Positions 1 to 64,000 of a DNA stretch of 64,000 nucleotides are shown here, piece by piece. The translations under genes were made by a program, and so were the position numbers. The stretch spans positions 1 to 64,000 of the forward strand of contig JAJPJJ010000094.1 of assembly GCA_021324295.1 (NCBI GenBank), read 5' to 3'. The DNA is from Bacillota bacterium. Lineage in GTDB: Bacteria; Sysuimicrobiota; Sysuimicrobiia; Sysuimicrobiales; Segetimicrobiaceae. The notes beneath the pieces are model-generated. The model was not told where the DNA came from and did not search any database. It saw only the letters and a program-made list of their open reading frames with translations. How positions within the stretch are numbered: position 1 is the stretch's first letter; each line of letters opens with the position of its first letter.

Positions 1-114
1 CCGGCCACATCGTCGTCTCCTGCTCCGTCGAAGCTGCAATGGTTGCTGCGTTGCTTCCACTCTACGTCCCCCAGGCCCAAATTCCTGCGACTTGCGCAAG
101 TCCGGTAATGTATT

Positions 115-429
115 GTGACGCCAGACGACGCATGGAGGACAGTCACCGTGAAGGCGATATGGCACGGCCGTGTGATCGCGGAGAGCGATCGAACGCTCGA
201 AGTGGCCGGCTACCGGTATTTCCCTCGGGAAACGGTTCGCATGGATTGGCTCCGGCCGGCGCCGAAGACCGAGGCCGACCTGGTGTGCCCCCATGGGGTC
301 CAATTCTACGACGTCGTCGTGGACGGCGCGCGCAGCGGGCGGGCCGCCTGGTCGTATGAGGCGCCCGGCCCGTCGATGAAGCAGGTCGATCATTGGATCG
401 GCTTCTGGGAGGACGTCGAGATCGAGTAA
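115..429 (+). CDS. DUF427-like small protein
   Basis: 104 aa; 'VKAIWHGRVIAESDRTLEVAGYRYFP' resembles DUF427 proteins; GTG start. Confidence 0.65.
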   Translation: MTPDDAWRTVTVKAIWHGRVIAESDRTLEVAGYRYFPRETVRMDWLRPAPKTEADLVCPHGVQFYDVVVDGARSGRAAWSYEAPGPSMKQVDHWIGFWEDVEIE

Positions 430-709
430 CCCGCCGGGACACCGTATCCCCCGGTGCGCCCATCCCTCGGTAGCGCGGCCGGGCGCCGTGTCCGCTCAGC
501 CGATCCCTCCGGTGGCGAAGCGGTTCGGGGTGGACCGCTCGAGCGGATCGGGTCCCCGCTCACCGCGAGCTCCGGATCAGGATCGGACATCCGGATCTAC
601 GAACGCTGGCGTACCGCTGCCGGCGTGGCGGGAGGGTGAGTCTCCGAGCCACCGTTTCATGGCGCAGGCGATGTATGGGGCATGACGGCTGCGGGAGGCA
701 CCAGCGTAG

Positions 710-2062
710 TTGCAGTCGGGGCTTGTGTGCGTGGACGCGGATGTCATTGTGATCGGTGCCGGTGCGGCAGGCTTGGCGGCGGCGCGACGCCTCGCCCGCC
801 GCTCGGTGCGGGTCGTCGTACTGGAGGCGCGGGACCGTGCGGGCGGCCGCGTGTGGTCGCGGCCCATCGCGCGGAGCGCGACGCCGGCGGAGCTGGGCGC
901 GGAGTTCATCCACGGCCGGGGCGGGCCGACGACGCGCTTGCTCCGCGAGGCGGGAATGGCCGCCGTCGATGTCGGGGATGCGGGGTGGGCGTGCTCCAAG
1001 GACGGCGAGCTTCGACGCGAGGAGAGGGACCTATCGTCGGCTGTCGCCATCTTTGAAGCGGCCCGCGCGCTTCCCGACGACGAGAGCGTCGACTGTTTCC
1101 TGCACCGGTTCGAGCAGGATGAGGCGACGCGCGAGACCGCGAGGGCGGCGCGGGCATTCGTCGAGGGCTTCGAGGCCGCCGATCCGGCGATCGCCAGTGC
1201 ACGGGCGATCGCCAGCGAGGTGCGATCGGGAGTCGATCTTGCAATCGCGCGGCCGCTCGGCGGTTACGGCCCGATGGTCGAGCACCTCCGCAACGCGTGT
1301 GCCGCCGCGCGCGTTCAGCTTTGCCTCTCAACGGTCGTTCGCCGAGTTTCGTGGCGTCGTGGAGCCGTTGCCGTCGATACGAGTTGCTGCGGCGGGCCGC
1401 AGGTCTTCCATGCACGAGCGGCGATCCTGACGCTTCCGGTAGGCGTCTTGCGTCATCGCGGCGACGAAACCGCGGTCGCGTTCGATCCCCCGTTGCCGTC
1501 CGCCAAGACGGAGGCGCTGTCGGGCATCGAGATGGGCCACGCGATGAAGGTTGCGTTATGGTTCCGGACGGCGTTCTGGGCGCGGATTCGGAGCGGGCGT
1601 TATCGTGGAGCCGCGTTCTTTCGCTGCGAGCGACAACCGTTCCCAGTGTATTGGACGCAGGCGCCGCCCAGCGGGCTCGTCGTCGCGTGGGCGGGCGGCC
1701 CGCGGGCGACCGCGCTCCGCGCCCTCCCGGAGGCGGACCTCATCGAGCGCGCGCTGAACGGTTTCGGGGCATTGTTCGGCGGGCCGGGGCTGGTGCGCCG
1801 AGAGTTCGAGGGCGGCCTTACGCACGACTGGAGCGGCGACCCGTTCTGCCGCGGCGCGTACAGTTATGTCGCTGTCGGGGGTGGGGATGCGCGCGCGGCG
1901 CTCGCGGCGCCGGTCGACGACACGCTCTTCTTCGCCGGCGAAGCAACGTCGACCGACGGCCAGAGCGGCACGGTGAACGGAGCGCTCGAAACCGGGGAGC
2001 GCGCCGCCGCGGAGGCTGTGGAGGCGCTCGGCCTCGCAGCTCACCGACCACGGACCGAGTGA
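710..2062 (+). CDS. Flavin-containing amine oxidase (FAD-dependent)
   Basis: 'DVIVIGAGAAGLAAARRLARR' dinucleotide fold, 'GGRVWS', 'ELGAEFIHG', C-terminal 'LFFAGEATSTDGQSGTVNGALETGERAA'. Start could be TTG 710 or GTG 731. Confidence 0.85.
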   Translation: MQSGLVCVDADVIVIGAGAAGLAAARRLARRSVRVVVLEARDRAGGRVWSRPIARSATPAELGAEFIHGRGGPTTRLLREAGMAAVDVGDAGWACSKDGELRREERDLSSAVAIFEAARALPDDESVDCFLHRFEQDEATRETARAARAFVEGFEAADPAIASARAIASEVRSGVDLAIARPLGGYGPMVEHLRNACAAARVQLCLSTVVRRVSWRRGAVAVDTSCCGGPQVFHARAAILTLPVGVLRHRGDETAVAFDPPLPSAKTEALSGIEMGHAMKVALWFRTAFWARIRSGRYRGAAFFRCERQPFPVYWTQAPPSGLVVAWAGGPRATALRALPEADLIERALNGFGALFGGPGLVRREFEGGLTHDWSGDPFCRGAYSYVAVGGGDARAALAAPVDDTLFFAGEATSTDGQSGTVNGALETGERAAAEAVEALGLAAHRPRTE

Positions 2063-2209
2063 ACCGGCATTCACCAGGCCGTCGGGGTAGGGGCGAGCGC
2101 GACCGGGCGCCGGGTTGCCGATCAGCCGCGGACGAGCATGGCGTGCTCCCGCGCAAACTCGCCGAACGTCAGGGGCCGACGGCCGTCAGCCCGGCGGGAT
2201 TGCGCGCTT

Positions 2210-3193
2210 TCACCTCGCGACCGCCTCGGGAGCGCCGGTCCGGAGCGACGTGTGCAGCGCGGCGAGCACCCGGAGGTTGCCCACGGCATCGGTGGGGGGC
2301 AGCGAGAGGGGTCCTCCGGAGACGGCGTCGCCGAAGTGCTCCACCATGCGCTGGTACTGGTCGGCTCCGGGCAGCGTGATGACCGTGCGCTCCGCGCCTC
2401 GCGTCAGGTGGATCTCGGCATCTGCCGCGCCCGGCAGGAACGCGTGGGGAACGACCAGGCGCCCCTCGCTGCCCACGACCTCGTACTCCTCGCGGCGTGG
2501 CACGGTGAGGCTGCAGTCGATCGCGGCGAGACGGCCGGTCTCGAAGCGCAGCAGCCCGCCCACCACCTCGTCGACGCCGTACCGCCCGACCCGCCCGTAG
2601 GCGAAGACCTCCTGCGGCTCACCCAGCACCGCCCTGGCGATGTTGACGGCATAGCATCCGACGTCGTACAGGGCCCCGCCGCCGAGATCGGGGCGGAACC
2701 GGATGTTGGTCCGTGGCTCTCGCGCCTGAAACGTGAACGCCGCGCGCACGAGCTGGATCTCGCCCAGGTCTCCAGCGCCGATGAGCTGAAGCACGCGCTC
2801 GGTCCGCGGGTGAAACCGGTACATGAACGCCTCCATCAGCACGACGCCGTGCTGCCGGCATCCGGCGATCATCTCCTCGCAGTCCGCCGCCGACACGGAC
2901 AGCGGCTTTTCACAGAGCACGTGCTTGCCGGCCGCAGCACAGCGCAACGTCCATGCTCGGTGGAGGGTGTTTGGGAGCGGGATGTACACCGCGTCGATCT
3001 CCGGGTCCTCGAGGAGGGCCTCGTACGATCCGTGCGCCCGCGGGATGCCGAGCGCGTCCGCGGCCTCCCGGGCCCGAGCAGCGGTCCGGCTGGCGACCGC
3101 GACGAGCCGCGCGTTTCGAGCGCGCTGGATCGCCGGCATGACCGCGCGCACACCGATACTCGCAACGCCGAGGACGCCCCAGTTGACGGCCAC
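2210..3193 (-). CDS. Gfo/Idh/MocA family oxidoreductase
   Basis: N-terminal Rossmann fold 'GVLGVASIGVRAV', 'VLCEKPLSV' motif, 327 aa. Confidence 0.88.
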   Translation of the reverse strand: MAVNWGVLGVASIGVRAVMPAIQRARNARLVAVASRTAARAREAADALGIPRAHGSYEALLEDPEIDAVYIPLPNTLHRAWTLRCAAAGKHVLCEKPLSVSAADCEEMIAGCRQHGVVLMEAFMYRFHPRTERVLQLIGAGDLGEIQLVRAAFTFQAREPRTNIRFRPDLGGGALYDVGCYAVNIARAVLGEPQEVFAYGRVGRYGVDEVVGGLLRFETGRLAAIDCSLTVPRREEYEVVGSEGRLVVPHAFLPGAADAEIHLTRGAERTVITLPGADQYQRMVEHFGDAVSGGPLSLPPTDAVGNLRVLAALHTSLRTGAPEAVAR

Positions 3194-3234
3194 GGGTGCC
3201 TCCTTATTGTGTCATCGCGTCCGTGGTCTGTGCG

Positions 3235-4149
3235 TCACAGGCGGACGTCGGGGTCGAGCACATCGCGCAGACCGTCGCCCAGGAGGTTGATGGAAAAGAC
3301 GGCCAGCATGATCGCGAGCCCGGGAAAGAACGCGACCCACCACGCCGTCTCCAGTAGCTCCCGGCCGTCCGCCAGCATGTTGCCCCACTCGGGCGTGGGA
3401 GGCCGGATCCCGAGCCCGAGGAAGCTGAGCGTCGCCCCCGTGATGACCGCGCCGGCGACGCCGAGCGTACTCAGCACGATGAGCGGCGCGGTGACGTTCG
3501 GCAGGATGTGCCTGAGGATGATCGCGGGATCGCCGCACCCGAGGGCCCGCGCCGCCAGCACGAACTCCTGCTCCTTCAGGCTGAGGACCGCGCCTCGGGT
3601 GATGCGGACGTAGTTGGGAATCGCCGCGATGCCGACCGCGACCATGAGGTTGGTGAGGCTGCTCCCGAGCGTCGCGATCACCGCGAGCGCGAGCAGGATG
3701 CTCGGAAACGCCAGGAGGATGTCGACGAAGCGCATGATCAGGGTGTCGACTCTCCGGCCGTAGTAGCCGGCGACCAGCCCCAGCGCGACGCCCGAGGAGG
3801 CGGCGATGCCGACCGACACCACCCCGACCACGAGAGAGAGGCGGCCGCCCCACAGCACCCGCGAGAAGACGTCGCGCCCGAGGTTGTCGGTGCCCATAAC
3901 GTGACTCCAGCCGGGCGCGTCGAGAGGTGCGCGCTGGTTCGTCTTGATCGGGTCGTACGGGCTGATGAGCGGAGCCATGATCGCCGCCAGCGCGATCACG
4001 GCGAACAGCGCGCCGCCGGCGAGCGCGCTCGTGCTGCGCGCCGCGCGGCGGAGCAGCGCGTGCGCCGGCGAGGCGGCCCTGCGCGGCCCGGCGGTGGCCA
4101 TGGGGCTCGCCTGCGCTGCTCGCCCGATGACCGGCTCGTGCTCACTCAT
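3235..4149 (-). CDS. ABC transporter permease, DppC-like (peptide/opine/nickel family)
   Basis: Start set at MSEHEPVIGRA; 'MGTDNLGRDVFSRVLWGGRLSL' and 'FLGLGIRPPTPEWGNMLADG' are DppC signatures. The longer ORF 3235-5181 is read-through upstream of this start. Confidence 0.9.
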   Translation of the reverse strand: MSEHEPVIGRAAQASPMATAGPRRAASPAHALLRRAARSTSALAGGALFAVIALAAIMAPLISPYDPIKTNQRAPLDAPGWSHVMGTDNLGRDVFSRVLWGGRLSLVVGVVSVGIAASSGVALGLVAGYYGRRVDTLIMRFVDILLAFPSILLALAVIATLGSSLTNLMVAVGIAAIPNYVRITRGAVLSLKEQEFVLAARALGCGDPAIILRHILPNVTAPLIVLSTLGVAGAVITGATLSFLGLGIRPPTPEWGNMLADGRELLETAWWVAFFPGLAIMLAVFSINLLGDGLRDVLDPDVRL

Positions 4150-4178
4150 CCGTGGGCGCCCGCGTGCCGGACCCAGCG

Positions 4179-5102
4179 TCACTCGTACCGGATCCGCGGG
4201 TCCACGGCCGCGTACAGGACGTCGACCACGAGGTTGACCACCACGTAGGTCGTGGCGGCGACGAGGATCGTCCCCTGGACCAGCGGAACGTCGCGGTTGA
4301 GGATCCCGTCGACGGCGAGCCGGCCGATGCCGGGGCGGGAGAAGATCGTCTCCGTGACGACGGCCCCGCCCAGCAGCGCGCCGAGCTGCAGCCCGAGCAT
4401 CGTGATCGTCGGGATCAGCGCGTTCTTCAGCGCATGGCGGAGCACGACCACGTGCTCCGCGAGGCCCTTCGCGCGCGCGGTGACGATGTACTCCCTGCGC
4501 AGGACGCCGAGCATGCTGGAGCGCACCAGGCGGGCCAGCACCGCAGAGGACAGGATGCCGAGCGCCGCCGCCGGCATGAGGAGCCGGTCGAGCCCGCCCT
4601 GTCCTGTCGCGGGCAGCCACCCGAGCCGGAAGGAAAAGAGCATGATCATGAGCAGGCTCGAGTAGAAGACCGGCATCGAGACGCCGAGGATGGCCAACGT
4701 CATCGCCGTGGTGTCGAGCCACGTGCCGTGCGCGAGCGCCGCGGCGATCCCCAGCGTCACGCCGATGACCACGGCGAAAGCGAGCGCGGCGAGGGTGAGC
4801 TCGGCGGTGCCGGGGAACACCTCGAGGATGCTGTCGAGCACCGGCCGCTGGCCGCGCAGCGTGCGACCGAGGTCGCCCCGGGCGAGGTGGCCCGCGTAGT
4901 CGAGGTATTGGGCGAGGAGCGGCCGGTCGAGGCCGAGCTGGTGGCGGATCTCGGCCGCTCGCTCCGGGGTGAGTGGCTTGTCGCCCGCGAACAGGATGAC
5001 GGGGTCTCCGGGGATGAGGTGCAGCATCAGGAAAGTGAGCACGGAGATGCCGATGAGGATGGGCACGAGCTGCAGAAGCCGCTGTGCGATGTACCGGAGC
5101 AT
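4179..5102 (-). CDS. ABC transporter permease, DppB-like
   Basis: 'MLRYIAQRLLQLVPILIGISVLTFLMLHLIPGDP' and 'ALKNALIPTITMLGLQLG...ETIFSRPGIGRL'. Confidence 0.9.
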   Translation of the reverse strand: MLRYIAQRLLQLVPILIGISVLTFLMLHLIPGDPVILFAGDKPLTPERAAEIRHQLGLDRPLLAQYLDYAGHLARGDLGRTLRGQRPVLDSILEVFPGTAELTLAALAFAVVIGVTLGIAAALAHGTWLDTTAMTLAILGVSMPVFYSSLLMIMLFSFRLGWLPATGQGGLDRLLMPAAALGILSSAVLARLVRSSMLGVLRREYIVTARAKGLAEHVVVLRHALKNALIPTITMLGLQLGALLGGAVVTETIFSRPGIGRLAVDGILNRDVPLVQGTILVAATTYVVVNLVVDVLYAAVDPRIRYE

Positions 5103-5205
5103 CGGCCCCTCGGGTCCCCGCGCGACGGCTCGCCCGCCTGGCGCCCCTGCCCCCGCCGCGGCACCGCGGACCGGGGCGCACGTGGCGGCCGCCGCCCAGC
5201 CGTCG

Positions 5206-6882
5206 CTACTTCCTGATCTGCACGTCGTACAGCCAGACGTACGACGCCAGCGCATCCAGGTACTCGCCCTGGACCTCGGCGCGTTTGGCGTTGTGCGTGA
5301 TCGTATCGACGAGCGGGACGACGACGGCGTCCCGCAGCACCCGCTGCTGGATGCGGGCGTACAGCTGAGCCCGCTGCGTCCGGTTGGTCGTGGCCGCCGC
5401 CTGCGCCAGCATCCGGTCGACTTCCGGCACCTGGTAGCGGGCCCGGTTGAACGCGTTCACGTTGGCGGAGTGGAAGAGCGTGCGCAGCACATCCGGGTCC
5501 CCGTACGAGAACCACATGAAGTTGATATCGTACCGGTCCTGTTTGACGAGATCGTAGAACGCCGCGCGCTCGAGGGGCGTGACCTTGATGTCGATCCCCA
5601 CGTCGCGGGCGCTGGCCTGCACCGACTCGGCCATCGCCTTGTCGCGTGGCCGCCCGATGATGGGGAAGTCGAGCGTCAGCCGCTGGCCGCCCTTCACGCG
5701 GATGCCGTCGGGGCCGGGTTTCCACCCGGCCTCGTCGAGGATCTGCTTCGCCTTGTCTGGATTGAAGCTGTAGATCTTCTCGGTGGCGGGATCGTATCCG
5801 AACGTCGAACGCATCAGCGGGCTCCACGCGACCTTGTTCAGCCCGTGGAACACCGTCCTGTTCAACCCTTCGCGGTCGACCGCGTATTCCAGGGCCAGGC
5901 GCACGGCGTGGTCGCTGATCGGGCCCTTGCTCGTGGTGTTGAGGAGCAGCACGAAGCCGGACCCCGGCTGTCCCTTTTCGATCACCACGATCCTGGAATC
6001 CCGTTTGAGCGCCTCGTACTGCAGCGGATCGATGTCGTCCACGTATTGGGTCTCCCCGCTCCTGAGCGTTCCGGTCCGCACCGAGGCCTCGGGGATGATC
6101 TTGAAGACGATCTGGTCGAGGTAGGCTGGGCCGCGGTGCTTGAAGAACGGCGACGCCCAGGCGTACTCGGGGTTGCGGACGAGCGTGATGTGGTCCTTGG
6201 GCACCCACTCCTTGAACATGAACGGGCCGGTCCCGACGGGGTGGCGCGCGAAGGCGGCGGCGCCCATCGTCTTGACCGCCGTCGGGGACACGATGCCGAG
6301 ATAGCCGTTCAAATTGGTGAGCAGGGGGGCGTACCCGTCCTTCATGATGATCCGAACGGTGTGGTCGTCGACGATCTCGGTCCGGTCGTACGGGCCCAAC
6401 TGGTCGTGCGACTGCCCGGCCTTTGTCGCCGGATCGACGACGCGGTCCATCGTGAACTTCACCGCCTCCGCCGTAAACGGTGTCCCGTCGTGGAACTTGA
6501 CGCCGCGGCGTAGCTTGAACGTGTAGGTCTTCGCGTCCGGGGATACCTCCCACGACTCGGCGAGGCCGGGGACGAACCGGCCCGGGACCGGCTCCCAGAC
6601 CAGCGGCTCGCAGATGTTCAGCGTGACGCGAATCGTGGAATCGAAGTTAGTCACCTGCGGGTCCATCGTATCGTCGAGGTCGAAGCCCAGTCCGTACACG
6701 AGCGTGCCTCCCGGCGCGGGCGCTCCCTCGGCCGCCGGCTCCATCCCGGCGAGTGTTGCGCCCCCGATCCAGGATCCCGCCAGGACCAGAAAGTCTCTGC
6801 GTCCCAGACGCCAGGAGCGCAGGACCCGGCCGAAGCTCGCGCTCTCGTCTCGGTGCTCGTCACGCTCGGATCTGCCCGCCAT
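5206..6882 (-). CDS. ABC transporter substrate-binding protein, family 5 (DppA-like), Tat-type signal
   Basis: 'GRRDFLVLAGSWIGG' twin-arginine leader; 'VWEPVPGRFVPGLAESWEVSPDAKTYTFKLRRGVKFHDGTPF'. Start chosen at MAGRSERDEH. Confidence 0.9.
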   Translation of the reverse strand: MAGRSERDEHRDESASFGRVLRSWRLGRRDFLVLAGSWIGGATLAGMEPAAEGAPAPGGTLVYGLGFDLDDTMDPQVTNFDSTIRVTLNICEPLVWEPVPGRFVPGLAESWEVSPDAKTYTFKLRRGVKFHDGTPFTAEAVKFTMDRVVDPATKAGQSHDQLGPYDRTEIVDDHTVRIIMKDGYAPLLTNLNGYLGIVSPTAVKTMGAAAFARHPVGTGPFMFKEWVPKDHITLVRNPEYAWASPFFKHRGPAYLDQIVFKIIPEASVRTGTLRSGETQYVDDIDPLQYEALKRDSRIVVIEKGQPGSGFVLLLNTTSKGPISDHAVRLALEYAVDREGLNRTVFHGLNKVAWSPLMRSTFGYDPATEKIYSFNPDKAKQILDEAGWKPGPDGIRVKGGQRLTLDFPIIGRPRDKAMAESVQASARDVGIDIKVTPLERAAFYDLVKQDRYDINFMWFSYGDPDVLRTLFHSANVNAFNRARYQVPEVDRMLAQAAATTNRTQRAQLYARIQQRVLRDAVVVPLVDTITHNAKRAEVQGEYLDALASYVWLYDVQIRK

Positions 6883-8608
6883 CGCTCGCTCCCTCCCCCT
6901 GAGTCTGCCGTGCCTCTCCGCCTGACACACGCGCGGGCTCCCGCCGCATCGCGGCGCCGATGAGCGCCACGGGGATCGACCCGAAGGACAGGAGCCGGTC
7001 GTGGAACCCGCGGAGAGCGAAGGCCGATCCCTCTCGCAGCGACAGCTCGCGGCGCAACTCCCGGATGGCGTCCGTGCCGGCCAGATACATCATGGCGGTC
7101 CCGGGGAACATGCTGTTCTTGACCGCCTCGCCGCGGGCGGCCTCCGGGGACATCCCCACGCGGTCCCGGTAGAGGGCGGTGGCAGCGTCCAGCGTGATCG
7201 CGCCGTAGTGGAGCTTGACGTCGACCCACGCGCGGGCCGCCATCCGGAGGCGGTGGTGGCACAGCGCATCGCGCTCCAGCGGCTCGAGGAACCCGATCTC
7301 GTCCATCAGCTCCGTTGCATAGCACGCCCACCCCTCGGCCATCGTGCCGCCGAAGAACATCGCGATGCGGGACGCGCAGTCGACCGCGGCCACCTGGCCG
7401 ATGCGCGAGGCCGCCCGGAAGGCGTACCAGTTCTGGACGTGGTGGCCGATGCCGCCGTGGTGGATCACGTGATTGAGCTTGATCACGCTGTCGTTGGCGG
7501 CGCGCAACCGGCGCGTCTGCTCCTCGGCGGGCATGCCGGGCTCGACCGGCGTCACCAGGTACTCGACCAGGGCCGCGCGATCGTACGGGGCGGGGGACCG
7601 GTACGGGAGGAAGTACAGGTACGGGGCCGCCGCCCGCGCCCACGCGGGCTGCGGGCCGTAGCGGATGGGGTAGTCCGGCCACGTCAGCAGCCGGTGCGCC
7701 TCTGCGGCCGCGCGGGCGGCGGCCCATAGCTCCGCGTGACGCGCGTAGTACTGCGTCGGCGTCGGGTGGCGATCGGCGAGCGACGCGAGGGCGTCGCGCC
7801 ACGTGCGCGCGCCACAGGCGGCGGCGTGCGCGCGCAGGTACGCCTCGCACGCCTCCATCCGTTCCTCGGCCTCGGCGGTGAAGGCGCCGGCGTCCCATGC
7901 CAGGCAGTGGCCCTCGCGCATGAGGACCTCGAAGTCTTCCGCCCCGCACGCGTACCGGGACGTGGCGTGCGGCCGGAGCTCGCGCTCGAGGTAGCGCTGG
8001 AACTCGGCGCACGCCCCTGCCGCGGTGGCCGCCGCGCCCCGCAGCCCAAAGTCCGTGATACGGTGCTCCTGCATGAAGCGCTCGAGGCCATCCTCGAGCA
8101 GGATGCGCGCGCCGACGCACTCCCGCACCGCGCGGTCGATCCACGCCGCGGGCGCCCGGCGCACGGCCGCTTGTCCCTGGCGGAGCAGTCTGGGAACGCG
8201 GTCCAGCCGCGCCCGGACCGACGCTATCCGCTCGCGGAGCGGCGCGAACGGCCGCAGGAGGAGGGAGATGATGCCGAACGCCGCCTCTCCCGTATACACG
8301 CACGGGTTCCCGCGGTGAAAATGGTCCGAGGCAAGCTCGCGGAGTTGGATCCTGAGGAACCCCTCCGCGAGCCGCCGGTCCAGCGCCTCCGCCTCCGTGA
8401 GCGGCTCGGGCGGCAGCGCTCGAAGGCGCGCCAGCAGCGCCTCCATATCGGCCGCCGCATCCCCGACGCCGTCGTCCGAGTAGTCGGGCAGCCGGTCGTC
8501 GTAGGTGTGGACGCCGATGAACGTGGCGTTGACCGGGCGATGGCGATAGTAGGACGCAAAGAAGTCGTCCAGCCACGCACGGAACGCGGGCGCCCGGGGC
8601 GTCGCCAT
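6860..8608 (-). CDS. DUF885 family protein with altered HExxxGHH-type motif
   Basis: 582 aa; 'VIHHGGIGHHVQNWYAFRAASRIGQ' and 'MAEGWACYATELMDEIGF' align to the DUF885 'HExxPGHH' and 'GWALYAExL' regions. Confidence 0.75.
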   Translation of the reverse strand: MATPRAPAFRAWLDDFFASYYRHRPVNATFIGVHTYDDRLPDYSDDGVGDAAADMEALLARLRALPPEPLTEAEALDRRLAEGFLRIQLRELASDHFHRGNPCVYTGEAAFGIISLLLRPFAPLRERIASVRARLDRVPRLLRQGQAAVRRAPAAWIDRAVRECVGARILLEDGLERFMQEHRITDFGLRGAAATAAGACAEFQRYLERELRPHATSRYACGAEDFEVLMREGHCLAWDAGAFTAEAEERMEACEAYLRAHAAACGARTWRDALASLADRHPTPTQYYARHAELWAAARAAAEAHRLLTWPDYPIRYGPQPAWARAAAPYLYFLPYRSPAPYDRAALVEYLVTPVEPGMPAEEQTRRLRAANDSVIKLNHVIHHGGIGHHVQNWYAFRAASRIGQVAAVDCASRIAMFFGGTMAEGWACYATELMDEIGFLEPLERDALCHHRLRMAARAWVDVKLHYGAITLDAATALYRDRVGMSPEAARGEAVKNSMFPGTAMMYLAGTDAIRELRRELSLREGSAFALRGFHDRLLSFGSIPVALIGAAMRREPARVSGGEARQTQGEGASDGGQIRA

Positions 8609-9727
8609 CTATCGCTCCAGCGGGAGCGCGATCCACCGGCGCTCGCGGAACGATCGCTCCACGGCGTTGATGACCTCCTGAACCCGCGCGCCGTCCTCGA
8701 AGTTTCCTTCGTTGCGAGCCCCTCCGTCGACGATCTCGTCGACGAAGTCCCTGATCAGGTTGGCGTAGAACAGGGAGCGCCAGGACTCACGGGGGTGACC
8801 GCCCGGCGGGTAGAACCGCGGCGGGATCTCCCGTTCCGTGAACTCGACGCGGTCGGGCGTGGCCACCTTGATCGTCTCGGCGACCCCGAACTCTTCGACC
8901 AGCCGGCAGACGATGGCGCCCGTGCTGCCGAAGAGGCGCGCCTCGATGCCCGGGTAGTTGCCGATGGTCACGTAGCTCGTCTGGATCGACCCCAGCGCTC
9001 CATTGGTGTAGTCGCCGATGAAGACATCGCCGTCGTCGATGTTCATGCGCATCATCCGGCCCGTGGCGCGGACCACGCGCTCGGGGATGAAGTTGCGCAT
9101 CGTCCCCACCACGCGCGCAAAGCCGGCGCCGACCCACCAGTGGCCGATATCGATGATGGGCGCGCCGTAGCCTTCGAGCGAGGAGACGTGCAGCACGGAC
9201 GGATCCGCGTCGGGGTCGACCTGCCGCAGGGGTGTCCGGGGATCGAGCCACTGCGAGTTCTGCTCGTAGCCGTTGAAGATGAAGGGCTGGCCGACGAACC
9301 CCTCGTCGATCAGCGACTTCGCGTACCGGACGCCGGGGCTATAACGGAAGGTGAACCCCAGTTTGGTCTTCAGGCCCTTCCGCTTCGCGAGCTCCGCGGC
9401 CCGCAGCGTGTCGCGGAAGTCGAACGCCACCGGTTTCTCGCACAGGACGTGTTTGCCGCCTTCCAGCGCCGCCCACGCCAGCTCGAAGTGCGTCCGCGAC
9501 GGCGTGACGACGTCGATCACGTCGACGTCCGCCCGCGACACGACGCTGGACCAGTCGTCCGTCCACTCTGGGATGCCGAACCGGCGGGCGTGCTCGCGCG
9601 CCAGCTCTCCCTTCACGTCGCAGACGACCACCACCCGGCACCGCGGGTCGCGCTGCCAGCCCGGGATGTGGGCGGAGCCTGCCCAGGCGCCCGCGCCGAG
9701 GACGCCGACGTGCAGTGCACGGGCCAT
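8609..9727 (-). CDS. Gfo/Idh/MocA family oxidoreductase
   Basis: 'VGVLGAGAWAGSAHIPGWQRDPRCRVV', 'VLCEKPVAFDF'; start MARALHVG. Confidence 0.88.
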   Translation of the reverse strand: MARALHVGVLGAGAWAGSAHIPGWQRDPRCRVVVVCDVKGELAREHARRFGIPEWTDDWSSVVSRADVDVIDVVTPSRTHFELAWAALEGGKHVLCEKPVAFDFRDTLRAAELAKRKGLKTKLGFTFRYSPGVRYAKSLIDEGFVGQPFIFNGYEQNSQWLDPRTPLRQVDPDADPSVLHVSSLEGYGAPIIDIGHWWVGAGFARVVGTMRNFIPERVVRATGRMMRMNIDDGDVFIGDYTNGALGSIQTSYVTIGNYPGIEARLFGSTGAIVCRLVEEFGVAETIKVATPDRVEFTEREIPPRFYPPGGHPRESWRSLFYANLIRDFVDEIVDGGARNEGNFEDGARVQEVINAVERSFRERRWIALPLER

Positions 9728-9767
9728 ATGAGTGGCGGCTCCTTCTTCCCGAGGCCGCGGCACTCCT

Positions 9768-11519
9768 TCAGGCCGGTCTGCGCCGCACCGATCCCCGAGC
9801 CCGCACGGCCTCACGACCCCGGGTGTCGCAGAGGAGCTGCCGCGCATGGTCGCGGGCGGTGTCCGCGACCCGCGCCCCGCTCAGCATGCGGGCGATCTCC
9901 TCGATCCGGGACGTCCCGTCCACGCGCTCTGCCTCCGTGCGTGTGCGACCGTCCGCCACGGCCTTGCGGATCACGATGTGGTGAGCGGCCATCGCGGCGA
10001 CCTGCGGCAGGTGCGTTACGCACAGGACCTGTGACCGCTCGGCGAGCGAGGCGAGCTTCCAACCGATCGCGTAGCCGGCCCGGCCCGCTACGCCCGCGTC
10101 GACTTCGTCGAACACCATCACCGGGACCCCGGCGGATCCTGCGAGCCCGGATCGAAGCGCCAGCATGATCCGCGCGAGCTCGCCTCCAGACGCCACGCGG
10201 TGAAGCGGCCGGGGGTGTTCGCCGGGGTTGCTCGAGAGCAGGAACTCCACGCGGTCGATGCCCCGGTCGCCGACGGCGACCCGGGCGCCCTCCACCGGCA
10301 CCCCGTCCGGGTCCGCCTGCACGCTGAACGACACCTCGAATCGGGCGCCGGACATCGCGAGGTCGGCGAGGTGACGGGCCACCGTCGCCTCCAGGCGATG
10401 GGCCGCGCGGCGCCTGAGGCGCGAGAGGTGGAGCGCGGCTTGGCTGAGCTCACTCTCCACCCGCCGGAGGTCTCCGGCGATCTCGCCGCGCAGGGCGTCG
10501 GCGCGGCTGAGCGCCTCCGCTTCCGCCGCCGCCGCATGGCGATACGCCAGGACCTCTGCGAGGCCGTCACCGTACTTCCGCATCAGGGACCGCAGGGTCT
10601 CGAGCCGTCGCTCCACGTCTCCGAGGGAGTCAGACCCGGAGTCGAGCCGGTCCAGATACCGGCGGAGATCCCGGGCGCAGTCGGCGGCTTGGCCGACGAT
10701 CGCCTCCGCGGCCTCCGCGAGCGTCGACAGCGCGGGGTCCCACCCCGCGGCCTGCTTCACGAGCAACTGCGCCCGTCCGAGGGTCACGATCGCCGCGCGC
10801 TCGTCGTCCCCGTATAACGCCTCGTACGCCTCCCCGAGCGTCCGGCGGAGCCGCTCGGAGTGGGTGAGCCGCGCATGCGCCTCCAGCAGCGCGTCGAGCT
10901 CGCCCTCGCGCAGCCCGGCGGCGTCGATCTCCTCGATCTGGTAGCGCAGCAGGTCGAGCCGTCGCGCGCGATCCCTGTCCCCCTGATCGAGGTCCGCGAG
11001 CGCCCGGGACAGCGCCGCCCGTCGCCGCGCGAGCCCCGCCGTGCGGTCCCGCAGGCTCCTGAGGTCCTCGCCGCCGAAGGCGTCCAACAGGTCGAGGTGG
11101 GTGCGCGGTTCCAGGAGACGCTGGCCCTCGTGCTGGCCGTAGACCTCGACGAGCAACGCACCGATCTCGCGCAGCATCCCGACCGTCAGCGGACCGCCGT
11201 TGGCGTACGCGCGGGGCCGGCCGCCGATCTCCCGCACGAGCAGCAACGCCCCATCGTCCGTGGAGACGCCGAGCGCCTCCACCTGCTCCCGGACATCCTC
11301 GGATTCGCTCAGGTCGAACAGCGCCTCCACCCTGGCTTCCGACGCGCCCGTGCGGACGAGTTCGGCGGGCGCCCGGTGGCCGACCGCGGCGCCGAGAGCA
11401 TCGATGAGGACGGTCTTGCCGGCCCCGGTCTCGCCGGTGAGCACGTTGAGGCCGGGCCCGCATTCGATGCGGGCGTCCTCGATCGTGGCGAAGTTCCGGA
11501 CGCGCAGCTCTCTCAGCAT
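9768..11519 (-). CDS. recN: DNA repair protein RecN
   Basis: 'MLRELRVRNFATIEDARIECGPGLNVLTGETGAGKTVLIDAL', 'VASGGELARIMLALR', 'VMVFDEVDAGVAGRAG', 'QVLCVTHLPQVAAMA' are RecN hallmarks. Confidence 0.97.
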   Translation of the reverse strand: MLRELRVRNFATIEDARIECGPGLNVLTGETGAGKTVLIDALGAAVGHRAPAELVRTGASEARVEALFDLSESEDVREQVEALGVSTDDGALLLVREIGGRPRAYANGGPLTVGMLREIGALLVEVYGQHEGQRLLEPRTHLDLLDAFGGEDLRSLRDRTAGLARRRAALSRALADLDQGDRDRARRLDLLRYQIEEIDAAGLREGELDALLEAHARLTHSERLRRTLGEAYEALYGDDERAAIVTLGRAQLLVKQAAGWDPALSTLAEAAEAIVGQAADCARDLRRYLDRLDSGSDSLGDVERRLETLRSLMRKYGDGLAEVLAYRHAAAAEAEALSRADALRGEIAGDLRRVESELSQAALHLSRLRRRAAHRLEATVARHLADLAMSGARFEVSFSVQADPDGVPVEGARVAVGDRGIDRVEFLLSSNPGEHPRPLHRVASGGELARIMLALRSGLAGSAGVPVMVFDEVDAGVAGRAGYAIGWKLASLAERSQVLCVTHLPQVAAMAAHHIVIRKAVADGRTRTEAERVDGTSRIEEIARMLSGARVADTARDHARQLLCDTRGREAVRARGSVRRRPA

Positions 11520-11600
11520 GGCGTCGTCGCTCCCCCGCGCGATGCCGGTCGGACACGAGTCAGGGCTGCCCGACCGGAAGCGGCGCGCACCCTGGTCCCT

Positions 11601-11621
11601 AGTATAGCAAACATACGTTCG
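11601..11621 (-). promoter_or_regulatory. LexA/SOS-like box with adjacent -10 upstream of recN
   Basis: Minus strand reads CGAACGTATGTTTG (11621-11608) followed by a TATACT -10 candidate (11606-11601). 13 of 14 positions match the Gram-positive-type CGAACRNRYGTTYC consensus. Confidence 0.7.
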
Positions 11622-11684
11622 ATATGAGAGGGCGCCAGAGCAGGTCGTGCGAGGAGGAGTCCTTGCGGCGCTCGTTAATTAGAC

Positions 11685-11699
11685 AGTATACGTTATACT
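11685..11699. promoter_or_regulatory. Perfect inverted repeat AGTATA-CGT-TATACT, candidate GntR operator
   Basis: 6-bp perfect arms, 3-nt spacer, about 20 bp upstream of the GntR-family gene at 11721. Confidence 0.5.
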
Positions 11700-11720
11700 C
11701 ACCGCCGGCGGGATTGTTGC

Positions 11721-12458
11721 GTGAAGAGTTTCGACACGAGAACCCTGAGCCAGCGCGTCTACAGCCACCTGACGAGCGAGATCCTGTCGAACCGCCTCGC
11801 CCCCGGAACGCATCTCCACGAGGCCGCCATTGCGGCCTCCCTGAACATCAGCCGCGTGCCAGTGCGGGAGGCCCTTCGCCTGCTGGCGGCGGAGGGACTG
11901 GTCACGATCATGCCTCGTCGTGGCGCCGTCGTGAAGGCCTTGTCCCCCCAGGAGTTCCTGGCGGCGTACCAGGTGCGCGAGGTGCTGGAGGCGCTGGCGA
12001 TCCGCCTCGCCGTGCCGCGGATGAGCGCGGAGGACCTCCGTACCCTGCGGGCCCTGCATCGGCAGATGGTGGAGTTTGCCGAGCGGGACGATGTCGACCG
12101 ATACTTCCGGGCCAACGCCGCCTTTCACGGGTTGCTGATCGAGCGGTCAGGGAACCGCCATCTTCAGGACATCTATCACCGATTGATGAACCAGACGCGC
12201 CGCTACCGGATGCGGTCCCTCTATCTCCGCGGCGGGCTCCGGCGGTCGCTGTCCGAGCACGCGGCGATCTTGGAGGCGGTTGAGCGGCGTGACGCCGAAG
12301 CCGCGGCGCGACTGCTGGGTGAGCACATCCAGGTGCCACAGCGGATCCTGCAAGCCTCTCGGGGCGTGGAGTTGATCGAGGCAATCCCGAGCCGAAGCGG
12401 AGAGCGCGACCGGGCGGACCAGACATCTGCCGCGCCGCCTGAGAGGCTCCGAGGATGA
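11721..12458 (+). CDS. GntR family regulator (FCD/FadR-type)
   Basis: 'LSQRVYSHLTSEILSNRLAPGTHLHEAAIAASLNISRVPVREALRLLAAEGLV' winged HTH; all-helical C-terminal domain. Confidence 0.9.
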   Translation: MKSFDTRTLSQRVYSHLTSEILSNRLAPGTHLHEAAIAASLNISRVPVREALRLLAAEGLVTIMPRRGAVVKALSPQEFLAAYQVREVLEALAIRLAVPRMSAEDLRTLRALHRQMVEFAERDDVDRYFRANAAFHGLLIERSGNRHLQDIYHRLMNQTRRYRMRSLYLRGGLRRSLSEHAAILEAVERRDAEAAARLLGEHIQVPQRILQASRGVELIEAIPSRSGERDRADQTSAAPPERLRG

Positions 12459-13486
12459 CGTCGCCTCTCCGCTTCGGAGTCAACCTGAACAACAGGGAAC
12501 CCCTGCTCGCTTCGGACTACGACGTGCACGATCTGCTGGATCTCTCAGCGGCCGCGGAGGAGGCGGGGTTCGACTCCGTGTGGGTCGGTGACAGCCTCTT
12601 CTCCAAGCCCCGGTACGAGCCCCTCAGCCTTCTGGCGGCGGTCTCTCAGAGGACGCGCAAGGTCGGCCTGGGCACCGCATGCCTCGTCACGGCAACCCGA
12701 AATCCGCTGTACCTCGCCCTGGAGTGGGCCACGGTCGACGTGATCTCCAGGGGACGCACAATCCTCGGGGCGTGCATGGGGAATCCGGAAGAGGGCGTCC
12801 GCCGAGAGTACCAGGCGGTGGGGCTTGACTACACAAGGCGGGCGGAGATCTTCGAAGAGGGACTCCAGATCTTGCGGACGCTGTGGAGCGAGGGACGCGT
12901 GAGCTTCCACGGCCGGTTCTTCCGGTACGACGACATCAGCTTCTCTTCCGGTGTGGAGAGGGCCCCTCTCATGCCGGTCCAGCAGCCTCCGCCGATCTGG
13001 ATCGTCAGCAACCCTCGGTTGATGCGTGGCGTCCAGGAACGGACCGTCAGTCGCGTGATCGACCGCGCGGCGACGCGCATCGTGCGGTACGGAGACGGGT
13101 GGATGACCTGCTGCCGCGCGCGGCATCCCGAGGAGCTGACGGCGCAACTGGGACGCATTCATGATGCGGCCCGCGCGCTCGGCCGCGACCCGTTGTCCTT
13201 GACGGTCGCCTACCAGGTGACCATGAACATCGCTGACAGCGAAGCGGAGGCGCGGCGCGGGATCGGCGAGTACATCGCCCAGTACTACCCGGAGTTGAGC
13301 AAGGCCGTGGATCTCGACGAGTGGGGACCGGTGGGGACCCCCGACCAGATCGCGGCGTGGATCTCGCGGTTCGCCGACGCCGGCGTGACCTGCTTCATTT
13401 GCCGGTTCGGAGCGCTCGAGCAGTTCAGACAGGTGACCCGGTTCGCCCAGGAGGTGCTGCCCAGGTTCAAACCGCCGGTGACGTGA
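12455..13486 (+). CDS. LLM class (luciferase-like) flavin-dependent oxidoreductase
   Basis: 'AEEAGFDSVWVGDSLFSKPRYEPLSLLAAVSQRTRKVGLGTACLV', 'GLQILRTLWSEGRVSFHGRFFRY'. ATGA overlap with the GntR gene. Confidence 0.9.
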   Translation: MTSPLRFGVNLNNREPLLASDYDVHDLLDLSAAAEEAGFDSVWVGDSLFSKPRYEPLSLLAAVSQRTRKVGLGTACLVTATRNPLYLALEWATVDVISRGRTILGACMGNPEEGVRREYQAVGLDYTRRAEIFEEGLQILRTLWSEGRVSFHGRFFRYDDISFSSGVERAPLMPVQQPPPIWIVSNPRLMRGVQERTVSRVIDRAATRIVRYGDGWMTCCRARHPEELTAQLGRIHDAARALGRDPLSLTVAYQVTMNIADSEAEARRGIGEYIAQYYPELSKAVDLDEWGPVGTPDQIAAWISRFADAGVTCFICRFGALEQFRQVTRFAQEVLPRFKPPVT

Positions 13487-13536
13487 ATCAGCGGGGATGT
13501 CCGGCGGCAGCATTGGTGCGAGAGGGGGACGGCCCT

Positions 13537-14541
13537 ATGGAGCTAGCAGGCGCGCTTCGCCGTGATGCGGAGTTGATCGTTGACACGTGCATGTCGGTGG
13601 TCTCCGGCGACGTGGTAACCATCGTCACCGATGATGCCCACGCGCGGGAGGCTGACGCCCTCGCGGCCGTCGCGCTGGAACGCGGCGCCTTTCCGGTGGT
13701 GATGAACAATGAGGCCCAGGTGCGGCGCGCCCTCAAGGACACCCGCTTTCCGATGGCACCCCCGCGCAATCTGCACCAGGCGATGGTGAACTCCGACGAG
13801 ATCATCATCATCACCAACCTCGAGTGGGCGAACCGATTTGCCCACGTATCGGCGGTCAAGGAATCGTGCGCGCACAATGCGCGAATAGCCTCGGTGGAAG
13901 AGGGGATGGGTACCTGGGATCTGACGGAAGACGATATCCAGGCGGCGACGCAGCGGGCCCGGGACGCCATCAGGATGCTCCAGGGCGCGACGCGGTGCCG
14001 GGTGACGTCGCCCGCGGGGACGGACGTGACTGTGTCGATCGAGGGGCGCCCGGCGCTCGAGGTGACGCCGATCAAGGAACGAGGCCAGATGATGGGTCCC
14101 GTTCCGATGTGGGCGGAGGTCGCCTTTGCCGCGGTGGAGGACCAGACCAACGGGCGCATCGTCGTGGACGGGGTGATGCTCGGGATCGGGCTGCCGGGCC
14201 AGGTGACCACGCCGATTCGATGGACGCTGGACGGCGGCCGGGTCGTCGCCGTCGAGGGCGGATCCGAAGCGCAACGGCTGCGAGAGGTCATCCGTGGGGT
14301 CGAGAACGCGGACGTGATCGGGGAGTTCGCCTTCGGCACCAGCACGAAGTCGCCGTTCGGGTCCCCGTCGGAGAAAGGACGCCTCGGCACCGTCCACTTC
14401 GCTCTGGGAGACAACCACAACGCCTATCCCGGCGGGAAGAACGTTTGCCCGCTGCACCTCGACGGCGTGTGCCTCAACGCCACGCTGCAGATCCTCGACA
14501 CGGGCGCCTATATCCTGAAGGACGGCCGATGGGCGCTATGA
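13537..14541 (+). CDS. M29-like metalloenzyme (leucyl aminopeptidase / 2,5-dihydroxypyridine dioxygenase NicX-like superfamily)
   Basis: Start MELAGALRRDAEL; C-terminal 'GTVHFALGDNHNAYPGGKNVCPLHLDGVCLNATL' contains the HxD metal motif of M29. Confidence 0.72.
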   Translation: MELAGALRRDAELIVDTCMSVVSGDVVTIVTDDAHAREADALAAVALERGAFPVVMNNEAQVRRALKDTRFPMAPPRNLHQAMVNSDEIIIITNLEWANRFAHVSAVKESCAHNARIASVEEGMGTWDLTEDDIQAATQRARDAIRMLQGATRCRVTSPAGTDVTVSIEGRPALEVTPIKERGQMMGPVPMWAEVAFAAVEDQTNGRIVVDGVMLGIGLPGQVTTPIRWTLDGGRVVAVEGGSEAQRLREVIRGVENADVIGEFAFGTSTKSPFGSPSEKGRLGTVHFALGDNHNAYPGGKNVCPLHLDGVCLNATLQILDTGAYILKDGRWAL

Positions 14542-14900
14542 CGGGCGTCCGCGTGCTATCGTTGATGAGCGCGCAGAAAGTTGATCTGCCGGGGGGTAGC
14601 TGGAGCCGGATGGTGATCGCCGCATCGACGGTCGGGGAGACCCGGGCCGCGTTGGGCTACTCGGTGTTCCGCCCGCACACGGTGACCGCGTCGGTCTCCC
14701 ACGAGGTCGAGGAAGTCGCGTTCGTCGTCGACGGCCGGGGTGAGCTCCGCCTGGAGGACGGTGCGGCCCCCTTCGGGCCGGGCGACGCCCTGTTCATCCC
14801 GCCGAACACGTGGCATGCGGTCGCGAACACCGGTGAGGCGGATGTGGTCATGGTCTTCGCGTTTCCCCATCCCGACTACCCTCCGACGAAGAGGCGCTAG
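14538..14900 (+). CDS. Cupin-domain protein
   Basis: 'HEVEEVAFVVDGRGELRLEDGAAPFGPGDALFIPPNTWHAVANTGEADVVMVFAF'. ATGA overlap with the preceding gene. Confidence 0.9.
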   Translation: MTGVRVLSLMSAQKVDLPGGSWSRMVIAASTVGETRAALGYSVFRPHTVTASVSHEVEEVAFVVDGRGELRLEDGAAPFGPGDALFIPPNTWHAVANTGEADVVMVFAFPHPDYPPTKRR

Positions 14901-14906
14901 CATTCG

Positions 14907-15647
14907 ATGGGGTCGAGCGACGACCCGCGGGTCCAGGTCGCCTGGGCGTGCCGGATCCTGGCGCTGGAGGGACACGGCGACCTGACGCTCGGCCATGTGA
15001 GCGCCCGCGCGGAGGACCGCGTTCACGTCCACATGAAGCGCAAGGGGCTGGGCCTGGACGAGGTGACGCCCGATGACGTGATCACGATCGATCTCGACGG
15101 CCGCAAGGTGGCCGGCGACGGGCAGATCCATCTCGAGGCGCCGTTGCACACCGAGGTCTACCGAGCCCGGCCGGACGTCGGAGCGATCATCCACACCCAT
15201 CCCCCGTACGGCACAGCCTTCGGGGCGGTCGACGCGCGCTTGCTGTTTCTATCACACGACGCGCTGCTCTTCCCCGAGGGCGTCGGCTTCTTCGAAGAGA
15301 CGGCCGATCTCGTGATGTCGCCCGAGGCCGGGGCGGCCATCGCCCAGGCGCTCGAGGATCGGCGCGCGCTGTTCCTGCGCAATCATGGGGTGCTGGTGGT
15401 GGGCAAGGACGTACGCTGGGCGGTTCTGGGTGCGGTGACCCTCGAGCGGGCGATTCGTCTCCAGGCGCTCGCCGGCTCGCTGGGGCGGGTCCGGCCCATC
15501 CCCGATCGCGCGGTGACGCCCCTCCACGCCTCGAAGTACCGAGATGAATTCCTGGACGAGTACTGGGCGTACTGGCTGCGGCGGCTTCGGCGGCGAGGCC
15601 TGGACGGGGGGATGCCTGGCGCCCGCCGTCCCGGCAGGCGGCGGTGA
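14907..15647 (+). CDS. Class II aldolase/adducin family protein
   Basis: 'LALEGHGDLTLGHVSAR', 'LHTEVYRARPDVGAIIHTHPPYGTAF', 'LFLRNHGVLVVGKDV'. Confidence 0.9.
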   Translation: MGSSDDPRVQVAWACRILALEGHGDLTLGHVSARAEDRVHVHMKRKGLGLDEVTPDDVITIDLDGRKVAGDGQIHLEAPLHTEVYRARPDVGAIIHTHPPYGTAFGAVDARLLFLSHDALLFPEGVGFFEETADLVMSPEAGAAIAQALEDRRALFLRNHGVLVVGKDVRWAVLGAVTLERAIRLQALAGSLGRVRPIPDRAVTPLHASKYRDEFLDEYWAYWLRRLRRRGLDGGMPGARRPGRRR

Positions 15648-15651
15648 CGGG

Positions 15652-16518
15652 ATGCTTCGTCCCTTCGAGATCCACGAGCCGACCAGCATCGCAGAGGCCA
15701 GCCGTCTGCTCGCCGACCATGGCGAGGATGCTGCGGTGTATGCCGGGGGGACGGAACTGATTCTCGTCATGAAGGAAGGGCTCGCGCATTTCCGTCATCT
15801 CGTGGACATCAAGACGATCCCTGGCCTCGAGACCATCGCTTACGATGGTGCGGTCCTCCGGCTCGGCGCGCTGGCCACGCACCGCGCAATCGAGCGGTCC
15901 GCGGTGGTCGGCCGGCATGCTCCCCTTCTGGCCTCCGTGGCCTCCCAGGTCGCGAACCCCCGCGTTCGGAACGTGGGCACCCTGGGCGGCAACCTCTGCT
16001 TCGCCGAACCTCACAGCGATCTCGGTACCCTCTGCGTGGCCTGGGACGCCGTCATCGTCCTGGCGCGGGATGGCGAGGAGAGGAGCGTGCCCGCCGACCG
16101 GTTCTTCACCGGTGTCTTGGAGACGGTCCGCGAACCGGACGAGGTGCTCGTTCGGGTGGAGCTGCGTCCTTTCGGGCCCGGGACAGGAGGGGCGTATCAG
16201 CGCTTTGCGATGCATGAGCGGCCGACCGCGGGCGTCGCCGCCGTGGTCGCGACACGTGGCGGCGTCATTCAGCACGGGCGCATCGCCATCGGCAGCGTCG
16301 GCCCGATGCCGGTGCGTGCGAGCGAGGCGGAGGCGATGCTGGCGGGGGCGCCGCTGCGCGACGAGGCCCTTCGCGAGGCCGCGAAGGCGGTCGGCCGGCA
16401 CGCCGAGGTCATGGACGACCTCTACGGCTCCGCCGCCTACAAACGCCATGTGTTGACGGTGCTGGCGGCCAGGGCTCTGCGCGAAGCGGTCGCGTGCGCT
16501 CGCGAGGAGGACGCCTGA
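15652..16518 (+). CDS. Molybdenum hydroxylase FAD-binding (medium) subunit
   Basis: 'VYAGGTELILVMKEG', 'NVGTLGGNLCFAEPHSDL' typical of CoxM/XdhB FAD subunits. Confidence 0.92.
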   Translation: MLRPFEIHEPTSIAEASRLLADHGEDAAVYAGGTELILVMKEGLAHFRHLVDIKTIPGLETIAYDGAVLRLGALATHRAIERSAVVGRHAPLLASVASQVANPRVRNVGTLGGNLCFAEPHSDLGTLCVAWDAVIVLARDGEERSVPADRFFTGVLETVREPDEVLVRVELRPFGPGTGGAYQRFAMHERPTAGVAAVVATRGGVIQHGRIAIGSVGPMPVRASEAEAMLAGAPLRDEALREAAKAVGRHAEVMDDLYGSAAYKRHVLTVLAARALREAVACAREEDA

Positions 16519-17033
16519 TGGCCCCCCAGGGGGGCGAGGTCGCCCCGCGGAGGGAGCTGGCCCTGATCGTGAACGGCCGCCCTGCGGTGGCGCGCATCGA
16601 GCCGCGCGAGCTGCTCCTGGATTTCCTCCGCAACCGTCTGGGCCTCACCGGGGCGAAACGGTCGTGCGATGTCCAGGTCTGCGGCGCATGCACGGTGCTC
16701 GTCGACGACCGGCCGGTGAGCGCTTGCTGCTTCCTGGCGTACGAGGCGCGGGGCCGGCAGGTGACGACGATCGAAGGGCTGGCCGAGGCCGGGCACCTCC
16801 ACCCGCTTCAGGAGGCCTTCATCGAGCACGGGGCCATCCAGTGCGGGTTTTGTACCCCCGGGATGATCCTGACGGCCCTCACGCTCCTGCGGGAGGTCCC
16901 CACGCCCAGCCCGGACCAGGTCCGCACCTATCTGAAGGGCAGTCTCTGTCGGTGCACCGGCTACTGGAAGATCATCGACGCCGTCGTCGACGCGGGCCGG
17001 CGGATGGCCCGCGCTGAGGCGGCGCGGAGGTAA
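16518..17033 (+). CDS. Molybdenum hydroxylase [2Fe-2S] (small) subunit
   Basis: 'CDVQVCGACTVLVDDRPVSAC' and 'CGFCTPGMILTA...GSLCRCTGYWKI', two [2Fe-2S] motifs. Overlaps the stop of the upstream gene. Confidence 0.95.
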   Translation: MAPQGGEVAPRRELALIVNGRPAVARIEPRELLLDFLRNRLGLTGAKRSCDVQVCGACTVLVDDRPVSACCFLAYEARGRQVTTIEGLAEAGHLHPLQEAFIEHGAIQCGFCTPGMILTALTLLREVPTPSPDQVRTYLKGSLCRCTGYWKIIDAVVDAGRRMARAEAARR

Positions 17034-17038
17034 CGGCG

Positions 17039-19324
17039 ATGTCGGGCGTCGTCGGTACGGCAATGCGGCGGGTGGATGCCGCCGAGAAGGCCACGGGCGC
17101 GGCGCGCTTCACGGGCGACCTCGCCCTCCCCGGTCTGCTGTGCGGCAAGGTCCTCCGGAGCCCATTCCCGCACGCGCGGCTTGTCCGTGTCGACACCTCG
17201 GCCGCGGAGCGGATGCCAGGGGTGAGGGCCGTCCTTACCGGCGGAGACCTCGCCGACCTCGATCCATACTACGGCCATGCGATCAAGGATCGTCCGATCG
17301 TGGCGCTGGAACGCGTGCGCTTTATCGGAGAACCCGTAGCGGCCGTCGCCGCCGACGACGAGGCGGCGGCCGAGGAGGCGCTGCGGGCGATCACGGTTGA
17401 GTACGAGGAGCTGCCCGCGGTGACCGTGCTGGGAGAAGCGCTCGCCGCGGGAGCACCCCGGGTGCACGAGGGCCCGCTGCGGCCAGGGCTGTTCCACGGC
17501 CTGGGCGACCTGCGGCGCGAGGAGGGCAACATCTGCTACCACTACCACTTTGCCCGCGGCGACCTGGAGAGCGCGTTTGCCGCTTCCGACGTAGTGGTCG
17601 AGGGCGAGTACACCTTCCCGGCCGTCTACCAGTACGCGATGGAGCCGCATACGGTGATTGCCCAATGGGGCGAGAGCGAGATCACCGTCTGGGCATCCTG
17701 CCAGCACCCGTACCTCGTGCGCGCCGAACTGGCGGATCTCTTCAGGGTTCCACTATCCGCGGTGCGCGTCATCGTGCCGTACGTGGGGGGAGGCTTTGGG
17801 AGCAAGTCCTACACCAAGATGGAGCCGCTGACGGTCGCGCTCGCGCGCAAAGCAAGGCGTCCGGTGCGGATCGCCAACAGCATCGAGGAGGCGATGGTGA
17901 CAACCCGCCGTCACAACATGCGGTGTTGGATGCGCACGGGCGCCACCCGGGATGGTGCCGTCGTCGCCCGGCAGTGCCGGATCTGGCTGGATACCGGTGC
18001 CTACGCCGACAACGGGCCTCGGGTGGCTGCAACGGCGGGCGACGCCGCGCCCGGCGCGTACCGCTGGAGGGCGGTGGGAGTGGACGCCTGGGCGGTCTAC
18101 ACGCACACTCCCCCTGCCGGCTCCTATCGCGCGTTCGGCGCCGCCCACATGGCATGGATCGGGGAATCGCAGATCGATGCGCTCGCGCGGCGGGTCGGTC
18201 TGGACCCGCTGGAGTTCCGCCGGCGCAACCTGCTGCGCCCCGGGGAAGAGGTCAGGCCGGGCGGCAAGCCCCTTGACGCGGATCTCGTGGGCGACGTGAC
18301 GAAGGTAGCCGCTGCCGTGGGATGGGGAACGCCGAAGCCTCCGTTTGTGGGGCGCGGCGTCGGGGTCGGCCTGCTGGCCGCCGGCGCGCAGCCTGTCTCC
18401 ACCGCCGTTCTCCGGCTTCAGGCAGATGGCACGGTTGTACTGCTGGTGAGCACGACGGAGCTCGGGCAGGGAGCGCGTACCGCCTTTACGCAGATCGTGG
18501 CGGACGAGCTGGGTGTGCCGCCATCGAGGGTCCGGGTCGCGGGAGCCGATACGCAGGTGACCCCGTTCGACCGCTCCACGGGGGCCAGCCGGTCGACGAC
18601 GCTTGCCGGGACGGCGGTCCAGCGCGCCTCGGCGGACCTGCGGGGGCAACTGCTGGAGATCGCCAAGCGGGTGTGGGGCCTCCCGCTTTCGGCCCTGACG
18701 GTGCGGGACGGCGCGGTGTGGCACGAGACCGACGCGTTGCCCTTTCCGGAGCTGCTCGCCCGCCACTTCGGCATGGTTGGCGGCGAGCTGATCGGCAGGG
18801 GGGAGGTGCGGCCCGAGCGCGGGTCGGGCTCATACGCAGAAGGGCCGGTGTTCTGGGAAGTCTGCGTCGGCGGCGCCGAGGTGCACGTGAGTCCGGAGAC
18901 GGGACAGATCCGGGTCCGCCGGCTGGCCAGCGTTGCGGACGTCGGCAAGGCCATCAATCCTCAGCTCGTGGAGGCGCAGGATGAAGGCGCCTCGCTCCAG
19001 GGACTCGGCAACACCCTTTTCGAGGAGATGATCTTCGAGAACGGCCAACTGATGAACGGCTCGCTTCTGGACTATCACGTGCCGACGACGGCAGACCTCC
19101 CCGATGCGTTTCACACGATCATCGTGGAGAACGGCGATGGCCCGGGTCCGTACGGTGCCAAGGGAGTCGGAGAGGGCGCCCTCGCCGCCGTCCCGGCCGC
19201 GATCGTCAACGCGCTGGCCGATCTCGGCCTTGAGATTCGCGATTTGCCCGTCACACCGGAGCGGGTGCTCCGCTGCCTCGGAGTGCTCGGGGCGCCCGCC
19301 GGGACGGGCGGTGCGGCTCCATAA
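17039..19324 (+). CDS. Molybdenum hydroxylase molybdopterin (large) subunit
   Basis: 761 aa; 'YVGGGFGSKSYTKMEPLTVALARKARRPV', 'GSYRAFGAAHMAW', C-terminal catalytic-Glu region 'GAKGVGEGALAAVPAAI'. Confidence 0.94.
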   Translation: MSGVVGTAMRRVDAAEKATGAARFTGDLALPGLLCGKVLRSPFPHARLVRVDTSAAERMPGVRAVLTGGDLADLDPYYGHAIKDRPIVALERVRFIGEPVAAVAADDEAAAEEALRAITVEYEELPAVTVLGEALAAGAPRVHEGPLRPGLFHGLGDLRREEGNICYHYHFARGDLESAFAASDVVVEGEYTFPAVYQYAMEPHTVIAQWGESEITVWASCQHPYLVRAELADLFRVPLSAVRVIVPYVGGGFGSKSYTKMEPLTVALARKARRPVRIANSIEEAMVTTRRHNMRCWMRTGATRDGAVVARQCRIWLDTGAYADNGPRVAATAGDAAPGAYRWRAVGVDAWAVYTHTPPAGSYRAFGAAHMAWIGESQIDALARRVGLDPLEFRRRNLLRPGEEVRPGGKPLDADLVGDVTKVAAAVGWGTPKPPFVGRGVGVGLLAAGAQPVSTAVLRLQADGTVVLLVSTTELGQGARTAFTQIVADELGVPPSRVRVAGADTQVTPFDRSTGASRSTTLAGTAVQRASADLRGQLLEIAKRVWGLPLSALTVRDGAVWHETDALPFPELLARHFGMVGGELIGRGEVRPERGSGSYAEGPVFWEVCVGGAEVHVSPETGQIRVRRLASVADVGKAINPQLVEAQDEGASLQGLGNTLFEEMIFENGQLMNGSLLDYHVPTTADLPDAFHTIIVENGDGPGPYGAKGVGEGALAAVPAAIVNALADLGLEIRDLPVTPERVLRCLGVLGAPAGTGGAAP

Positions 19325-19392
19325 CCGCAGGGGGCCGCGAGAGGGAGGCGTCGGGTCGTGCACGAGAGGGAAACAGAGACGCCGGAGGCACA

Positions 19393-20349
19393 ATGATCCC
19401 GCCACACGAGCTCCGCGCGGTGGCAGTCATTGGCGCGGGGACGATGGGCCCAGGCATGTCCGCCGTTTTCGCCCGTCACGGCTTCGAGACCCGATTGGCC
19501 GATGTCCAGCCCGAAGCCCTGGAACGCGCGAAGAGGACGGTGGACGGCGTGTACCGTGTTCTCGTTGGGGCAGAGCTTCTGACCGAGGAGGAAGCGGAGG
19601 CCGGTCGCCGGCGGCTTACCTGCACACTCGAGGTGCCGGACGCCCTCCGCGGCGCCGATCTCGTCCTCGAGGCCATCCCAGAACGGCTGGACCTCAAGCA
19701 GCAGTTCTTCGCCGACGCGGAGCGCCACGTCTCCGAGGCGACCATCCTGGCGTCCAACACCTCCGGCATCCCCATCACCGAGCTCGGGAAGGCCGTGCAA
19801 CGCCCCGAGCGGGTCGTCGGAATGCACTGGTCCAATCCGCCGCATCTGATCCCGGTGATCGAGGTGATTCGGGGGAAGATGACGAGCCCCGCGACCGTAG
19901 AGGCAACCCGCTGGGTCGTGAGGCGGCTGGACATGATCCCCGTGCTCATCGAGCGCGATGTGCCCGGATTTGTAGAGAACCGCATCCTCTACGCGATCAT
20001 GCGGGAGGCCCTCCACCTCTGGAACGAGGGGGTGGCCAGCGCGGAGGACATCGATACGATCATCCGGTGGGGGATCGGCTACAAGCTTGCTGTCATCGGG
20101 CCGCTCGCGCTCCTGGACGTGGCGGGGCTGGACATCTATCACAGCGTGGCCAGCTACTTGAACCGGGACCTCAGCAACGCCACCGACGTGAGCCCCGTCG
20201 TGACGCAGCGGGTGGCGCGGGGCGAGCTCGGCGTCAAGTCCGGACGCGGGATCTTCGCCTACGAGCCGGGCGAGATCCCGGCGCTCATGGAGCAACGCAT
20301 GCGGCGACTGCTGGAAGTCAAGAAGGCGCTCTCCCGGGCCGCCACGTAG
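19393..20349 (+). CDS. 3-hydroxyacyl-CoA dehydrogenase family protein
   Basis: 'VAVIGAGTMGPGMSAVFARHGFETRLADV', 'VLEAIPERLDLKQQFF', 'ASNTSGIPITEL', 'GMHWSNPPHLIPVIEVI'. Confidence 0.9.
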   Translation: MIPPHELRAVAVIGAGTMGPGMSAVFARHGFETRLADVQPEALERAKRTVDGVYRVLVGAELLTEEEAEAGRRRLTCTLEVPDALRGADLVLEAIPERLDLKQQFFADAERHVSEATILASNTSGIPITELGKAVQRPERVVGMHWSNPPHLIPVIEVIRGKMTSPATVEATRWVVRRLDMIPVLIERDVPGFVENRILYAIMREALHLWNEGVASAEDIDTIIRWGIGYKLAVIGPLALLDVAGLDIYHSVASYLNRDLSNATDVSPVVTQRVARGELGVKSGRGIFAYEPGEIPALMEQRMRRLLEVKKALSRAAT

Positions 20350-20393
20350 CGGATCGCGGAGGCGCGCCCAGATCGTCCGGGGCGGGGGCCCAG

Positions 20394-21215
20394 GTGTCGA
20401 TCGCTCGTAGCCTTGCTGATGCTGGGATCACGACCACGGCGCTCATCACCGTGGACGGCGTGAGCATGACGTTTCGCGAAGGGACCCGTACGGTCCACGC
20501 CCTGGAGCGCATCTCGCTCACGGTCCCTCGCGGCCAGTTCATCTCGTTGCTCGGCCCCTCAGGATGCGGGAAGTCCACCTTGCTCCGCATCGTGGGAGGG
20601 CTTCTCCGTCCGACCCAAGGGCAGGTGTGGCTGGAAGGGGAGCCGGTGGGACACGCGATCCGTCGCCGGCCCTTCGGCTTCGTCTTCCAGGACCCTGCGC
20701 TGCTGCCGTGGCGGCGCGTCCTGGCCAACGCGACACTGCTGCAGGAGATCGTCTATCGCGATCGCCACGACCGAGACCAGCACGTTGCGCGCGCCAAGGA
20801 GTACCTGGAGCTCATGGGGCTGGGGGCCTTCCTCGATGCCTACCCGCGCGAGCTCTCGGGCGGGATGCGCCAGCGCGTGGCCATCGCCCGCGCGCTGGCC
20901 ATCGCCCCCCAGATCCTCCTGATGGACGAGCCCTTTGGAGCCTTGGACGCGATCACCCGCGACCGCCTCAACCTGGACCTGCTGACCCTGTGGGGACGAA
21001 CCGGTGTCACGATCATGTTTGTGACGCACAGCATTCACGAGGCCGCATTTCTCTCCGACGTCGTCTACGTCATGACGGCCCGGCCCGGTCGCGTCCTGGC
21101 CCGGGTGCCGGTTACCATTCCGCGGCCGCGTGCGCTGGACGTCCAGGAGACCCCCGGCTTCGTCCATCTGGTGCGCGAGCTCCGTGGCCTGCTCGATCGG
21201 GGGATGGAGGGATGA
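20394..21215 (+). CDS. ABC transporter ATP-binding protein (TauB/SsuB-like)
   Basis: GTG start; Walker A 'GPSGCGKST', '[15 protein letters not shown]', '[15 protein letters not shown]'. Confidence 0.93.
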   Translation: MSIARSLADAGITTTALITVDGVSMTFREGTRTVHALERISLTVPRGQFISLLGPSGCGKSTLLRIVGGLLRPTQGQVWLEGEPVGHAIRRRPFGFVFQDPALLPWRRVLANATLLQEIVYRDRHDRDQHVARAKEYLELMGLGAFLDAYPRELSGGMRQRVAIARALAIAPQILLMDEPFGALDAITRDRLNLDLLTLWGRTGVTIMFVTHSIHEAAFLSDVVYVMTARPGRVLARVPVTIPRPRALDVQETPGFVHLVRELRGLLDRGMEG

Positions 21216-21997
21216 GCCGACTCGTCCGGGTGTGGGCTGCGGCCGTGCCGCCCCTCGCGGTCGTGCTGGCTCTCCTCGCCGCATGGGAGGCGGCTAGCAT
21301 CGTCTCGCGCTTCCCGACCTACGTGCTGCCCCGCCCGAGCCAGATCGCGCGCGAGCTGCTCCACCCAGGGTCGCTCTTCTGGACACACACCTGGATTACC
21401 CTCCAGGAGACGCTCATCGGATTCGTCATCGGAAGCTTGGTGGGGCTGACGCTGGCGATCGCCATCGTCCTCTCGCCGCTGATCCGGCGCAGCATCTATC
21501 CCCTGATCGTCCTGTTCCAGACGGTGCCGAAGATCGTCCTGGCGCCGATCTTCATCATCTGGTTCGGATACGGCCTCCTGCCGAAAGAGATGCTGGTTGT
21601 CGTGCTGGCGTTCTTTCCTGTAACGGTCGACGCGATCCACGGGCTCACGTCCATGGATCCGACGCTGGTCGATCTGCTGCACTCGGTCTCCGCGTCACGC
21701 TGGGAGATTCTCTGGAAGATCCAGTTGCCGCACTCGACGCCGCATATCTTCTCCGGCCTCAAGGTCGCTAGCACGCTCAGCGTCATCGGAGCGATCGTCG
21801 GCGAGTGGGCGGGCGCCAACGGTGGACTCGGCTTCCTGATCCTCTCCTCGTCCGCCCAGCTTGAGACGGTGAGGATGTTCTCCGGCGTTGTCGCCGTCTC
21901 GATCATCGGCCTGCTGCTGTTCTACGCGGTGTCGCGCCTGGAGGACTGGTTGCTGCCCTGGCGCGAGAAAGTGGAGGTGCGACATCCGCTTGGGTGA
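21212..21997 (+). CDS. ABC transporter permease (TauC/SsuC-like)
   Basis: Start MSRLVRVWAAAVPP; 'LFQTVPKIVLAPIFIIWFGYGLLPKEMLVVVLAFFPV', ATGA overlap with the ATPase. Confidence 0.92.
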   Translation: MSRLVRVWAAAVPPLAVVLALLAAWEAASIVSRFPTYVLPRPSQIARELLHPGSLFWTHTWITLQETLIGFVIGSLVGLTLAIAIVLSPLIRRSIYPLIVLFQTVPKIVLAPIFIIWFGYGLLPKEMLVVVLAFFPVTVDAIHGLTSMDPTLVDLLHSVSASRWEILWKIQLPHSTPHIFSGLKVASTLSVIGAIVGEWAGANGGLGFLILSSSAQLETVRMFSGVVAVSIIGLLLFYAVSRLEDWLLPWREKVEVRHPLG

Positions 21998-22046
21998 TCC
22001 TGCCGGTCAGGGACGCAAACCGAGACGTGAGGGAGGGGGGATCCGC

Positions 22047-23042
22047 ATGAGGAAAGCGCTCGTCCTGGTTGTTGTGATCGGGCTCGTGATCACCGTGCCG
22101 TGGTCGGTGGGCGCGCAGGCGCCCGACCACGTAAAGGTGCGCCTCGACTGGCTGATCCGGGGCAACCACGCGCCGTTCTTTGTCGCTCAGGAGAAGGGAT
22201 ACTTCCGGAACGAGGGCATCGTTGTGGACCGCATCGACAAGGGCAATGGCTCGGTCAATACGATGACCCTGGTGGGCTCCGGCCAATACGAGTTTGGGTT
22301 CGGTGACCTGCCCACCCTGGCGACGGCGAGGGCGAAGGGGGTCCCGGTGACGTCGCTGGTCGTGGTCAATCAGCAGAGTCCCCTCGCGATGATCGCCTTG
22401 AAGGGGACCGGGCTCAGGGCCCCCAAGGACCTCGAGGGCAAGGTCGTCGGCATCCAGCCGTCCGGATCGACCTACATCTTCTATCTCGCCTTCCTCAAGG
22501 CAAACAAGATCGACCGCAGCAAGATCACCGAGGCGACGATCCCCGTGCCGTACGAGAACTTCCTTCTCACGCGCAAAGTCCAGGTGATCCCAGGCTACAT
22601 CGACGCGGAAATTCCAGAGCTTGAGGCCAAGGCCGGCGGCCCCGGCTCGCTGGAGATCGTCCTGGGCGCGAAGTACGGCTACAACGGCTACGGCAGCGGG
22701 ATGCTCACGAGCGACCGGATGATCAAGGAGCATCCCGACCTCGTGCGTCGTTTCACGCGGGCGTATGTGCGCGGGTTTCAAGACGTGACGAGGAACATCC
22801 GTGAAGCCGCGGACATCCTCGCAAAGTACAACCCCGAAGTGGCCGAGAAGAAGGACGTGATGATGGAGCAGCTCGCAGCGGATATGCAGTTCACCTTCTT
22901 CAGCACCGACACGAAGGCCCATGGCCTCGGGTGGCAGTCGCTGCCGCGCTGGAAATACACCATCGATATTCTGCGCGACCAGGGCGTCATCACCGCGGCG
23001 CTCCGCCCCGACGATGTATTCACGAATGCGTTTCTCAGGTGA
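22047..23042 (+). CDS. ABC transporter substrate-binding protein (NMT1/THI5-like), Sec signal
   Basis: 'MRKALVLVVVIGLVITVPWSVGAQA' signal peptide; 'VKVRLDWLIRGNHAPFFVAQEKGYFRNEGIVV'. Confidence 0.92.
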   Translation: MRKALVLVVVIGLVITVPWSVGAQAPDHVKVRLDWLIRGNHAPFFVAQEKGYFRNEGIVVDRIDKGNGSVNTMTLVGSGQYEFGFGDLPTLATARAKGVPVTSLVVVNQQSPLAMIALKGTGLRAPKDLEGKVVGIQPSGSTYIFYLAFLKANKIDRSKITEATIPVPYENFLLTRKVQVIPGYIDAEIPELEAKAGGPGSLEIVLGAKYGYNGYGSGMLTSDRMIKEHPDLVRRFTRAYVRGFQDVTRNIREAADILAKYNPEVAEKKDVMMEQLAADMQFTFFSTDTKAHGLGWQSLPRWKYTIDILRDQGVITAALRPDDVFTNAFLR

Positions 23043-23050
23043 TCGCGCTG

Positions 23051-23097
23051 AGCGCCGCGGCCGTAGCGGCCGCCCGCGGCCCGGCGGCGCTGCCGCC
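23051..23097. terminator. Stacked GC hairpins in convergent gap, candidate bidirectional terminator
   Basis: GCGGCCG-TAG-CGGCCGC (23057-23073) and GGCGGC-GCT-GCCGCC (23083-23097), with outer arms AGCGCCGC (23051-23058) / GCGGCGCT (23084-23091). Lies between converging stops at 23042 and 23103. No T-tract. Confidence 0.5.
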
Positions 23098-23102
23098 TAC
23101 GC

Positions 23103-25478
23103 CTATCGCATCCCGTCGCGCGAGGTCGGGCCCGTGGGGCCCTGGAGCAGGGACACGACGGTCTCGGGCGTCAACGGATAGGCCGTCCGGTGGACCCCCG
23201 CGGGGCCGAGGGCATCGAGGACGGCGTTGACCACGGCCACGTTTGCGCCAATGAGCGGGCCCTCGCCGACTCCCTTCATGCCCCCTGGCGTATGGGGTGA
23301 CGGCGTCTCCAGGTGCACGAGGCGAACGTCGGGCGTGTCAGCGGCTGTCGGCAGCAAGTAGTCGATCAGCGTGGTCGTGAGGAGCTGGCCATCTGAGCCG
23401 TAGACGACCTCTTCGAGAAGCGCGCCCCCGAGCCCCTGGGCGATGCCGCCGGCGATCTGGTCGGCGACCAGCCGCGGGTTGAGGACCGTTCCACAGTCGT
23501 GCGCGACGGCGTACGTGTCGATGCGCACGAGCCCGGTGGCCGGATCCACCTCGCATCCGACCACGTGGATCTGCGCAGAGAACGTCCAGTTGACGGGGTC
23601 GTAGATCGCCTTGGCTTCGAGCCCCGGCTCCATGCCGGCTGGCAACCTGTGCGCTCGCCATGCCTCCAGGGCCACGTCCCCGAGGGCCACCGATGCGCGC
23701 GGATCTCCGAGCCGACGCACCGCGCCGTCCGCCAATTCTACGTCCTCCAGCGGGGCCTTCAGAAGGTGTGCGCCCAGACGCAAGATCTTGTCCCTCAACG
23801 TCCGGCAGGCCAGAACGACGGCGCCGCCGGCCACGGCGGCGCCTCGGCTGGCCGCCGTTCCGTAGAAGCTGAACGGCACGAGGTGTGTATCTCCCGTGTA
23901 GACGGCGACAGATTCGGGCGCCACCGCGAAGGAATCGGCGCAGATCTGCGCGAGCGCGGCGGCGATACCCTGCCCCACCTCGATGATGCCTGTGTAGCAG
24001 GCGACCGCGCCGGAGGGGTGGATGCGCACGAGCGCGGTCTCGTACCCGCCCTGCCGGTTCCCAGCCGCCGCCATCAGCCGGGATGGTCCCATGCCGGTGT
24101 ATTCGATCAGGGCGGCGAGCCCCACGCCGAAGAATCTGCCGTTCCGGCGTGCCTCCGCTTGCCGCCGGCGAAGCAAGTGATAGCCCGACGCATCCACCGC
24201 AGCGTCCAGGAGCGCGTGGAGATCGCCGCTATCGTAGCGTAGCTGCCCGGCGCTGGTGTACGGCATCTCGTCGGCGCGGAGCAGGTTACGTCGCCGTGCG
24301 TCGACGGGGTCGATCCCGAGACGCGCCGCGACGCGATCCATGATGCGCTCATGCACGAAGACCGCCTCGGGCTGGCCGAACCCGCGGTACGCACCGTGCG
24401 GCGTCTTGTTGGTGACGACCGCCCGGCACGCGACGCGGTAGTGCTCGAGCCGGTACGGCCCGGGCAGCATGCGCGCCGTGAGCCACGCCGGCGCGTTGCC
24501 CTTCGTGTGCAGGTGGGCGCCGACATCCGCGTGGATCTCCGCCTCGATGCCTGTCAGCGTGCCGTCGCGGCGCACGCCGACCCGCACCCGGATCGTCTGC
24601 TGCCGGCTGTGCACGGTGGCCATGAAGTGCTCCCGCCGGTCTTCGACGTACGTGACCGGCCTGCCCAGCCTCACGGAGAGCACGCAAGCGACGACGTCCT
24701 CGGGGAAATAATGGAGCTTGTTGCCGAACCCGCCGCCGATCCGCGGAGCGATGACACGGATGCGATCCTCCGGCAGGCTCACCGCGCGGGCGAGGTAGGC
24801 GCGAAACGGCTCGGGCGCCTGGGTCGAGTACCAGATCGTCAGAAACCTCTCGCGGGGATCGTAGCTGGCGACGATGGCGCGCGGCTCCATCGGGATGGCC
24901 ATCTGCCGCGGCGTACGGAAGACGTCCTCGATGACGAAGTCCGCCGCGTCCAGGGCAGCGCGGACGTCGCCGCTCTCGATCACCGCTTGTGCCGCCACGT
25001 TGTCTCCCCACTCCTCGTGCAGGACGGGGCTCCCCGGGGCCAGCGCCTCCTCGACGCTCGTGACGGCAGGAAGAGGATCGTACTCGACCTTCACGGCCTC
25101 CGCCCCGTCCTCAGCGAGGTAGCGGGAGTGCGCGACCACCATCGCCAGCGGCTGGCCGACGTAGAGGGCCTTCGGATAGAAGAGCGGGTAGGCGTGCATT
25201 CTCTGTCCCGGGACGACCGAGAGAATCGGAAGGTCGGGCAGCCCGGCCGCGTCGGCGGGCCCGAAGACCGCCCGCACGCCGGGGATGGCCCGCGCCGGCG
25301 CGAGGTCCAGGCGCACGATTCGCGCGTGGGCGTGCTGGCTGCGAACCACGGCCATGTGGAGGGAGTGTGATGGCGAGACGTCGGCGACGTATGCTCCGAG
25401 CCCCTGGAGAAGCGGCTTGAGGTCCGGTCTCCGAACGCCGCTTCCCACCCATCGCCGTCCGCGCTGCACCACTCTCAT
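23103..25478 (-). CDS. Molybdenum hydroxylase molybdopterin (large) subunit, standalone
   Basis: 'RIGGGFGNKLHYFPEDVVACVLSVRLGRPV', 'GAYRGFGQPEAVFVHE', 'GGMKGVGEGPLIGANVAVVNAV'; start MRVVQRGRRWVG. Confidence 0.92.
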   Translation of the reverse strand: MRVVQRGRRWVGSGVRRPDLKPLLQGLGAYVADVSPSHSLHMAVVRSQHAHARIVRLDLAPARAIPGVRAVFGPADAAGLPDLPILSVVPGQRMHAYPLFYPKALYVGQPLAMVVAHSRYLAEDGAEAVKVEYDPLPAVTSVEEALAPGSPVLHEEWGDNVAAQAVIESGDVRAALDAADFVIEDVFRTPRQMAIPMEPRAIVASYDPRERFLTIWYSTQAPEPFRAYLARAVSLPEDRIRVIAPRIGGGFGNKLHYFPEDVVACVLSVRLGRPVTYVEDRREHFMATVHSRQQTIRVRVGVRRDGTLTGIEAEIHADVGAHLHTKGNAPAWLTARMLPGPYRLEHYRVACRAVVTNKTPHGAYRGFGQPEAVFVHERIMDRVAARLGIDPVDARRRNLLRADEMPYTSAGQLRYDSGDLHALLDAAVDASGYHLLRRRQAEARRNGRFFGVGLAALIEYTGMGPSRLMAAAGNRQGGYETALVRIHPSGAVACYTGIIEVGQGIAAALAQICADSFAVAPESVAVYTGDTHLVPFSFYGTAASRGAAVAGGAVVLACRTLRDKILRLGAHLLKAPLEDVELADGAVRRLGDPRASVALGDVALEAWRAHRLPAGMEPGLEAKAIYDPVNWTFSAQIHVVGCEVDPATGLVRIDTYAVAHDCGTVLNPRLVADQIAGGIAQGLGGALLEEVVYGSDGQLLTTTLIDYLLPTAADTPDVRLVHLETPSPHTPGGMKGVGEGPLIGANVAVVNAVLDALGPAGVHRTAYPLTPETVVSLLQGPTGPTSRDGMR

Positions 25479-25682
25479 GAGCCACCTCGACCCCTCAGCG
25501 TGGGATTGGTATCGGCGCCTGCACGCTCGATTCGGTGGAATCTGTGGGCTCCCTCCAGACCGTCGCCGCGGACAGTGGGCAAGCGGGTCGGCGCCCGAGG
25601 GATCGCTCCACTGTGGTCGGCACCTAGCCCCGATGCTGTACATGGACGATGGGCGGGGCCGACGAGTGTGGCAGCACCTTGC

Positions 25683-26537
25683 TCAGCGGATTCCTCCGGC
25701 TACGAGGCCGCTGATCAACTGCCGCTGGAGCGCCAGGAAGAGGAGGATCGACGGCAGCGTGAAGATCACCGCCCCCGACATCATGATCTCCACGGGCGTG
25801 GTGAGGTAGCCAATCCACGATGCGAGCCCGACGGACGTCACCCACAGCGATTGGTCGCTCACGAAGGTGAGCGCGAAGACAAACTCGTTCCAAGCCTCGA
25901 AGAACCCGATGGCAAACGCTGCCACCACGGCGGGCGCCGACAGCGGCAAGGTGATCCGCCGCAGGACGTCGAGCCGCGAGCACCCGTCCATGAGTCCGGC
26001 TTCTTCGATCTCGGTCGGGATGGTGTCGAAGAACGTCTTGAGAATCCAGACGGTGATCGGCGCGATCACAGCGGTGTCGGCGATGACCAGGCCGAGGCGC
26101 GTGTTGAGAAGGTGCGTTTCCTTGAAGACGATAAACAGCGGTACGATGAGCACCGTGCTGGGCAGCATCTGGGTAAGGAGGAGGAGAAAACTGAACGCGG
26201 TCCGGCCCCGGTAGCGGAAGCGAGATAGGCTGTAGGCCCCCAGAACGGAGAGGGCGACCGAGAGGGAGGCGGTTCCGCACCCTACGATCGCGCTATTCAA
26301 CAGCCACCGGCCGATCGGTTGTGTCGTGAACAATCGGTAGAACACACCGAGCTCGTGGGGATTCGGCAGCCGGTGCGGCGGCCAGACGTACAGGTCGGGA
26401 CCGCGCTGCATCGCGGTCACGAGCATCCAGTAGACGGGCAGCGCCGCGAATCCGATGGCCGCGGCCACGAGCGTGTACAGGACGACCCAGCGCGCCAGGC
26501 GTCGAGGGCGCAGGGCGGCGCTAGACTGCAGGCTCAT
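25683..26537 (-). CDS. ABC transporter permease (MalG-like carbohydrate family)
   Basis: 'AIVGCGTASLSVALSVLGAYSLSRFRYRGRTAFSFLLLLTQMLPSTVLIVPLFIVFKE', 'EEAGLMDGCSRLDVLRRITLPLSAPAVVA'. Confidence 0.93.
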   Translation of the reverse strand: MSLQSSAALRPRRLARWVVLYTLVAAAIGFAALPVYWMLVTAMQRGPDLYVWPPHRLPNPHELGVFYRLFTTQPIGRWLLNSAIVGCGTASLSVALSVLGAYSLSRFRYRGRTAFSFLLLLTQMLPSTVLIVPLFIVFKETHLLNTRLGLVIADTAVIAPITVWILKTFFDTIPTEIEEAGLMDGCSRLDVLRRITLPLSAPAVVAAFAIGFFEAWNEFVFALTFVSDQSLWVTSVGLASWIGYLTTPVEIMMSGAVIFTLPSILLFLALQRQLISGLVAGGIR

Positions 26538-27453
26538 GGCGGCTTTCCAGCATGAAGTACACGGCCGTGGCCACGACGGAGAGCGTGATGCCGAGCGCGG
26601 CGATCGCAGAGGCGATCCCGACGCGAAAGTTGCGGAACGCCTCGCGGTAGATCTCGACGGCCAGGACGTTGGTGCGGTCGGCAGGCCCGCCTTGGGTCAT
26701 GATCCAGATCGTATCGAATCGCTTCAGGGACCAGATGGTGAACAGAAGCAGCAAGATCATCACGGTCGGGCGAATGGTGGGTAGCGTGATGCGGGCAAAG
26801 ATCGTGACGGGGCCGGCGCCGTCCACACGGGCGGAGTCGTACATCGACTGATCCACCGACGACAGCGCGGTCAGGAGCACGACCGCGCCGAACGGAAAGA
26901 TGCGCCAGACGTCGACCAGCACGACGGCCGGCAGCGCCCACCGCGGCGAGAGCAGCCAGCTGATGTTGGCGTGGAGCACGCCGGCCGACCGGAGGGCGAA
27001 GTCGACGAGACCGTACTGGGGATCGTACATCCAGTACCAGATGAGGGCGCTGGCGACGAGCGGTGTGCCCCAGGGGACAGTGAGAATTGCGCGGGCGAGT
27101 CCTCGTCCCGGGAAGCTCGACTGCAGCAGGAGCGCGCATGCCATGCCGATCGCGAGCGAGAGCAGCACGGTACCCACGGTGTAGAGGACCGTCACCCTCA
27201 GCGCGTTGGCGAGCTCGGGAAGATGTAGCAGCCGATAGTAGTTGGCGAGACCGGCAAACTCGCCGGGCTGGGGAACGAGACTCCGGCTGTCGTACAAGCT
27301 GACGAGGAGGCCACGGGCCATCGGGTACATGACGAGCACCCCGACGAGAAGGGCCGTGGGCGCGACCAGGGCGTACGGCAGTGCCTCCGAAAGCCTGTGG
27401 CGCCACGCAGGAGCTTCGCCCGGCCTGGAGAACAGGATGCGTTGGTGTGCCAA
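26521..27453 (-). CDS. ABC transporter permease (MalF-like carbohydrate family)
   Basis: 'YDSARVDGAGPVTIFARITLPTIRPTVMILLLLFTIWSLKRFDTIWIMTQGGPADRTNVLAVEIYREAF'; TTG start. Confidence 0.92.
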   Translation of the reverse strand: MAHQRILFSRPGEAPAWRHRLSEALPYALVAPTALLVGVLVMYPMARGLLVSLYDSRSLVPQPGEFAGLANYYRLLHLPELANALRVTVLYTVGTVLLSLAIGMACALLLQSSFPGRGLARAILTVPWGTPLVASALIWYWMYDPQYGLVDFALRSAGVLHANISWLLSPRWALPAVVLVDVWRIFPFGAVVLLTALSSVDQSMYDSARVDGAGPVTIFARITLPTIRPTVMILLLLFTIWSLKRFDTIWIMTQGGPADRTNVLAVEIYREAFRNFRVGIASAIAALGITLSVVATAVYFMLESRHEPAV

Positions 27454-27471
27454 TGCTGCTACGGCTGCGCG

Positions 27472-27519
27472 CCGCTCCTCCTCCCCAGCATCGGCCCCTT
27501 CGCCGGGGAGGAGGAGCGG
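27472..27519 (-). promoter_or_regulatory. 15-bp perfect stem-loop between ABC binding-protein gene and permease gene
   Basis: CCGCTCCTCCTCCCC (27472-27486), 18-nt loop, GGGGAGGAGGAGCGG (27505-27519). Lies in the SBP-to-permease intercistronic gap. Confidence 0.8.
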
Positions 27520-27533
27520 GTAGGTGGGTGTCG

Positions 27534-28895
27534 TTACTTCGACTTCAGCTTCTGTTCGAGCTCCACCTGTGCAGCGTCCATCGCCTTCTTGGGATCCACG
27601 TTGTTCACTAACACGTCGGTGACATGGGTCAACACCGTGTGGCGGAACTCGGGAAGCTGCGTCTCGAAGCCGCGCGGCAGGATGCCTCCGTTGTCCGCGA
27701 GCGGCAGATTGACGAACGTCTGCAGGTATGGAAACTGCTTGATAATGCCTGCGTTCGCCGACTTCGAGTTCACGACGTTGTGCACGGCCATCCCGTACTC
27801 TCTAAGATGGCGGTAGAACCAGTCAAGGAACGTCACGGCTTCCTTGAGATGCGGCGAGCCCTTCGGGAGGGTATAGAGCACGATCTCGGCATTGGTGAGC
27901 GGAGGCTTGAACGGGGGGGCCGTCGCCGCGAGTTGAATCTGAGGGTTCTGGGACTTCGTGATGACGTAGACCGCCTGGTTATCGGTGAGCATCGCGACCT
28001 TCTCCTGCCAGAACATGCGGCGGTAGGTCGCCGAGTCCACGCCCTTGGGGAACACGCCAGCGTCGTACATCTGCTTGAAGAATCGGACGCCTGCGATGAC
28101 GCTGGGGGAGTTGACCGTTGGCTTCTTGCCATCGGACCACTTCCCGCCGAACCCTTCGACCCAAAACGATAGCTCATACCACCAGCCGGCCTCCTGGTCC
28201 ATGGTATGGCGCGTGCCGTAGCCGTACTGGTCGGGGGCCTTGGTCAGCTTCTTCGCGGCGGCCAGGAACTCGTCGGCGGTCGTCGGCGGCTTGGCGATGC
28301 CCGCCTCCCTGAGGAGCCGCTCGTTCGAGAGCAGCGCGTACGTGACGTACTCCGTGACCACGCCCATCGTCTGTCCCTTGATGTTCGCCACCTGCTGGAC
28401 CGGGAGGAAATCCGCCTTGTATTTGTCGAGGTCGAGCACGGCGTTGAGCGGCTGAAGATACCCGTGGGTGAGGAAGGAAAAGAACATCGTGTCCGACGCA
28501 ACGAGCACGTCGGGTGCGCTGCCGCCGGCGAGGCGCACCATCATGGTGTCCTCGTATCGCGGGTACGGAATGCTGCCTTCCTTCACCCTGATGTTCGGAT
28601 GCTCCTTGGTGAAGGCCGCAACGAGCTTGCGCAGGGCATCGCCCCGCTCTGGCTCGGTCCAGTGCCAGGTCGAGAGCTCGATCTCGACTGTGCCCTGGGC
28701 CTCGGCGGTCCCGTCCAAGCCCGACACGAGCGCGCCGCTGGCGCCGGCCGCGAGGGCGGTAGCAACTGCACCCTTCAGGAGCTCGCGCCGCGACAGCGCC
28801 CTGTCGCCACGGCCGCGCGCCGGCGCTGCGTCCATTCTCGGCCTGCCCGGTTGCTTCGCCTTCGCCGAGGCCTCCCGCTTCGTGTTCACGCTCAT
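27534..28895 (-). CDS. ABC transporter extracellular sugar-type substrate-binding protein, Tat-type signal
   Basis: 'LSRRELLKGAVATALAAGASGAL' leader; 'IELSTWHWTEPERGDALRKLVAAFTKEHPNIRVK'. Confidence 0.92.
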   Translation of the reverse strand: MSVNTKREASAKAKQPGRPRMDAAPARGRGDRALSRRELLKGAVATALAAGASGALVSGLDGTAEAQGTVEIELSTWHWTEPERGDALRKLVAAFTKEHPNIRVKEGSIPYPRYEDTMMVRLAGGSAPDVLVASDTMFFSFLTHGYLQPLNAVLDLDKYKADFLPVQQVANIKGQTMGVVTEYVTYALLSNERLLREAGIAKPPTTADEFLAAAKKLTKAPDQYGYGTRHTMDQEAGWWYELSFWVEGFGGKWSDGKKPTVNSPSVIAGVRFFKQMYDAGVFPKGVDSATYRRMFWQEKVAMLTDNQAVYVITKSQNPQIQLAATAPPFKPPLTNAEIVLYTLPKGSPHLKEAVTFLDWFYRHLREYGMAVHNVVNSKSANAGIIKQFPYLQTFVNLPLADNGGILPRGFETQLPEFRHTVLTHVTDVLVNNVDPKKAMDAAQVELEQKLKSK

Positions 28896-28927
28896 CCCCC
28901 CTTAATCATGCGGACGTCGCGGACCCC

Positions 28928-30079
28928 TCAGGGCGTCGCGCGGCGTTCACCATACGGGCTATACTCACCCTCACGGTGGTACCGTTCGTGTGCTTCGGCC
29001 ATTCGCTCGGGATCCAGTTCCACCCCGAGGCCCGGCGCGCGCGGCACGGGCAGGGTTCCACCTGAAAAGCTGTGGATGGGCCGGACGATGTCGTGCTCGA
29101 GGAAGTGCAAGTGGGTCTGGCTCGCCATCGTTGTGGTGTTCGCGCAGGACCCCAGCACGTGGAGTGCCGCCGCGGTGCTGATGCCGAGGTCGCCGAAGCT
29201 GTGCTTGAGCACCGGAAGCTGGGCATACTCGCAGAGGGCGCAGACCTTTTTGAACGCGAGCAACCCGCCCACCTGATGCTGATCGGTCAGGATGACGTCG
29301 GCCGCTTGGCGGCGGACGATGTCGAGGACGTTGAACTCCGTCCACGACGCCTGGTTGGCCGCGATCGGGACTGCTGAGGCCGCCCGCACTCGAGCCAGGG
29401 CGTCTACGTCGTACATGCAGACCGGCTGCTCGACGAATTCGAGCTCGAACGGCTCAAGCTTACGGATCATCTGGATTGCCTCAGCCGGAGTCCAGGCCTC
29501 GTTTGCATCCACGCGGACCTTGGCTTCTGTCCCGCATGCTTCACGAACCGCGGCCACCATGGCGATGTCTTGCTCTGCGCCGAATCCGATCTTGAGGTAG
29601 AGCGTGGTGATCCCACGCGCGAGCGCCTGTTTGGCCTCCTGCGCCATGGCATCGACCGCCTTCGAGGGGATGTGATAGTAGAACGGCACCGCCTCCGTGA
29701 GCGGACCGCCCAGCAGGTTGACGACCGGTTGCCCCGCCGCCTTCCCGATCAGGTCCCACAGCGCCATCTCGATGCCGGCGATCGCCCCGTTTCCCACGTG
29801 GCGGTAGTGATGCCAACCGCGGCGTGTGTAGAGGAGGCGCGTGATGGACTCGATGTGATGCGGGTCTTGCTCCTTGAGGAGCGGTACCATCCCGGCAAGC
29901 GCCTCCAGGACCACCGGGACGGACGGGAAGCCCACCGCTTCGCCGAGGCCGGTGAGCCCGTCGTCGGTGTGAAGCCGGACGACGACGTTGGAGATACCCC
30001 GTCGCTGGCCCCAGAACCAGGTCTCCGCTTCACGAAACGGGACGGATACCGGTGTCAGGTCGATCGAAGCAATCTTCAT
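28928..30079 (-). CDS. Mandelate racemase/muconate lactonizing (enolase superfamily) protein
   Basis: 'DDGLTGLGEAVGFPS', 'ALWDLIGKAAGQPVVNLLGG', 'KVRVDANEAWTPAEA', 'FELEFVEQPV'. Confidence 0.9.
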   Translation of the reverse strand: MKIASIDLTPVSVPFREAETWFWGQRRGISNVVVRLHTDDGLTGLGEAVGFPSVPVVLEALAGMVPLLKEQDPHHIESITRLLYTRRGWHHYRHVGNGAIAGIEMALWDLIGKAAGQPVVNLLGGPLTEAVPFYYHIPSKAVDAMAQEAKQALARGITTLYLKIGFGAEQDIAMVAAVREACGTEAKVRVDANEAWTPAEAIQMIRKLEPFELEFVEQPVCMYDVDALARVRAASAVPIAANQASWTEFNVLDIVRRQAADVILTDQHQVGGLLAFKKVCALCEYAQLPVLKHSFGDLGISTAAALHVLGSCANTTTMASQTHLHFLEHDIVRPIHSFSGGTLPVPRAPGLGVELDPERMAEAHERYHREGEYSPYGERRATP

Positions 30080-30876
30080 GACGATCCTCTCCGACGGCGA
30101 GTGGACCGAGGCGGGGACGGCGGCTCGGCGTTGTGCGGCGGCACACTGGTCTCATGGATCGCCCGAGACTCGTACGGTAGCCGGTACAAGCTGGCCGCAT
30201 CCCGGATGTGCGCCTCCATAGCGGCACGCGCGACGTCGGGATCGCCGGTGCGGATCTTCTCCCACAACTCGCGATGGAGCGCCGCGTCCATCGGTGCATG
30301 ATCGGGAATCTCTGCTGCGATCTTTGCACCGTATGCTCCGATCTTTGGGATAATGACGCGGAGGATCTCGCTGAGCGTGCGGTTGTGAGCTGCCTCGGCG
30401 ATCATCAGGTGCAGCGTGAGCGCGTCCAGGTAGACGCTGGACGCGGAGGAGGCTTTCGCTTCCATCGCGCTGAGGAATGCCTCGATGCGGGCTGCATCCG
30501 CCGGCGTCGCCCGCAAGGCCGCGAGGGCCGCGCACGCCCCTTCGATCGCCACGCGCGCCTCCGTGAGGTCTTGGATCTCTTCCATCCCCAGCGCCCCCTC
30601 CACAGTCGGATCACGGGCGCCCTGCTCCGTTCGCCGCAGAAAGTACCCCTTACCGGGGCGGACCTCGACGAGCCCCTGCCCAACGAGAAGCTGCAGGGCC
30701 TCCCGCACCGATGACCTCCCTGCTCCGGTCGATCGGGCGAGATCATGCTCCGAAGGCAGCCGGTCACCGGGCTGTAGGGACTCTCGGGCGATGAATCGCA
30801 GGACCCACCGGGCGACCTGCGTGGTGGTGCGCGGGGGATGTGCAAGACCGGCAATGAGATCAGACATGTCAGACAT
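30076..30876 (-). CDS. FadR/GntR-family (FCD) transcriptional regulator
   Basis: 'WVLRFIARESLQPGDRLPSEHDLARSTGAGRSSVREALQLLVGQGLVEVRPGKGYFL' wHTH, FCD C-terminus. Overlaps the enolase gene by 4 bp. Start 30876 (MSDMSD) preferred over 30885. Confidence 0.9.
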   Translation of the reverse strand: MSDMSDLIAGLAHPPRTTTQVARWVLRFIARESLQPGDRLPSEHDLARSTGAGRSSVREALQLLVGQGLVEVRPGKGYFLRRTEQGARDPTVEGALGMEEIQDLTEARVAIEGACAALAALRATPADAARIEAFLSAMEAKASSASSVYLDALTLHLMIAEAAHNRTLSEILRVIIPKIGAYGAKIAAEIPDHAPMDAALHRELWEKIRTGDPDVARAAMEAHIRDAASLYRLPYESRAIHETSVPPHNAEPPSPPRSTRRRRGSS

Positions 30877-30883
30877 CATCCCC

Positions 30884-30913
30884 ATCCTACAGACCGTTGA
30901 CCGGCGGTGTCAA
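30884..30913 (-). promoter_or_regulatory. Candidate sigma70-type promoter for the FadR-family gene
   Basis: Minus strand TTGACA (30913-30908), 18-bp spacer, TAGGAT (30889-30884). Confidence 0.4.
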
Positions 30914-31049
30914 GTGTGCACTGCATGACAAATCCTCTAGCGAAATCGGCGGCCAAGCGCGTCGGTGTGCTGCGGCGACCGCTATCGCTGGGGCCGGGAA
31001 AATTTCGTCAGGCCCCGGCCGAAAGGTACAAGCGTACGTTCGTGTATTG

Positions 31050-31065
31050 GTCTAGAGGACTAGAC
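31050..31065. promoter_or_regulatory. Perfect inverted repeat GTCTAG-AGGA-CTAGAC, candidate operator
   Basis: 6-bp perfect arms in the divergent region between the FadR-type gene and the Dpp operon. Confidence 0.45.
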
Positions 31066-31133
31066 GTATCCCCGGTCGTAAATGCGCATCACGATCCGGA
31101 CGGGCAGCAGGCGACTCGACCACGACAAGACGC

Positions 31134-32798
31134 GTGAGGGGGTGGACGGCCATGGGGGCACGTAGACAGGTAACCCGCCGGCAGTTCCTCACAACTGGTG
31201 TTGCGTTCACCGGCGGGGTCCTCGCTGGAATCGGCGTCCGCGCAGCTGATCGCTCCGCGACCGCACGCGCGGCGTCGGCGCAACGCACCTTGGTCTACCT
31301 AGACACCGACACCCCCGCCTCCTTCGACCTTGACCAGACGGGGATTCGACTGACCGAGCAGCTGGCATCAGCGTGTTACGGGGGCGATCTCGTCCGCTAC
31401 AAGATCGTCAAGGACCCGAAGACCGGAGTATCGCTGGCTGACATCTACGCCTCAGGAACCGCCGGAATCGACCCCGGGTTGGCCACGAAGATCGACATCT
31501 CCCCCGACCAGCGGGTGTACACCTTCCATCTGCGACCAGATGCGAAGTCATCGCTCGGGAACCCTCTCACCGCGGACGATGTGATCTGGTCTTTTCAGCG
31601 GAGTGCCGCCCTCAATCAGACCGGAGGGTTCTTTGCGGACGTCATGGGAGTGGCGAAGGGCAAGATGGAGGCGCTCGATCCGCACACCGTCCGGTTCACG
31701 CTACCGACGCGCAACCCGATCTTTCTCCGGGTCGACGCGATGAAGTACTATGGAGGTCTCTTCGATTCGAAGGCCGCCAAGGCTCACGCGACCTCCGCCG
31801 ACCCGTGGGCGAAGGCGTACCTGGCATCGCACACCGCGGGCTTCGATGCCTACATGGTCGAGAGCTACGTCAAGGGCCAGCAAGTGACGCTCGTGGCGAA
31901 TCCCCACTGGTATCGCGGCAAGCCGTACTACGATCGGATCGTCTGGAAGGCCGTGCCGGAGAGCGCAAACCGCCTGTCGGCGCTGCTGCGGGGCGACGCG
32001 GACGTCGCCGCGCAGCTGACACCCCCCCAGCTGGAGCAGGCGGCCAAGACACCAGGTTTTACGGTCACGAGCTACGTGGCCAACAAGATCAAATCCATCC
32101 AGCTCAACCTGCGCTACAAGCCGCTGGCAGACCGCCGAGTCCGCCAGGCCATCGCCTACGCAATCCCATACGAGCAGATCCTGCGCAGCGTCTACTTCGG
32201 CACGGCCAGACTCGTGAGGAGCCCTATCCCGGAGACGTATCCCGCACACGTCCCCGACTACTGGGTGTACTCCACCAATATTGACAAGGCGCGCGCGCTC
32301 ATGAAGGCGGCCGGGCAGGATCCGTTCCCCATGACCCTGACGTACAATCTGGCCAATTACGATGATCCGCTCCTCGCTCCCATCATCCGATCGGCTCTCC
32401 AGGAGATCGGGATCACCGTCACGCTCAACGGTGTCCCGGACGCAGTGTTCGTCGACAAGCTGTACAAGCACGACGGGCATGCCTTCCTCGAAGACAACTG
32501 GCCGTTCATCGCGCATCCGGCGTATGCCTTGTGGGTGTACTGGAACGCGAAGACGGTGCTCAACATCGGCGGCTGGGTCAACAAGGAGTTCGACGACCTT
32601 CTCCCGCAGATGCTGGTGGAGCTCGACGACAAGAAGCTCGCGGCGATGGCGCGCCGCGCCCAGCAGATCTGGGAGGAGGAGCAGCCCTGGATCCTTCTCG
32701 CCAACCCTGGGTGGCACGTGGCGCACCGATCGACGCTCACGAACTTCGTGTGGTACCCGGATAACGATATCCGCTTCCAGGAGCTGCGCGGGAGTTAA
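31134..32798 (+). CDS. ABC transporter substrate-binding protein, family 5 (DppA-like), Tat-type signal
   Basis: 'TRRQFLTTGVAFTGGVLAGIGV' leader; 'DQRVYTFHLRPDAKSSLGNPLTADDVIWSFQR', 'VTLVANPHWYRGKPYYDRIVWKAVPESANRLSALLRGDADV'. Confidence 0.92.
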   Translation: MRGWTAMGARRQVTRRQFLTTGVAFTGGVLAGIGVRAADRSATARAASAQRTLVYLDTDTPASFDLDQTGIRLTEQLASACYGGDLVRYKIVKDPKTGVSLADIYASGTAGIDPGLATKIDISPDQRVYTFHLRPDAKSSLGNPLTADDVIWSFQRSAALNQTGGFFADVMGVAKGKMEALDPHTVRFTLPTRNPIFLRVDAMKYYGGLFDSKAAKAHATSADPWAKAYLASHTAGFDAYMVESYVKGQQVTLVANPHWYRGKPYYDRIVWKAVPESANRLSALLRGDADVAAQLTPPQLEQAAKTPGFTVTSYVANKIKSIQLNLRYKPLADRRVRQAIAYAIPYEQILRSVYFGTARLVRSPIPETYPAHVPDYWVYSTNIDKARALMKAAGQDPFPMTLTYNLANYDDPLLAPIIRSALQEIGITVTLNGVPDAVFVDKLYKHDGHAFLEDNWPFIAHPAYALWVYWNAKTVLNIGGWVNKEFDDLLPQMLVELDDKKLAAMARRAQQIWEEEQPWILLANPGWHVAHRSTLTNFVWYPDNDIRFQELRGS

Positions 32799-33799
32799 TG
32801 GCGTTCTTCATCGGTCGCCGGGTGTTGCTGTTGCCGTTCCAGGCCCTCGGGGTCGTCACGATCGTGTTCGTGCTCGTGCACCTGCTGCCGGGCGATCCCG
32901 CCGCCCTCATGGCCGGCCCGATGGCCACGGCGAGCCAGATCGCGCAGATCCGCACCACCCTGGGCCTGACCCAGCCGCTCCCCGTGCAGTACGTCCGCTA
33001 CGTCAACCGGCTCCTGCACGGGGACTTGGGCACGTCGTGGTACACGAGCAACCCGGTCGCGACGGACCTGGCACAGCGGGCGCCGGCCACGCTGGAACTC
33101 ATCACGCTGGCACTCCTGGGGATCGTCTGCCTGGGGCTCGTCATCGCCGGGATCATCGCGATGAGGCCACGCGGCCTGCCGGGTCATCTGATTGCGGCCT
33201 ACGGGTTCGTCGCAGGAGCCCTGCCCGACTTCTGGGTCGGGCTCGCGCTGATCTTTCTCGTCTACACGAGGGCGCACCTCGGTCCCTCACCGACCGGTCA
33301 GCTCAGTAGCCATGCCGCCGTTCCCACGGTGACCGGGATTGCGACGATCGACGCCCTCCTCGCAGGCGACCTCGGCGCCTTCAACGACGCGGTGAAACAC
33401 CTCGTGCTGCCAGTCGCGACGCTGGTGTTCATCTACATGGGGCCGGTCGTCCGGATAACGGGCGCGGCGGCGGTCCGAAGCCTCCACAGCGAGTTCAGCC
33501 GGTTTGCGCAGAGTTGGGGGATCGCCCCGTGGCGCCGCCGGTACTACGCGTTGCGGCACGTCATGCCAACCTTTGTCGTCGCCGTCGCCTCGGCGTACGG
33601 CTACCTGCTCGGCGGCGCCGTGCTCGTCGAGACGGTTTTCTCGTGGGGTGGCTTCGGCCAGTACGCCGTCCAGGCCGTGACCCACTCCGACTACGCGGCG
33701 ATCGAAGGGTTTGTCATCGTCGCGGGGATCTTTACGGTGCTCGTGTACACGCTGGCGGACGTTCTCCAGATGGCGCTCGATCCCCGGGCCCGGCGATGA
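32798..33799 (+). CDS. ABC transporter permease, DppB-like
   Basis: 'VVTIVFVLVHLLPGDPAALMAG', 'YGYLLGGAVLVETVFSWGGFGQYAVQAV'. Starts at the preceding stop. Confidence 0.92.
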   Translation: MAFFIGRRVLLLPFQALGVVTIVFVLVHLLPGDPAALMAGPMATASQIAQIRTTLGLTQPLPVQYVRYVNRLLHGDLGTSWYTSNPVATDLAQRAPATLELITLALLGIVCLGLVIAGIIAMRPRGLPGHLIAAYGFVAGALPDFWVGLALIFLVYTRAHLGPSPTGQLSSHAAVPTVTGIATIDALLAGDLGAFNDAVKHLVLPVATLVFIYMGPVVRITGAAAVRSLHSEFSRFAQSWGIAPWRRRYYALRHVMPTFVVAVASAYGYLLGGAVLVETVFSWGGFGQYAVQAVTHSDYAAIEGFVIVAGIFTVLVYTLADVLQMALDPRARR

Positions 33800-34704
33800 G
33801 CGCCCCGAGGGCCTGGCTCCGGCAACCTGCCGCCACGCTCGTGTCGGGAGGCGTCGTCGCCGCGACGGTCCTGCTGGCCATCATCGGCCCGGCGCTTGCC
33901 CCGTTCAACCCGGAGCGCCCGACGCCGAGGGTCCTGCTGCCGCCGTCTCCCGCGCACATCTTCGGAACAGATGCCTCCGGCATCGACGTCTTCTCGGTTA
34001 CGCTCGCGGCCTTCCGTGTCGATGTGGTCATCGCCCTGGTATCGGTCGGGATCTCTCTCGCTGCCGGGGTCATGCTTGGCGCGGTCGCCGGCTACGGATT
34101 CAACGGGAGCCGGGCGGCCGCGTGGGGGTCGGCGATCATTCTGCGCCTGCTGGATCTCGTGCAGTCGATCCCGGTATTCATCCTCGCGCTGGCGCTCGTG
34201 GGCATGTTCGGCCAGACGGTGCGGAACGTGGTGATTGCCGTTGCGTTCGTGAATCTGCCGGTGTTTGCGCGTCTCACCCGGGCGGCGGTCAGAAGCGTGG
34301 AGCACCGCGAGTTCGTCGCAGCCAGCCGCGCGCTCGGCGTCCGCGAGGCGGGGATTCTCGGCAGTCACGTGTTGCCCAATTCGCTCGATGGGACGATCGC
34401 GTACGCGTCGATCGCCGTGGGAGGCGCGATCCTGCTCACGGCAGGGCTGAGCTTTCTCGGCGCCGGCGTCCGGCCTCCCACCCCGGAGTGGGGCGCAGAG
34501 ATCGCGAGCGGCGCCGGCTACATCGTAACCGGCCAGTGGTGGATCAGCGTGCTGCCGGGGCTCGTCCTGTCCGGCGTCGTCTTCAGCTTTGCGCTGCTCG
34601 GCGACGCCGCCCGGGCCGCGCTGGAGCGGGCGGGACGGCACGCGGTACTGCCGGGCGAGCAGCCCCTGACTGTGCCCGCCGGGGATGAACGCGCGCCCGC
34701 ATGA
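33796..34704 (+). CDS. ABC transporter permease, DppC-like
   Basis: Start MSAPRAWLRQPAATL; 'FGTDASGIDVFSVTLAAFRVDV', 'LTAGLSFLGAGVRPPTPEWGAEIASG'. Confidence 0.92.
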   Translation: MSAPRAWLRQPAATLVSGGVVAATVLLAIIGPALAPFNPERPTPRVLLPPSPAHIFGTDASGIDVFSVTLAAFRVDVVIALVSVGISLAAGVMLGAVAGYGFNGSRAAAWGSAIILRLLDLVQSIPVFILALALVGMFGQTVRNVVIAVAFVNLPVFARLTRAAVRSVEHREFVAASRALGVREAGILGSHVLPNSLDGTIAYASIAVGGAILLTAGLSFLGAGVRPPTPEWGAEIASGAGYIVTGQWWISVLPGLVLSGVVFSFALLGDAARAALERAGRHAVLPGEQPLTVPAGDERAPA

Positions 34705-36752
34705 GCGGACCGCTTCTTCGAGCCGAGAACCTGCGGGTCGGCTTCCCCGACGGCGGGACATGGGTGTACCCCGTCCGGGGCGTATCGTTCGAGATCGGGC
34801 CCGGGGAGATCGTCGGCCTCGTCGGCGAGTCGGGAAGCGGCAAGACGCTGACGGCGCTTTCGTGTTCCCGCCTCGTCGGGCCACCCGCGCGGGTCTCGGC
34901 GGACGCGCTCGGGCTCGGCGACGTGGACCTCTTGCGGGCGTCCGAGGAGACGCTCCGCGCCCTCCGCGGCAGGCGGATCGCGATGATCCCCCAAGACCCG
35001 CTGACGAGCCTTCACCCGTCCCTCACGATCGGCGCGCAGATCAACGACGCGCTGGCGGATCACGGCGTCCCGCGCGGCGAGCGTCGCCGCCGTGTGCTGG
35101 AGGTGATGGAGCGCGTCGGGCTCCCGGACCCGCCCGGTACCCTGCGGCGCTACCCGCACGAGCTCTCTGGTGGGACGCGCCAACGCGCCATCATCGGCTT
35201 GGCGCTGGCCAACGCGCCCTCACTGCTGATCGCGGATGAGCCCACGACAGCGTTGGATGCGATGATCCAAGCGCAGATCCTCCATCTGCTCGCCGATCTC
35301 CGCGCCTCGTGGCAGATGAGCATTCTCCTGATCTCGCACAACCTCGCCGTCGTCGCGGGCGTGTGCGACCGTCTGCTCGTCATGTACGCGGGCCGGATCG
35401 TCGAGTCCGGGCCGACGGCCCACGTTCTGGCCGAGCCGATGCACCCCTACACGCGGGCGCTGCTGGATGCCGTGCCGCGGCTCGAGAGCACCCGCCGTCC
35501 CCACGGTATCCCGGGGGCGCCACCCACTCCATGGAACCGCCCACCGGGGTGCGCCTACCACCCGCGGTGCGGCTACCGAGTGGAGCGATGCCAAGGGGAG
35601 GACCCTCCCGGTGCGCCGGTCCGTCCCGGCCGCCTGGCGGCCTGCTGGGTGAGCCAGGCACAGGGCGCGCTCCCCGTGATCGGAACGGTATCTCCACGAG
35701 GCGCCAGTGCCGAGCCTGCGCACCGATCTCCCGGGCCAACGGCGGATCCGCTGTTTGAGGTGACCGGAGTGACCCGGCATTTCACGGTAGGCCCAGCCTG
35801 GAAGCGGGAGGTCATCCATGCGCTGGACGACGTCAATCTTAGGGTGCACCGCGGGGAGTCCCTGGGCATCGTGGGCGAGTCGGGGTCGGGGAAGAGCACG
35901 CTAGTCCGTCTCCTGGCGCTGCTGGACCGGCCGACCCGAGGCCGGATCTCCTATGCCGGCGAGGATCTCGCGCAGCTGCGGGGTGCACGTCTCCTCCGGT
36001 TCCGGCGGCGCGTGCAGATCGTCTTCCAGGACCCATACTCGTCCCTGGATCCACGCTATACCGTGGCCGACACCATCCGCGAGGCGCTTGTGACCCATCG
36101 GATCTGCCCTCCCGGGGAAGAAGGCGCCCACATTCGCGAGGTGCTCGATAAGGTAGGGCTGTCCACCCACTTTGCCGGGCGCTACCCGCACGAGCTCTCC
36201 GGCGGCCAGCGCCAGCGTGTCTGCATCGCCCGCGCGCTCGCCGTGCGTCCCGAGGTTCTCCTCGCGGACGAGCCGGTGAGTGCCCTGGACGTGTCGATTC
36301 AGGCCCAGATCCTCGAGCTGTTCGAGCAACTGCGACGGCAGGAGCGCCTGACGCTCGTCGTCGTCGCGCACGATCTTGCGCTGATCCGCCAGGTCAGCGA
36401 CCGCGTCGTCACGCTCTATCTCGGCAAGGTTGTGGAGGAGGCGCGGGCCGACGTGTACGCCGTCCGTCCCCGACACCCGTACACGTTTGCCTTGAGCCGG
36501 TCTGTGCCGAGCGTGGATCGTGTGGGCGAGCTCCCGCCGGTCCTCGTGAGAGCCGAGCCGCCGTCGGCGGCGCGCCCTCCGGCGGGCTGCCGGTTCCACA
36601 CCCGCTGTTTCAACGCGCAGCCGCGGTGCAGTCGGGACGAGCCCCCTCTGGACGGCGATGACGGCCATCGATGCGCATGCTTCTACCCCGTGGCGGACGC
36701 GCAGTACGCATCGCTGGCGCCCCCGGCCGTCGATGCCCGGGCGGGCCGGTGA
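34701..36752 (+). CDS. Fused DppD-DppF-like dual ABC ATP-binding protein
   Basis: 683 aa with two ABC cassettes ('GESGSGKTLTALS' / 'LSGGTRQRAIIG'; 'GESGSGKSTLVRLL' / 'LSGGQRQRVCIARAL'), each followed by an oligopeptide-transporter C-terminal Cys motif. Confidence 0.94.
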   Translation: MSGPLLRAENLRVGFPDGGTWVYPVRGVSFEIGPGEIVGLVGESGSGKTLTALSCSRLVGPPARVSADALGLGDVDLLRASEETLRALRGRRIAMIPQDPLTSLHPSLTIGAQINDALADHGVPRGERRRRVLEVMERVGLPDPPGTLRRYPHELSGGTRQRAIIGLALANAPSLLIADEPTTALDAMIQAQILHLLADLRASWQMSILLISHNLAVVAGVCDRLLVMYAGRIVESGPTAHVLAEPMHPYTRALLDAVPRLESTRRPHGIPGAPPTPWNRPPGCAYHPRCGYRVERCQGEDPPGAPVRPGRLAACWVSQAQGALPVIGTVSPRGASAEPAHRSPGPTADPLFEVTGVTRHFTVGPAWKREVIHALDDVNLRVHRGESLGIVGESGSGKSTLVRLLALLDRPTRGRISYAGEDLAQLRGARLLRFRRRVQIVFQDPYSSLDPRYTVADTIREALVTHRICPPGEEGAHIREVLDKVGLSTHFAGRYPHELSGGQRQRVCIARALAVRPEVLLADEPVSALDVSIQAQILELFEQLRRQERLTLVVVAHDLALIRQVSDRVVTLYLGKVVEEARADVYAVRPRHPYTFALSRSVPSVDRVGELPPVLVRAEPPSAARPPAGCRFHTRCFNAQPRCSRDEPPLDGDDGHRCACFYPVADAQYASLAPPAVDARAGR

Positions 36753-36829
36753 GCGCCGGCCACTCGACCCCGACGCAGGCGGCCGCTCGATGGCAGCTGA
36801 CGGACCGAGGGCAGTGGAGGTGAAGAGGC

Positions 36830-37717
36830 GTGTGCACGCTGCTGGGGCGGGTGCTGGGGCCGGCGTGGGTTATTGCCAGCTCCAGCGATGATCCGTACGT
36901 CGTGTCAAACCAGTTGGTCTGCGCCGCGCGCGCGCCATACTCGTACATCGGTGTTCGAGTGCTGGCCGCGGATCCGGGTTCCCCAGTGCCGTGGAACCAC
37001 ATGCTCACCCGGGGGATCAACGCCGCGGGCCTCGCCTATACGTACGCGTACGTGCACGAGCCAGGGAACGAGCATGCCCCGGAGCAGCGGTGGCCCGAGG
37101 CCATGCTCGCCCAGTGCGAGAGCGTCGAGGATGCCATCGCGGTCATCCGGCGCCACCTTGGGGCCGTCCTCTCGGGCAACTACCTCCTGGCCGATGCGGC
37201 CGGGGACGCGGCGGCGCTGGAGGTGAGCCGCACGGCGCTGCGCGTCACCCGCGACCCCGGCGGCACGCTTGTGTGCACGAACGTCTGGCCGACCCTCGAG
37301 ATGGCGGTATCGGACCGGTGGGGAGCCGAGACGGCCCGCGATCGGTCCGCACGGGTGGGCTGCCTTCTCGCCGAGGGTCCGTTCGATCTCCCTGCGATCT
37401 TTCACGCGATGCGCGATCACAGCGACGGCGGAGGCGATGCCGAGCGTCCCTACGGCGTTTCCATCTGCAACCACGGCCGGCGAGAAGGCACCATTTCGGG
37501 CGAGGTGCTCGACCCGCGGCACCGCGAGTTGTGGTGGACGTACGGGTGGCCCTGTGGCGAGCCGCGAGGGTACGAGGCCCCCAGCCGGGCGCCATGGGGG
37601 CGGTACCTCGCGTTTGGCGCCGATCGGGTGCGCGGCGACGGTCCCGTGACGACCCTGGACGGCCACCTCACCTCGTTCGGCGTTCGCCTCCTCAGCCGCG
37701 CGGAGGACCGCGCGTAG
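36830..37717 (+). CDS. Ntn-hydrolase family protein with Cys at position 2 (C45/C69-like)
   Basis: GTG start with GGAGG 9 nt upstream; 'MCTLLGRV', 'GNYLLADAAGDAAALEVS', 'YGVSICNHGRREGTISGEVLDPRHRELWWTYGWPC'. Confidence 0.75.
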   Translation: MCTLLGRVLGPAWVIASSSDDPYVVSNQLVCAARAPYSYIGVRVLAADPGSPVPWNHMLTRGINAAGLAYTYAYVHEPGNEHAPEQRWPEAMLAQCESVEDAIAVIRRHLGAVLSGNYLLADAAGDAAALEVSRTALRVTRDPGGTLVCTNVWPTLEMAVSDRWGAETARDRSARVGCLLAEGPFDLPAIFHAMRDHSDGGGDAERPYGVSICNHGRREGTISGEVLDPRHRELWWTYGWPCGEPRGYEAPSRAPWGRYLAFGADRVRGDGPVTTLDGHLTSFGVRLLSRAEDRA

Positions 37718-37719
37718 GC

Positions 37720-39174
37720 ATGGAACCGTTCGATGTGCTGATCGTGGGCGCCGGCGTCGTGGGGTGCGCGCTCGCCCGGGAGCTCGCGCGGTACCGGTTA
37801 CGCGTCGGCGTCGTCGACCGCGAGGCGGACGTGGCCGAGGGGACGAGCAAGGCGAACAGTGCCATCGTGCACACGGGATTCGACGCGAAGCCCGGGTCGC
37901 TCGAATCGCGGCTCGTCCGCCGCGGTCACGCGCTATGGACCGAGCTGGCACCGGCACTGCACGTGACGCTCGAGCGTCCCGGCGCGCTGGTGGTCGCCGT
38001 GAGCGATGACCAGCTCGCAGCGCTGGAAGCGCTCCGCGACAACGGCCGGAGGAATGGGGTCACCGATCTCCGCGTCTTGTCCAGGGAGGAGGTGCTGCGG
38101 CGCGAGCCAGCGTTGACCTGCGACGTGCGGGGCGGCCTGGACGTCCCCGGGGAGAGCATCATCGACCCGTTTGCCGCGGTCATCGCCCAGGCGGAGAACG
38201 CCGCGGCCGCCGGCGTGGAGTTTTTCCTCGGTGAACCGGTGCAGGAGCTCCGGGCCCAGCCGGATCGGTACTGCGCCGTGACTCCCCGGCAAACGCTCGA
38301 AGCGCGGTGGCTCGTCGATGCGGCGGGACTGTGGAGCGACGAGATCGCCGGCCTCGCGGGATGGCGGGAGGTCCGCGTGACGCCGCGCAAGGGCGAATTC
38401 GTTGTGTTCGACAAGCCGGCCCGCCGCCTCGTCCACCACATCCTCTTGCCGGTGCCCACGAAGATCAGCAAAGGCATCCTGATCGCGCCCACAGTGTTTG
38501 GCAACCTACTCCTGGGCCCCACGGCGGTCGACGGCACAGACAAGACCGATCTGAGTCTAACGGCCGACGGGTTCAGCACCCTCTTGCGCGCCGGCCGGCG
38601 GTTCCTCCCGGCGCTTCAACATGAGGCCATCGTCGCAACGTACGTCGGGCTGCGCGCTGTCGGGGCCGGCAGCGACTACGGTATCGAAGTCGATGGCGCC
38701 CGGCGCCTTGTGGTGATTTCCGGGATCCGGTCCACAGGCCTGACGGCCTCCCCGGCCATCGCGGAAGAGGTGGTGACGCGCTTGCGAGATGCGGGGCTGG
38801 TCTTGCGGCCCAACCCCGGCTATCGTCCCGATCGGCCCGCTCCGGCGTGGCGGCCCGGCCACCCCCGGCCCTGCGCGGATCCGGATCGCGTGGCTCGCGC
38901 ACCCGCGTACGGCCGCGTCGTCTGTCTGTGTGAGAGCGTCAGCGAAGGCGAAATCCTCGATGCGATGCGGTCCCCGCTGCCCGCACGGACGCTCGATGGT
39001 ATCAAGAAGCGGACCTGGGCGATGGCCGGCCGATGCCAGGCGTACTACTGTACAGCGGACCTTCTGGTGCTCCTCGCGCGTCAGCGGGGGGTGCCGCTGG
39101 CTTCGATCACGAAGCGCGGCGTCGGATCGGAGCTCACAACAGGCCCGACGCGCACCGCCGGTGGGACGCGCTGA
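37720..39174 (+). CDS. GlpA-like FAD-dependent dehydrogenase with C-terminal BFD-like [2Fe-2S] domain
   Basis: 'MEPFDVLIVGAGVVGCALARELARYRLRVGVVDREADVAEGTSKANSAIVHTGFDAKPG'; C-terminal 'VVCLCESVSEGEI...GRCQAYYC'. Confidence 0.88.
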   Translation: MEPFDVLIVGAGVVGCALARELARYRLRVGVVDREADVAEGTSKANSAIVHTGFDAKPGSLESRLVRRGHALWTELAPALHVTLERPGALVVAVSDDQLAALEALRDNGRRNGVTDLRVLSREEVLRREPALTCDVRGGLDVPGESIIDPFAAVIAQAENAAAAGVEFFLGEPVQELRAQPDRYCAVTPRQTLEARWLVDAAGLWSDEIAGLAGWREVRVTPRKGEFVVFDKPARRLVHHILLPVPTKISKGILIAPTVFGNLLLGPTAVDGTDKTDLSLTADGFSTLLRAGRRFLPALQHEAIVATYVGLRAVGAGSDYGIEVDGARRLVVISGIRSTGLTASPAIAEEVVTRLRDAGLVLRPNPGYRPDRPAPAWRPGHPRPCADPDRVARAPAYGRVVCLCESVSEGEILDAMRSPLPARTLDGIKKRTWAMAGRCQAYYCTADLLVLLARQRGVPLASITKRGVGSELTTGPTRTAGGTR

Positions 39175-40511
39175 TGCCTGCGCCGGTCCAAGACGTCGCC
39201 GCGGTCATCGTGGGGGCTGGCCCAGCAGGGCTCGGGGCGGCGGCGCGGCTCGCCCGGTGCGGGCTCGGCCCGATCGTCGTGCTCGATCGGGAAGCGCAAC
39301 CGGGGGGTCTGCCGGCGCAGAGCGAGCACCACGGGTTTGGCCTGCGGCGCTACAAGAGACCGTTGCGGGGGTTCGATTATGCCGCGCGCCTCGCGTCGGC
39401 GGCGACCAGGGCCGGCGTCGACGTGCGGCTCCAGACCACAGTCCTGCGGGTGACCCCCGACCGAACGGTCCTAACGACGAGTGCCGGCGGTGTCCTGGGA
39501 TACCGTGCCCGGGTCGTCATCCTGGCGACCGGCTGCCGCGAAGCGCCGCGGCCGCTGCGGTCGGCCGCGGGCACGCGTCCGGCAGGTATCTACAATACGG
39601 CGGTGGTGCACCGTCTGCTGGGCCTGCTCCACGAGCGGCCCGGTCGGCGCGCGGTGGTGGTAGGATCGGAGGACGTGGGGCTGATGGCCGTGCGGCTGCT
39701 GGAGCGGAGCGGCACGCGTGTCGCCGCGGTGATCGAAGAGCTGCCGTATCTGCTCGGCTACCGCGTCAACCTGCTGTACTCGGTGATACCGTTTCGCGTG
39801 CCGGTTCTGCTGGGACACGCCGTCGTGGGGATCGTGGGGCACCGGCGGGTCGAGGGCGTGGACGTCCGCGCGCTCTCGACCGGCCAGGTCACGCGCATCC
39901 CCTGCGATACGGTCGTCTTCTCCGGACGCTTTCTCCCGGAAAGCGGGCTCGCCCGCGAGGCCGAGGTCGCCCTGGACCCGCGCACCGGGGGCCCCATCGT
40001 GGATCAGCACTACCGCACCTCCATCCCCGGAATCTTTGCGTGCGGCAACGTGCTTCACGGCGCCGAATCGTCGGACACCGCGTTCGACGAGGGCGTGCGG
40101 TGTGGCGAGGCCGCGGCGGCGTATGCGGCCGGCCGCCTCGCCGACGTGGAGAGCGTTTGGTGCGAGGGCTGCGGCCACGTCGCCGCCATCGTCCCGCAGC
40201 GTCTGACACCCGGCGCCAGGGGGATAGTACGCCTGCTTGTTCGCCCCGATGCGCCCCTCGCAGGCGTGACGATCTCCGCCCGGTGCGATGGGAAGCGCAT
40301 AGGCGGGGCGTGGCGGCCCTGGGCCATGCCCCATCGGGCTTCGACCGTGTTGCTGCGGCTGCCGCTGGTGCCGCGCGGCGGCCGCCTGCAGATCGATATG
40401 CGAGGCCACATCCGAGGGCCGCGTTACGCGTCCGCCGCGCCCTTCGACGCGCTGCCCCCGCAACGGTCGGGAGCCTTCCAGGCGGCGCAGACCGCCGGGG
40501 ACGGAGGATAG
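39174..40511 (+). CDS. NAD(P)/FAD-dependent oxidoreductase (partner of GlpA-like protein)
   Basis: 'AAVIVGAGPAGLGAAARLARCGLGPIVVLDREAQPGGLPAQSEHHGFG', 'PGIFACGNVLHGAESSDTAFDEGVRCG'. Start overlaps the preceding stop. Confidence 0.88.
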   Translation: MPAPVQDVAAVIVGAGPAGLGAAARLARCGLGPIVVLDREAQPGGLPAQSEHHGFGLRRYKRPLRGFDYAARLASAATRAGVDVRLQTTVLRVTPDRTVLTTSAGGVLGYRARVVILATGCREAPRPLRSAAGTRPAGIYNTAVVHRLLGLLHERPGRRAVVVGSEDVGLMAVRLLERSGTRVAAVIEELPYLLGYRVNLLYSVIPFRVPVLLGHAVVGIVGHRRVEGVDVRALSTGQVTRIPCDTVVFSGRFLPESGLAREAEVALDPRTGGPIVDQHYRTSIPGIFACGNVLHGAESSDTAFDEGVRCGEAAAAYAAGRLADVESVWCEGCGHVAAIVPQRLTPGARGIVRLLVRPDAPLAGVTISARCDGKRIGGAWRPWAMPHRASTVLLRLPLVPRGGRLQIDMRGHIRGPRYASAAPFDALPPQRSGAFQAAQTAGDGG

Positions 40512-40515
40512 GCCC

Positions 40516-42066
40516 ATGCCGGTCCTCATCGGAGTCGATCACGGCACGACCCGGACAAAGGCCCTGGCGTTCAGCGAATCGCTTGTGCTGCTGGGCGAGG
40601 GGACGGTACCCCTCAGCCAGTCGTACCCCCGCCCAGGATGGGTGGAGCAGGACCCCCGCGAGGTCCTGACGGTCACTCGGCAGGCGGTCCAGGCGTGCAT
40701 GCGCCAGGCCGGCCTCGCTGGGGCCGATATCGCCGGCCTCGGTCTCGCGAACCAGGGCGAGACCGTGATCGTGTGGGACCGCAGGACCGGAGCCCCGGTA
40801 TACCCGGCCATCAGCTGGCAGGACAGGAGGACCGCGGACCTGTGCCGTGCCCTGGCCGCAACGGGCTGCGAGGAGGAGGTCCGCAGGCGTACGGGCCTGC
40901 GGCTCGATTCGTACTTCTCGGCGCCGAAGATCCGGTGGATCCTCGACCATGTGGACAGCGGCCAAGCCCGGGCCGAGCGTGGCGAGCTCCTGGCGGGCAC
41001 GACCGACACGTGGCTTCTATGGAACCTCTCCAGGGGCGACCTGTACGCGACGGACGCTTCGACAGCGTCCCGGACGCTGCTGTTCAACATTCACGCGCTC
41101 GACTGGGATCCCACGCTGCTCGACCTGTTTCGCATCCCCCGGCAGATGCTCCCGACGGTGTCGCTCTCGGCTGGCCTCACCGGCTATCTGGCACCGGAGG
41201 CGTTCGAGGTCGGGCGGCCCGTGCCGGTGCTCGGCCTCGCCGTCGATCAACAGGCTGCGCTGTTTGGGCACGGGTGCCACCGTGCCGGGATGAGCAAGGT
41301 CACCTACGGGACGGGCGCGTTCGCCCTCATGCACACGGGCGCCGCCCCCACCACATCCCGCCGGGGCCTCCTGACAACGGTCGCGTGGAGGCGCTCGGAC
41401 ACCGCGGAGTACGCGATCGACGGCGGGGTGTTTGCCGCGGGCGCGGTCTTCGAGTGGATGAGTCAGCGTCTCGGGCTGTTCGAGACCCCGGAAGCCTCGG
41501 AGGCGATCGCGGCGTCCGTGGTGGACAGCGGAGGCGTGGTGGTGGTTCCGGCGCTGGCCGGTCTCGCGGCGCCGTACTGGGACCTGGACGCGCGCGCAGC
41601 CGTGCTCGGGCTGACGCTCGCGACGACGCGGGGCCACGTTGTCCGTGCGGCGTTCGAGGGGATCGCGATGCGCGTCGCCGAGATACTGGACGCCATGGCG
41701 CAGGACGCCGGCGCACGGCTCTCATGCGTACGCGCCGACGGCGGTCTCTCGCGGAACGCCGCGCTGATGCAGACTCAGGCGGATGTCCTGGGGATTCCCG
41801 TCGAGGTGGCCGCCATCCCCCCCGCTGCGGCTGTGGGGGCGGCCGGCCTGGCGGGACTCGGGATCGGATGGTGGACGCCGGGAACGATCGAGGCGGCGTG
41901 GCGAGCCGGAGCTCGGTTCGAGCCCCGGCTCTCGCCCGCCGAGCGCCACGAGCGCGCCGAGCGGTGGCGTCGTGCGGTCGGCTACGTCCGAGACTGGAGC
42001 GCGCGGGGCGGGCCGGACCGGCCGCTCGGCCGGGACGCACCGGGTGCCGAGATTGCCGAGATGTAG
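40516..42066 (+). CDS. FGGY-family carbohydrate kinase, glycerol-kinase-like
   Basis: 'GVDHGTTRTKALAF', 'QSYPRPGWVEQDP', 'NQGETVIVWDRRTGAPVYPAISWQDRRTA', 'KVTYGTGAFALMHTG', 'VRADGGLSRNAALMQTQADVLG'. Confidence 0.92.
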   Translation: MPVLIGVDHGTTRTKALAFSESLVLLGEGTVPLSQSYPRPGWVEQDPREVLTVTRQAVQACMRQAGLAGADIAGLGLANQGETVIVWDRRTGAPVYPAISWQDRRTADLCRALAATGCEEEVRRRTGLRLDSYFSAPKIRWILDHVDSGQARAERGELLAGTTDTWLLWNLSRGDLYATDASTASRTLLFNIHALDWDPTLLDLFRIPRQMLPTVSLSAGLTGYLAPEAFEVGRPVPVLGLAVDQQAALFGHGCHRAGMSKVTYGTGAFALMHTGAAPTTSRRGLLTTVAWRRSDTAEYAIDGGVFAAGAVFEWMSQRLGLFETPEASEAIAASVVDSGGVVVVPALAGLAAPYWDLDARAAVLGLTLATTRGHVVRAAFEGIAMRVAEILDAMAQDAGARLSCVRADGGLSRNAALMQTQADVLGIPVEVAAIPPAAAVGAAGLAGLGIGWWTPGTIEAAWRAGARFEPRLSPAERHERAERWRRAVGYVRDWSARGGPDRPLGRDAPGAEIAEM

Positions 42067-42105
42067 GTACGATGTCCGGCCGGCAGGGCAGTCGGGCCGG
42101 TTCCG

Positions 42106-42135
42106 GGTCCGCCTGCGATGGAAGCCCGGCGGACC
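42106..42135 (+). terminator. Stem-loop between kinase and GntR gene (terminator or attenuator candidate)
   Basis: GGTCCGCC (42106-42113) / GGCGGACC (42128-42135), extended by 2 further pairs past one mismatch; no T-tract. Confidence 0.4.
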
Positions 42136-42156
42136 GGGTCTGAGAGGTGAATTGGG

Positions 42157-42888
42157 ATGCGGCCCGCGACGTCGCTGCCGATCTACGTCCAGATCCGTGA
42201 CGCGCTGATCGAGCGTATTCAATCCGGGGAACTGAAACCGGGAATGCGAATTCCATCGGAGCGCGAACTCGTCGCAGAATACCGGGTCAGCCGGATGACC
42301 GTCCGGCAGGCCCTGACCGATCTCGTCAACCGGGGGCTGGCTGAACGGATTCGGGGTAACGGAACCTACGTCGCAGAACCGAAGGTTGAACAGGTCCTGA
42401 ATCCATTGGTCAGCTTCACCGAGCAGATGGCGCGGCGGGGCATCGTGCCGGGTGCCCGCGTTCTGGAGACCCAGGTCATGGCCGCCCACGGGCGGCTCGC
42501 CGACGCGCTGGGGCTGCGCATCGGCGAACGGCTCTACAGGATTGTCCGAGTCCGAACCGGTAACAACCTCCCCTTGGCGCTCGAGACGTCCCACTTCCCG
42601 TATGAGTTGTGCCGCGGCATCGAACGGTTTGATCTCGAGCGCCGGTCCATCTACCGGATCCTGGATGAGGAGTATGGAATCCGCCTGGCGCGGGCTATCG
42701 AGTCGATCGAGCCGACGGTGGCGAACGAGTTCGAGGCCGAGGTGCTCGACGTGTCAGTCGGCGCTCCGCTGCTGCTGCTGGAGCGCACCGCGTATACAAG
42801 CACGGGAACCCCGGTGGAATTTGCCAAGGATCTCTACCGCGGGGATCGAACCCGCTTCGTGACGGAAGGGCGAATCCCATCGCCGTAG
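42157..42888 (+). CDS. GntR family regulator (HutC/UTRA-type)
   Basis: 'LPIYVQIRDALIERIQSGELKPGMRIPSERELVAEYRVSRMTVRQALTDLVNRGL' plus UTRA-like ligand domain. Confidence 0.94.
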   Translation: MRPATSLPIYVQIRDALIERIQSGELKPGMRIPSERELVAEYRVSRMTVRQALTDLVNRGLAERIRGNGTYVAEPKVEQVLNPLVSFTEQMARRGIVPGARVLETQVMAAHGRLADALGLRIGERLYRIVRVRTGNNLPLALETSHFPYELCRGIERFDLERRSIYRILDEEYGIRLARAIESIEPTVANEFEAEVLDVSVGAPLLLLERTAYTSTGTPVEFAKDLYRGDRTRFVTEGRIPSP

Positions 42889-42998
42889 CACGGGTACCGC
42901 AAGTGCGGTGTCGGCAGGTAAGGGTGGTCGGCGCGGCCAATGTAGTCATCGCGCTGATCCACACCGTCTGCGGGGTGGGAGCCGCCGGGTCGGAGTGC

Positions 42999-43964
42999 AT
43001 GGATTCCCGCGAAGTGGCATCGTCCAATCGCCGCGCCGCGGTGCAGGAGCTATTCGGCGTGCGCCCCGCGACCAGGCCGTGGAGCCTCCCGCTGGACCGC
43101 TGGGGAGGTGTCCTGGCCCTGGTCCCAGGGCTCGTCTTCCTGTCGCTGTTTCTTGTCGCTCCTCTTGTGCTTTCGTTTTCCTACAGCCTCAGGCCCAGCA
43201 AGCTCCTTCCGCCGGGCACCCCGTCCCCCAGCATGGCCAACTATCTGTACCTGGCCGGGCACGGGGTGTACGTCGACGCCTTCGTCCGAACCCTGCGGCT
43301 GTCGTGCTACGTGGTGCTCGGCGCCTTGATTCTGGGGTATCCGACGGCGCTGGTGCTCCGTCGACTTCACGCCCGGTTCGGCAGCACGCTGATCCTGGGC
43401 CTGAGTTTTCCGATCCTCGCCGGCCCGCTTGTCATCGTGATGGGCTGGATGCTTCTCTTGCCCCGGAACGGTCCGCTCAACCACGTGCTCATGGGCTTGG
43501 GGCTGGTGGGCCGGCCGATCCAGTTCGTCGGCACCGAAGCGGGCGTCATCCTCGCGCTGGTGCAGTTCACGCTGGCTTTCGCGGTGCTGAACATCTTCAA
43601 TTCGCTGTTGCGGATCGACCCCTCGCTCACCGAGGCGGCGAGCAGCCTGGGAGCCAGCCCCCTTCGGGCCTTCTGGCACGTGACATGGCCCCTCAGCCTC
43701 CCGGGGGTATTCTCGGCATCCGTCCTGGCGTTCGCCCTGGCCGCCGGCGCGTTTATGGCCCCGTACTACCTCGGCGGCGACACGCTCCTTGTCGCGACAA
43801 CGCTGGTAACCCAGTTCATGCTGACGGCCTTCAATTGGGAACTCGCCTCCGCGGCGGCCGTCGTGCTGGTCGTGCTCTCCCTCGTGCTCATCTTCGCCTA
43901 CAGCGCGGTCATCGTCCGCGTGATCGAGCGGCGCTTCGGTAGCCACGTGCGAGGAGCCGGCTAG
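42999..43964 (+). CDS. ABC transporter permease (PotB-like)
   Basis: 'LVPGLVFLSLFLVAPLVLSFSYSL', 'EAASSLGASPLRAFWHVTWPLSLPGVFSASVLAFALAAGAFMAPYYLGG'. Upstream alternative start at 42903. Confidence 0.92.
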   Translation: MDSREVASSNRRAAVQELFGVRPATRPWSLPLDRWGGVLALVPGLVFLSLFLVAPLVLSFSYSLRPSKLLPPGTPSPSMANYLYLAGHGVYVDAFVRTLRLSCYVVLGALILGYPTALVLRRLHARFGSTLILGLSFPILAGPLVIVMGWMLLLPRNGPLNHVLMGLGLVGRPIQFVGTEAGVILALVQFTLAFAVLNIFNSLLRIDPSLTEAASSLGASPLRAFWHVTWPLSLPGVFSASVLAFALAAGAFMAPYYLGGDTLLVATTLVTQFMLTAFNWELASAAAVVLVVLSLVLIFAYSAVIVRVIERRFGSHVRGAG

Positions 43965-43979
43965 GGTGGACCTTCCCTG

Positions 43980-44783
43980 ATGAGCAGGGATGTGCTCGCG
44001 GGGCGATTCCTGGACGCCCTCTCCTACGCGTTCGTCGCGCTCGTGTACCTGTATGTCCTCGCGCCCGCGCTGGTCGTCGTCATCGGGTCGTTCAACTCGG
44101 CCCCGAGCTTTCCCAGCGCGTTCGAATCGTTCACGCTGCGATGGTATCGTGAGCTCCTGCAGCATCAGGAATTCATGGATTCCATGCGAGTCAGCGCGAT
44201 CGTGGCCGCGACGGCCGCCGCCATCGCCACCCTGCTCGCTGTCCCGGCCGGGTTTGCCTTCGTCCGCGCGCGGTTCCGGTACCGGGACACGCTGGCCGCC
44301 TTCTTCATGGCGCCCCTCGTCATTCCGCAGATCGTGCTGGGCCTCGCCATGCTGCAGCTCCTCAACCTATTTCGGGTCCCCATCACGACCGTGGGCCTGG
44401 TCCTCGTCCACGCGGTCTTCGTCATGCCGTTCGTGCTCCGCGCAATGGTGACCAGCCTGACGCACTTCGACCGCACGTTGGAGGAGGCCGCGATGAGCTT
44501 GGGCGCGTCCCGCCTTCGCACGCTGTGGCACGTGACGCTGCCGCTCACCCGGGCCGGACTGACTGCCGGGTTCGTGCTCGCCTTCGTCATGTCGTTCGTC
44601 AACGTCCCGCTCTCGCTGTTCCTGGCGTCTCCGGTGAGCACCCCGCTGCCGGTTCGGGTCTTCGCGTACATGGAGTCCCGTATCGACCCCCTGGTCGCGG
44701 CCGTTGGTGCATCGCTCGTGCTGCTGGTCTTCGTGGTGAGCTTCCTGCTCGAGAAGGTCCTGCGTCTCCGGTTGTTGGCCTGA
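43980..44783 (+). CDS. ABC transporter permease (PotC-like)
   Basis: 'FVALVYLYVLAPALVVVIGSFNSAPSFPSAFESFTLRWYRELL', 'EEAAMSLGASRLRTLWHVTLPLTRAGLTAGFVLAF'. Confidence 0.92.
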   Translation: MSRDVLAGRFLDALSYAFVALVYLYVLAPALVVVIGSFNSAPSFPSAFESFTLRWYRELLQHQEFMDSMRVSAIVAATAAAIATLLAVPAGFAFVRARFRYRDTLAAFFMAPLVIPQIVLGLAMLQLLNLFRVPITTVGLVLVHAVFVMPFVLRAMVTSLTHFDRTLEEAAMSLGASRLRTLWHVTLPLTRAGLTAGFVLAFVMSFVNVPLSLFLASPVSTPLPVRVFAYMESRIDPLVAAVGASLVLLVFVVSFLLEKVLRLRLLA

Positions 44784-44810
44784 TGAAGCTGTCGGTAAGG
44801 AGGCGGGCGG

Positions 44811-46538
44811 ATGGCACGCCAGGTTGACGCCGATCTCCTGATCATCGGCGGAGGAGGCGCGGGCGCCAAGGCGGCGATCGAGGCTCACGACCTCGGCCTC
44901 CACGTGGTCATGCTCGTGAAGGGCTTTCTGGGGCGCAGCGGCTGCTCCATCTTTGCCGGGAACCTGAACTGGTTTGGGCCACCCGGGGACGGCGCACGTC
45001 CGCGGTCCGAGGCGGAGCGGCAGAAGCAGACCCTGGAGTTCCTGGCGAAGTACACGCACTATCTGGGCGACCAGGAGTACATGAAGAACGCTGCTCGCTT
45101 CACGTTCGATCACTTCTATCCCTGGCTCGAAGAGCGTGGCCTGTACATCCTCCGGGACGACGATGGCGCGGTCGTCGTTGACCTCCCCCACGGCACCCAG
45201 GCCTGGGCTACGAAGATGGGGATGTCCGGGCAGATCATCATGGACATGATGCGAAAGGAGATCTTCCGCCGGGGCATCCTTGTGCTGGAGGAGACGGCCG
45301 CAACGTCGCTCTTGACGGCCGGCGGCGCGGTGGTCGGTGCGGCGGCGCTCGACTACCGGAGGGGCGAGCAGATCGTGGTCCGGGCGAAGGCGACGATCCT
45401 CGCCACCGGTCACTCGAACTACCTGTCGTTGCGCTCCACGGGCACGCGTGAGGGTACCGCCGCCGGCTGGGTGATGGCCTTCCGTGTCGGCTGCGCGCTC
45501 CAGAACATCGAGATGCAATGGTACCATGTGTCGGACGTCGCGTGGCCGCGCTCGTGGATGCGTCTCCACCTGTATCCAAACCCGCTGCCCGGCACCGCCC
45601 ACCAGACGCGGCTGTACAACCGGGACGGCGAGCTGTTCTTCGACGGTACCTCCGTGCCGCGCAATCCGGTCCCGTACATCATGCAGCTCAAGGCGCTCGT
45701 GCAGCAGGTCCGGGCCGGGAAGGCGCGGCTGGACGGGGGCTACTACACGAGCTATCGGCACATCGAACCCGAGGTGGTGCGCGGGCACATCTATCAGACG
45801 CAGTTCGTCGAGAAGCTCGGCCTGGATCCGTTGAGGGACGTGATCGAGAACGGGGTCACGTGGCACATGAACGTCGGCGGAATCCGGGTGAACGGGCAGA
45901 CCATGCAGTCGGACGTGCCCGGGCTGTACGTCGCGGGTTCGGTGAGCGCGCTCGTCACGGGGGGTCTCCCGAACGTGATGTACGACGGCTATGTCGCGGC
46001 CCGGCACGCGGCGGACGAGATCCGGGGGCGCCCGCTGCCTCGGCTCGATCAATCGGTCGTGGAGCGAGATCTCGCTCGGGTCGCAGCCTACTTCCGCACC
46101 GATCCGGAGGGTCGCCTGCTGCCCGCCCAGGTGATCAAGCGGATTCGCACGGTGATGTGGGAGCACATGAACTACATCAAGAGCGACGCGACCATGCGGC
46201 GAGGTCTCGAACGGCTGCAACGCATCCGGCAGGAGGCGCTCCCCCGGATGCACGTCGGGTCGCCGTCCCGCCGGTTCAGTTATGACTGGATCGAGGCGGT
46301 GGATGCGGAAGACATGCTCGATGCCTGCGAGCTCATGATTCGCTTCTCGCTGCATCGGAAAGAAAGCCGCGGGGGCTTCTTCCGCGAGGACTACCCGATC
46401 ACCGACAACGCTCGGTGGCTGCGCCACATCGTGGGACGCCTGGAGAACGGCGCTCTCCGGCTCGAGGAGCTGCCCGTGGATCTCCGCTATGCGAAGCCCG
46501 CAGAGGAGGTGGCGGACTTCTTTGCCGTCGATTACTAG
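44811..46538 (+). CDS. FAD-binding fumarate reductase/succinate dehydrogenase/AprA-like flavoprotein
   Basis: 'DADLLIIGGGGAGAKAAIEAHDLGLHVVMLVKGFLGRSGCSIFAGN', 'VTWHMNVGGIRVNGQTMQSDVPGLYVAGSVS'. Confidence 0.88.
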   Translation: MARQVDADLLIIGGGGAGAKAAIEAHDLGLHVVMLVKGFLGRSGCSIFAGNLNWFGPPGDGARPRSEAERQKQTLEFLAKYTHYLGDQEYMKNAARFTFDHFYPWLEERGLYILRDDDGAVVVDLPHGTQAWATKMGMSGQIIMDMMRKEIFRRGILVLEETAATSLLTAGGAVVGAAALDYRRGEQIVVRAKATILATGHSNYLSLRSTGTREGTAAGWVMAFRVGCALQNIEMQWYHVSDVAWPRSWMRLHLYPNPLPGTAHQTRLYNRDGELFFDGTSVPRNPVPYIMQLKALVQQVRAGKARLDGGYYTSYRHIEPEVVRGHIYQTQFVEKLGLDPLRDVIENGVTWHMNVGGIRVNGQTMQSDVPGLYVAGSVSALVTGGLPNVMYDGYVAARHAADEIRGRPLPRLDQSVVERDLARVAAYFRTDPEGRLLPAQVIKRIRTVMWEHMNYIKSDATMRRGLERLQRIRQEALPRMHVGSPSRRFSYDWIEAVDAEDMLDACELMIRFSLHRKESRGGFFREDYPITDNARWLRHIVGRLENGALRLEELPVDLRYAKPAEEVADFFAVDY

Positions 46539-46574
46539 CGCCGGGTCGAGCAGAACGCCAGCCGGGGTGAGCAC

Positions 46575-47369
46575 ATGAGCACGCGGTCCGTTGGGTCTGC
46601 CCGCGATGGAGAGGACGCCCAGCCAGTGGTGCGGGCGACCGTCTTCAAGTTCGCGCCGGACGTCGATCCGGCACCACACTACGAGACGTTCGAGGTGCCT
46701 CTTGCTCGGGGCATGCGGGTGCTGGATGTGCTGGAGGCGATCCGTGAGGATCTCGGGCAGCCGATCAGTTACCGGTGGCTGTGCGGGGTCAAGAAGTGTG
46801 GGCTGTGCGCGATGACCGTAAACGGGAGGCCGTGCCTCACGTGCTGGGAACCGGCTGAGCCGGACATGATCATCGAGCCGCTCGCGGGGTTTCCGGTCAT
46901 CCGCGACCTCGTCGTCGATCGTGATGCGGTGGACGCGCGTCTGCTCGACGTGGATCCGTTTCTCCACCGTCCGGAAGACCAGCCGTACCGAGGATTCCCG
47001 GAGCCCCTGAGCGGCGCGGCGATGCGGCGTGCCGGCACGATGATGAATTGCATCGAGTGCTTGGCGTGCGTTTCCGCCTGTCCGGTACCGCGGGAGCGGT
47101 TTATCGGCCCGGCCGCCCTGGTGCAGCTCGCACGCTGGGCCTTCGATCCGCGCGACGGCGCGGATCGCGCGGCGCTCGCGGTCGCAGGCGGCATCGCAGA
47201 GTGCGCGGACTGCGGTGACTGCACGGCTGCCTGCCCGGCGGGGATCCCTGTCAAGGAGATAGCGATCGCCGGCCTGCGGGAGCTGTGCATCCGCAGCGGG
47301 TACCCGGACGCTGGTCCGGCGCCGCAGGAGAAATGCCGCCTCGTCGTGCCGCGAGGTCGCGACAGGTAG
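46575..47369 (+). CDS. FrdB/SdhB-like iron-sulfur subunit
   Basis: [2Fe-2S] 'CGVKKCGLCAMTVNGRPCLTC'; cluster motifs 'CIECLACVSACPV' and 'CADCGDCTAACPAGIP'. Confidence 0.92.
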   Translation: MSTRSVGSARDGEDAQPVVRATVFKFAPDVDPAPHYETFEVPLARGMRVLDVLEAIREDLGQPISYRWLCGVKKCGLCAMTVNGRPCLTCWEPAEPDMIIEPLAGFPVIRDLVVDRDAVDARLLDVDPFLHRPEDQPYRGFPEPLSGAAMRRAGTMMNCIECLACVSACPVPRERFIGPAALVQLARWAFDPRDGADRAALAVAGGIAECADCGDCTAACPAGIPVKEIAIAGLRELCIRSGYPDAGPAPQEKCRLVVPRGRDR

Positions 47370-47384
47370 GGAGGAGGGGAAGTC

Positions 47385-48527
47385 GTGAACAGACAGGGTC
47401 CGTCATCGGAGGCGGCGCGCGGCGAAGCGCCCCGGCAGACACGACGTCAATTCCTATCCCGGGTAGGCACAGCCGCCGCTGCCACGGCGGTCGGGGTCAC
47501 CGCGGCAACCGCGACGGCGCGATTCGGAGGCCCGGCTACGCGGGCGCAGGCCCAGGGGCGCCGGCAGATCGTGGTCTCCACGTGGGGAGGCGTCACAGAA
47601 GAAGGACTGAGGAAGTTCGTGACGCCGGTCTTTGAGCGCAGGTACAACGCCACGGTGGCCTACGACCTGGGCGGCGCGGCAGCGCGCTACAACAAGCTCC
47701 TGGCGCAGGCGGCCAACCCGCAGATCAACATCATCCTCAACGTCGAAGATGTCCTCGTCGACGCGATCGAGCGTGGGCTGCTTGCGAAGTACAACCCGCG
47801 CAATGTGCCCAACGTCAAGGACCTCTACAGTTGGGCGACCCCGAAATCCCTCGAAGGATATGGGGCCGCCTACTCTGTGCTGGCGTACGGACTGCTGGCG
47901 GCCAGGGGCAAGACCGGGAAGCCGATCACGAGCTGGCGCGACCTCTGGCGGCCCGAGTTCCGAGGAAAGCTGGCCATCGCCGCTCCCTCTCACTCGCAGA
48001 TGCCCATGCTGCTGATCGTCGCCGCGGAGCTGCATGGAGGCAGCCAGGCCAACATCGAGCCGGGGCTTGCCGCGCTCGCGGAGCTCCGGCCGATCAAGCA
48101 GACGATCTTCTGGACCGACTATGCAGCCCTGGTACGGTCCGGCGATGTCATCCTCGCCACGGAATTTGACTACTACAGTCTGTTCATGCAACGCGAGGGA
48201 TTCGGCGTGTCGTGGATCATGCCCCAGGAGAAGGGGTTCGGCTCGCTGGAATGCGCGGCGATCGTGAAGGGCGCTCCGAACCAGGATCTGGCGGAGGCAT
48301 ACCTCAACCTCATGTTCGATGCCGATGTGCAGACGAGCATCGCGACGCAGACGTTCCAGGGGCCGTCCAACAAGCTGGTGAAGGTCGGCCTGCCCCTGTC
48401 CGAGCAGATCTTGTACGGCCCACGGCTCCGGCACGTGCGCTGGTTCGATGCCAAGTTCATCAACGACAACAAGGCGCGCTGGATCGAGCGGATCAACACG
48501 GAGGTTGTTCCGAAGTGGCGCACCTAG
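47385..48527 (+). CDS. ABC transporter substrate-binding protein (PotD-like), Tat-type signal
   Basis: GTG start; 'TRRQFLSRVGTAAAATAVG' leader; 'QIVVSTWGGVTEEGLRKFVTPVFERRYNATVAYDLG'. Confidence 0.9.
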   Translation: MNRQGPSSEAARGEAPRQTRRQFLSRVGTAAAATAVGVTAATATARFGGPATRAQAQGRRQIVVSTWGGVTEEGLRKFVTPVFERRYNATVAYDLGGAAARYNKLLAQAANPQINIILNVEDVLVDAIERGLLAKYNPRNVPNVKDLYSWATPKSLEGYGAAYSVLAYGLLAARGKTGKPITSWRDLWRPEFRGKLAIAAPSHSQMPMLLIVAAELHGGSQANIEPGLAALAELRPIKQTIFWTDYAALVRSGDVILATEFDYYSLFMQREGFGVSWIMPQEKGFGSLECAAIVKGAPNQDLAEAYLNLMFDADVQTSIATQTFQGPSNKLVKVGLPLSEQILYGPRLRHVRWFDAKFINDNKARWIERINTEVVPKWRT

Positions 48528-48586
48528 GACGCCGCCCCGCCGGGGGCCAGCGGCCCGGGCCGTGCCATCGCGTGGTTCACTGACGT

Positions 48587-49921
48587 ATGCGCCGCCTCGT
48601 CATCGACAACGGCGCTGTCCTGACCTGCGATGGAGAGGATCGCTATCTTGCCCGTGGGCGGATCGTCGTCCGAGGAGGCCGGATCGCGCAGGTCATGGAC
48701 AGCCCGGATGGCCGCGCGGACGTGCCCGGCGCCCCCCCGGGCGGCGTCGCGGACGAGGATTGTGATCGGGTCGACGCCGGCGGCTGTATCATTATCCCCG
48801 GGCTGGTCAACTGCCACACGCACCTCTGGCTCAGCCTCCTGCGGGGCGCGCTCGACGACCTCACGCTCTTTCCATGGCTTCGCCGTCTCGGACCGCTGAC
48901 AAATGAGCTGAGCGATGCGGAGGTCCTGCGGGCGACCTACTTCGGCATCGCGGAGTCGCTGCTGTCGGGCACGACGTGCCTCTGTGAGTGCTGTCGGTAC
49001 GCGCCGGACGTGAGCGCGCAGGTCGCCGCAGCCCTGGGATGCCGGCTTGTCGTCGGGGGGATGCCTCCCACCGAACTGTTTGGCGCGCCGCTGCCCCATG
49101 ACTACGGTCATCTCGTGGCTCGGACCCGCCGTGCGCTCGACATCCCCGGCGGCGACCGCGGCTTGATCTCCGTCTGGATGGGAGCGCACTCGGTCTACAA
49201 CTGCTCCGCTGACTTCCTACAGGACGCGAAGCGCGCGGCGGACATGCACGACTGCGATTTCTACATTCACCTGGCCGAGTGCCGGGACGAGGTCGACGTC
49301 ATTCGGGAGCGGTACGGGCGGACGCCGGTGCAGTACGCGGCCGATCTGGGCTTGCTCGATCGGCGCACGGTGGCCGTCCACTGTGTGTGGCTGACGGACG
49401 ACGACATCCGGCTGTTCCGGCGCACCGGGGCCCGGATGGCACACTGTCCGGTGAGCAACGCCAAGCTCGGGAGCGGTGTCGCGCCGGTAACGAGGTACCG
49501 CGCGGCCGGGATCACCGTCGGATTGGGGACGGACAGCATGGTGAGCAACAACACGCTGTCGATGTTCCAGGAGATGCGCTTCGCCGTCCTCATCCAGCGC
49601 GCTGTGCGCCAGGATGTCGCGCTCACGGCCTCAGACGCGCTCAGGATGGCGACGATCGAGGCTGCCCGCACGCTGGGGTTGGAGCGCGAGATCGGCTCGA
49701 TCGAGAGCGGGAAGCAGGCAGATCTCGTGCTCCTCCGGTCGACCCGTCCCGGCCCCGTAACCAAGGAGAGGGCGCTGTCCGACGTCGTGTACGCGGCTCA
49801 GCGCGATGAGATCGAGGCGGTGTACGTCGCGGGCGAGCGCGTCGTGTCTCGAGGTCGGCTCACCCGACTCGCGGATACTGAGCGATGGGAGCGAATTCGA
49901 GGGGAACGGCCGCTTGAGTGA
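48587..49921 (+). CDS. Amidohydrolase (ATZ/TRZ/SsnA-like deaminase family)
   Basis: 'GLVNCHTHLWLSLLRG', 'VAVHCVWLTDDDIRLF', '[47 protein letters not shown]'. Confidence 0.92.
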   Translation: MRRLVIDNGAVLTCDGEDRYLARGRIVVRGGRIAQVMDSPDGRADVPGAPPGGVADEDCDRVDAGGCIIIPGLVNCHTHLWLSLLRGALDDLTLFPWLRRLGPLTNELSDAEVLRATYFGIAESLLSGTTCLCECCRYAPDVSAQVAAALGCRLVVGGMPPTELFGAPLPHDYGHLVARTRRALDIPGGDRGLISVWMGAHSVYNCSADFLQDAKRAADMHDCDFYIHLAECRDEVDVIRERYGRTPVQYAADLGLLDRRTVAVHCVWLTDDDIRLFRRTGARMAHCPVSNAKLGSGVAPVTRYRAAGITVGLGTDSMVSNNTLSMFQEMRFAVLIQRAVRQDVALTASDALRMATIEAARTLGLEREIGSIESGKQADLVLLRSTRPGPVTKERALSDVVYAAQRDEIEAVYVAGERVVSRGRLTRLADTERWERIRGERPLE

Positions 49922-50987
49922 GGTTGAGCTGCGGGAGGTCAGCAAGAGCTTCGGCGAGGTGCGGGCCGTCGATCGCGTTTCGCTGCATGTGAAGCCCGGC
50001 GAGTTCGTGTCGCTGCTGGGACCCTCAGGATGCGGCAAGACCACAACGCTCCGGCTCATCGCCGGCTTTGAACGCGTCACCCGGGGCCGCATCTTCATCG
50101 GCGGGGAGGATGTCACGATCAAGCCGTCCTACCAGCGCAACATCGGCATGGTATTCCAACACTATGCCCTCTTCCCCCATATGACCGTTCGCGAGAACGT
50201 TGCCTTCGGCCTGCGGATGAGACGCGTGCCGCGGCCGGAAGCGGCTCGGCGTGTAGCAGAGGTTCTCGATCTCCTCCGGCTCTCCGGGCTGGAGCATCGC
50301 TACCAGCACCAGCTCTCGGGCGGCCAGCAGCAACGGGTGGCGCTCGCGCGGGCGCTCGTCATCAAGCCACAGATTCTCCTCCTGGACGAGCCACTGTCCA
50401 ACCTCGACGCCAAGTTACGCGAGGAGATGCGCGTCGAGCTCCGGCAAGTGCAGCGTCGGGTCGGCATTACGACCGTCTTCGTCACCCACGATCAGGAAGA
50501 AGCCCTGAGCATGTCGGACCGGATCGCCGTGATGAATCGCGGGAGAATCATCCAGTACGGCACGCCGCTCGACATCTACGAGCGGCCCGCCCACAGCTTC
50601 GTCGCCGGTTTCATCGGGCAATCCAATCTTCTGTGGGGCGAGGTGGTGGGCCAGGAGAACGGCCTCGCCAGGGTCCGCGTGGCCTCGGGCCTTGACGTGA
50701 TGGCCCGGCCCGATCAGCACGTCTCGTCCGGGAGCCGCGTCTTGGTGGTCGTCCGGCAATCTCGGGTGAAGGTCGGCCGCGAAGGGCGGCCCGGGGCTGT
50801 GAACAGCTTCGCTGCCCGGCTCGAATTTGCGACGTACCTGGGCGAGGCCGTGCAGTACTTGTGCCGCGCCGGGGAGTTGCGTCTCGTCGCTACAGCCACG
50901 GCCGATGCGGATGCGCCGCTGTTGGAGCCGGGAGCCCCCATCACGGTGTCCTGGCGGCCGGATGACTGCCTCGTGCTGCCGGAATAG
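49914..50987 (+). CDS. ABC transporter ATP-binding protein (PotA-like)
   Basis: TTG start preferred; '[22 protein letters not shown]', 'LSGGQQQRVALARALVIKPQILLLDEPLSNLDAKLREEM', TOBE-like C-terminus. Confidence 0.93.
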   Translation: MSEVELREVSKSFGEVRAVDRVSLHVKPGEFVSLLGPSGCGKTTTLRLIAGFERVTRGRIFIGGEDVTIKPSYQRNIGMVFQHYALFPHMTVRENVAFGLRMRRVPRPEAARRVAEVLDLLRLSGLEHRYQHQLSGGQQQRVALARALVIKPQILLLDEPLSNLDAKLREEMRVELRQVQRRVGITTVFVTHDQEEALSMSDRIAVMNRGRIIQYGTPLDIYERPAHSFVAGFIGQSNLLWGEVVGQENGLARVRVASGLDVMARPDQHVSSGSRVLVVVRQSRVKVGREGRPGAVNSFAARLEFATYLGEAVQYLCRAGELRLVATATADADAPLLEPGAPITVSWRPDDCLVLPE

Positions 50988-51197
50988 GCGGGTGCCGCGG
51001 GCATCCCCTGTAGAGGGACCGGACCATCGAGCGGTTAGCGGCACCCCGCCGAGTCCACGGATTTGGCGACCGCCCCCTCCGCCGGGGGATCCTGTGGGGC
51101 AAGCTTGCGGTCCCTGGGCCCAGCGGCCACATCGGGGTGTCTCAGGGCGACCGGCGCGCCGCCGCGCCGCAGCCCGACCCGATGCCCTCTTCCGAGC

Positions 51198-51217
51198 CTC
51201 GGCCGAAGACGGCCGAG
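51198..51217. terminator. Hairpin CTCGGCCG-AAGA-CGGCCGAG in convergent gap
   Basis: 8-bp perfect arms, 4-nt loop, between converging stops at 50987 and 51240. Confidence 0.5.
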
Positions 51218-51239
51218 CGAGCCGGGAGACTCGGCCCCT

Positions 51240-52307
51240 CTAGACGTTGGGGGTCTTCGCCGTGACCACCAGGTCGTCCGTCATGATCTCGTCGACCGAG
51301 ACCGGCCGCGGGATCTGGCCGAGCGCGCGCATCGTGTCCGTGAGATCCTGCCACACCTTGGGGTCCATGTACCCCCAGCCGTGCTGCTTCGTGGTGACCG
51401 ACGTCAGGTAGCCGCCACGGACCACCTCTTCCCAGGTCCTAAGCTCCGATTGGCGGTTCAGCCCCGTGGTCATCTTGAGCAGGTGGTCGATGGCCTCGTC
51501 CGGATGATCGCGTGCGTACAGCCACCCCCGCGCGCTCGCGGACACGAAGCGCACGAGCACGTCCCTGCGCTCCCGGAGGATCTGGTCGGTGACGAAGTAG
51601 GTGTAGGCGTACAGGCGGATTCCGAGGTCCCACAACCGGAAGTAGCTGATCGCCCCGGCCTGCTGCACGGCCTCCATCTGCGCGGCGTTGATGAGCCACC
51701 CGGTGATCACGTCCACCTGCCCGGTCACGAGGGGCGTGGTGTCGCCGCCGACGAACAGCACCTTCAGGCGGTCCTTGTTGATGTTGTATTTCCGGATGAC
51801 GGCGTCGAGCAGCGGCCGGGCCGTCGGCTGGATGCCGATCGTCTTGCCCTCGAAATCCTTGGGGGTGCGGATCTTGGACTTGGTGAAAAACACGAACGCA
51901 AACGGATGACGTTGGAACGCCGTGCAGAAGGCCTTGACCGGCAGGCCTTGGGCGCGGGCGTTGACGAGGACGGCCACGGACGACACGTTGCCGAACATCG
52001 TCCCCCCGCCCGCGACCACCTGGATCGGATCGATGGCCGGGCCGCCCGGCCGGATGGTGAGATCGATGCCGGCCTCTCGAAAGTACCCCTTGGCGAGGCC
52101 GACGACGTCTCCCGCCATCTGGCTGTTGAGGAACCAGCCGATCTGCATCGAAGCCCTGGCGGACGGCTGCGCCCCCACGGGGGCCACCGGCCCAAACAGT
52201 CGATCGCCGGCCGCCAGCCCCAGGGCCAATGCGCCGGCCCCTCTGACGAAGTCGCGGCGACTGACCCGCGGGACGACCAGCGTGACCTCATCGCGCCTCA
52301 TCAGCAT
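51240..52307 (-). CDS. ABC transporter substrate-binding protein (NMT1/THI5-like), paralog 1, Tat-type signal
   Basis: 'SRRDFVRGAGALALG' leader; 'MQIGWFLNSQMAGDVVGLAKGYFREAGIDLTIRPGGPAIDPIQVVAGGGTMFG'. Confidence 0.92.
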   Translation of the reverse strand: MLMRRDEVTLVVPRVSRRDFVRGAGALALGLAAGDRLFGPVAPVGAQPSARASMQIGWFLNSQMAGDVVGLAKGYFREAGIDLTIRPGGPAIDPIQVVAGGGTMFGNVSSVAVLVNARAQGLPVKAFCTAFQRHPFAFVFFTKSKIRTPKDFEGKTIGIQPTARPLLDAVIRKYNINKDRLKVLFVGGDTTPLVTGQVDVITGWLINAAQMEAVQQAGAISYFRLWDLGIRLYAYTYFVTDQILRERRDVLVRFVSASARGWLYARDHPDEAIDHLLKMTTGLNRQSELRTWEEVVRGGYLTSVTTKQHGWGYMDPKVWQDLTDTMRALGQIPRPVSVDEIMTDDLVVTAKTPNV

Positions 52308-52341
52308 CCCCCTCCGTCCGTCTGCGTGGGACCGTGCGCCC

Positions 52342-53397
52342 TCAGACTTTTGGCGTCTTGGCCATGAGCACGAGCTCGTCGGTCATGACTTCCTCGGGCC
52401 GGACCGGGCGCGGCATTTGCTCCAGCGCGACATACGCCTCGCTCAGGTCCGCCCACACCTTGGGATCCATGTAGCCCCACCCATGCTGCTTGGTGGCGAT
52501 GGAGGTGAAGTACGGGTGCATGTTTTGCAGCGTCTTGAGCTCCAGCGCCCGGCTGAGGCCCGTGGTCGAGCGCATGACGATGTCGATCGCCTCCTCGGGG
52601 TGGTCGCGGGCGTCCAGCCAGCCCTTGGCGCTCGCCAGCAGAAAGCGCGCGAGCACCTCCTTGCGCTCCTGGTACACGCGGTCGGTGGTGAAGTAGGCGT
52701 AGGCATACATGCGGATGCCGAGATCCCAGAGCCGGAAATAGCCGACCTGGCCGGCCAGCCCTTGATTCTCGAACTGCGGGATGCGGTCGATGACCCACCC
52801 CGTGATCACATCGACCTGGTGGGTGATGAGCGGGGAGATGTCTCCACCGACGAACACCACCTTCACCCGCTCCCGGGGAACCTGATGCTTTCTGAGCACC
52901 GCGTCGAGCAGCGGCCGGGCCGTCGGCTGGATCCCGATGGTCTTCCCCTCGAAGTCCTTCGGCGTGCGGATGCCAGACTGCTTGAAGAAGAAGAACGCGA
53001 AGGGATGGCGCTGCAGCACGCTGCCGAAGGCCTTGATGGGCAGCCCACGGCTGCGCGCGTTGAGCAGGACGCCGATCGAGGCCGCGTCCCCGAGGAGCGT
53101 GCCGCCGCCGGCCACCACCTGGATCGGGTCGATGGCCGGGCCGCCCGGTTGTAGCCGGAAGTCGATGCCCGCCTCGCGATAGTAGCCCTTGGCGATGGCC
53201 ACGAACTCGCCGGCGGCCTGCGAGTTGAGAAACCAGCCGAACTGCATCGCCAGATTGGCGGCTCCCTGGGCATGGGCGGCTCCGGCGAGCCGGGAGAGCG
53301 CGCCGCACGCCCCCGCCACGAGCCCGATGCCGGCGCACCGAAGGAAGCGTCTGCGGCCGACCTCCGGAAGGACAAGCGTCACCTCGTCGCGCTTCAC
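52342..53397 (-). CDS. ABC transporter substrate-binding protein (NMT1/THI5-like), paralog 2, Tat-type signal
   Basis: 'GRRRFLRCAGIGLVAG' leader; 'MQFGWFLNSQAAGEFVAIAKGYYREAGIDFRLQPGGPAIDPIQVVAGGGTLLG'. Near-collinear with 51240-52307. Confidence 0.92.
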   Translation of the reverse strand: MKRDEVTLVLPEVGRRRFLRCAGIGLVAGACGALSRLAGAAHAQGAANLAMQFGWFLNSQAAGEFVAIAKGYYREAGIDFRLQPGGPAIDPIQVVAGGGTLLGDAASIGVLLNARSRGLPIKAFGSVLQRHPFAFFFFKQSGIRTPKDFEGKTIGIQPTARPLLDAVLRKHQVPRERVKVVFVGGDISPLITHQVDVITGWVIDRIPQFENQGLAGQVGYFRLWDLGIRMYAYAYFTTDRVYQERKEVLARFLLASAKGWLDARDHPEEAIDIVMRSTTGLSRALELKTLQNMHPYFTSIATKQHGWGYMDPKVWADLSEAYVALEQMPRPVRPEEVMTDELVLMAKTPKV

Positions 53398-53418
53398 CTC
53401 TGCGCCACCCCCTTGGGC

Positions 53419-54606
53419 CTAGACGGCTCCTTCCGCGCGAAACCGGGCGATGTCATCGTCGTCGTATCCCAGCTCGCGGAGGATCTCGTCCGTGTGCTCG
53501 CCCACCTCGGGAGCCCCGCGGAGCACCTGTGCGGGCGTCTCGCTGAGCTTGACGGGGTTGCCCACCGCCTTCACACGGCCGAGCCTGCCGTCCGGAACGT
53601 CTATCACCATCTCGTTGTGCGCCACCTGCGGGTCCGCGCACGCCTCCGCGAGCGTGCGGATGGGAGCGCAGAGGATGTCCTCGCGCTCCAACTTCGCGAG
53701 GGCCTCCTCCTGGGTGAGCTCCGCGACCCGGCGCTGGAAGATCGCCTGCAGCTCCGCCCGGTGGGCCCGCTGCGCCTCTTCCGTGGCGAACCGCGGGTCC
53801 TCATGCAGGGGACCCAGGTCGAGGGCGCGGCAGATATCCCGGAGGGGCTCCTGCTTGAACGCTCCGAGGAACAGGATCCACTTGCCGTCGCGCGTCTGGA
53901 AGTAGCCGTTCAGCGGCATCCGGCTCCAGTTGATCTCCTGGCGGGCGTTGAGCCAGCAGACCGCCTCCTGCTGCTGCATGTAGAGCATGCTGTCGAGCAG
54001 CGAGGCGGAGACGAACTGGCCGAGCCCGGTGTGCTCGCGCGCGAGCAGGGCGAGAAGGATCCCCTGGACGAGCAGCATGCCGGCGGCAAAGTCACACACC
54101 GCCACGGTAAAAGGCTCTGGCGGGGCGTCGTCCGTGGCGCGCCGCGTGAGAGCCCCGCCCATCGCCTGCGCCAGCCAATCCTGGCCTCCTTTGTGGCGGT
54201 ACGGGCCGGTGGGGCCAAACCCGCTGCCCATCGCATAGATGATGCGCGGGTTGATCGCCTGGACCTGCTGGTAGCCGTAGCCGAGCCGTTCCATCGCGCC
54301 CGGGCGGAAGTTGTGCACGAGCACGTCGGCCCTGCCGATCAACCGGTCCATGATCTCGCGGCCCCCGCGCGTGCGCAGGTCCAAGGTCATCGCGCGCTTG
54401 TTGCGATTGCCGGCGATAAAGAGGAAGCTGGTCCCGTCCGGTTGCGGCAGCGTCGTCCGCAGGAAGTCCCCGCCGGAGGGCCGCTCGATCTTGATCACAT
54501 CGGCACCGAAGTCGCCGAGCATCTGGGTCGCGATCGGCCCCAACGTGATCTGGCTGAAGTCCAGCACCCGGACCCCGGCGAGCGGCAGAGGCCGCGCGCC
54601 TTCCAT
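53419..54606 (-). CDS. CaiB/BaiF (family III) CoA-transferase
   Basis: 'PLAGVRVLDFSQITLGPIATQMLGDFGADVIKIERPSGGDFLR', 'DVLVHNFRPGAMERLGYGYQQVQAINPRIIYAMGSGFG'. The longer ORF 53419-55416 is read-through upstream. Confidence 0.95.
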   Translation of the reverse strand: MEGARPLPLAGVRVLDFSQITLGPIATQMLGDFGADVIKIERPSGGDFLRTTLPQPDGTSFLFIAGNRNKRAMTLDLRTRGGREIMDRLIGRADVLVHNFRPGAMERLGYGYQQVQAINPRIIYAMGSGFGPTGPYRHKGGQDWLAQAMGGALTRRATDDAPPEPFTVAVCDFAAGMLLVQGILLALLAREHTGLGQFVSASLLDSMLYMQQQEAVCWLNARQEINWSRMPLNGYFQTRDGKWILFLGAFKQEPLRDICRALDLGPLHEDPRFATEEAQRAHRAELQAIFQRRVAELTQEEALAKLEREDILCAPIRTLAEACADPQVAHNEMVIDVPDGRLGRVKAVGNPVKLSETPAQVLRGAPEVGEHTDEILRELGYDDDDIARFRAEGAV

Positions 54607-55406
54607 CAGCGTCCCCTCCAGCGCGGGGGGCGCTTCTCTTGAAAGGCCCGGACGCCTTCCTCGGCGTCCTCCGAGGCGATCGCCTCCATGACCCGCCGCG
54701 GAAACCAGCGCGGGGCTGCCCACGAGGGCAGGTCGCGCGCTTCCAGGGCGATCTGCTTCGTTCCTTCGATCGACAACGGCGCGCAGGCGAGGATGTCGTC
54801 CGCCCACCGCTCCGCCGCCTGCATCAGCCCGGGGGACGGGACGACCTCGTTGACGAAGCCCGCCGCGTGCCCGGCGCGCGCGCTCATGCGGCGTCCGGTG
54901 AGCAGGAGCCCCATGGCGATCTTGTACGGGATCTGCCGCGTGAGCATCGCGATGCCTCCGTCGAGGGCCATGTACCCGACCCGCGGCTCCGGGAATCCGA
55001 ACTCTGCGTGCTCCGCGGCCACGATCACATCGCAGGCCAGCGCGAGCTCGAATCCCGTCCCGAGGGCGAGGCCGTTGACCGCAGCGATCACCGGCTTCAA
55101 CAGGTCCCGCCGGAGCGACAGCCCGCCCGCCCCGAGGCGCGGACCGTCCCACAGGTACGGGACGCCGCCGCGCGCCTCGGGGTCCTTGAGGTCGGTGCCC
55201 GCGCAGAACGCCTTCGATCCGGCACCGGTGAGAATCACCACCCGGATCGCCGCGTCGTCTCGCACGTCGTCCCAGACCGACGACAGCGCCGCGTGCGCGG
55301 CCCGGCTCAGCGCGTTGAGCACCTGGGGCCGGTCGATCGTCACGCGGGCCACCGGGCCGTCTTTGACGTAGGTAATGCCGGCGTCGCGGCGCGCGGCATC
55401 GGTCAC
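54606..55406 (-). CDS. Enoyl-CoA hydratase/isomerase family protein
   Basis: 'VARVTIDRPQVLNALSRAAHAAL', 'GAGSKAFCAGTDLKDPEARGG', 'PVIAAVNGLALGTGFELALACDVIVAAEHAEFGFPEPRVG'. Confidence 0.95.
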   Translation of the reverse strand: MTDAARRDAGITYVKDGPVARVTIDRPQVLNALSRAAHAALSSVWDDVRDDAAIRVVILTGAGSKAFCAGTDLKDPEARGGVPYLWDGPRLGAGGLSLRRDLLKPVIAAVNGLALGTGFELALACDVIVAAEHAEFGFPEPRVGYMALDGGIAMLTRQIPYKIAMGLLLTGRRMSARAGHAAGFVNEVVPSPGLMQAAERWADDILACAPLSIEGTKQIALEARDLPSWAAPRWFPRRVMEAIASEDAEEGVRAFQEKRPPRWRGR

Positions 55407-56749
55407 GCGCCCTCACCTCCGTAGCGCGCCGTGGCGGCGATGGGCGAGCCCAGGATCGCGCCCTGAGCGGCGAGCCGCTCTTGGAGCTCGCCGATCGCGA
55501 CGTCGCGAGGGTCCACCCCGGCCCGCACCGCCATCGCGGCCGCGGTGCCCGCCGCCTCGCCCATGACCATGCACGGGGGGATCTCGCGGCTGATCTTCTG
55601 CGCCTCGGGCGTCGCGGAGTAGTGCCGGCCGGCCGCCAGCAGCCCGTCCACCTGCCGTGGCAGCAGGCTTCGGTACGGTATGTAGTAGTCGCGGCCGCGG
55701 CCGATCACATCGGGGAAGGTACGCCGCTCCACGATGTCCTGCTTGGTCAGCACGTACTCCCCCAGGAGGAGCCGCGTCTGTCGCACCCCGGCCTGCGGCG
55801 CCGCGTCCAGGACGTAGGCGCGCTCGAATCCGGGGAAGTGCGTCCGGAGCCACCCCGCGGCCTTGACGAACCGCCGTCGGGCCTCGACTTCCAGGTGCGT
55901 GAGGTCCTCCACCTTGAGCCCGTTGAGCCCGTGGATGTGCGGCGTATTGCACCAGACGACGCCGCGCCGCGGCGTGCGCAACCACCAGAAGTCCCAGGAT
56001 CCGCCGAAGATCCGCTTCACTTCCTGGTTGAGCAGCCGTGCCTCCTGGGGGTGCTCCCGCTCGAACTGGATGACGCGCTCGACGTCGACGTCCGCGAGGC
56101 GGTGGACCAGGGACATCATGTACGCGCCCGTCACGTGGGGCGCGCCGGCGCTCGCGTAGAGATCGCCGTCGCCGGTCGCATCGACGAAGACGCGCCCCTC
56201 AACGGCCTGCCGGCCATCCTTTGTCTCCACGACGACGGCGCGCACGCGGCCGTCCTCGACGACGGCCCGCGAGAACCAGGAGTGCAGGCGCAGGACCACT
56301 CCGGCCTCCAGGGCCATCTCGTGGGAGACCTGCTTCCACACCTCCGGGTCGAACGATGCTCCATAGGTCGTCGGCCGCGGCGACGTCCGGGCGTAGAAAT
56401 CTTCGAATCCCCACCGCGCCCACTTCCACCACAGCTCCTCGTCCTGCCGGAAGCACTCCTCCAGAGGGGGAACGACGCACCCCCCGGCCGCGGCCATGCG
56501 CTCCACGATCTCGTGGCCAATGCCACCGACGGTGCGCCCGGCCTGGTCGCACATATCGTCCAGCAGCAGCACCATGCCGCCCGACGCCAATCCCCCCAGG
56601 TACCCGTACCGCTCCACGATCAACGCCTGCGCGCCGTTGCGGGCGGCGGCGACAGCCGCGGCGATCCCGGCGGGGCCGCCGCCGACCACTACGACATCGG
56701 CCGCGGCGACGATCGGCACTTCGCGAGCGGGCTCGCGGATCGTCTTCAT
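55403..56749 (-). CDS. FAD-dependent oxidoreductase (FAD_oxidored-like)
   Basis: 'AADVVVVGGGPAGIAAAVAAARNGAQALIVERYGYLGGLASGGMVLLLDDM', 'DATGDGDLYASAGAP'. Confidence 0.9.
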   Translation of the reverse strand: MKTIREPAREVPIVAAADVVVVGGGPAGIAAAVAAARNGAQALIVERYGYLGGLASGGMVLLLDDMCDQAGRTVGGIGHEIVERMAAAGGCVVPPLEECFRQDEELWWKWARWGFEDFYARTSPRPTTYGASFDPEVWKQVSHEMALEAGVVLRLHSWFSRAVVEDGRVRAVVVETKDGRQAVEGRVFVDATGDGDLYASAGAPHVTGAYMMSLVHRLADVDVERVIQFEREHPQEARLLNQEVKRIFGGSWDFWWLRTPRRGVVWCNTPHIHGLNGLKVEDLTHLEVEARRRFVKAAGWLRTHFPGFERAYVLDAAPQAGVRQTRLLLGEYVLTKQDIVERRTFPDVIGRGRDYYIPYRSLLPRQVDGLLAAGRHYSATPEAQKISREIPPCMVMGEAAGTAAAMAVRAGVDPRDVAIGELQERLAAQGAILGSPIAATARYGGEGA

Positions 56750-57180
56750 CGCTGGCCTTCTCCCGGGAAGAACTTGAGGATGTGTACGGCGACGGCGACG
56801 ACCTCGTTTCTCTCGTTGACGCAGGTGACGTTGGAGCGCACCATCGCGCGCTCCTCGTCCACCGACGCCACCTCGTAGCGCACCCGCACCGTGTCCCCGA
56901 TGAAGACGGGACCGGTGAAACGGACGTGGTCGTATCCGTAGGACACCCCGGCCAGGGGCAGGGCCTCGGCAAATCGGACGGACGCTCCGCTCATCAGCCC
57001 GACCAGGTACGCGCCCTGGACCAGCCGGCGTCCATACCTCGTGCCGCGCATGTACACCTCGTCCTGGTGGTTGCGGCCTCCATCCCCGGTGATGCCGGCG
57101 AAAGCGTAGACGTCTGACTCCGCGATCGTGCGAGCGGTCTCCACGGCTGCGCCCACGCGGACGATCGCGCCGATGCCCAT
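56746..57180 (-). CDS. MaoC-like (R)-hydratase fold protein
   Basis: 'TIAESDVYAFAGITGDGGRNHQDEVYMRGTRYGRRLVQGAYLVGLMSG', 'VFIGDTVRVRYEVASVDEERAMVRSNVTCVNERNEVV'. Confidence 0.88.
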   Translation of the reverse strand: MGIGAIVRVGAAVETARTIAESDVYAFAGITGDGGRNHQDEVYMRGTRYGRRLVQGAYLVGLMSGASVRFAEALPLAGVSYGYDHVRFTGPVFIGDTVRVRYEVASVDEERAMVRSNVTCVNERNEVVAVAVHILKFFPGEGQR

Positions 57181-57184
57181 CGTC

Positions 57185-58015
57185 TCAGTCCGTGGCCCCC
57201 TCTGCCCGGCGCCACGGCACCGCGTAGCGCTCGAGCACGGAGATCACGCCGAAGAGCGCCAGGGCGATCGCCGAGGCGACGGCCATGGTGGCGTAGAGGA
57301 GTGGCGTGCGGTAGTCGTAGGTGGCCGCCAGGATCAGATATCCCAGGCCCTTGTTGGAGCCGATCCACTCCGCCACGATGGCCCCGAGCAAGCTGGCGGT
57401 GCTGGCGATCCGCAGCGCGGAGAACAGGTAGGGCAGCGAGGTGGGCCACCGGAGGTAGCGGAAGACCTCCCACCTGGTCGCAGAGAGGACGTGCATGAGT
57501 TCCTGCGCCTGGGGATCGACGGCGTTGAGGCCGTCCACCATGTTCACCAGGGTGGGGAAGAAGGTGATCAGCGCAGCGATGGCGATCTTGGGGGCGTAGC
57601 CGTTGCCGAGCAGCAGGACCAAGATCGGGCTGATGGCGACGATCGGCAGCGTGCGGACGGTCACCGCCAGCGGATACACCGTGTGCTGGAAGGTGCGGTT
57701 GTGAACGAACCCGATCGCGATCGCCACGGCGATCACGTTCCCCACGAGGAACCCGCCGAGGGTCTCCAGGATGGTGGGCCAGGCGTTGGCGGCCAGGGTG
57801 CCGGCCTCCACGCGCAGGGCCACGGCCACCTCGACCGGCGAGGGGGCGATGTATCGGGGGACCCGCAGGAGGAGCACGGTGCCCTGCCACAGGGCCAGCG
57901 CGGCGACGACCCCCAGGACCGCGAGGCCCCGCCGCCGCAGGGCCCTCCCGCGTTCGTGAGCCCGCCCGGCAGGGACCGCACGAAGGATGGTGGCCGGCCG
58001 CGCTACCGCCCTCAT
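57185..58015 (-). CDS. ABC transporter permease (SsuC/TauC-like)
   Basis: '[89 protein letters not shown]'. Confidence 0.92.
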
Positions 58016-58797
58016 TCGGCCTCTCCCAGCGCCGCGCGGAGGGCGGCTGTGTACCGCGTGAACTCGGGCGTGTCCTTCATGGCCGGCCGGCGCGGGTAGG
58101 GGAGGTCGATGTCCACTATCCGGCGGATCTGCGCGGGGCGTGGCGACAACACCACCACGCGCGTCGAGAGGTATACCGCCTCCGCGATGCTGTGTGTGAC
58201 AAAGACGACCGTGCGTCGGACCTGCGTCCAGATGCGGAGCAACTCCTCGTTCAACCGGTCCCGCGTGATGGCATCGAGAGCCCCGAAGGGCTCATCCATC
58301 AGCAGGATTTGGGGGTCGCTCACCAGCGCCCTGGCGATGGCCACGCGCTGCTGCATGCCACCGGACAACTGCGCGGGGCGTGCGCGGTGGAACCCGTCCA
58401 GCCCCACGAGTTGCAGGAGCGCGGCCGGCGAGGACGCGGGCGGATGGCGCCTGCTCCATCCGCCGATGCGCAGCGGCAACGCCACATTCGCCTCCGCGGT
58501 GAGCCACGGCAGCAGCACCGGCTGCTGGAAGACCATGCCGAGCACGCGGTGCCGTCGGGCCTCCGACGGAGAGGCTCCGAGCACGGAGATACGGCCCTGC
58601 GTGGGCGTGAGGACGTCGGCGATAAGGCGCAGCAGCGTCGACTTGCCGCACCCGGAGGGCCCGAGCAGGGAAACGAAGTCTCCTTGCCGGATGGTGAGCG
58701 TGATGCCGCGGAGCACATCCAGGGCGCCGTCGGCAAGCTCAAACGCCATACCGACGCCCTCGAGCTCGATCGCCGGTGCATTTGGTCCGCCGGACAT
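58012..58797 (-). CDS. ABC transporter ATP-binding protein (SsuB/TauB-like)
   Basis: Start [16 protein letters not shown]; '[27 protein letters not shown]', '[36 protein letters not shown]'. Confidence 0.93.
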
Positions 58798-59028
58798 GCG
58801 TGAGCCCCCGCCGGACGCGCTGAGATCGGCGCAAGACGGGCTCCCCTGAAGCCTGTTCGCACCGTCTCGACCGGAACAGAGCCTTTCGCGATGGACGAGG
58901 AGAGTCCTTTCCTCGACGGCGACGGCCGCGCCGCGGTGAGGGGACGACCGGATCCCTCGCCGGCGCGGAGGCGAGGGGGACACGCGGACGCGACGGCCGC
59001 ACCGGGTGGGTGGGGACGAGAGGCCGCG

Positions 59029-60339
59029 ATGGAGCGATCTGCGCGACAGGTGCTGGCGGGCGGGGTGGTCCTCACGATGAACGCCCGCGGCGACGTTTTC
59101 TCGCCGGGCGTCGTGGTCGTCGATGGCGCGCGCATCCTGCACGTGGGCGGCGAGGGGTCCTGGCTGCCCCACGGTGGGGAGACGGTTGTGGACTGCCGGG
59201 GCTGCCTCATCATGCCGGGCCTGGTCAATGCGCACACCCATGCCTGCATGGCCCTCTTCCGCGGCCTTGGAGAAGGGTGGTCGCGCCACAGGTGGTCTGC
59301 GTCCGCCTACGCTCCTCCCTACATGGATCGGGCCGTACCCGCCGACTACTACTGGGGCGCGATGCTGGGCGGCCTGGAGATGCTCACCAGCGGGATCACC
59401 TGCACCGCCGACCGCTTCTCCCACATGAGCCTCATCGCGGAGGCCTTCGATCGTCTGGGGATGCGCGCGGTGTTGTGCCACACGCTGCGGGATGTCGGGC
59501 GGGCGCCGGAATGGGAGGGGGCGCTCTCGCTGATCCGCCGGTGGGGGACCTCTGCCCGGTCACGGATCCACTGCGGGATCGGGCCGCATGCGCCGGACAC
59601 CTGCTCCGACGATCTCCTGCGCGAGGTGCGCCGCGTGGCCGGGGAGACCGGCGCGCGCATCTTCATCCACTGCGCGCAGTCGGAGGCGGAGCTGGATGCC
59701 CTGCGGGGGCGCGGCCACGCCGGCGGGGTCCGCTGCCTGGCGGCGACCGGGCTGCTCGGTCCCGACCTGGTGGCGGCCCACTGCATCTACGTGGACGAGG
59801 AGGAGCTCCGCCTGCTGGCCGACAGTGGCAGCTGGGTCGCTCACTGTCCGGTGAGCAATGCCAGGATCGAGGGGCGCCTCCCTCCGGTCGCGGAGATGCT
59901 GCGGCGCGGCGTCCGGGTGGCGCTCGGCACCGACTGGGCCGTGAGCAACAACACGATGGACCTCTTCGACGAGATGAAGTGCGCGGGCCTGCTCAACAAG
60001 GTCGCCGCCGGCGACGCCGCGGTGCTGCCGTCGGCGGCGCTCCTGCGGATGGCCACGGTGGACGCGGCCCGCGCGCTCGGCCTGGACGCGCAGATCGGCA
60101 GCCTGGAACCGGGCAAGGCGGCGGACGTGATCGCGCTGGCGATGGATGGCCTTCACCTTGAGCCGTGGCACGATATCCCGGCTACGCTCGTCTACTCGGC
60201 AAAGGGGCGGGACGTCCGCCACGTCTGGGTGGACGGCCGGCAGCTCGTGCGCGATCGCCGGCCGACCCACATCGACGTGGGCGCGCTGCTCGAGGAGATC
60301 GGTCGGATCCGGCGCCGCATCAGGGGCGCGGAGGCCTGA
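59029..60339 (+). CDS. Amidohydrolase (ATZ/TRZ/SsnA-like deaminase family), paralog of 48587-49921
   Basis: '[21 protein letters not shown]', '[69 protein letters not shown]'. Confidence 0.93.
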
Positions 60340-60492
60340 CCACCGTCGTGGACCGCGTTCGGCGCCGCGCGCATGGCGGCACCTCGTGCACAGCGCTTCG
60401 TCTTGCCCGCCACGATTGGCCCGCCAGGAGCCGCGCCGGCGTGCCTGCAATATTTCATGGTGGCAGCCCAGGAGACAGGCCGGAGGGGAGCC

Positions 60493-61692
60493 ATGGCGAT
60501 CTCGAAGGTGCGGATTCGCGAAGGGGCAGGGCCTCTCGTCGACGATCTGCCGTTTAGCGACGCGGAGTTCCGCCGGCGCCTCGAGGGCGTCCGGCAGACG
60601 ATGGCCGCGCGCGACCTTGCCGCCTTCATCAGTTTCACCCCCGAGAACATCTACTACCTGACCGGCCACGACACGCCGGGCTACTACTTCTACCAGGCGT
60701 GCGTGGTCACGCCCGATCGCCGACCGATCAACGTGCTGCGCCGGATCGAGACGACGAACACCCTGGGTCGGAGCTGGTCGCGGCTGGCGGTGGCCTACGA
60801 GGACCGGGAGGATCCGGTCGAGGCGACGCTGGGATTGCTGCACGAGCTGGGGGTCGCCGGCAAGACCGTTGGGGCGGAAGCGGACAGCTGGTTCATCAGC
60901 CCGAAGCGGTACGCGCAGCTCCAGCAGGGCATCGAGAGGGCGGGAGGGCGGCTCGCGGATGCCTCGCGGATCGTCGAGGAGCAGCGGGTGATCAAGTCGG
61001 CCGAAGAGCTCGCCCATATCCGGAGGGCGGCGCGAGCGGCGGAGCGCGCGATGCAGGCCGCGATCGGGGCCTCGCGCGCGGGGACGACGGAGAACGACGT
61101 CGCGGCGGCGGTGTGGGCGGAGCTCGTGCGGGCCGGCGGCGAATACGCCGGGCTGCCGCCGTTCATCACGAGCGGGCCGCGGACGAGCCTGTGCCACAGC
61201 ACGTGGGCGGGGCGGACCTACGCGCCGGGGGACGTCCTCAACTACGAGCTCCCCGGGGTCGTGAAGCGCTACTGCGCGGCGCTGTTCCGCTGTGGCACCG
61301 TGGGCAGGCCGAGCGAGGAGGTGGCGTCGCGGGGGGCCATCGTCCGAGAGGCGCTGGAGCGGGTGATCGCGGCGATCAAGCCGGGGGTGACCTCGGGAGA
61401 GGTCCACGACGCGAGCAAGGCGGTGTTCCGCCGGCATGGGCTGGAATCGATGCTCGGGCATCGCACCGGCTACTCGGTGGGGATCAACTACGCGCCCGAC
61501 TGGGGCGAGGGGCACATCATGTCGATCTGGGACGGCGACGAGCGCCCGTTGCGCCCGGGGATGACGTTCCACCTCGTGCCCGGGATCTACGACCTCGGCC
61601 GCCACACGGTCATCATCAGCGAGACCGTCCTCGTCACCGAGGGCGGCTGCGAGGTGATCACGCGCTTTCCCCGCGACCTGTTCGTCGCCTAG
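60493..61692 (+). CDS. M24-fold ('pita-bread') hydrolase, creatinase-like, peptidase metal ligands largely absent
   Basis: Start MAISKVRIREG; creatinase-like N-domain 'TPENIYYLTGHDTPGYY' and C-domain 'GDVLNYELPGVVKRYCAALFRCGTVG', 'GHRTGYSVGIN', 'PGMTFHLVPGIYDLG'. Confidence 0.82.
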   Translation: MAISKVRIREGAGPLVDDLPFSDAEFRRRLEGVRQTMAARDLAAFISFTPENIYYLTGHDTPGYYFYQACVVTPDRRPINVLRRIETTNTLGRSWSRLAVAYEDREDPVEATLGLLHELGVAGKTVGAEADSWFISPKRYAQLQQGIERAGGRLADASRIVEEQRVIKSAEELAHIRRAARAAERAMQAAIGASRAGTTENDVAAAVWAELVRAGGEYAGLPPFITSGPRTSLCHSTWAGRTYAPGDVLNYELPGVVKRYCAALFRCGTVGRPSEEVASRGAIVREALERVIAAIKPGVTSGEVHDASKAVFRRHGLESMLGHRTGYSVGINYAPDWGEGHIMSIWDGDERPLRPGMTFHLVPGIYDLGRHTVIISETVLVTEGGCEVITRFPRDLFVA

Positions 61693-62004
61693 TCCCATCG
61701 CGCTGGCGGAGAGACGGCGTGGCGGTGTGGCCCGGGCGCACGTCGGTCCCGATCCTGACCACACGGACAGGCGGGCGACCTCGACCCCCTCGGGCCTTCC
61801 GCCCCCCGGCGACATCCGTTCCTCGATCGGAGGCAGAGGACAGACCGCACGCCCTCGCGCACCTCGCACGGCCATGCTGCTGCGCTGTTCCAGGCTCAGC
61901 CGGGCGCCCGATGGACTGCCGGCGCCGAAGTGCGACAGCGGCGTCCGGGAGTGGCGTGCGGCGTTGCTGTCGCCGCCCCCAGGGCGTGGGGCCGGGCGGC
62001 CGGG

Positions 62005-64000
62005 ATGCCTGAGAGCCTGAGCATCGGGGTGGATGCCGGCGGCACGTTCACGGACGTGGTCGCGCAGCCGGCGGGCGGCGGGGCGCTTCGCGTCTGCAAG
62101 GTGCCGACGACACGCGATCCCTCGGAGGCGCTGCGCCGCGGCCTGCGCGCCGTCTGTCGGGGCGGGGAGGGGGTGGGGCGCCTGACCTACGGCACGACCG
62201 TGGTGACGAACGCGGTGCTGGAGGGCCGGGCCGCTCGCGTGGGCCTCGTCACCACCCGCGGCTTTCGTGACGTCCTGGAGATCGGCCGCCAGCAGCGGGA
62301 CCACCTGTACCGCCTCGACGTGCCCGGGCGCGCGCCGCCCGCGGTGCCGCGGGCGCTCCGCTTCGAGGTGACGGAGCGGGTGGACCACCGGGGGCGGGTG
62401 CTCGTGCCTCTCGACGAGGCCGAGGTGGCCGGCCTCGCCCGTGCGCTGCGCGAGGCCGGGGTCGAGGCGGTCGCGGTGAGCTTCCTCCACGCCTACGCGA
62501 ACCCCGCGCACGAGCGCCGGGCCGGCGCGCTGTTGCGGCCGGCGGTGCCGCACGTCTGCCTCTCATCGGACGTGGACCCGGAGCTCCGCGAGTACGAGCG
62601 CACGCACACGACCTGCGTGACGGCGCAGCTCATGCCGCTCGTGGACCGGTTCCTGGACGGTCTCGCGGCGGGCCTCGCCGCCCACGGCGTGCACGGGGCG
62701 CTCCGCCTGATGCAGTCGAGCGGCGGGATGGCGGCACCCGGCCAGGTGCGGCGCGTTCCGCTGGCGATGCTGCTGTCCGGTCCGGCCGGCGGGGTCGCCG
62801 CAGCTCGGGCCGTGGCGAGCCACGCCGGCGTCGCCGACGCCGTCGCGCTCGACATGGGCGGAACGTCGACCGATGTGTGCCTGATCCGCAGCGGCCAGGT
62901 CGAGACGGTGTCCGAGCGCCGCATCCTGGGACAGCCGGTCCGCCTGCGGTCTCTGGCCGTGGAGAGCATCGGGTCCGGGGGAGGGTCGATCGCCCGGATC
63001 GAGCGCGGCGGCCTCCGGGTCGGGCCGCACAGCGCCGGCGCCGATCCCGGGCCGGCCTGCTACGGCCGTGGTGGAGACCTGCCGACGGTGACGGATGCGT
63101 ACGTCGCGCTGGGCTACCTCGATCCCCAAGGCGCCCTGGGAGGCCTGCGTCTCGATCCGGACCGCGCGCGGCTGGCGATCGAGCCCCTGGCCGCGAGCCT
63201 GGGGCTGTCCGTGCACGATACGGCGGCGGGCATCCTCGAGATCGCCAACGCCGCGATGCACCGGGCGATCCGGGTCGTCTCGGTGCAGCGCGGCGTCGAC
63301 CCGCGCCGGCTCACGCTCATCGCCTACGGCGGCGCGGGCCCGATGCATGCCGGCCGGCTCGCGCAGATCGCCGGGATACGCCGCGTGCTGGTGCCCCCGT
63401 ACTCCGGCGTGCTATCGGCCTACGGCTGCCTCGTCGCCGATCTGCGCTACGACGCCGTACGCACCCTCCGCGTCGAGCTGTCGTCTGGCAGCGATGCGTG
63501 GGAGGCACCCTTCCGGCAGATGGAGGAGGAGCTGCTGGACCGGCTCGCGGGGGACGGGCTCCCGGCCGGACGCGCCGTCCTCCGGCGCGCCATGGAGATG
63601 CGGTACGCCGGTCAGAACTACGAGCTCGAGGTGCCGGTCGAGCCCGGGCAGAGCGCGGGAGAGATCCGACAGCGGTTCTGTGAGCACCACCGGCGGCACT
63701 ACGCGTACGCGACCGATGAGCCGGTCGAGGTGGTGAACCTGCGCGTCGCGGCCGTGGTGCCGTCCGAGGCGCCGGGCATCGCAGCGATGCCGGTTACGGG
63801 GGAGGCTCGACGGCCGCGGGGCGATCGCCGGGCATTCTTCTACGGGGCCGGGTGGCTCACGGTCCCCGTGTACGCGCGGGGCGGACTCGGCGGCGGCGAG
63901 GAGATCCGTGGGCCGGCCATCATCGAAGACGAGTGGTCCACGGTGATCGTCCACCCCGGCCAGGCGCTCCGCTGCGACCGGGCGGGGCTGCTGTGGATCG
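62005..64000 (+). CDS. hyuA: Hydantoinase/oxoprolinase A family protein (HyuA), truncated by window end
   Basis: 'MPESLSIGVDAGGTFTDVVAQPAGGGALRVCKVPTTRDPSEAL', 'LTYGTTVVTNAVLEGRAARVGLVTTRGFRDVLEIGRQQR', 'VALDMGGTSTDVCLIRSG', 'LTLIAYGGAGPMHAGRLAQIAGIRRVLVPPYSGVLSAYG'. Open to base 64000, so absent from the ORF track. Confidence 0.93.
   Translation, partial: MPESLSIGVDAGGTFTDVVAQPAGGGALRVCKVPTTRDPSEALRRGLRAVCRGGEGVGRLTYGTTVVTNAVLEGRAARVGLVTTRGFRDVLEIGRQQRDHLYRLDVPGRAPPAVPRALRFEVTERVDHRGRVLVPLDEAEVAGLARALREAGVEAVAVSFLHAYANPAHERRAGALLRPAVPHVCLSSDVDPELREYERTHTTCVTAQLMPLVDRFLDGLAAGLAAHGVHGALRLMQSSGGMAAPGQVRRVPLAMLLSGPAGGVAAARAVASHAGVADAVALDMGGTSTDVCLIRSGQVETVSERRILGQPVRLRSLAVESIGSGGGSIARIERGGLRVGPHSAGADPGPACYGRGGDLPTVTDAYVALGYLDPQGALGGLRLDPDRARLAIEPLAASLGLSVHDTAAGILEIANAAMHRAIRVVSVQRGVDPRRLTLIAYGGAGPMHAGRLAQIAGIRRVLVPPYSGVLSAYGCLVADLRYDAVRTLRVELSSGSDAWEAPFRQMEEELLDRLAGDGLPAGRAVLRRAMEMRYAGQNYELEVPVEPGQSAGEIRQRFCEHHRRHYAYATDEPVEVVNLRVAAVVPSEAPGIAAMPVTGEARRPRGDRRAFFYGAGWLTVPVYARGGLGGGEEIRGPAIIEDEWSTVIVHPGQALRCDRAGLLWI

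Follow-up and report, generated by a model that had tools for sequence, protein, structure and literature searches.

A conserved bacterial operon for probable vitamin B6 catabolism with candidate ring-opening enzymes of the luciferase-like and M29/NicX-fold families

Introduction

The genetics of vitamin B6 catabolism have been described mainly from pathway I of the Mesorhizobium loti type, which employs the enzyme MHPCO. In M. loti, this FAD enzyme opens the ring of 3-hydroxy-2-methylpyridine-5-carboxylate (HMPC), and the N-acetyl product is then split by AAMS hydrolase. The pathway of M. loti MAFF303099 and Pseudomonas sp. MA-1 also includes a pyridoxamine-pyruvate transaminase, an SDR pyridoxal 4-dehydrogenase, a 4-pyridoxolactonase, 5-formyl-3-hydroxy-2-methylpyridine-4-carboxylate 5-dehydrogenase (FHMPC dehydrogenase) and the decarboxylase Mlr6791. 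MHPCO is a group A flavoprotein oxygenase (PMC6315137). Two further enzyme families bear on the present work: the M29 aminopeptidases, whose metal ligands and essential tyrosine form an EEHYHD catalytic set (PMC7023490), and the 2,5-dihydroxypyridine 5,6-dioxygenase NicX, in which His105 contacts the substrate (PMC7910607).

Here we analyze a 12-gene operon located in a 64,000-nucleotide stretch of DNA (the window). It has FHMPC dehydrogenase in common with pathway I, as well as an aldolase-family protein of the same superfamily as Mlr6791, and its sister loci share the transaminase, pyridoxal 4-dehydrogenase and 4-pyridoxolactonase. It differs from pathway I in that no MHPCO-type FAD oxygenase was found using the PF01494 model, in its added luciferase-like (LLM), M29-like, cupin and molybdenum (Mo) hydroxylase genes, and in its host organisms and gene order. 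No description of this cluster was found in the literature covered, which left most subscription journals outside.

Gene content and conservation of the operon

All 12 genes (11721-23042) lie on the same strand and are intact, with valid start and stop codons; ATGA overlaps occur at the GntR/LLM and M29-like/cupin junctions. Each of the 12 proteins exceeds its Pfam cut-off, the M29 match being weak. The genes are as follows:

11721-12458, + strand: GntR/FCD-family regulator (Pfam GntR 66 bits, FCD 112 bits)
12455-13486, + strand: LLM (luciferase-like) flavin enzyme, candidate ring-oxygenating enzyme (Pfam Bac_luciferase 153 bits)
13537-14541, + strand: M29-like metalloenzyme, candidate amide/lactam hydrolase, or alternatively a dioxygenase (Pfam M29 42 bits)
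14538-14900, + strand: single-domain cupin (Pfam Cupin_2 59 bits)
14907-15647, + strand: class II aldolase-family protein, probable HMPDC decarboxylase (Pfam Aldolase_II 145 bits)
15652-16518, + strand: Mo hydroxylase FAD subunit, M (Pfam FAD_binding_5 151 bits, CO_deh_flav_C 70 bits)
16518-17033, + strand: Mo hydroxylase [2Fe-2S] subunit, S (Pfam Fer2_2 106 bits)
17039-19324, + strand: Mo hydroxylase Mo-cofactor subunit, L (MoCoBD_1 246 bits, MoCoBD_2 215 bits)
19393-20349, + strand: FHMPC dehydrogenase homologue (NCBIfam NF042925 400 bits, PDB 4om8 322 bits)
about 20394-21215, + strand: ABC importer ATPase (Pfam ABC_tran 120 bits)
21212-21997, + strand: ABC importer permease (Pfam BPD_transp_1 91 bits)
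about 22047-23042, + strand: NMT1/THI5-like substrate-binding protein, SBP (Pfam NMT1 140 bits)

The neighborhood search proposed in the initial annotation found the cluster conserved in relatives, with a core of LLM, M29-like, cupin, aldolase, Mo hydroxylase and FHMPC dehydrogenase genes kept in about 40 related loci from Chloroflexi, Actinobacteria and other MAGs. This gene order recurs in several phyla and is therefore not a chance arrangement; the 12-gene same-strand unit originally proposed stands. LLM adjoins M29-like in 38 of 40 related loci, the cupin is present in 36/40, and the Mo hydroxylase is near-universal among them; on a 6.36 Mb contig (G252), LLM, M29, cupin, aldolase and FHMPC dehydrogenase genes occur with no Mo hydroxylase gene in between. 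In many related loci a GntR homologue (48-66% identical) immediately precedes LLM, and loci L049 and L069 have SBP homologues (50-51% identical) next to the cluster. Across 349 genomes of one class, FHMPC dehydrogenase is found in 17, and 15 carry it together with the M29-like protein (15/15, hypergeometric 1.7e-24); in the remaining two, the locus is a contig end within the same cluster. Co-occurrence was 3/3 in a phylum sample of 43 genomes. The M29-like protein lacks a close orthologue in genomes of the same family; its orthologues occur in other families of the same order and in other phyla.

Evidence for vitamin B6 as the substrate

We name vitamin B6 as the substrate because the dehydrogenase at 19393-20349 is a homologue of FHMPC dehydrogenase. 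It matches PDB entry 4om8, the enzyme of M. loti B6 catabolism, with 322 bits as compared to 172 for the next family, and NF042925 with 400 bits, below the cut-off of 500, the next NCBIfam family reaching 243. The label ‘3-hydroxyacyl-CoA dehydrogenase’ in the initial annotation is thus replaced. The class II aldolase-family protein carries its metal-site residues (E77, H96, H98 and H160, invariant in 32 sequences); its best PDB match is 8iqa (122 bits), and the known HMPDC decarboxylase Mlr6791 (2z7b, 84 bits) ranks fifth and so is not its closest relative.

The genes for entry into the pathway are found in relatives. Beside the core in many related loci are pyridoxal 4-dehydrogenase (363 bits, NCBIfam cut-off 325), 4-pyridoxolactonase (420 bits, cut-off 325), a B6 ABC binding protein (435 bits, cut-off 400) and pyridoxamine-pyruvate transaminase (514 bits, under its cut-off of 600). 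Sister loci L045 and L062 encode the first two over cut-off, and the nearer relatives G022 and G013 have the transaminase inside the operon, G022 also the lactonase. None of the transaminase, pyridoxal 4-dehydrogenase or 4-pyridoxolactonase lies in the window's own operon; its genome (G000) yields no 4-pyridoxolactonase at 1e-40, and its transaminase matches are all generic. From this evidence the operon very probably serves vitamin B6 catabolism. It almost certainly represents a B6-degrading operon of soil and water bacteria, the first half of which is the textbook pathway. The broader expectation of a dedicated uptake and breakdown operon for an N-heteroaromatic compound is supported, with vitamin B6 as the compound. 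The suggested NicX-type ring opener is not supported: two of the NicX Fe ligands are replaced, and the five M29 metal ligands are kept.

A probable ring-opening step without MHPCO

No full-length PF01494 flavoprotein was found in G022, the relative with the fullest cluster, and 12 of 15 other cluster-bearing genomes have no PF01494 protein below 1e-25; MHPCO was judged here by this family model and not by the MHPCO sequence itself. The best PF01494 protein of the window's genome, L081, was rejected as MHPCO, having no match to MHPCO entries in the PDB. No AAMS hydrolase (an alpha/beta hydrolase) was identified among conserved neighbors in the clustered loci. Plasmids, when searched for the canonical B6 cluster (FHMPC dehydrogenase, lactonase), gave generic homologues or nothing. 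Since G022 has no full-length MHPCO counterpart, the ring is probably opened by the LLM, M29-like and cupin proteins, with the Mo hydroxylase helping. We consider it quite likely that the ring-opening module is unlike the MHPCO/AAMS hydrolase pair, and likely that B6 catabolism and a replaced ring opening hold jointly.

Structure and metal site of the M29-like protein

No NCBIfam family matches the M29-like protein, and a single-sequence PDB search returned only chance viral matches. A 34-sequence profile matched only NicX in the PDB, and a Foldseek search with an AF2 model (pLDDT 92) placed NicX first (TM 0.77; 7cn3, E 1.4e-21), ahead of M29 peptidases (TM 0.63-0.70). The protein shares its fold and an HxD metal pair with NicX (7cn3/7cup) and is of similar length, and the invariant His103 matches NicX His105. 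However, the NicX Fe(II) ligands His265, Ser302, His318 and Asp320 (numbering checked against 7cn3) correspond to Glu263, Ala289, His307 and Asp309, and NicX Glu177 is not clearly conserved. The structural comparison suggested at the outset thus placed the fold nearest NicX, but without two of the NicX Fe ligands. Instead, all five metal ligands of the M29 aminopeptidases (AmpT, AmpS, PepS, LmAmpII) are kept (E194, E263, H287, H307 and D309), of which Glu194 and His287 are extra relative to NicX. The protein differs from these peptidases in lacking the catalytic tyrosine, whose position is His294 and varies among relatives, in being about 80 residues shorter, and in its operon context. It can be classed neither as a typical M29 peptidase nor as NicX, and its residues lead us to favor a putative hydrolase over a NicX-type dioxygenase. 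A true M29 peptidase is encoded elsewhere in the window's genome. A sister M29-like subfamily has tungsten-type AFOR and UbiD genes and a cupin as neighbors, and no LLM.

In HMPC, C6 is the one unsubstituted carbon adjacent to the ring nitrogen and is the kind of carbon that Mo hydroxylases attack. The Mo hydroxylase could accordingly convert HMPC to 3,6-dihydroxy-2-methylpyridine-5-carboxylate, a 2,5-dihydroxypyridine, which the M29-like protein, acting as an Fe(II) dioxygenase, would cut between C2 and C3 to leave an N-acetyl amide. This alternative accommodates the C6 chemistry, the near-universal Mo hydroxylase, the NicX matches and His103, but we regard it as unlikely, though worth serious attention: two Fe ligands are substituted, Glu194 and His287 complete an M29 di-metal set, the G252 cluster does without the Mo hydroxylase, and the sister subfamily accompanies AFOR and UbiD without an LLM.

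The flavin enzyme, cupin and molybdenum hydroxylase

The LLM has its fold and Pfam family in common with group C flavin monooxygenases (RutA, SfnG, bacterial luciferase) and F420-dependent LLM enzymes, but is only about 20-25% identical to all of them and has conserved motifs of its own (WMTCCRAxHP). Its AF2 fold lies between FMN luciferases and F420 enzymes and favors neither. CofD is present in the window's genome (299 bits), whereas G013 gives only a 28-bit partial match and G022 none; both relatives carry orthologous LLMs, and the lack of CofD in them weakens F420 dependence and argues for FMN. The Mo hydroxylase has all three subunits; the closest PDB entries to its L subunit are 4-hydroxybenzoyl-CoA reductase (1rm6) and then quinoline 2-oxidoreductase (1t3q), and the catalytic Glu of the GxGEG motif (E712) is invariant in 33 sequences.

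In the cupin, the potential metal ligands H56, E60 and H94 are invariant in 20 sequences (numbering of the 121-residue translation from 14535). These residues, its frequency in the loci and a weak resemblance in NCBIfam to the dioxygenases of gentisate and 5-aminosalicylate would suit a role in ring cleavage, with the cupin as the dioxygenase and, as its substrate, a gentisate-like dihydroxypyridine carboxylate that the Mo hydroxylase produces. We judge this improbable, as the similarity is at the generic-cupin level (E about 1e-3), the canonical HxH has Val in place of its first His, the protein is a single 120-residue domain, and the sister M29-like subfamily, too, is found with a cupin in its AFOR/UbiD setting.

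There is likewise only a slight chance that the substrate is not B6 but a different pyridine or an aromatic acid, with the dehydrogenase and aldolase homologues recruited for a related carboxylated hydroxypyridine. The sub-equivalog dehydrogenase score, the missing entry genes and the aldolase's nearness to other decarboxylases and aldolases fit such a substrate, but sister clusters hold three B6 proteins over cut-off, the nearest relative's operon contains transaminase and lactonase, and M29-like/FHMPC dehydrogenase co-occurrence is near-perfect. It is scarcely credible that the operon is a generic catabolic one and its M29-like protein an ordinary aminopeptidase: despite an above-cut-off Pfam match and five metal ligands, the protein has His294 for the essential Tyr (PMC7023490), is shorter and structurally nearer NicX, is strictly linked to B6 genes, and coexists with a true M29 peptidase.

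Proposed route

In the route we prefer, the NMT1-type ABC system would import the substrate and GntR would regulate the operon. Degradation of vitamin B6, or of the 4-pyridoxate formed from it by oxidation, would follow the 4-pyridoxate route, with a ring-opening half that is not orthologous to the known one; none of the genes is assigned as a 4-pyridoxate dehydrogenase. FHMPC dehydrogenase is predicted from its sequence to oxidize the 5-formyl group, giving HMPDC, which the class II aldolase-family enzyme may decarboxylate to HMPC. The LLM, M29-like and cupin core would replace the MHPCO and AAMS hydrolase steps: most likely, ring oxygenation and opening fall to the LLM, and hydrolysis of the amide left behind to the di-metal M29-like protein. 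The Mo hydroxylase may hydroxylate C6 or oxidize a B6 aldehyde. The roles assigned to LLM and to the M29-like protein individually are tentative, with a little short of an even chance of being right. On balance, we lean toward a third way of opening the B6 ring, in which LLM and a novel di-metal subfamily of the M29/NicX fold, together with the cupin and the Mo hydroxylase, take the place of MHPCO and AAMS hydrolase; among Actinobacteria, Chloroflexi and related lineages, this would be the prevailing route by which B6 is degraded.

Significance

The ring-opening enzymes appear unlike any described for vitamin B6. If this reading is true, B6 degradation would be widespread in uncultured Chloroflexi, Actinobacteria and their relatives, and an unassigned M29/NicX-fold subfamily and an LLM subfamily would gain a substrate. 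The system would also allow a direct test of how a single fold shifts among peptidase, dioxygenase and possibly ring-processing chemistries.

The operon and its counterparts in other genomes

The proposal of a 12-gene, same-strand operon was borne out, as all 12 genes are intact, and the family given to each in the initial annotation matches its Pfam assignment. ATGA-type overlaps join GntR to LLM and the M29-like gene to the cupin, and a further overlap joins the FAD and FeS subunits. Features of the window are as follows:

11721-23042, + strand, the 12-gene operon
23106-25643, - strand, second Mo-hydroxylase large subunit (846 aa), convergent to the operon
48587-49918 and 58891-60336, + strand, one amidohydrolase-family gene each, in relatives unlinked to the B6 operon
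51243-53397, - strand, two adjoining genes with similar N-termini
51243-52307, within the latter, NMT1-like binding protein, and thus another NMT1-type importer

In the host genome (a 4.02 Mb draft in 129 contigs), the Mo-cofactor subunit of the operon has 16 matches, itself counted.

The gene initially called a 3-hydroxyacyl-CoA dehydrogenase was reassigned, as it scores 400 bits with NCBIfam FHMPC_DH (5-formyl-3-hydroxy-2-methylpyridine-4-carboxylate 5-dehydrogenase) versus 243 for the next family. The same protein matches FHMPC dehydrogenase of vitamin B6 catabolism (PDB 4om8) at 322 bits, the next chain reaching 172. The motifs TSGIPIT, HWSNPPH and YK.AVIGP.ALLD.AGLDIY are common to the window protein and 4om8 and absent from the best ordinary hydroxybutyryl-CoA dehydrogenase; HWSNPP is unchanged across 24 cluster homologues. 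The class II aldolase shares a superfamily with HMPDC decarboxylase, the next B6 enzyme (2z7b, Mlr6791, 84 bits), but because other aldolases outscore 2z7b (e.g. 8iqa, 122 bits), we only infer that it may perform HMPDC decarboxylation.

A genome search showed that the neighbourhood is conserved in relatives: two genomes of the same order carry M29-like orthologues (81% identical) within the same operon, and a scan of 84,980 genomes yielded 40 loci, mainly MAGs labelled Chloroflexi or Actinobacteria, but also Acidobacteria, Latescibacterota and Armatimonadota. Their common order is GntR, LLM, M29-like, cupin, aldolase, Mo hydroxylase, FHMPC dehydrogenase, lactonase, SDR, glyoxalase-like and Zn-ADH, with a transaminase and a BMP-type ABC system as frequent additions. 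In representative loci, three products score above family cut-offs: the SDR for pyridoxal 4-dehydrogenase (363 against 325 bits), the lactonase for 4-pyridoxolactonase (420 against 325) and the BMP protein for a putative B6 transporter component (435 against 400). Among relatives, the operon of G022 adds pyridoxamine-pyruvate transaminase (364 bits) and 4-pyridoxolactonase (280 bits), and that of G013 the transaminase (351 bits). One MAG contig titled Bifidobacterium breve (L065, CAMDEC010000016.1) has the cluster layout of Ilumatobacteraceae/Acidimicrobiia MAGs (L062, L064); its organism name is probably wrong.

Of the 27 loci whose Mo-subunit gene is complete and followed by over 1.3 kb of sequence, 24 contain FHMPC dehydrogenase. 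In a sample of the phylum (n=43 genomes), three genomes encode this enzyme, and these are also the three with the close M29-like protein. Among 349 genomes of another class, M29-like proteins (over 590 bits) occur in 15 and FHMPC dehydrogenase (over 350 bits) in 17, with both in 15 (hypergeometric probability 1.7e-24, a figure that ignores shared ancestry); in the two genomes with the dehydrogenase only, contigs start inside the cluster, just past the expected M29-like position.

The M29-like protein combines features of NicX and M29 peptidases

The AlphaFold2 model of the M29-like protein (mean pLDDT 92) best matches NicX (TM 0.77), followed by PepS, AmpS and AmpT (0.63-0.70). NicX binds Fe(II) through His265, Ser302, His318 and Asp320 (PMC7910607), where the window protein has Glu263, Ala289, His307 and Asp309. 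A NicX-like enzyme, as initially proposed, and with it a NicX-type route to ring opening, the main rival explanation, is supported by fold, length and His103 (aligned with NicX His105), but not by the iron site, in which two ligands are replaced. Glu194 and His287 complete the metal set of M29 enzymes (E250, E316, H345, H378, D380; PMC7023490), whereas the M29 tyrosine (Y352) is His294, which, with the lower TM scores, separates the protein from the aminopeptidases. The metal residues and His103 are invariant in 34 homologues. Sequence and model together place the protein in a separate subfamily, NicX-like in fold and length and M29-like in its metal site, and the retained di-metal site argues for hydrolysis as its predicted chemistry.

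Within the window's own family, NicX-like proteins at L008, L012, L017, L021 and L022 keep NicX His265 and the HxD motif and have Ala at the Ser302 position, which adds one more variant to those of the DHP dioxygenase site.

Members of a sister M29-like subfamily, at about 53% identity, are encoded next to cupin, UbiD and DHOD-like genes and, depending on the locus, AFOR or Mo hydroxylase genes; these clusters have no LLM, a setting that fits an O2-independent role. Five such loci (L108-L112, in G135, G111, G059, G131 and G077) also contain an M20 peptidase and are candidate catabolic clusters for some aromatic or heterocycle.

Proposed division of labour in ring opening

In M. loti, MHPCO, a group A flavoprotein monooxygenase (PMC6315137), opens the pyridine ring, and AAMS hydrolase ends the pathway (PMC3538738). 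Absence of MHPCO was assessed with the family model PF01494, rather than the MHPCO sequence itself. This model found no full-length protein in G022, which has a fuller upper pathway, and no match below 1e-25 in 12 of 15 other cluster-bearing genomes. The best PF01494 protein of the window's genome was ruled out as MHPCO, having no match to MHPCO in the PDB.

G252 (L106, 4017-11827 of a 6.36 Mb contig) has a naturally occurring form of the B6 cluster in which the LLM, M29-like, cupin, aldolase, FHMPC dehydrogenase, lactonase, SDR and Zn-ADH genes are contiguous, with no Mo hydroxylase genes among them and none between aldolase and FHMPC dehydrogenase; its closest counterpart of the Mo subunit, a paralogue of 37% identity, lies some 30 kb from the cluster. 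This arrangement suggests that LLM, M29-like and cupin form the constant core, and that in at least one host something else can stand in for the Mo hydroxylase. Given such a core, we favour a division of labour in which LLM would substitute for MHPCO and the M29-like protein would act as the amide hydrolase. The predicted LLM structure is intermediate between FMN and F420 enzymes, and its cofactor is probably FMN, because CofD was not found in two relatives. No gene was assigned to the 4-pyridoxate dehydrogenase step. Since the operon in the window's genome has no recognisable pyridoxal dehydrogenase, lactonase or dedicated transaminase, its host may take up 4-pyridoxate, or may oxidise pyridoxal by means of the Mo hydroxylase.
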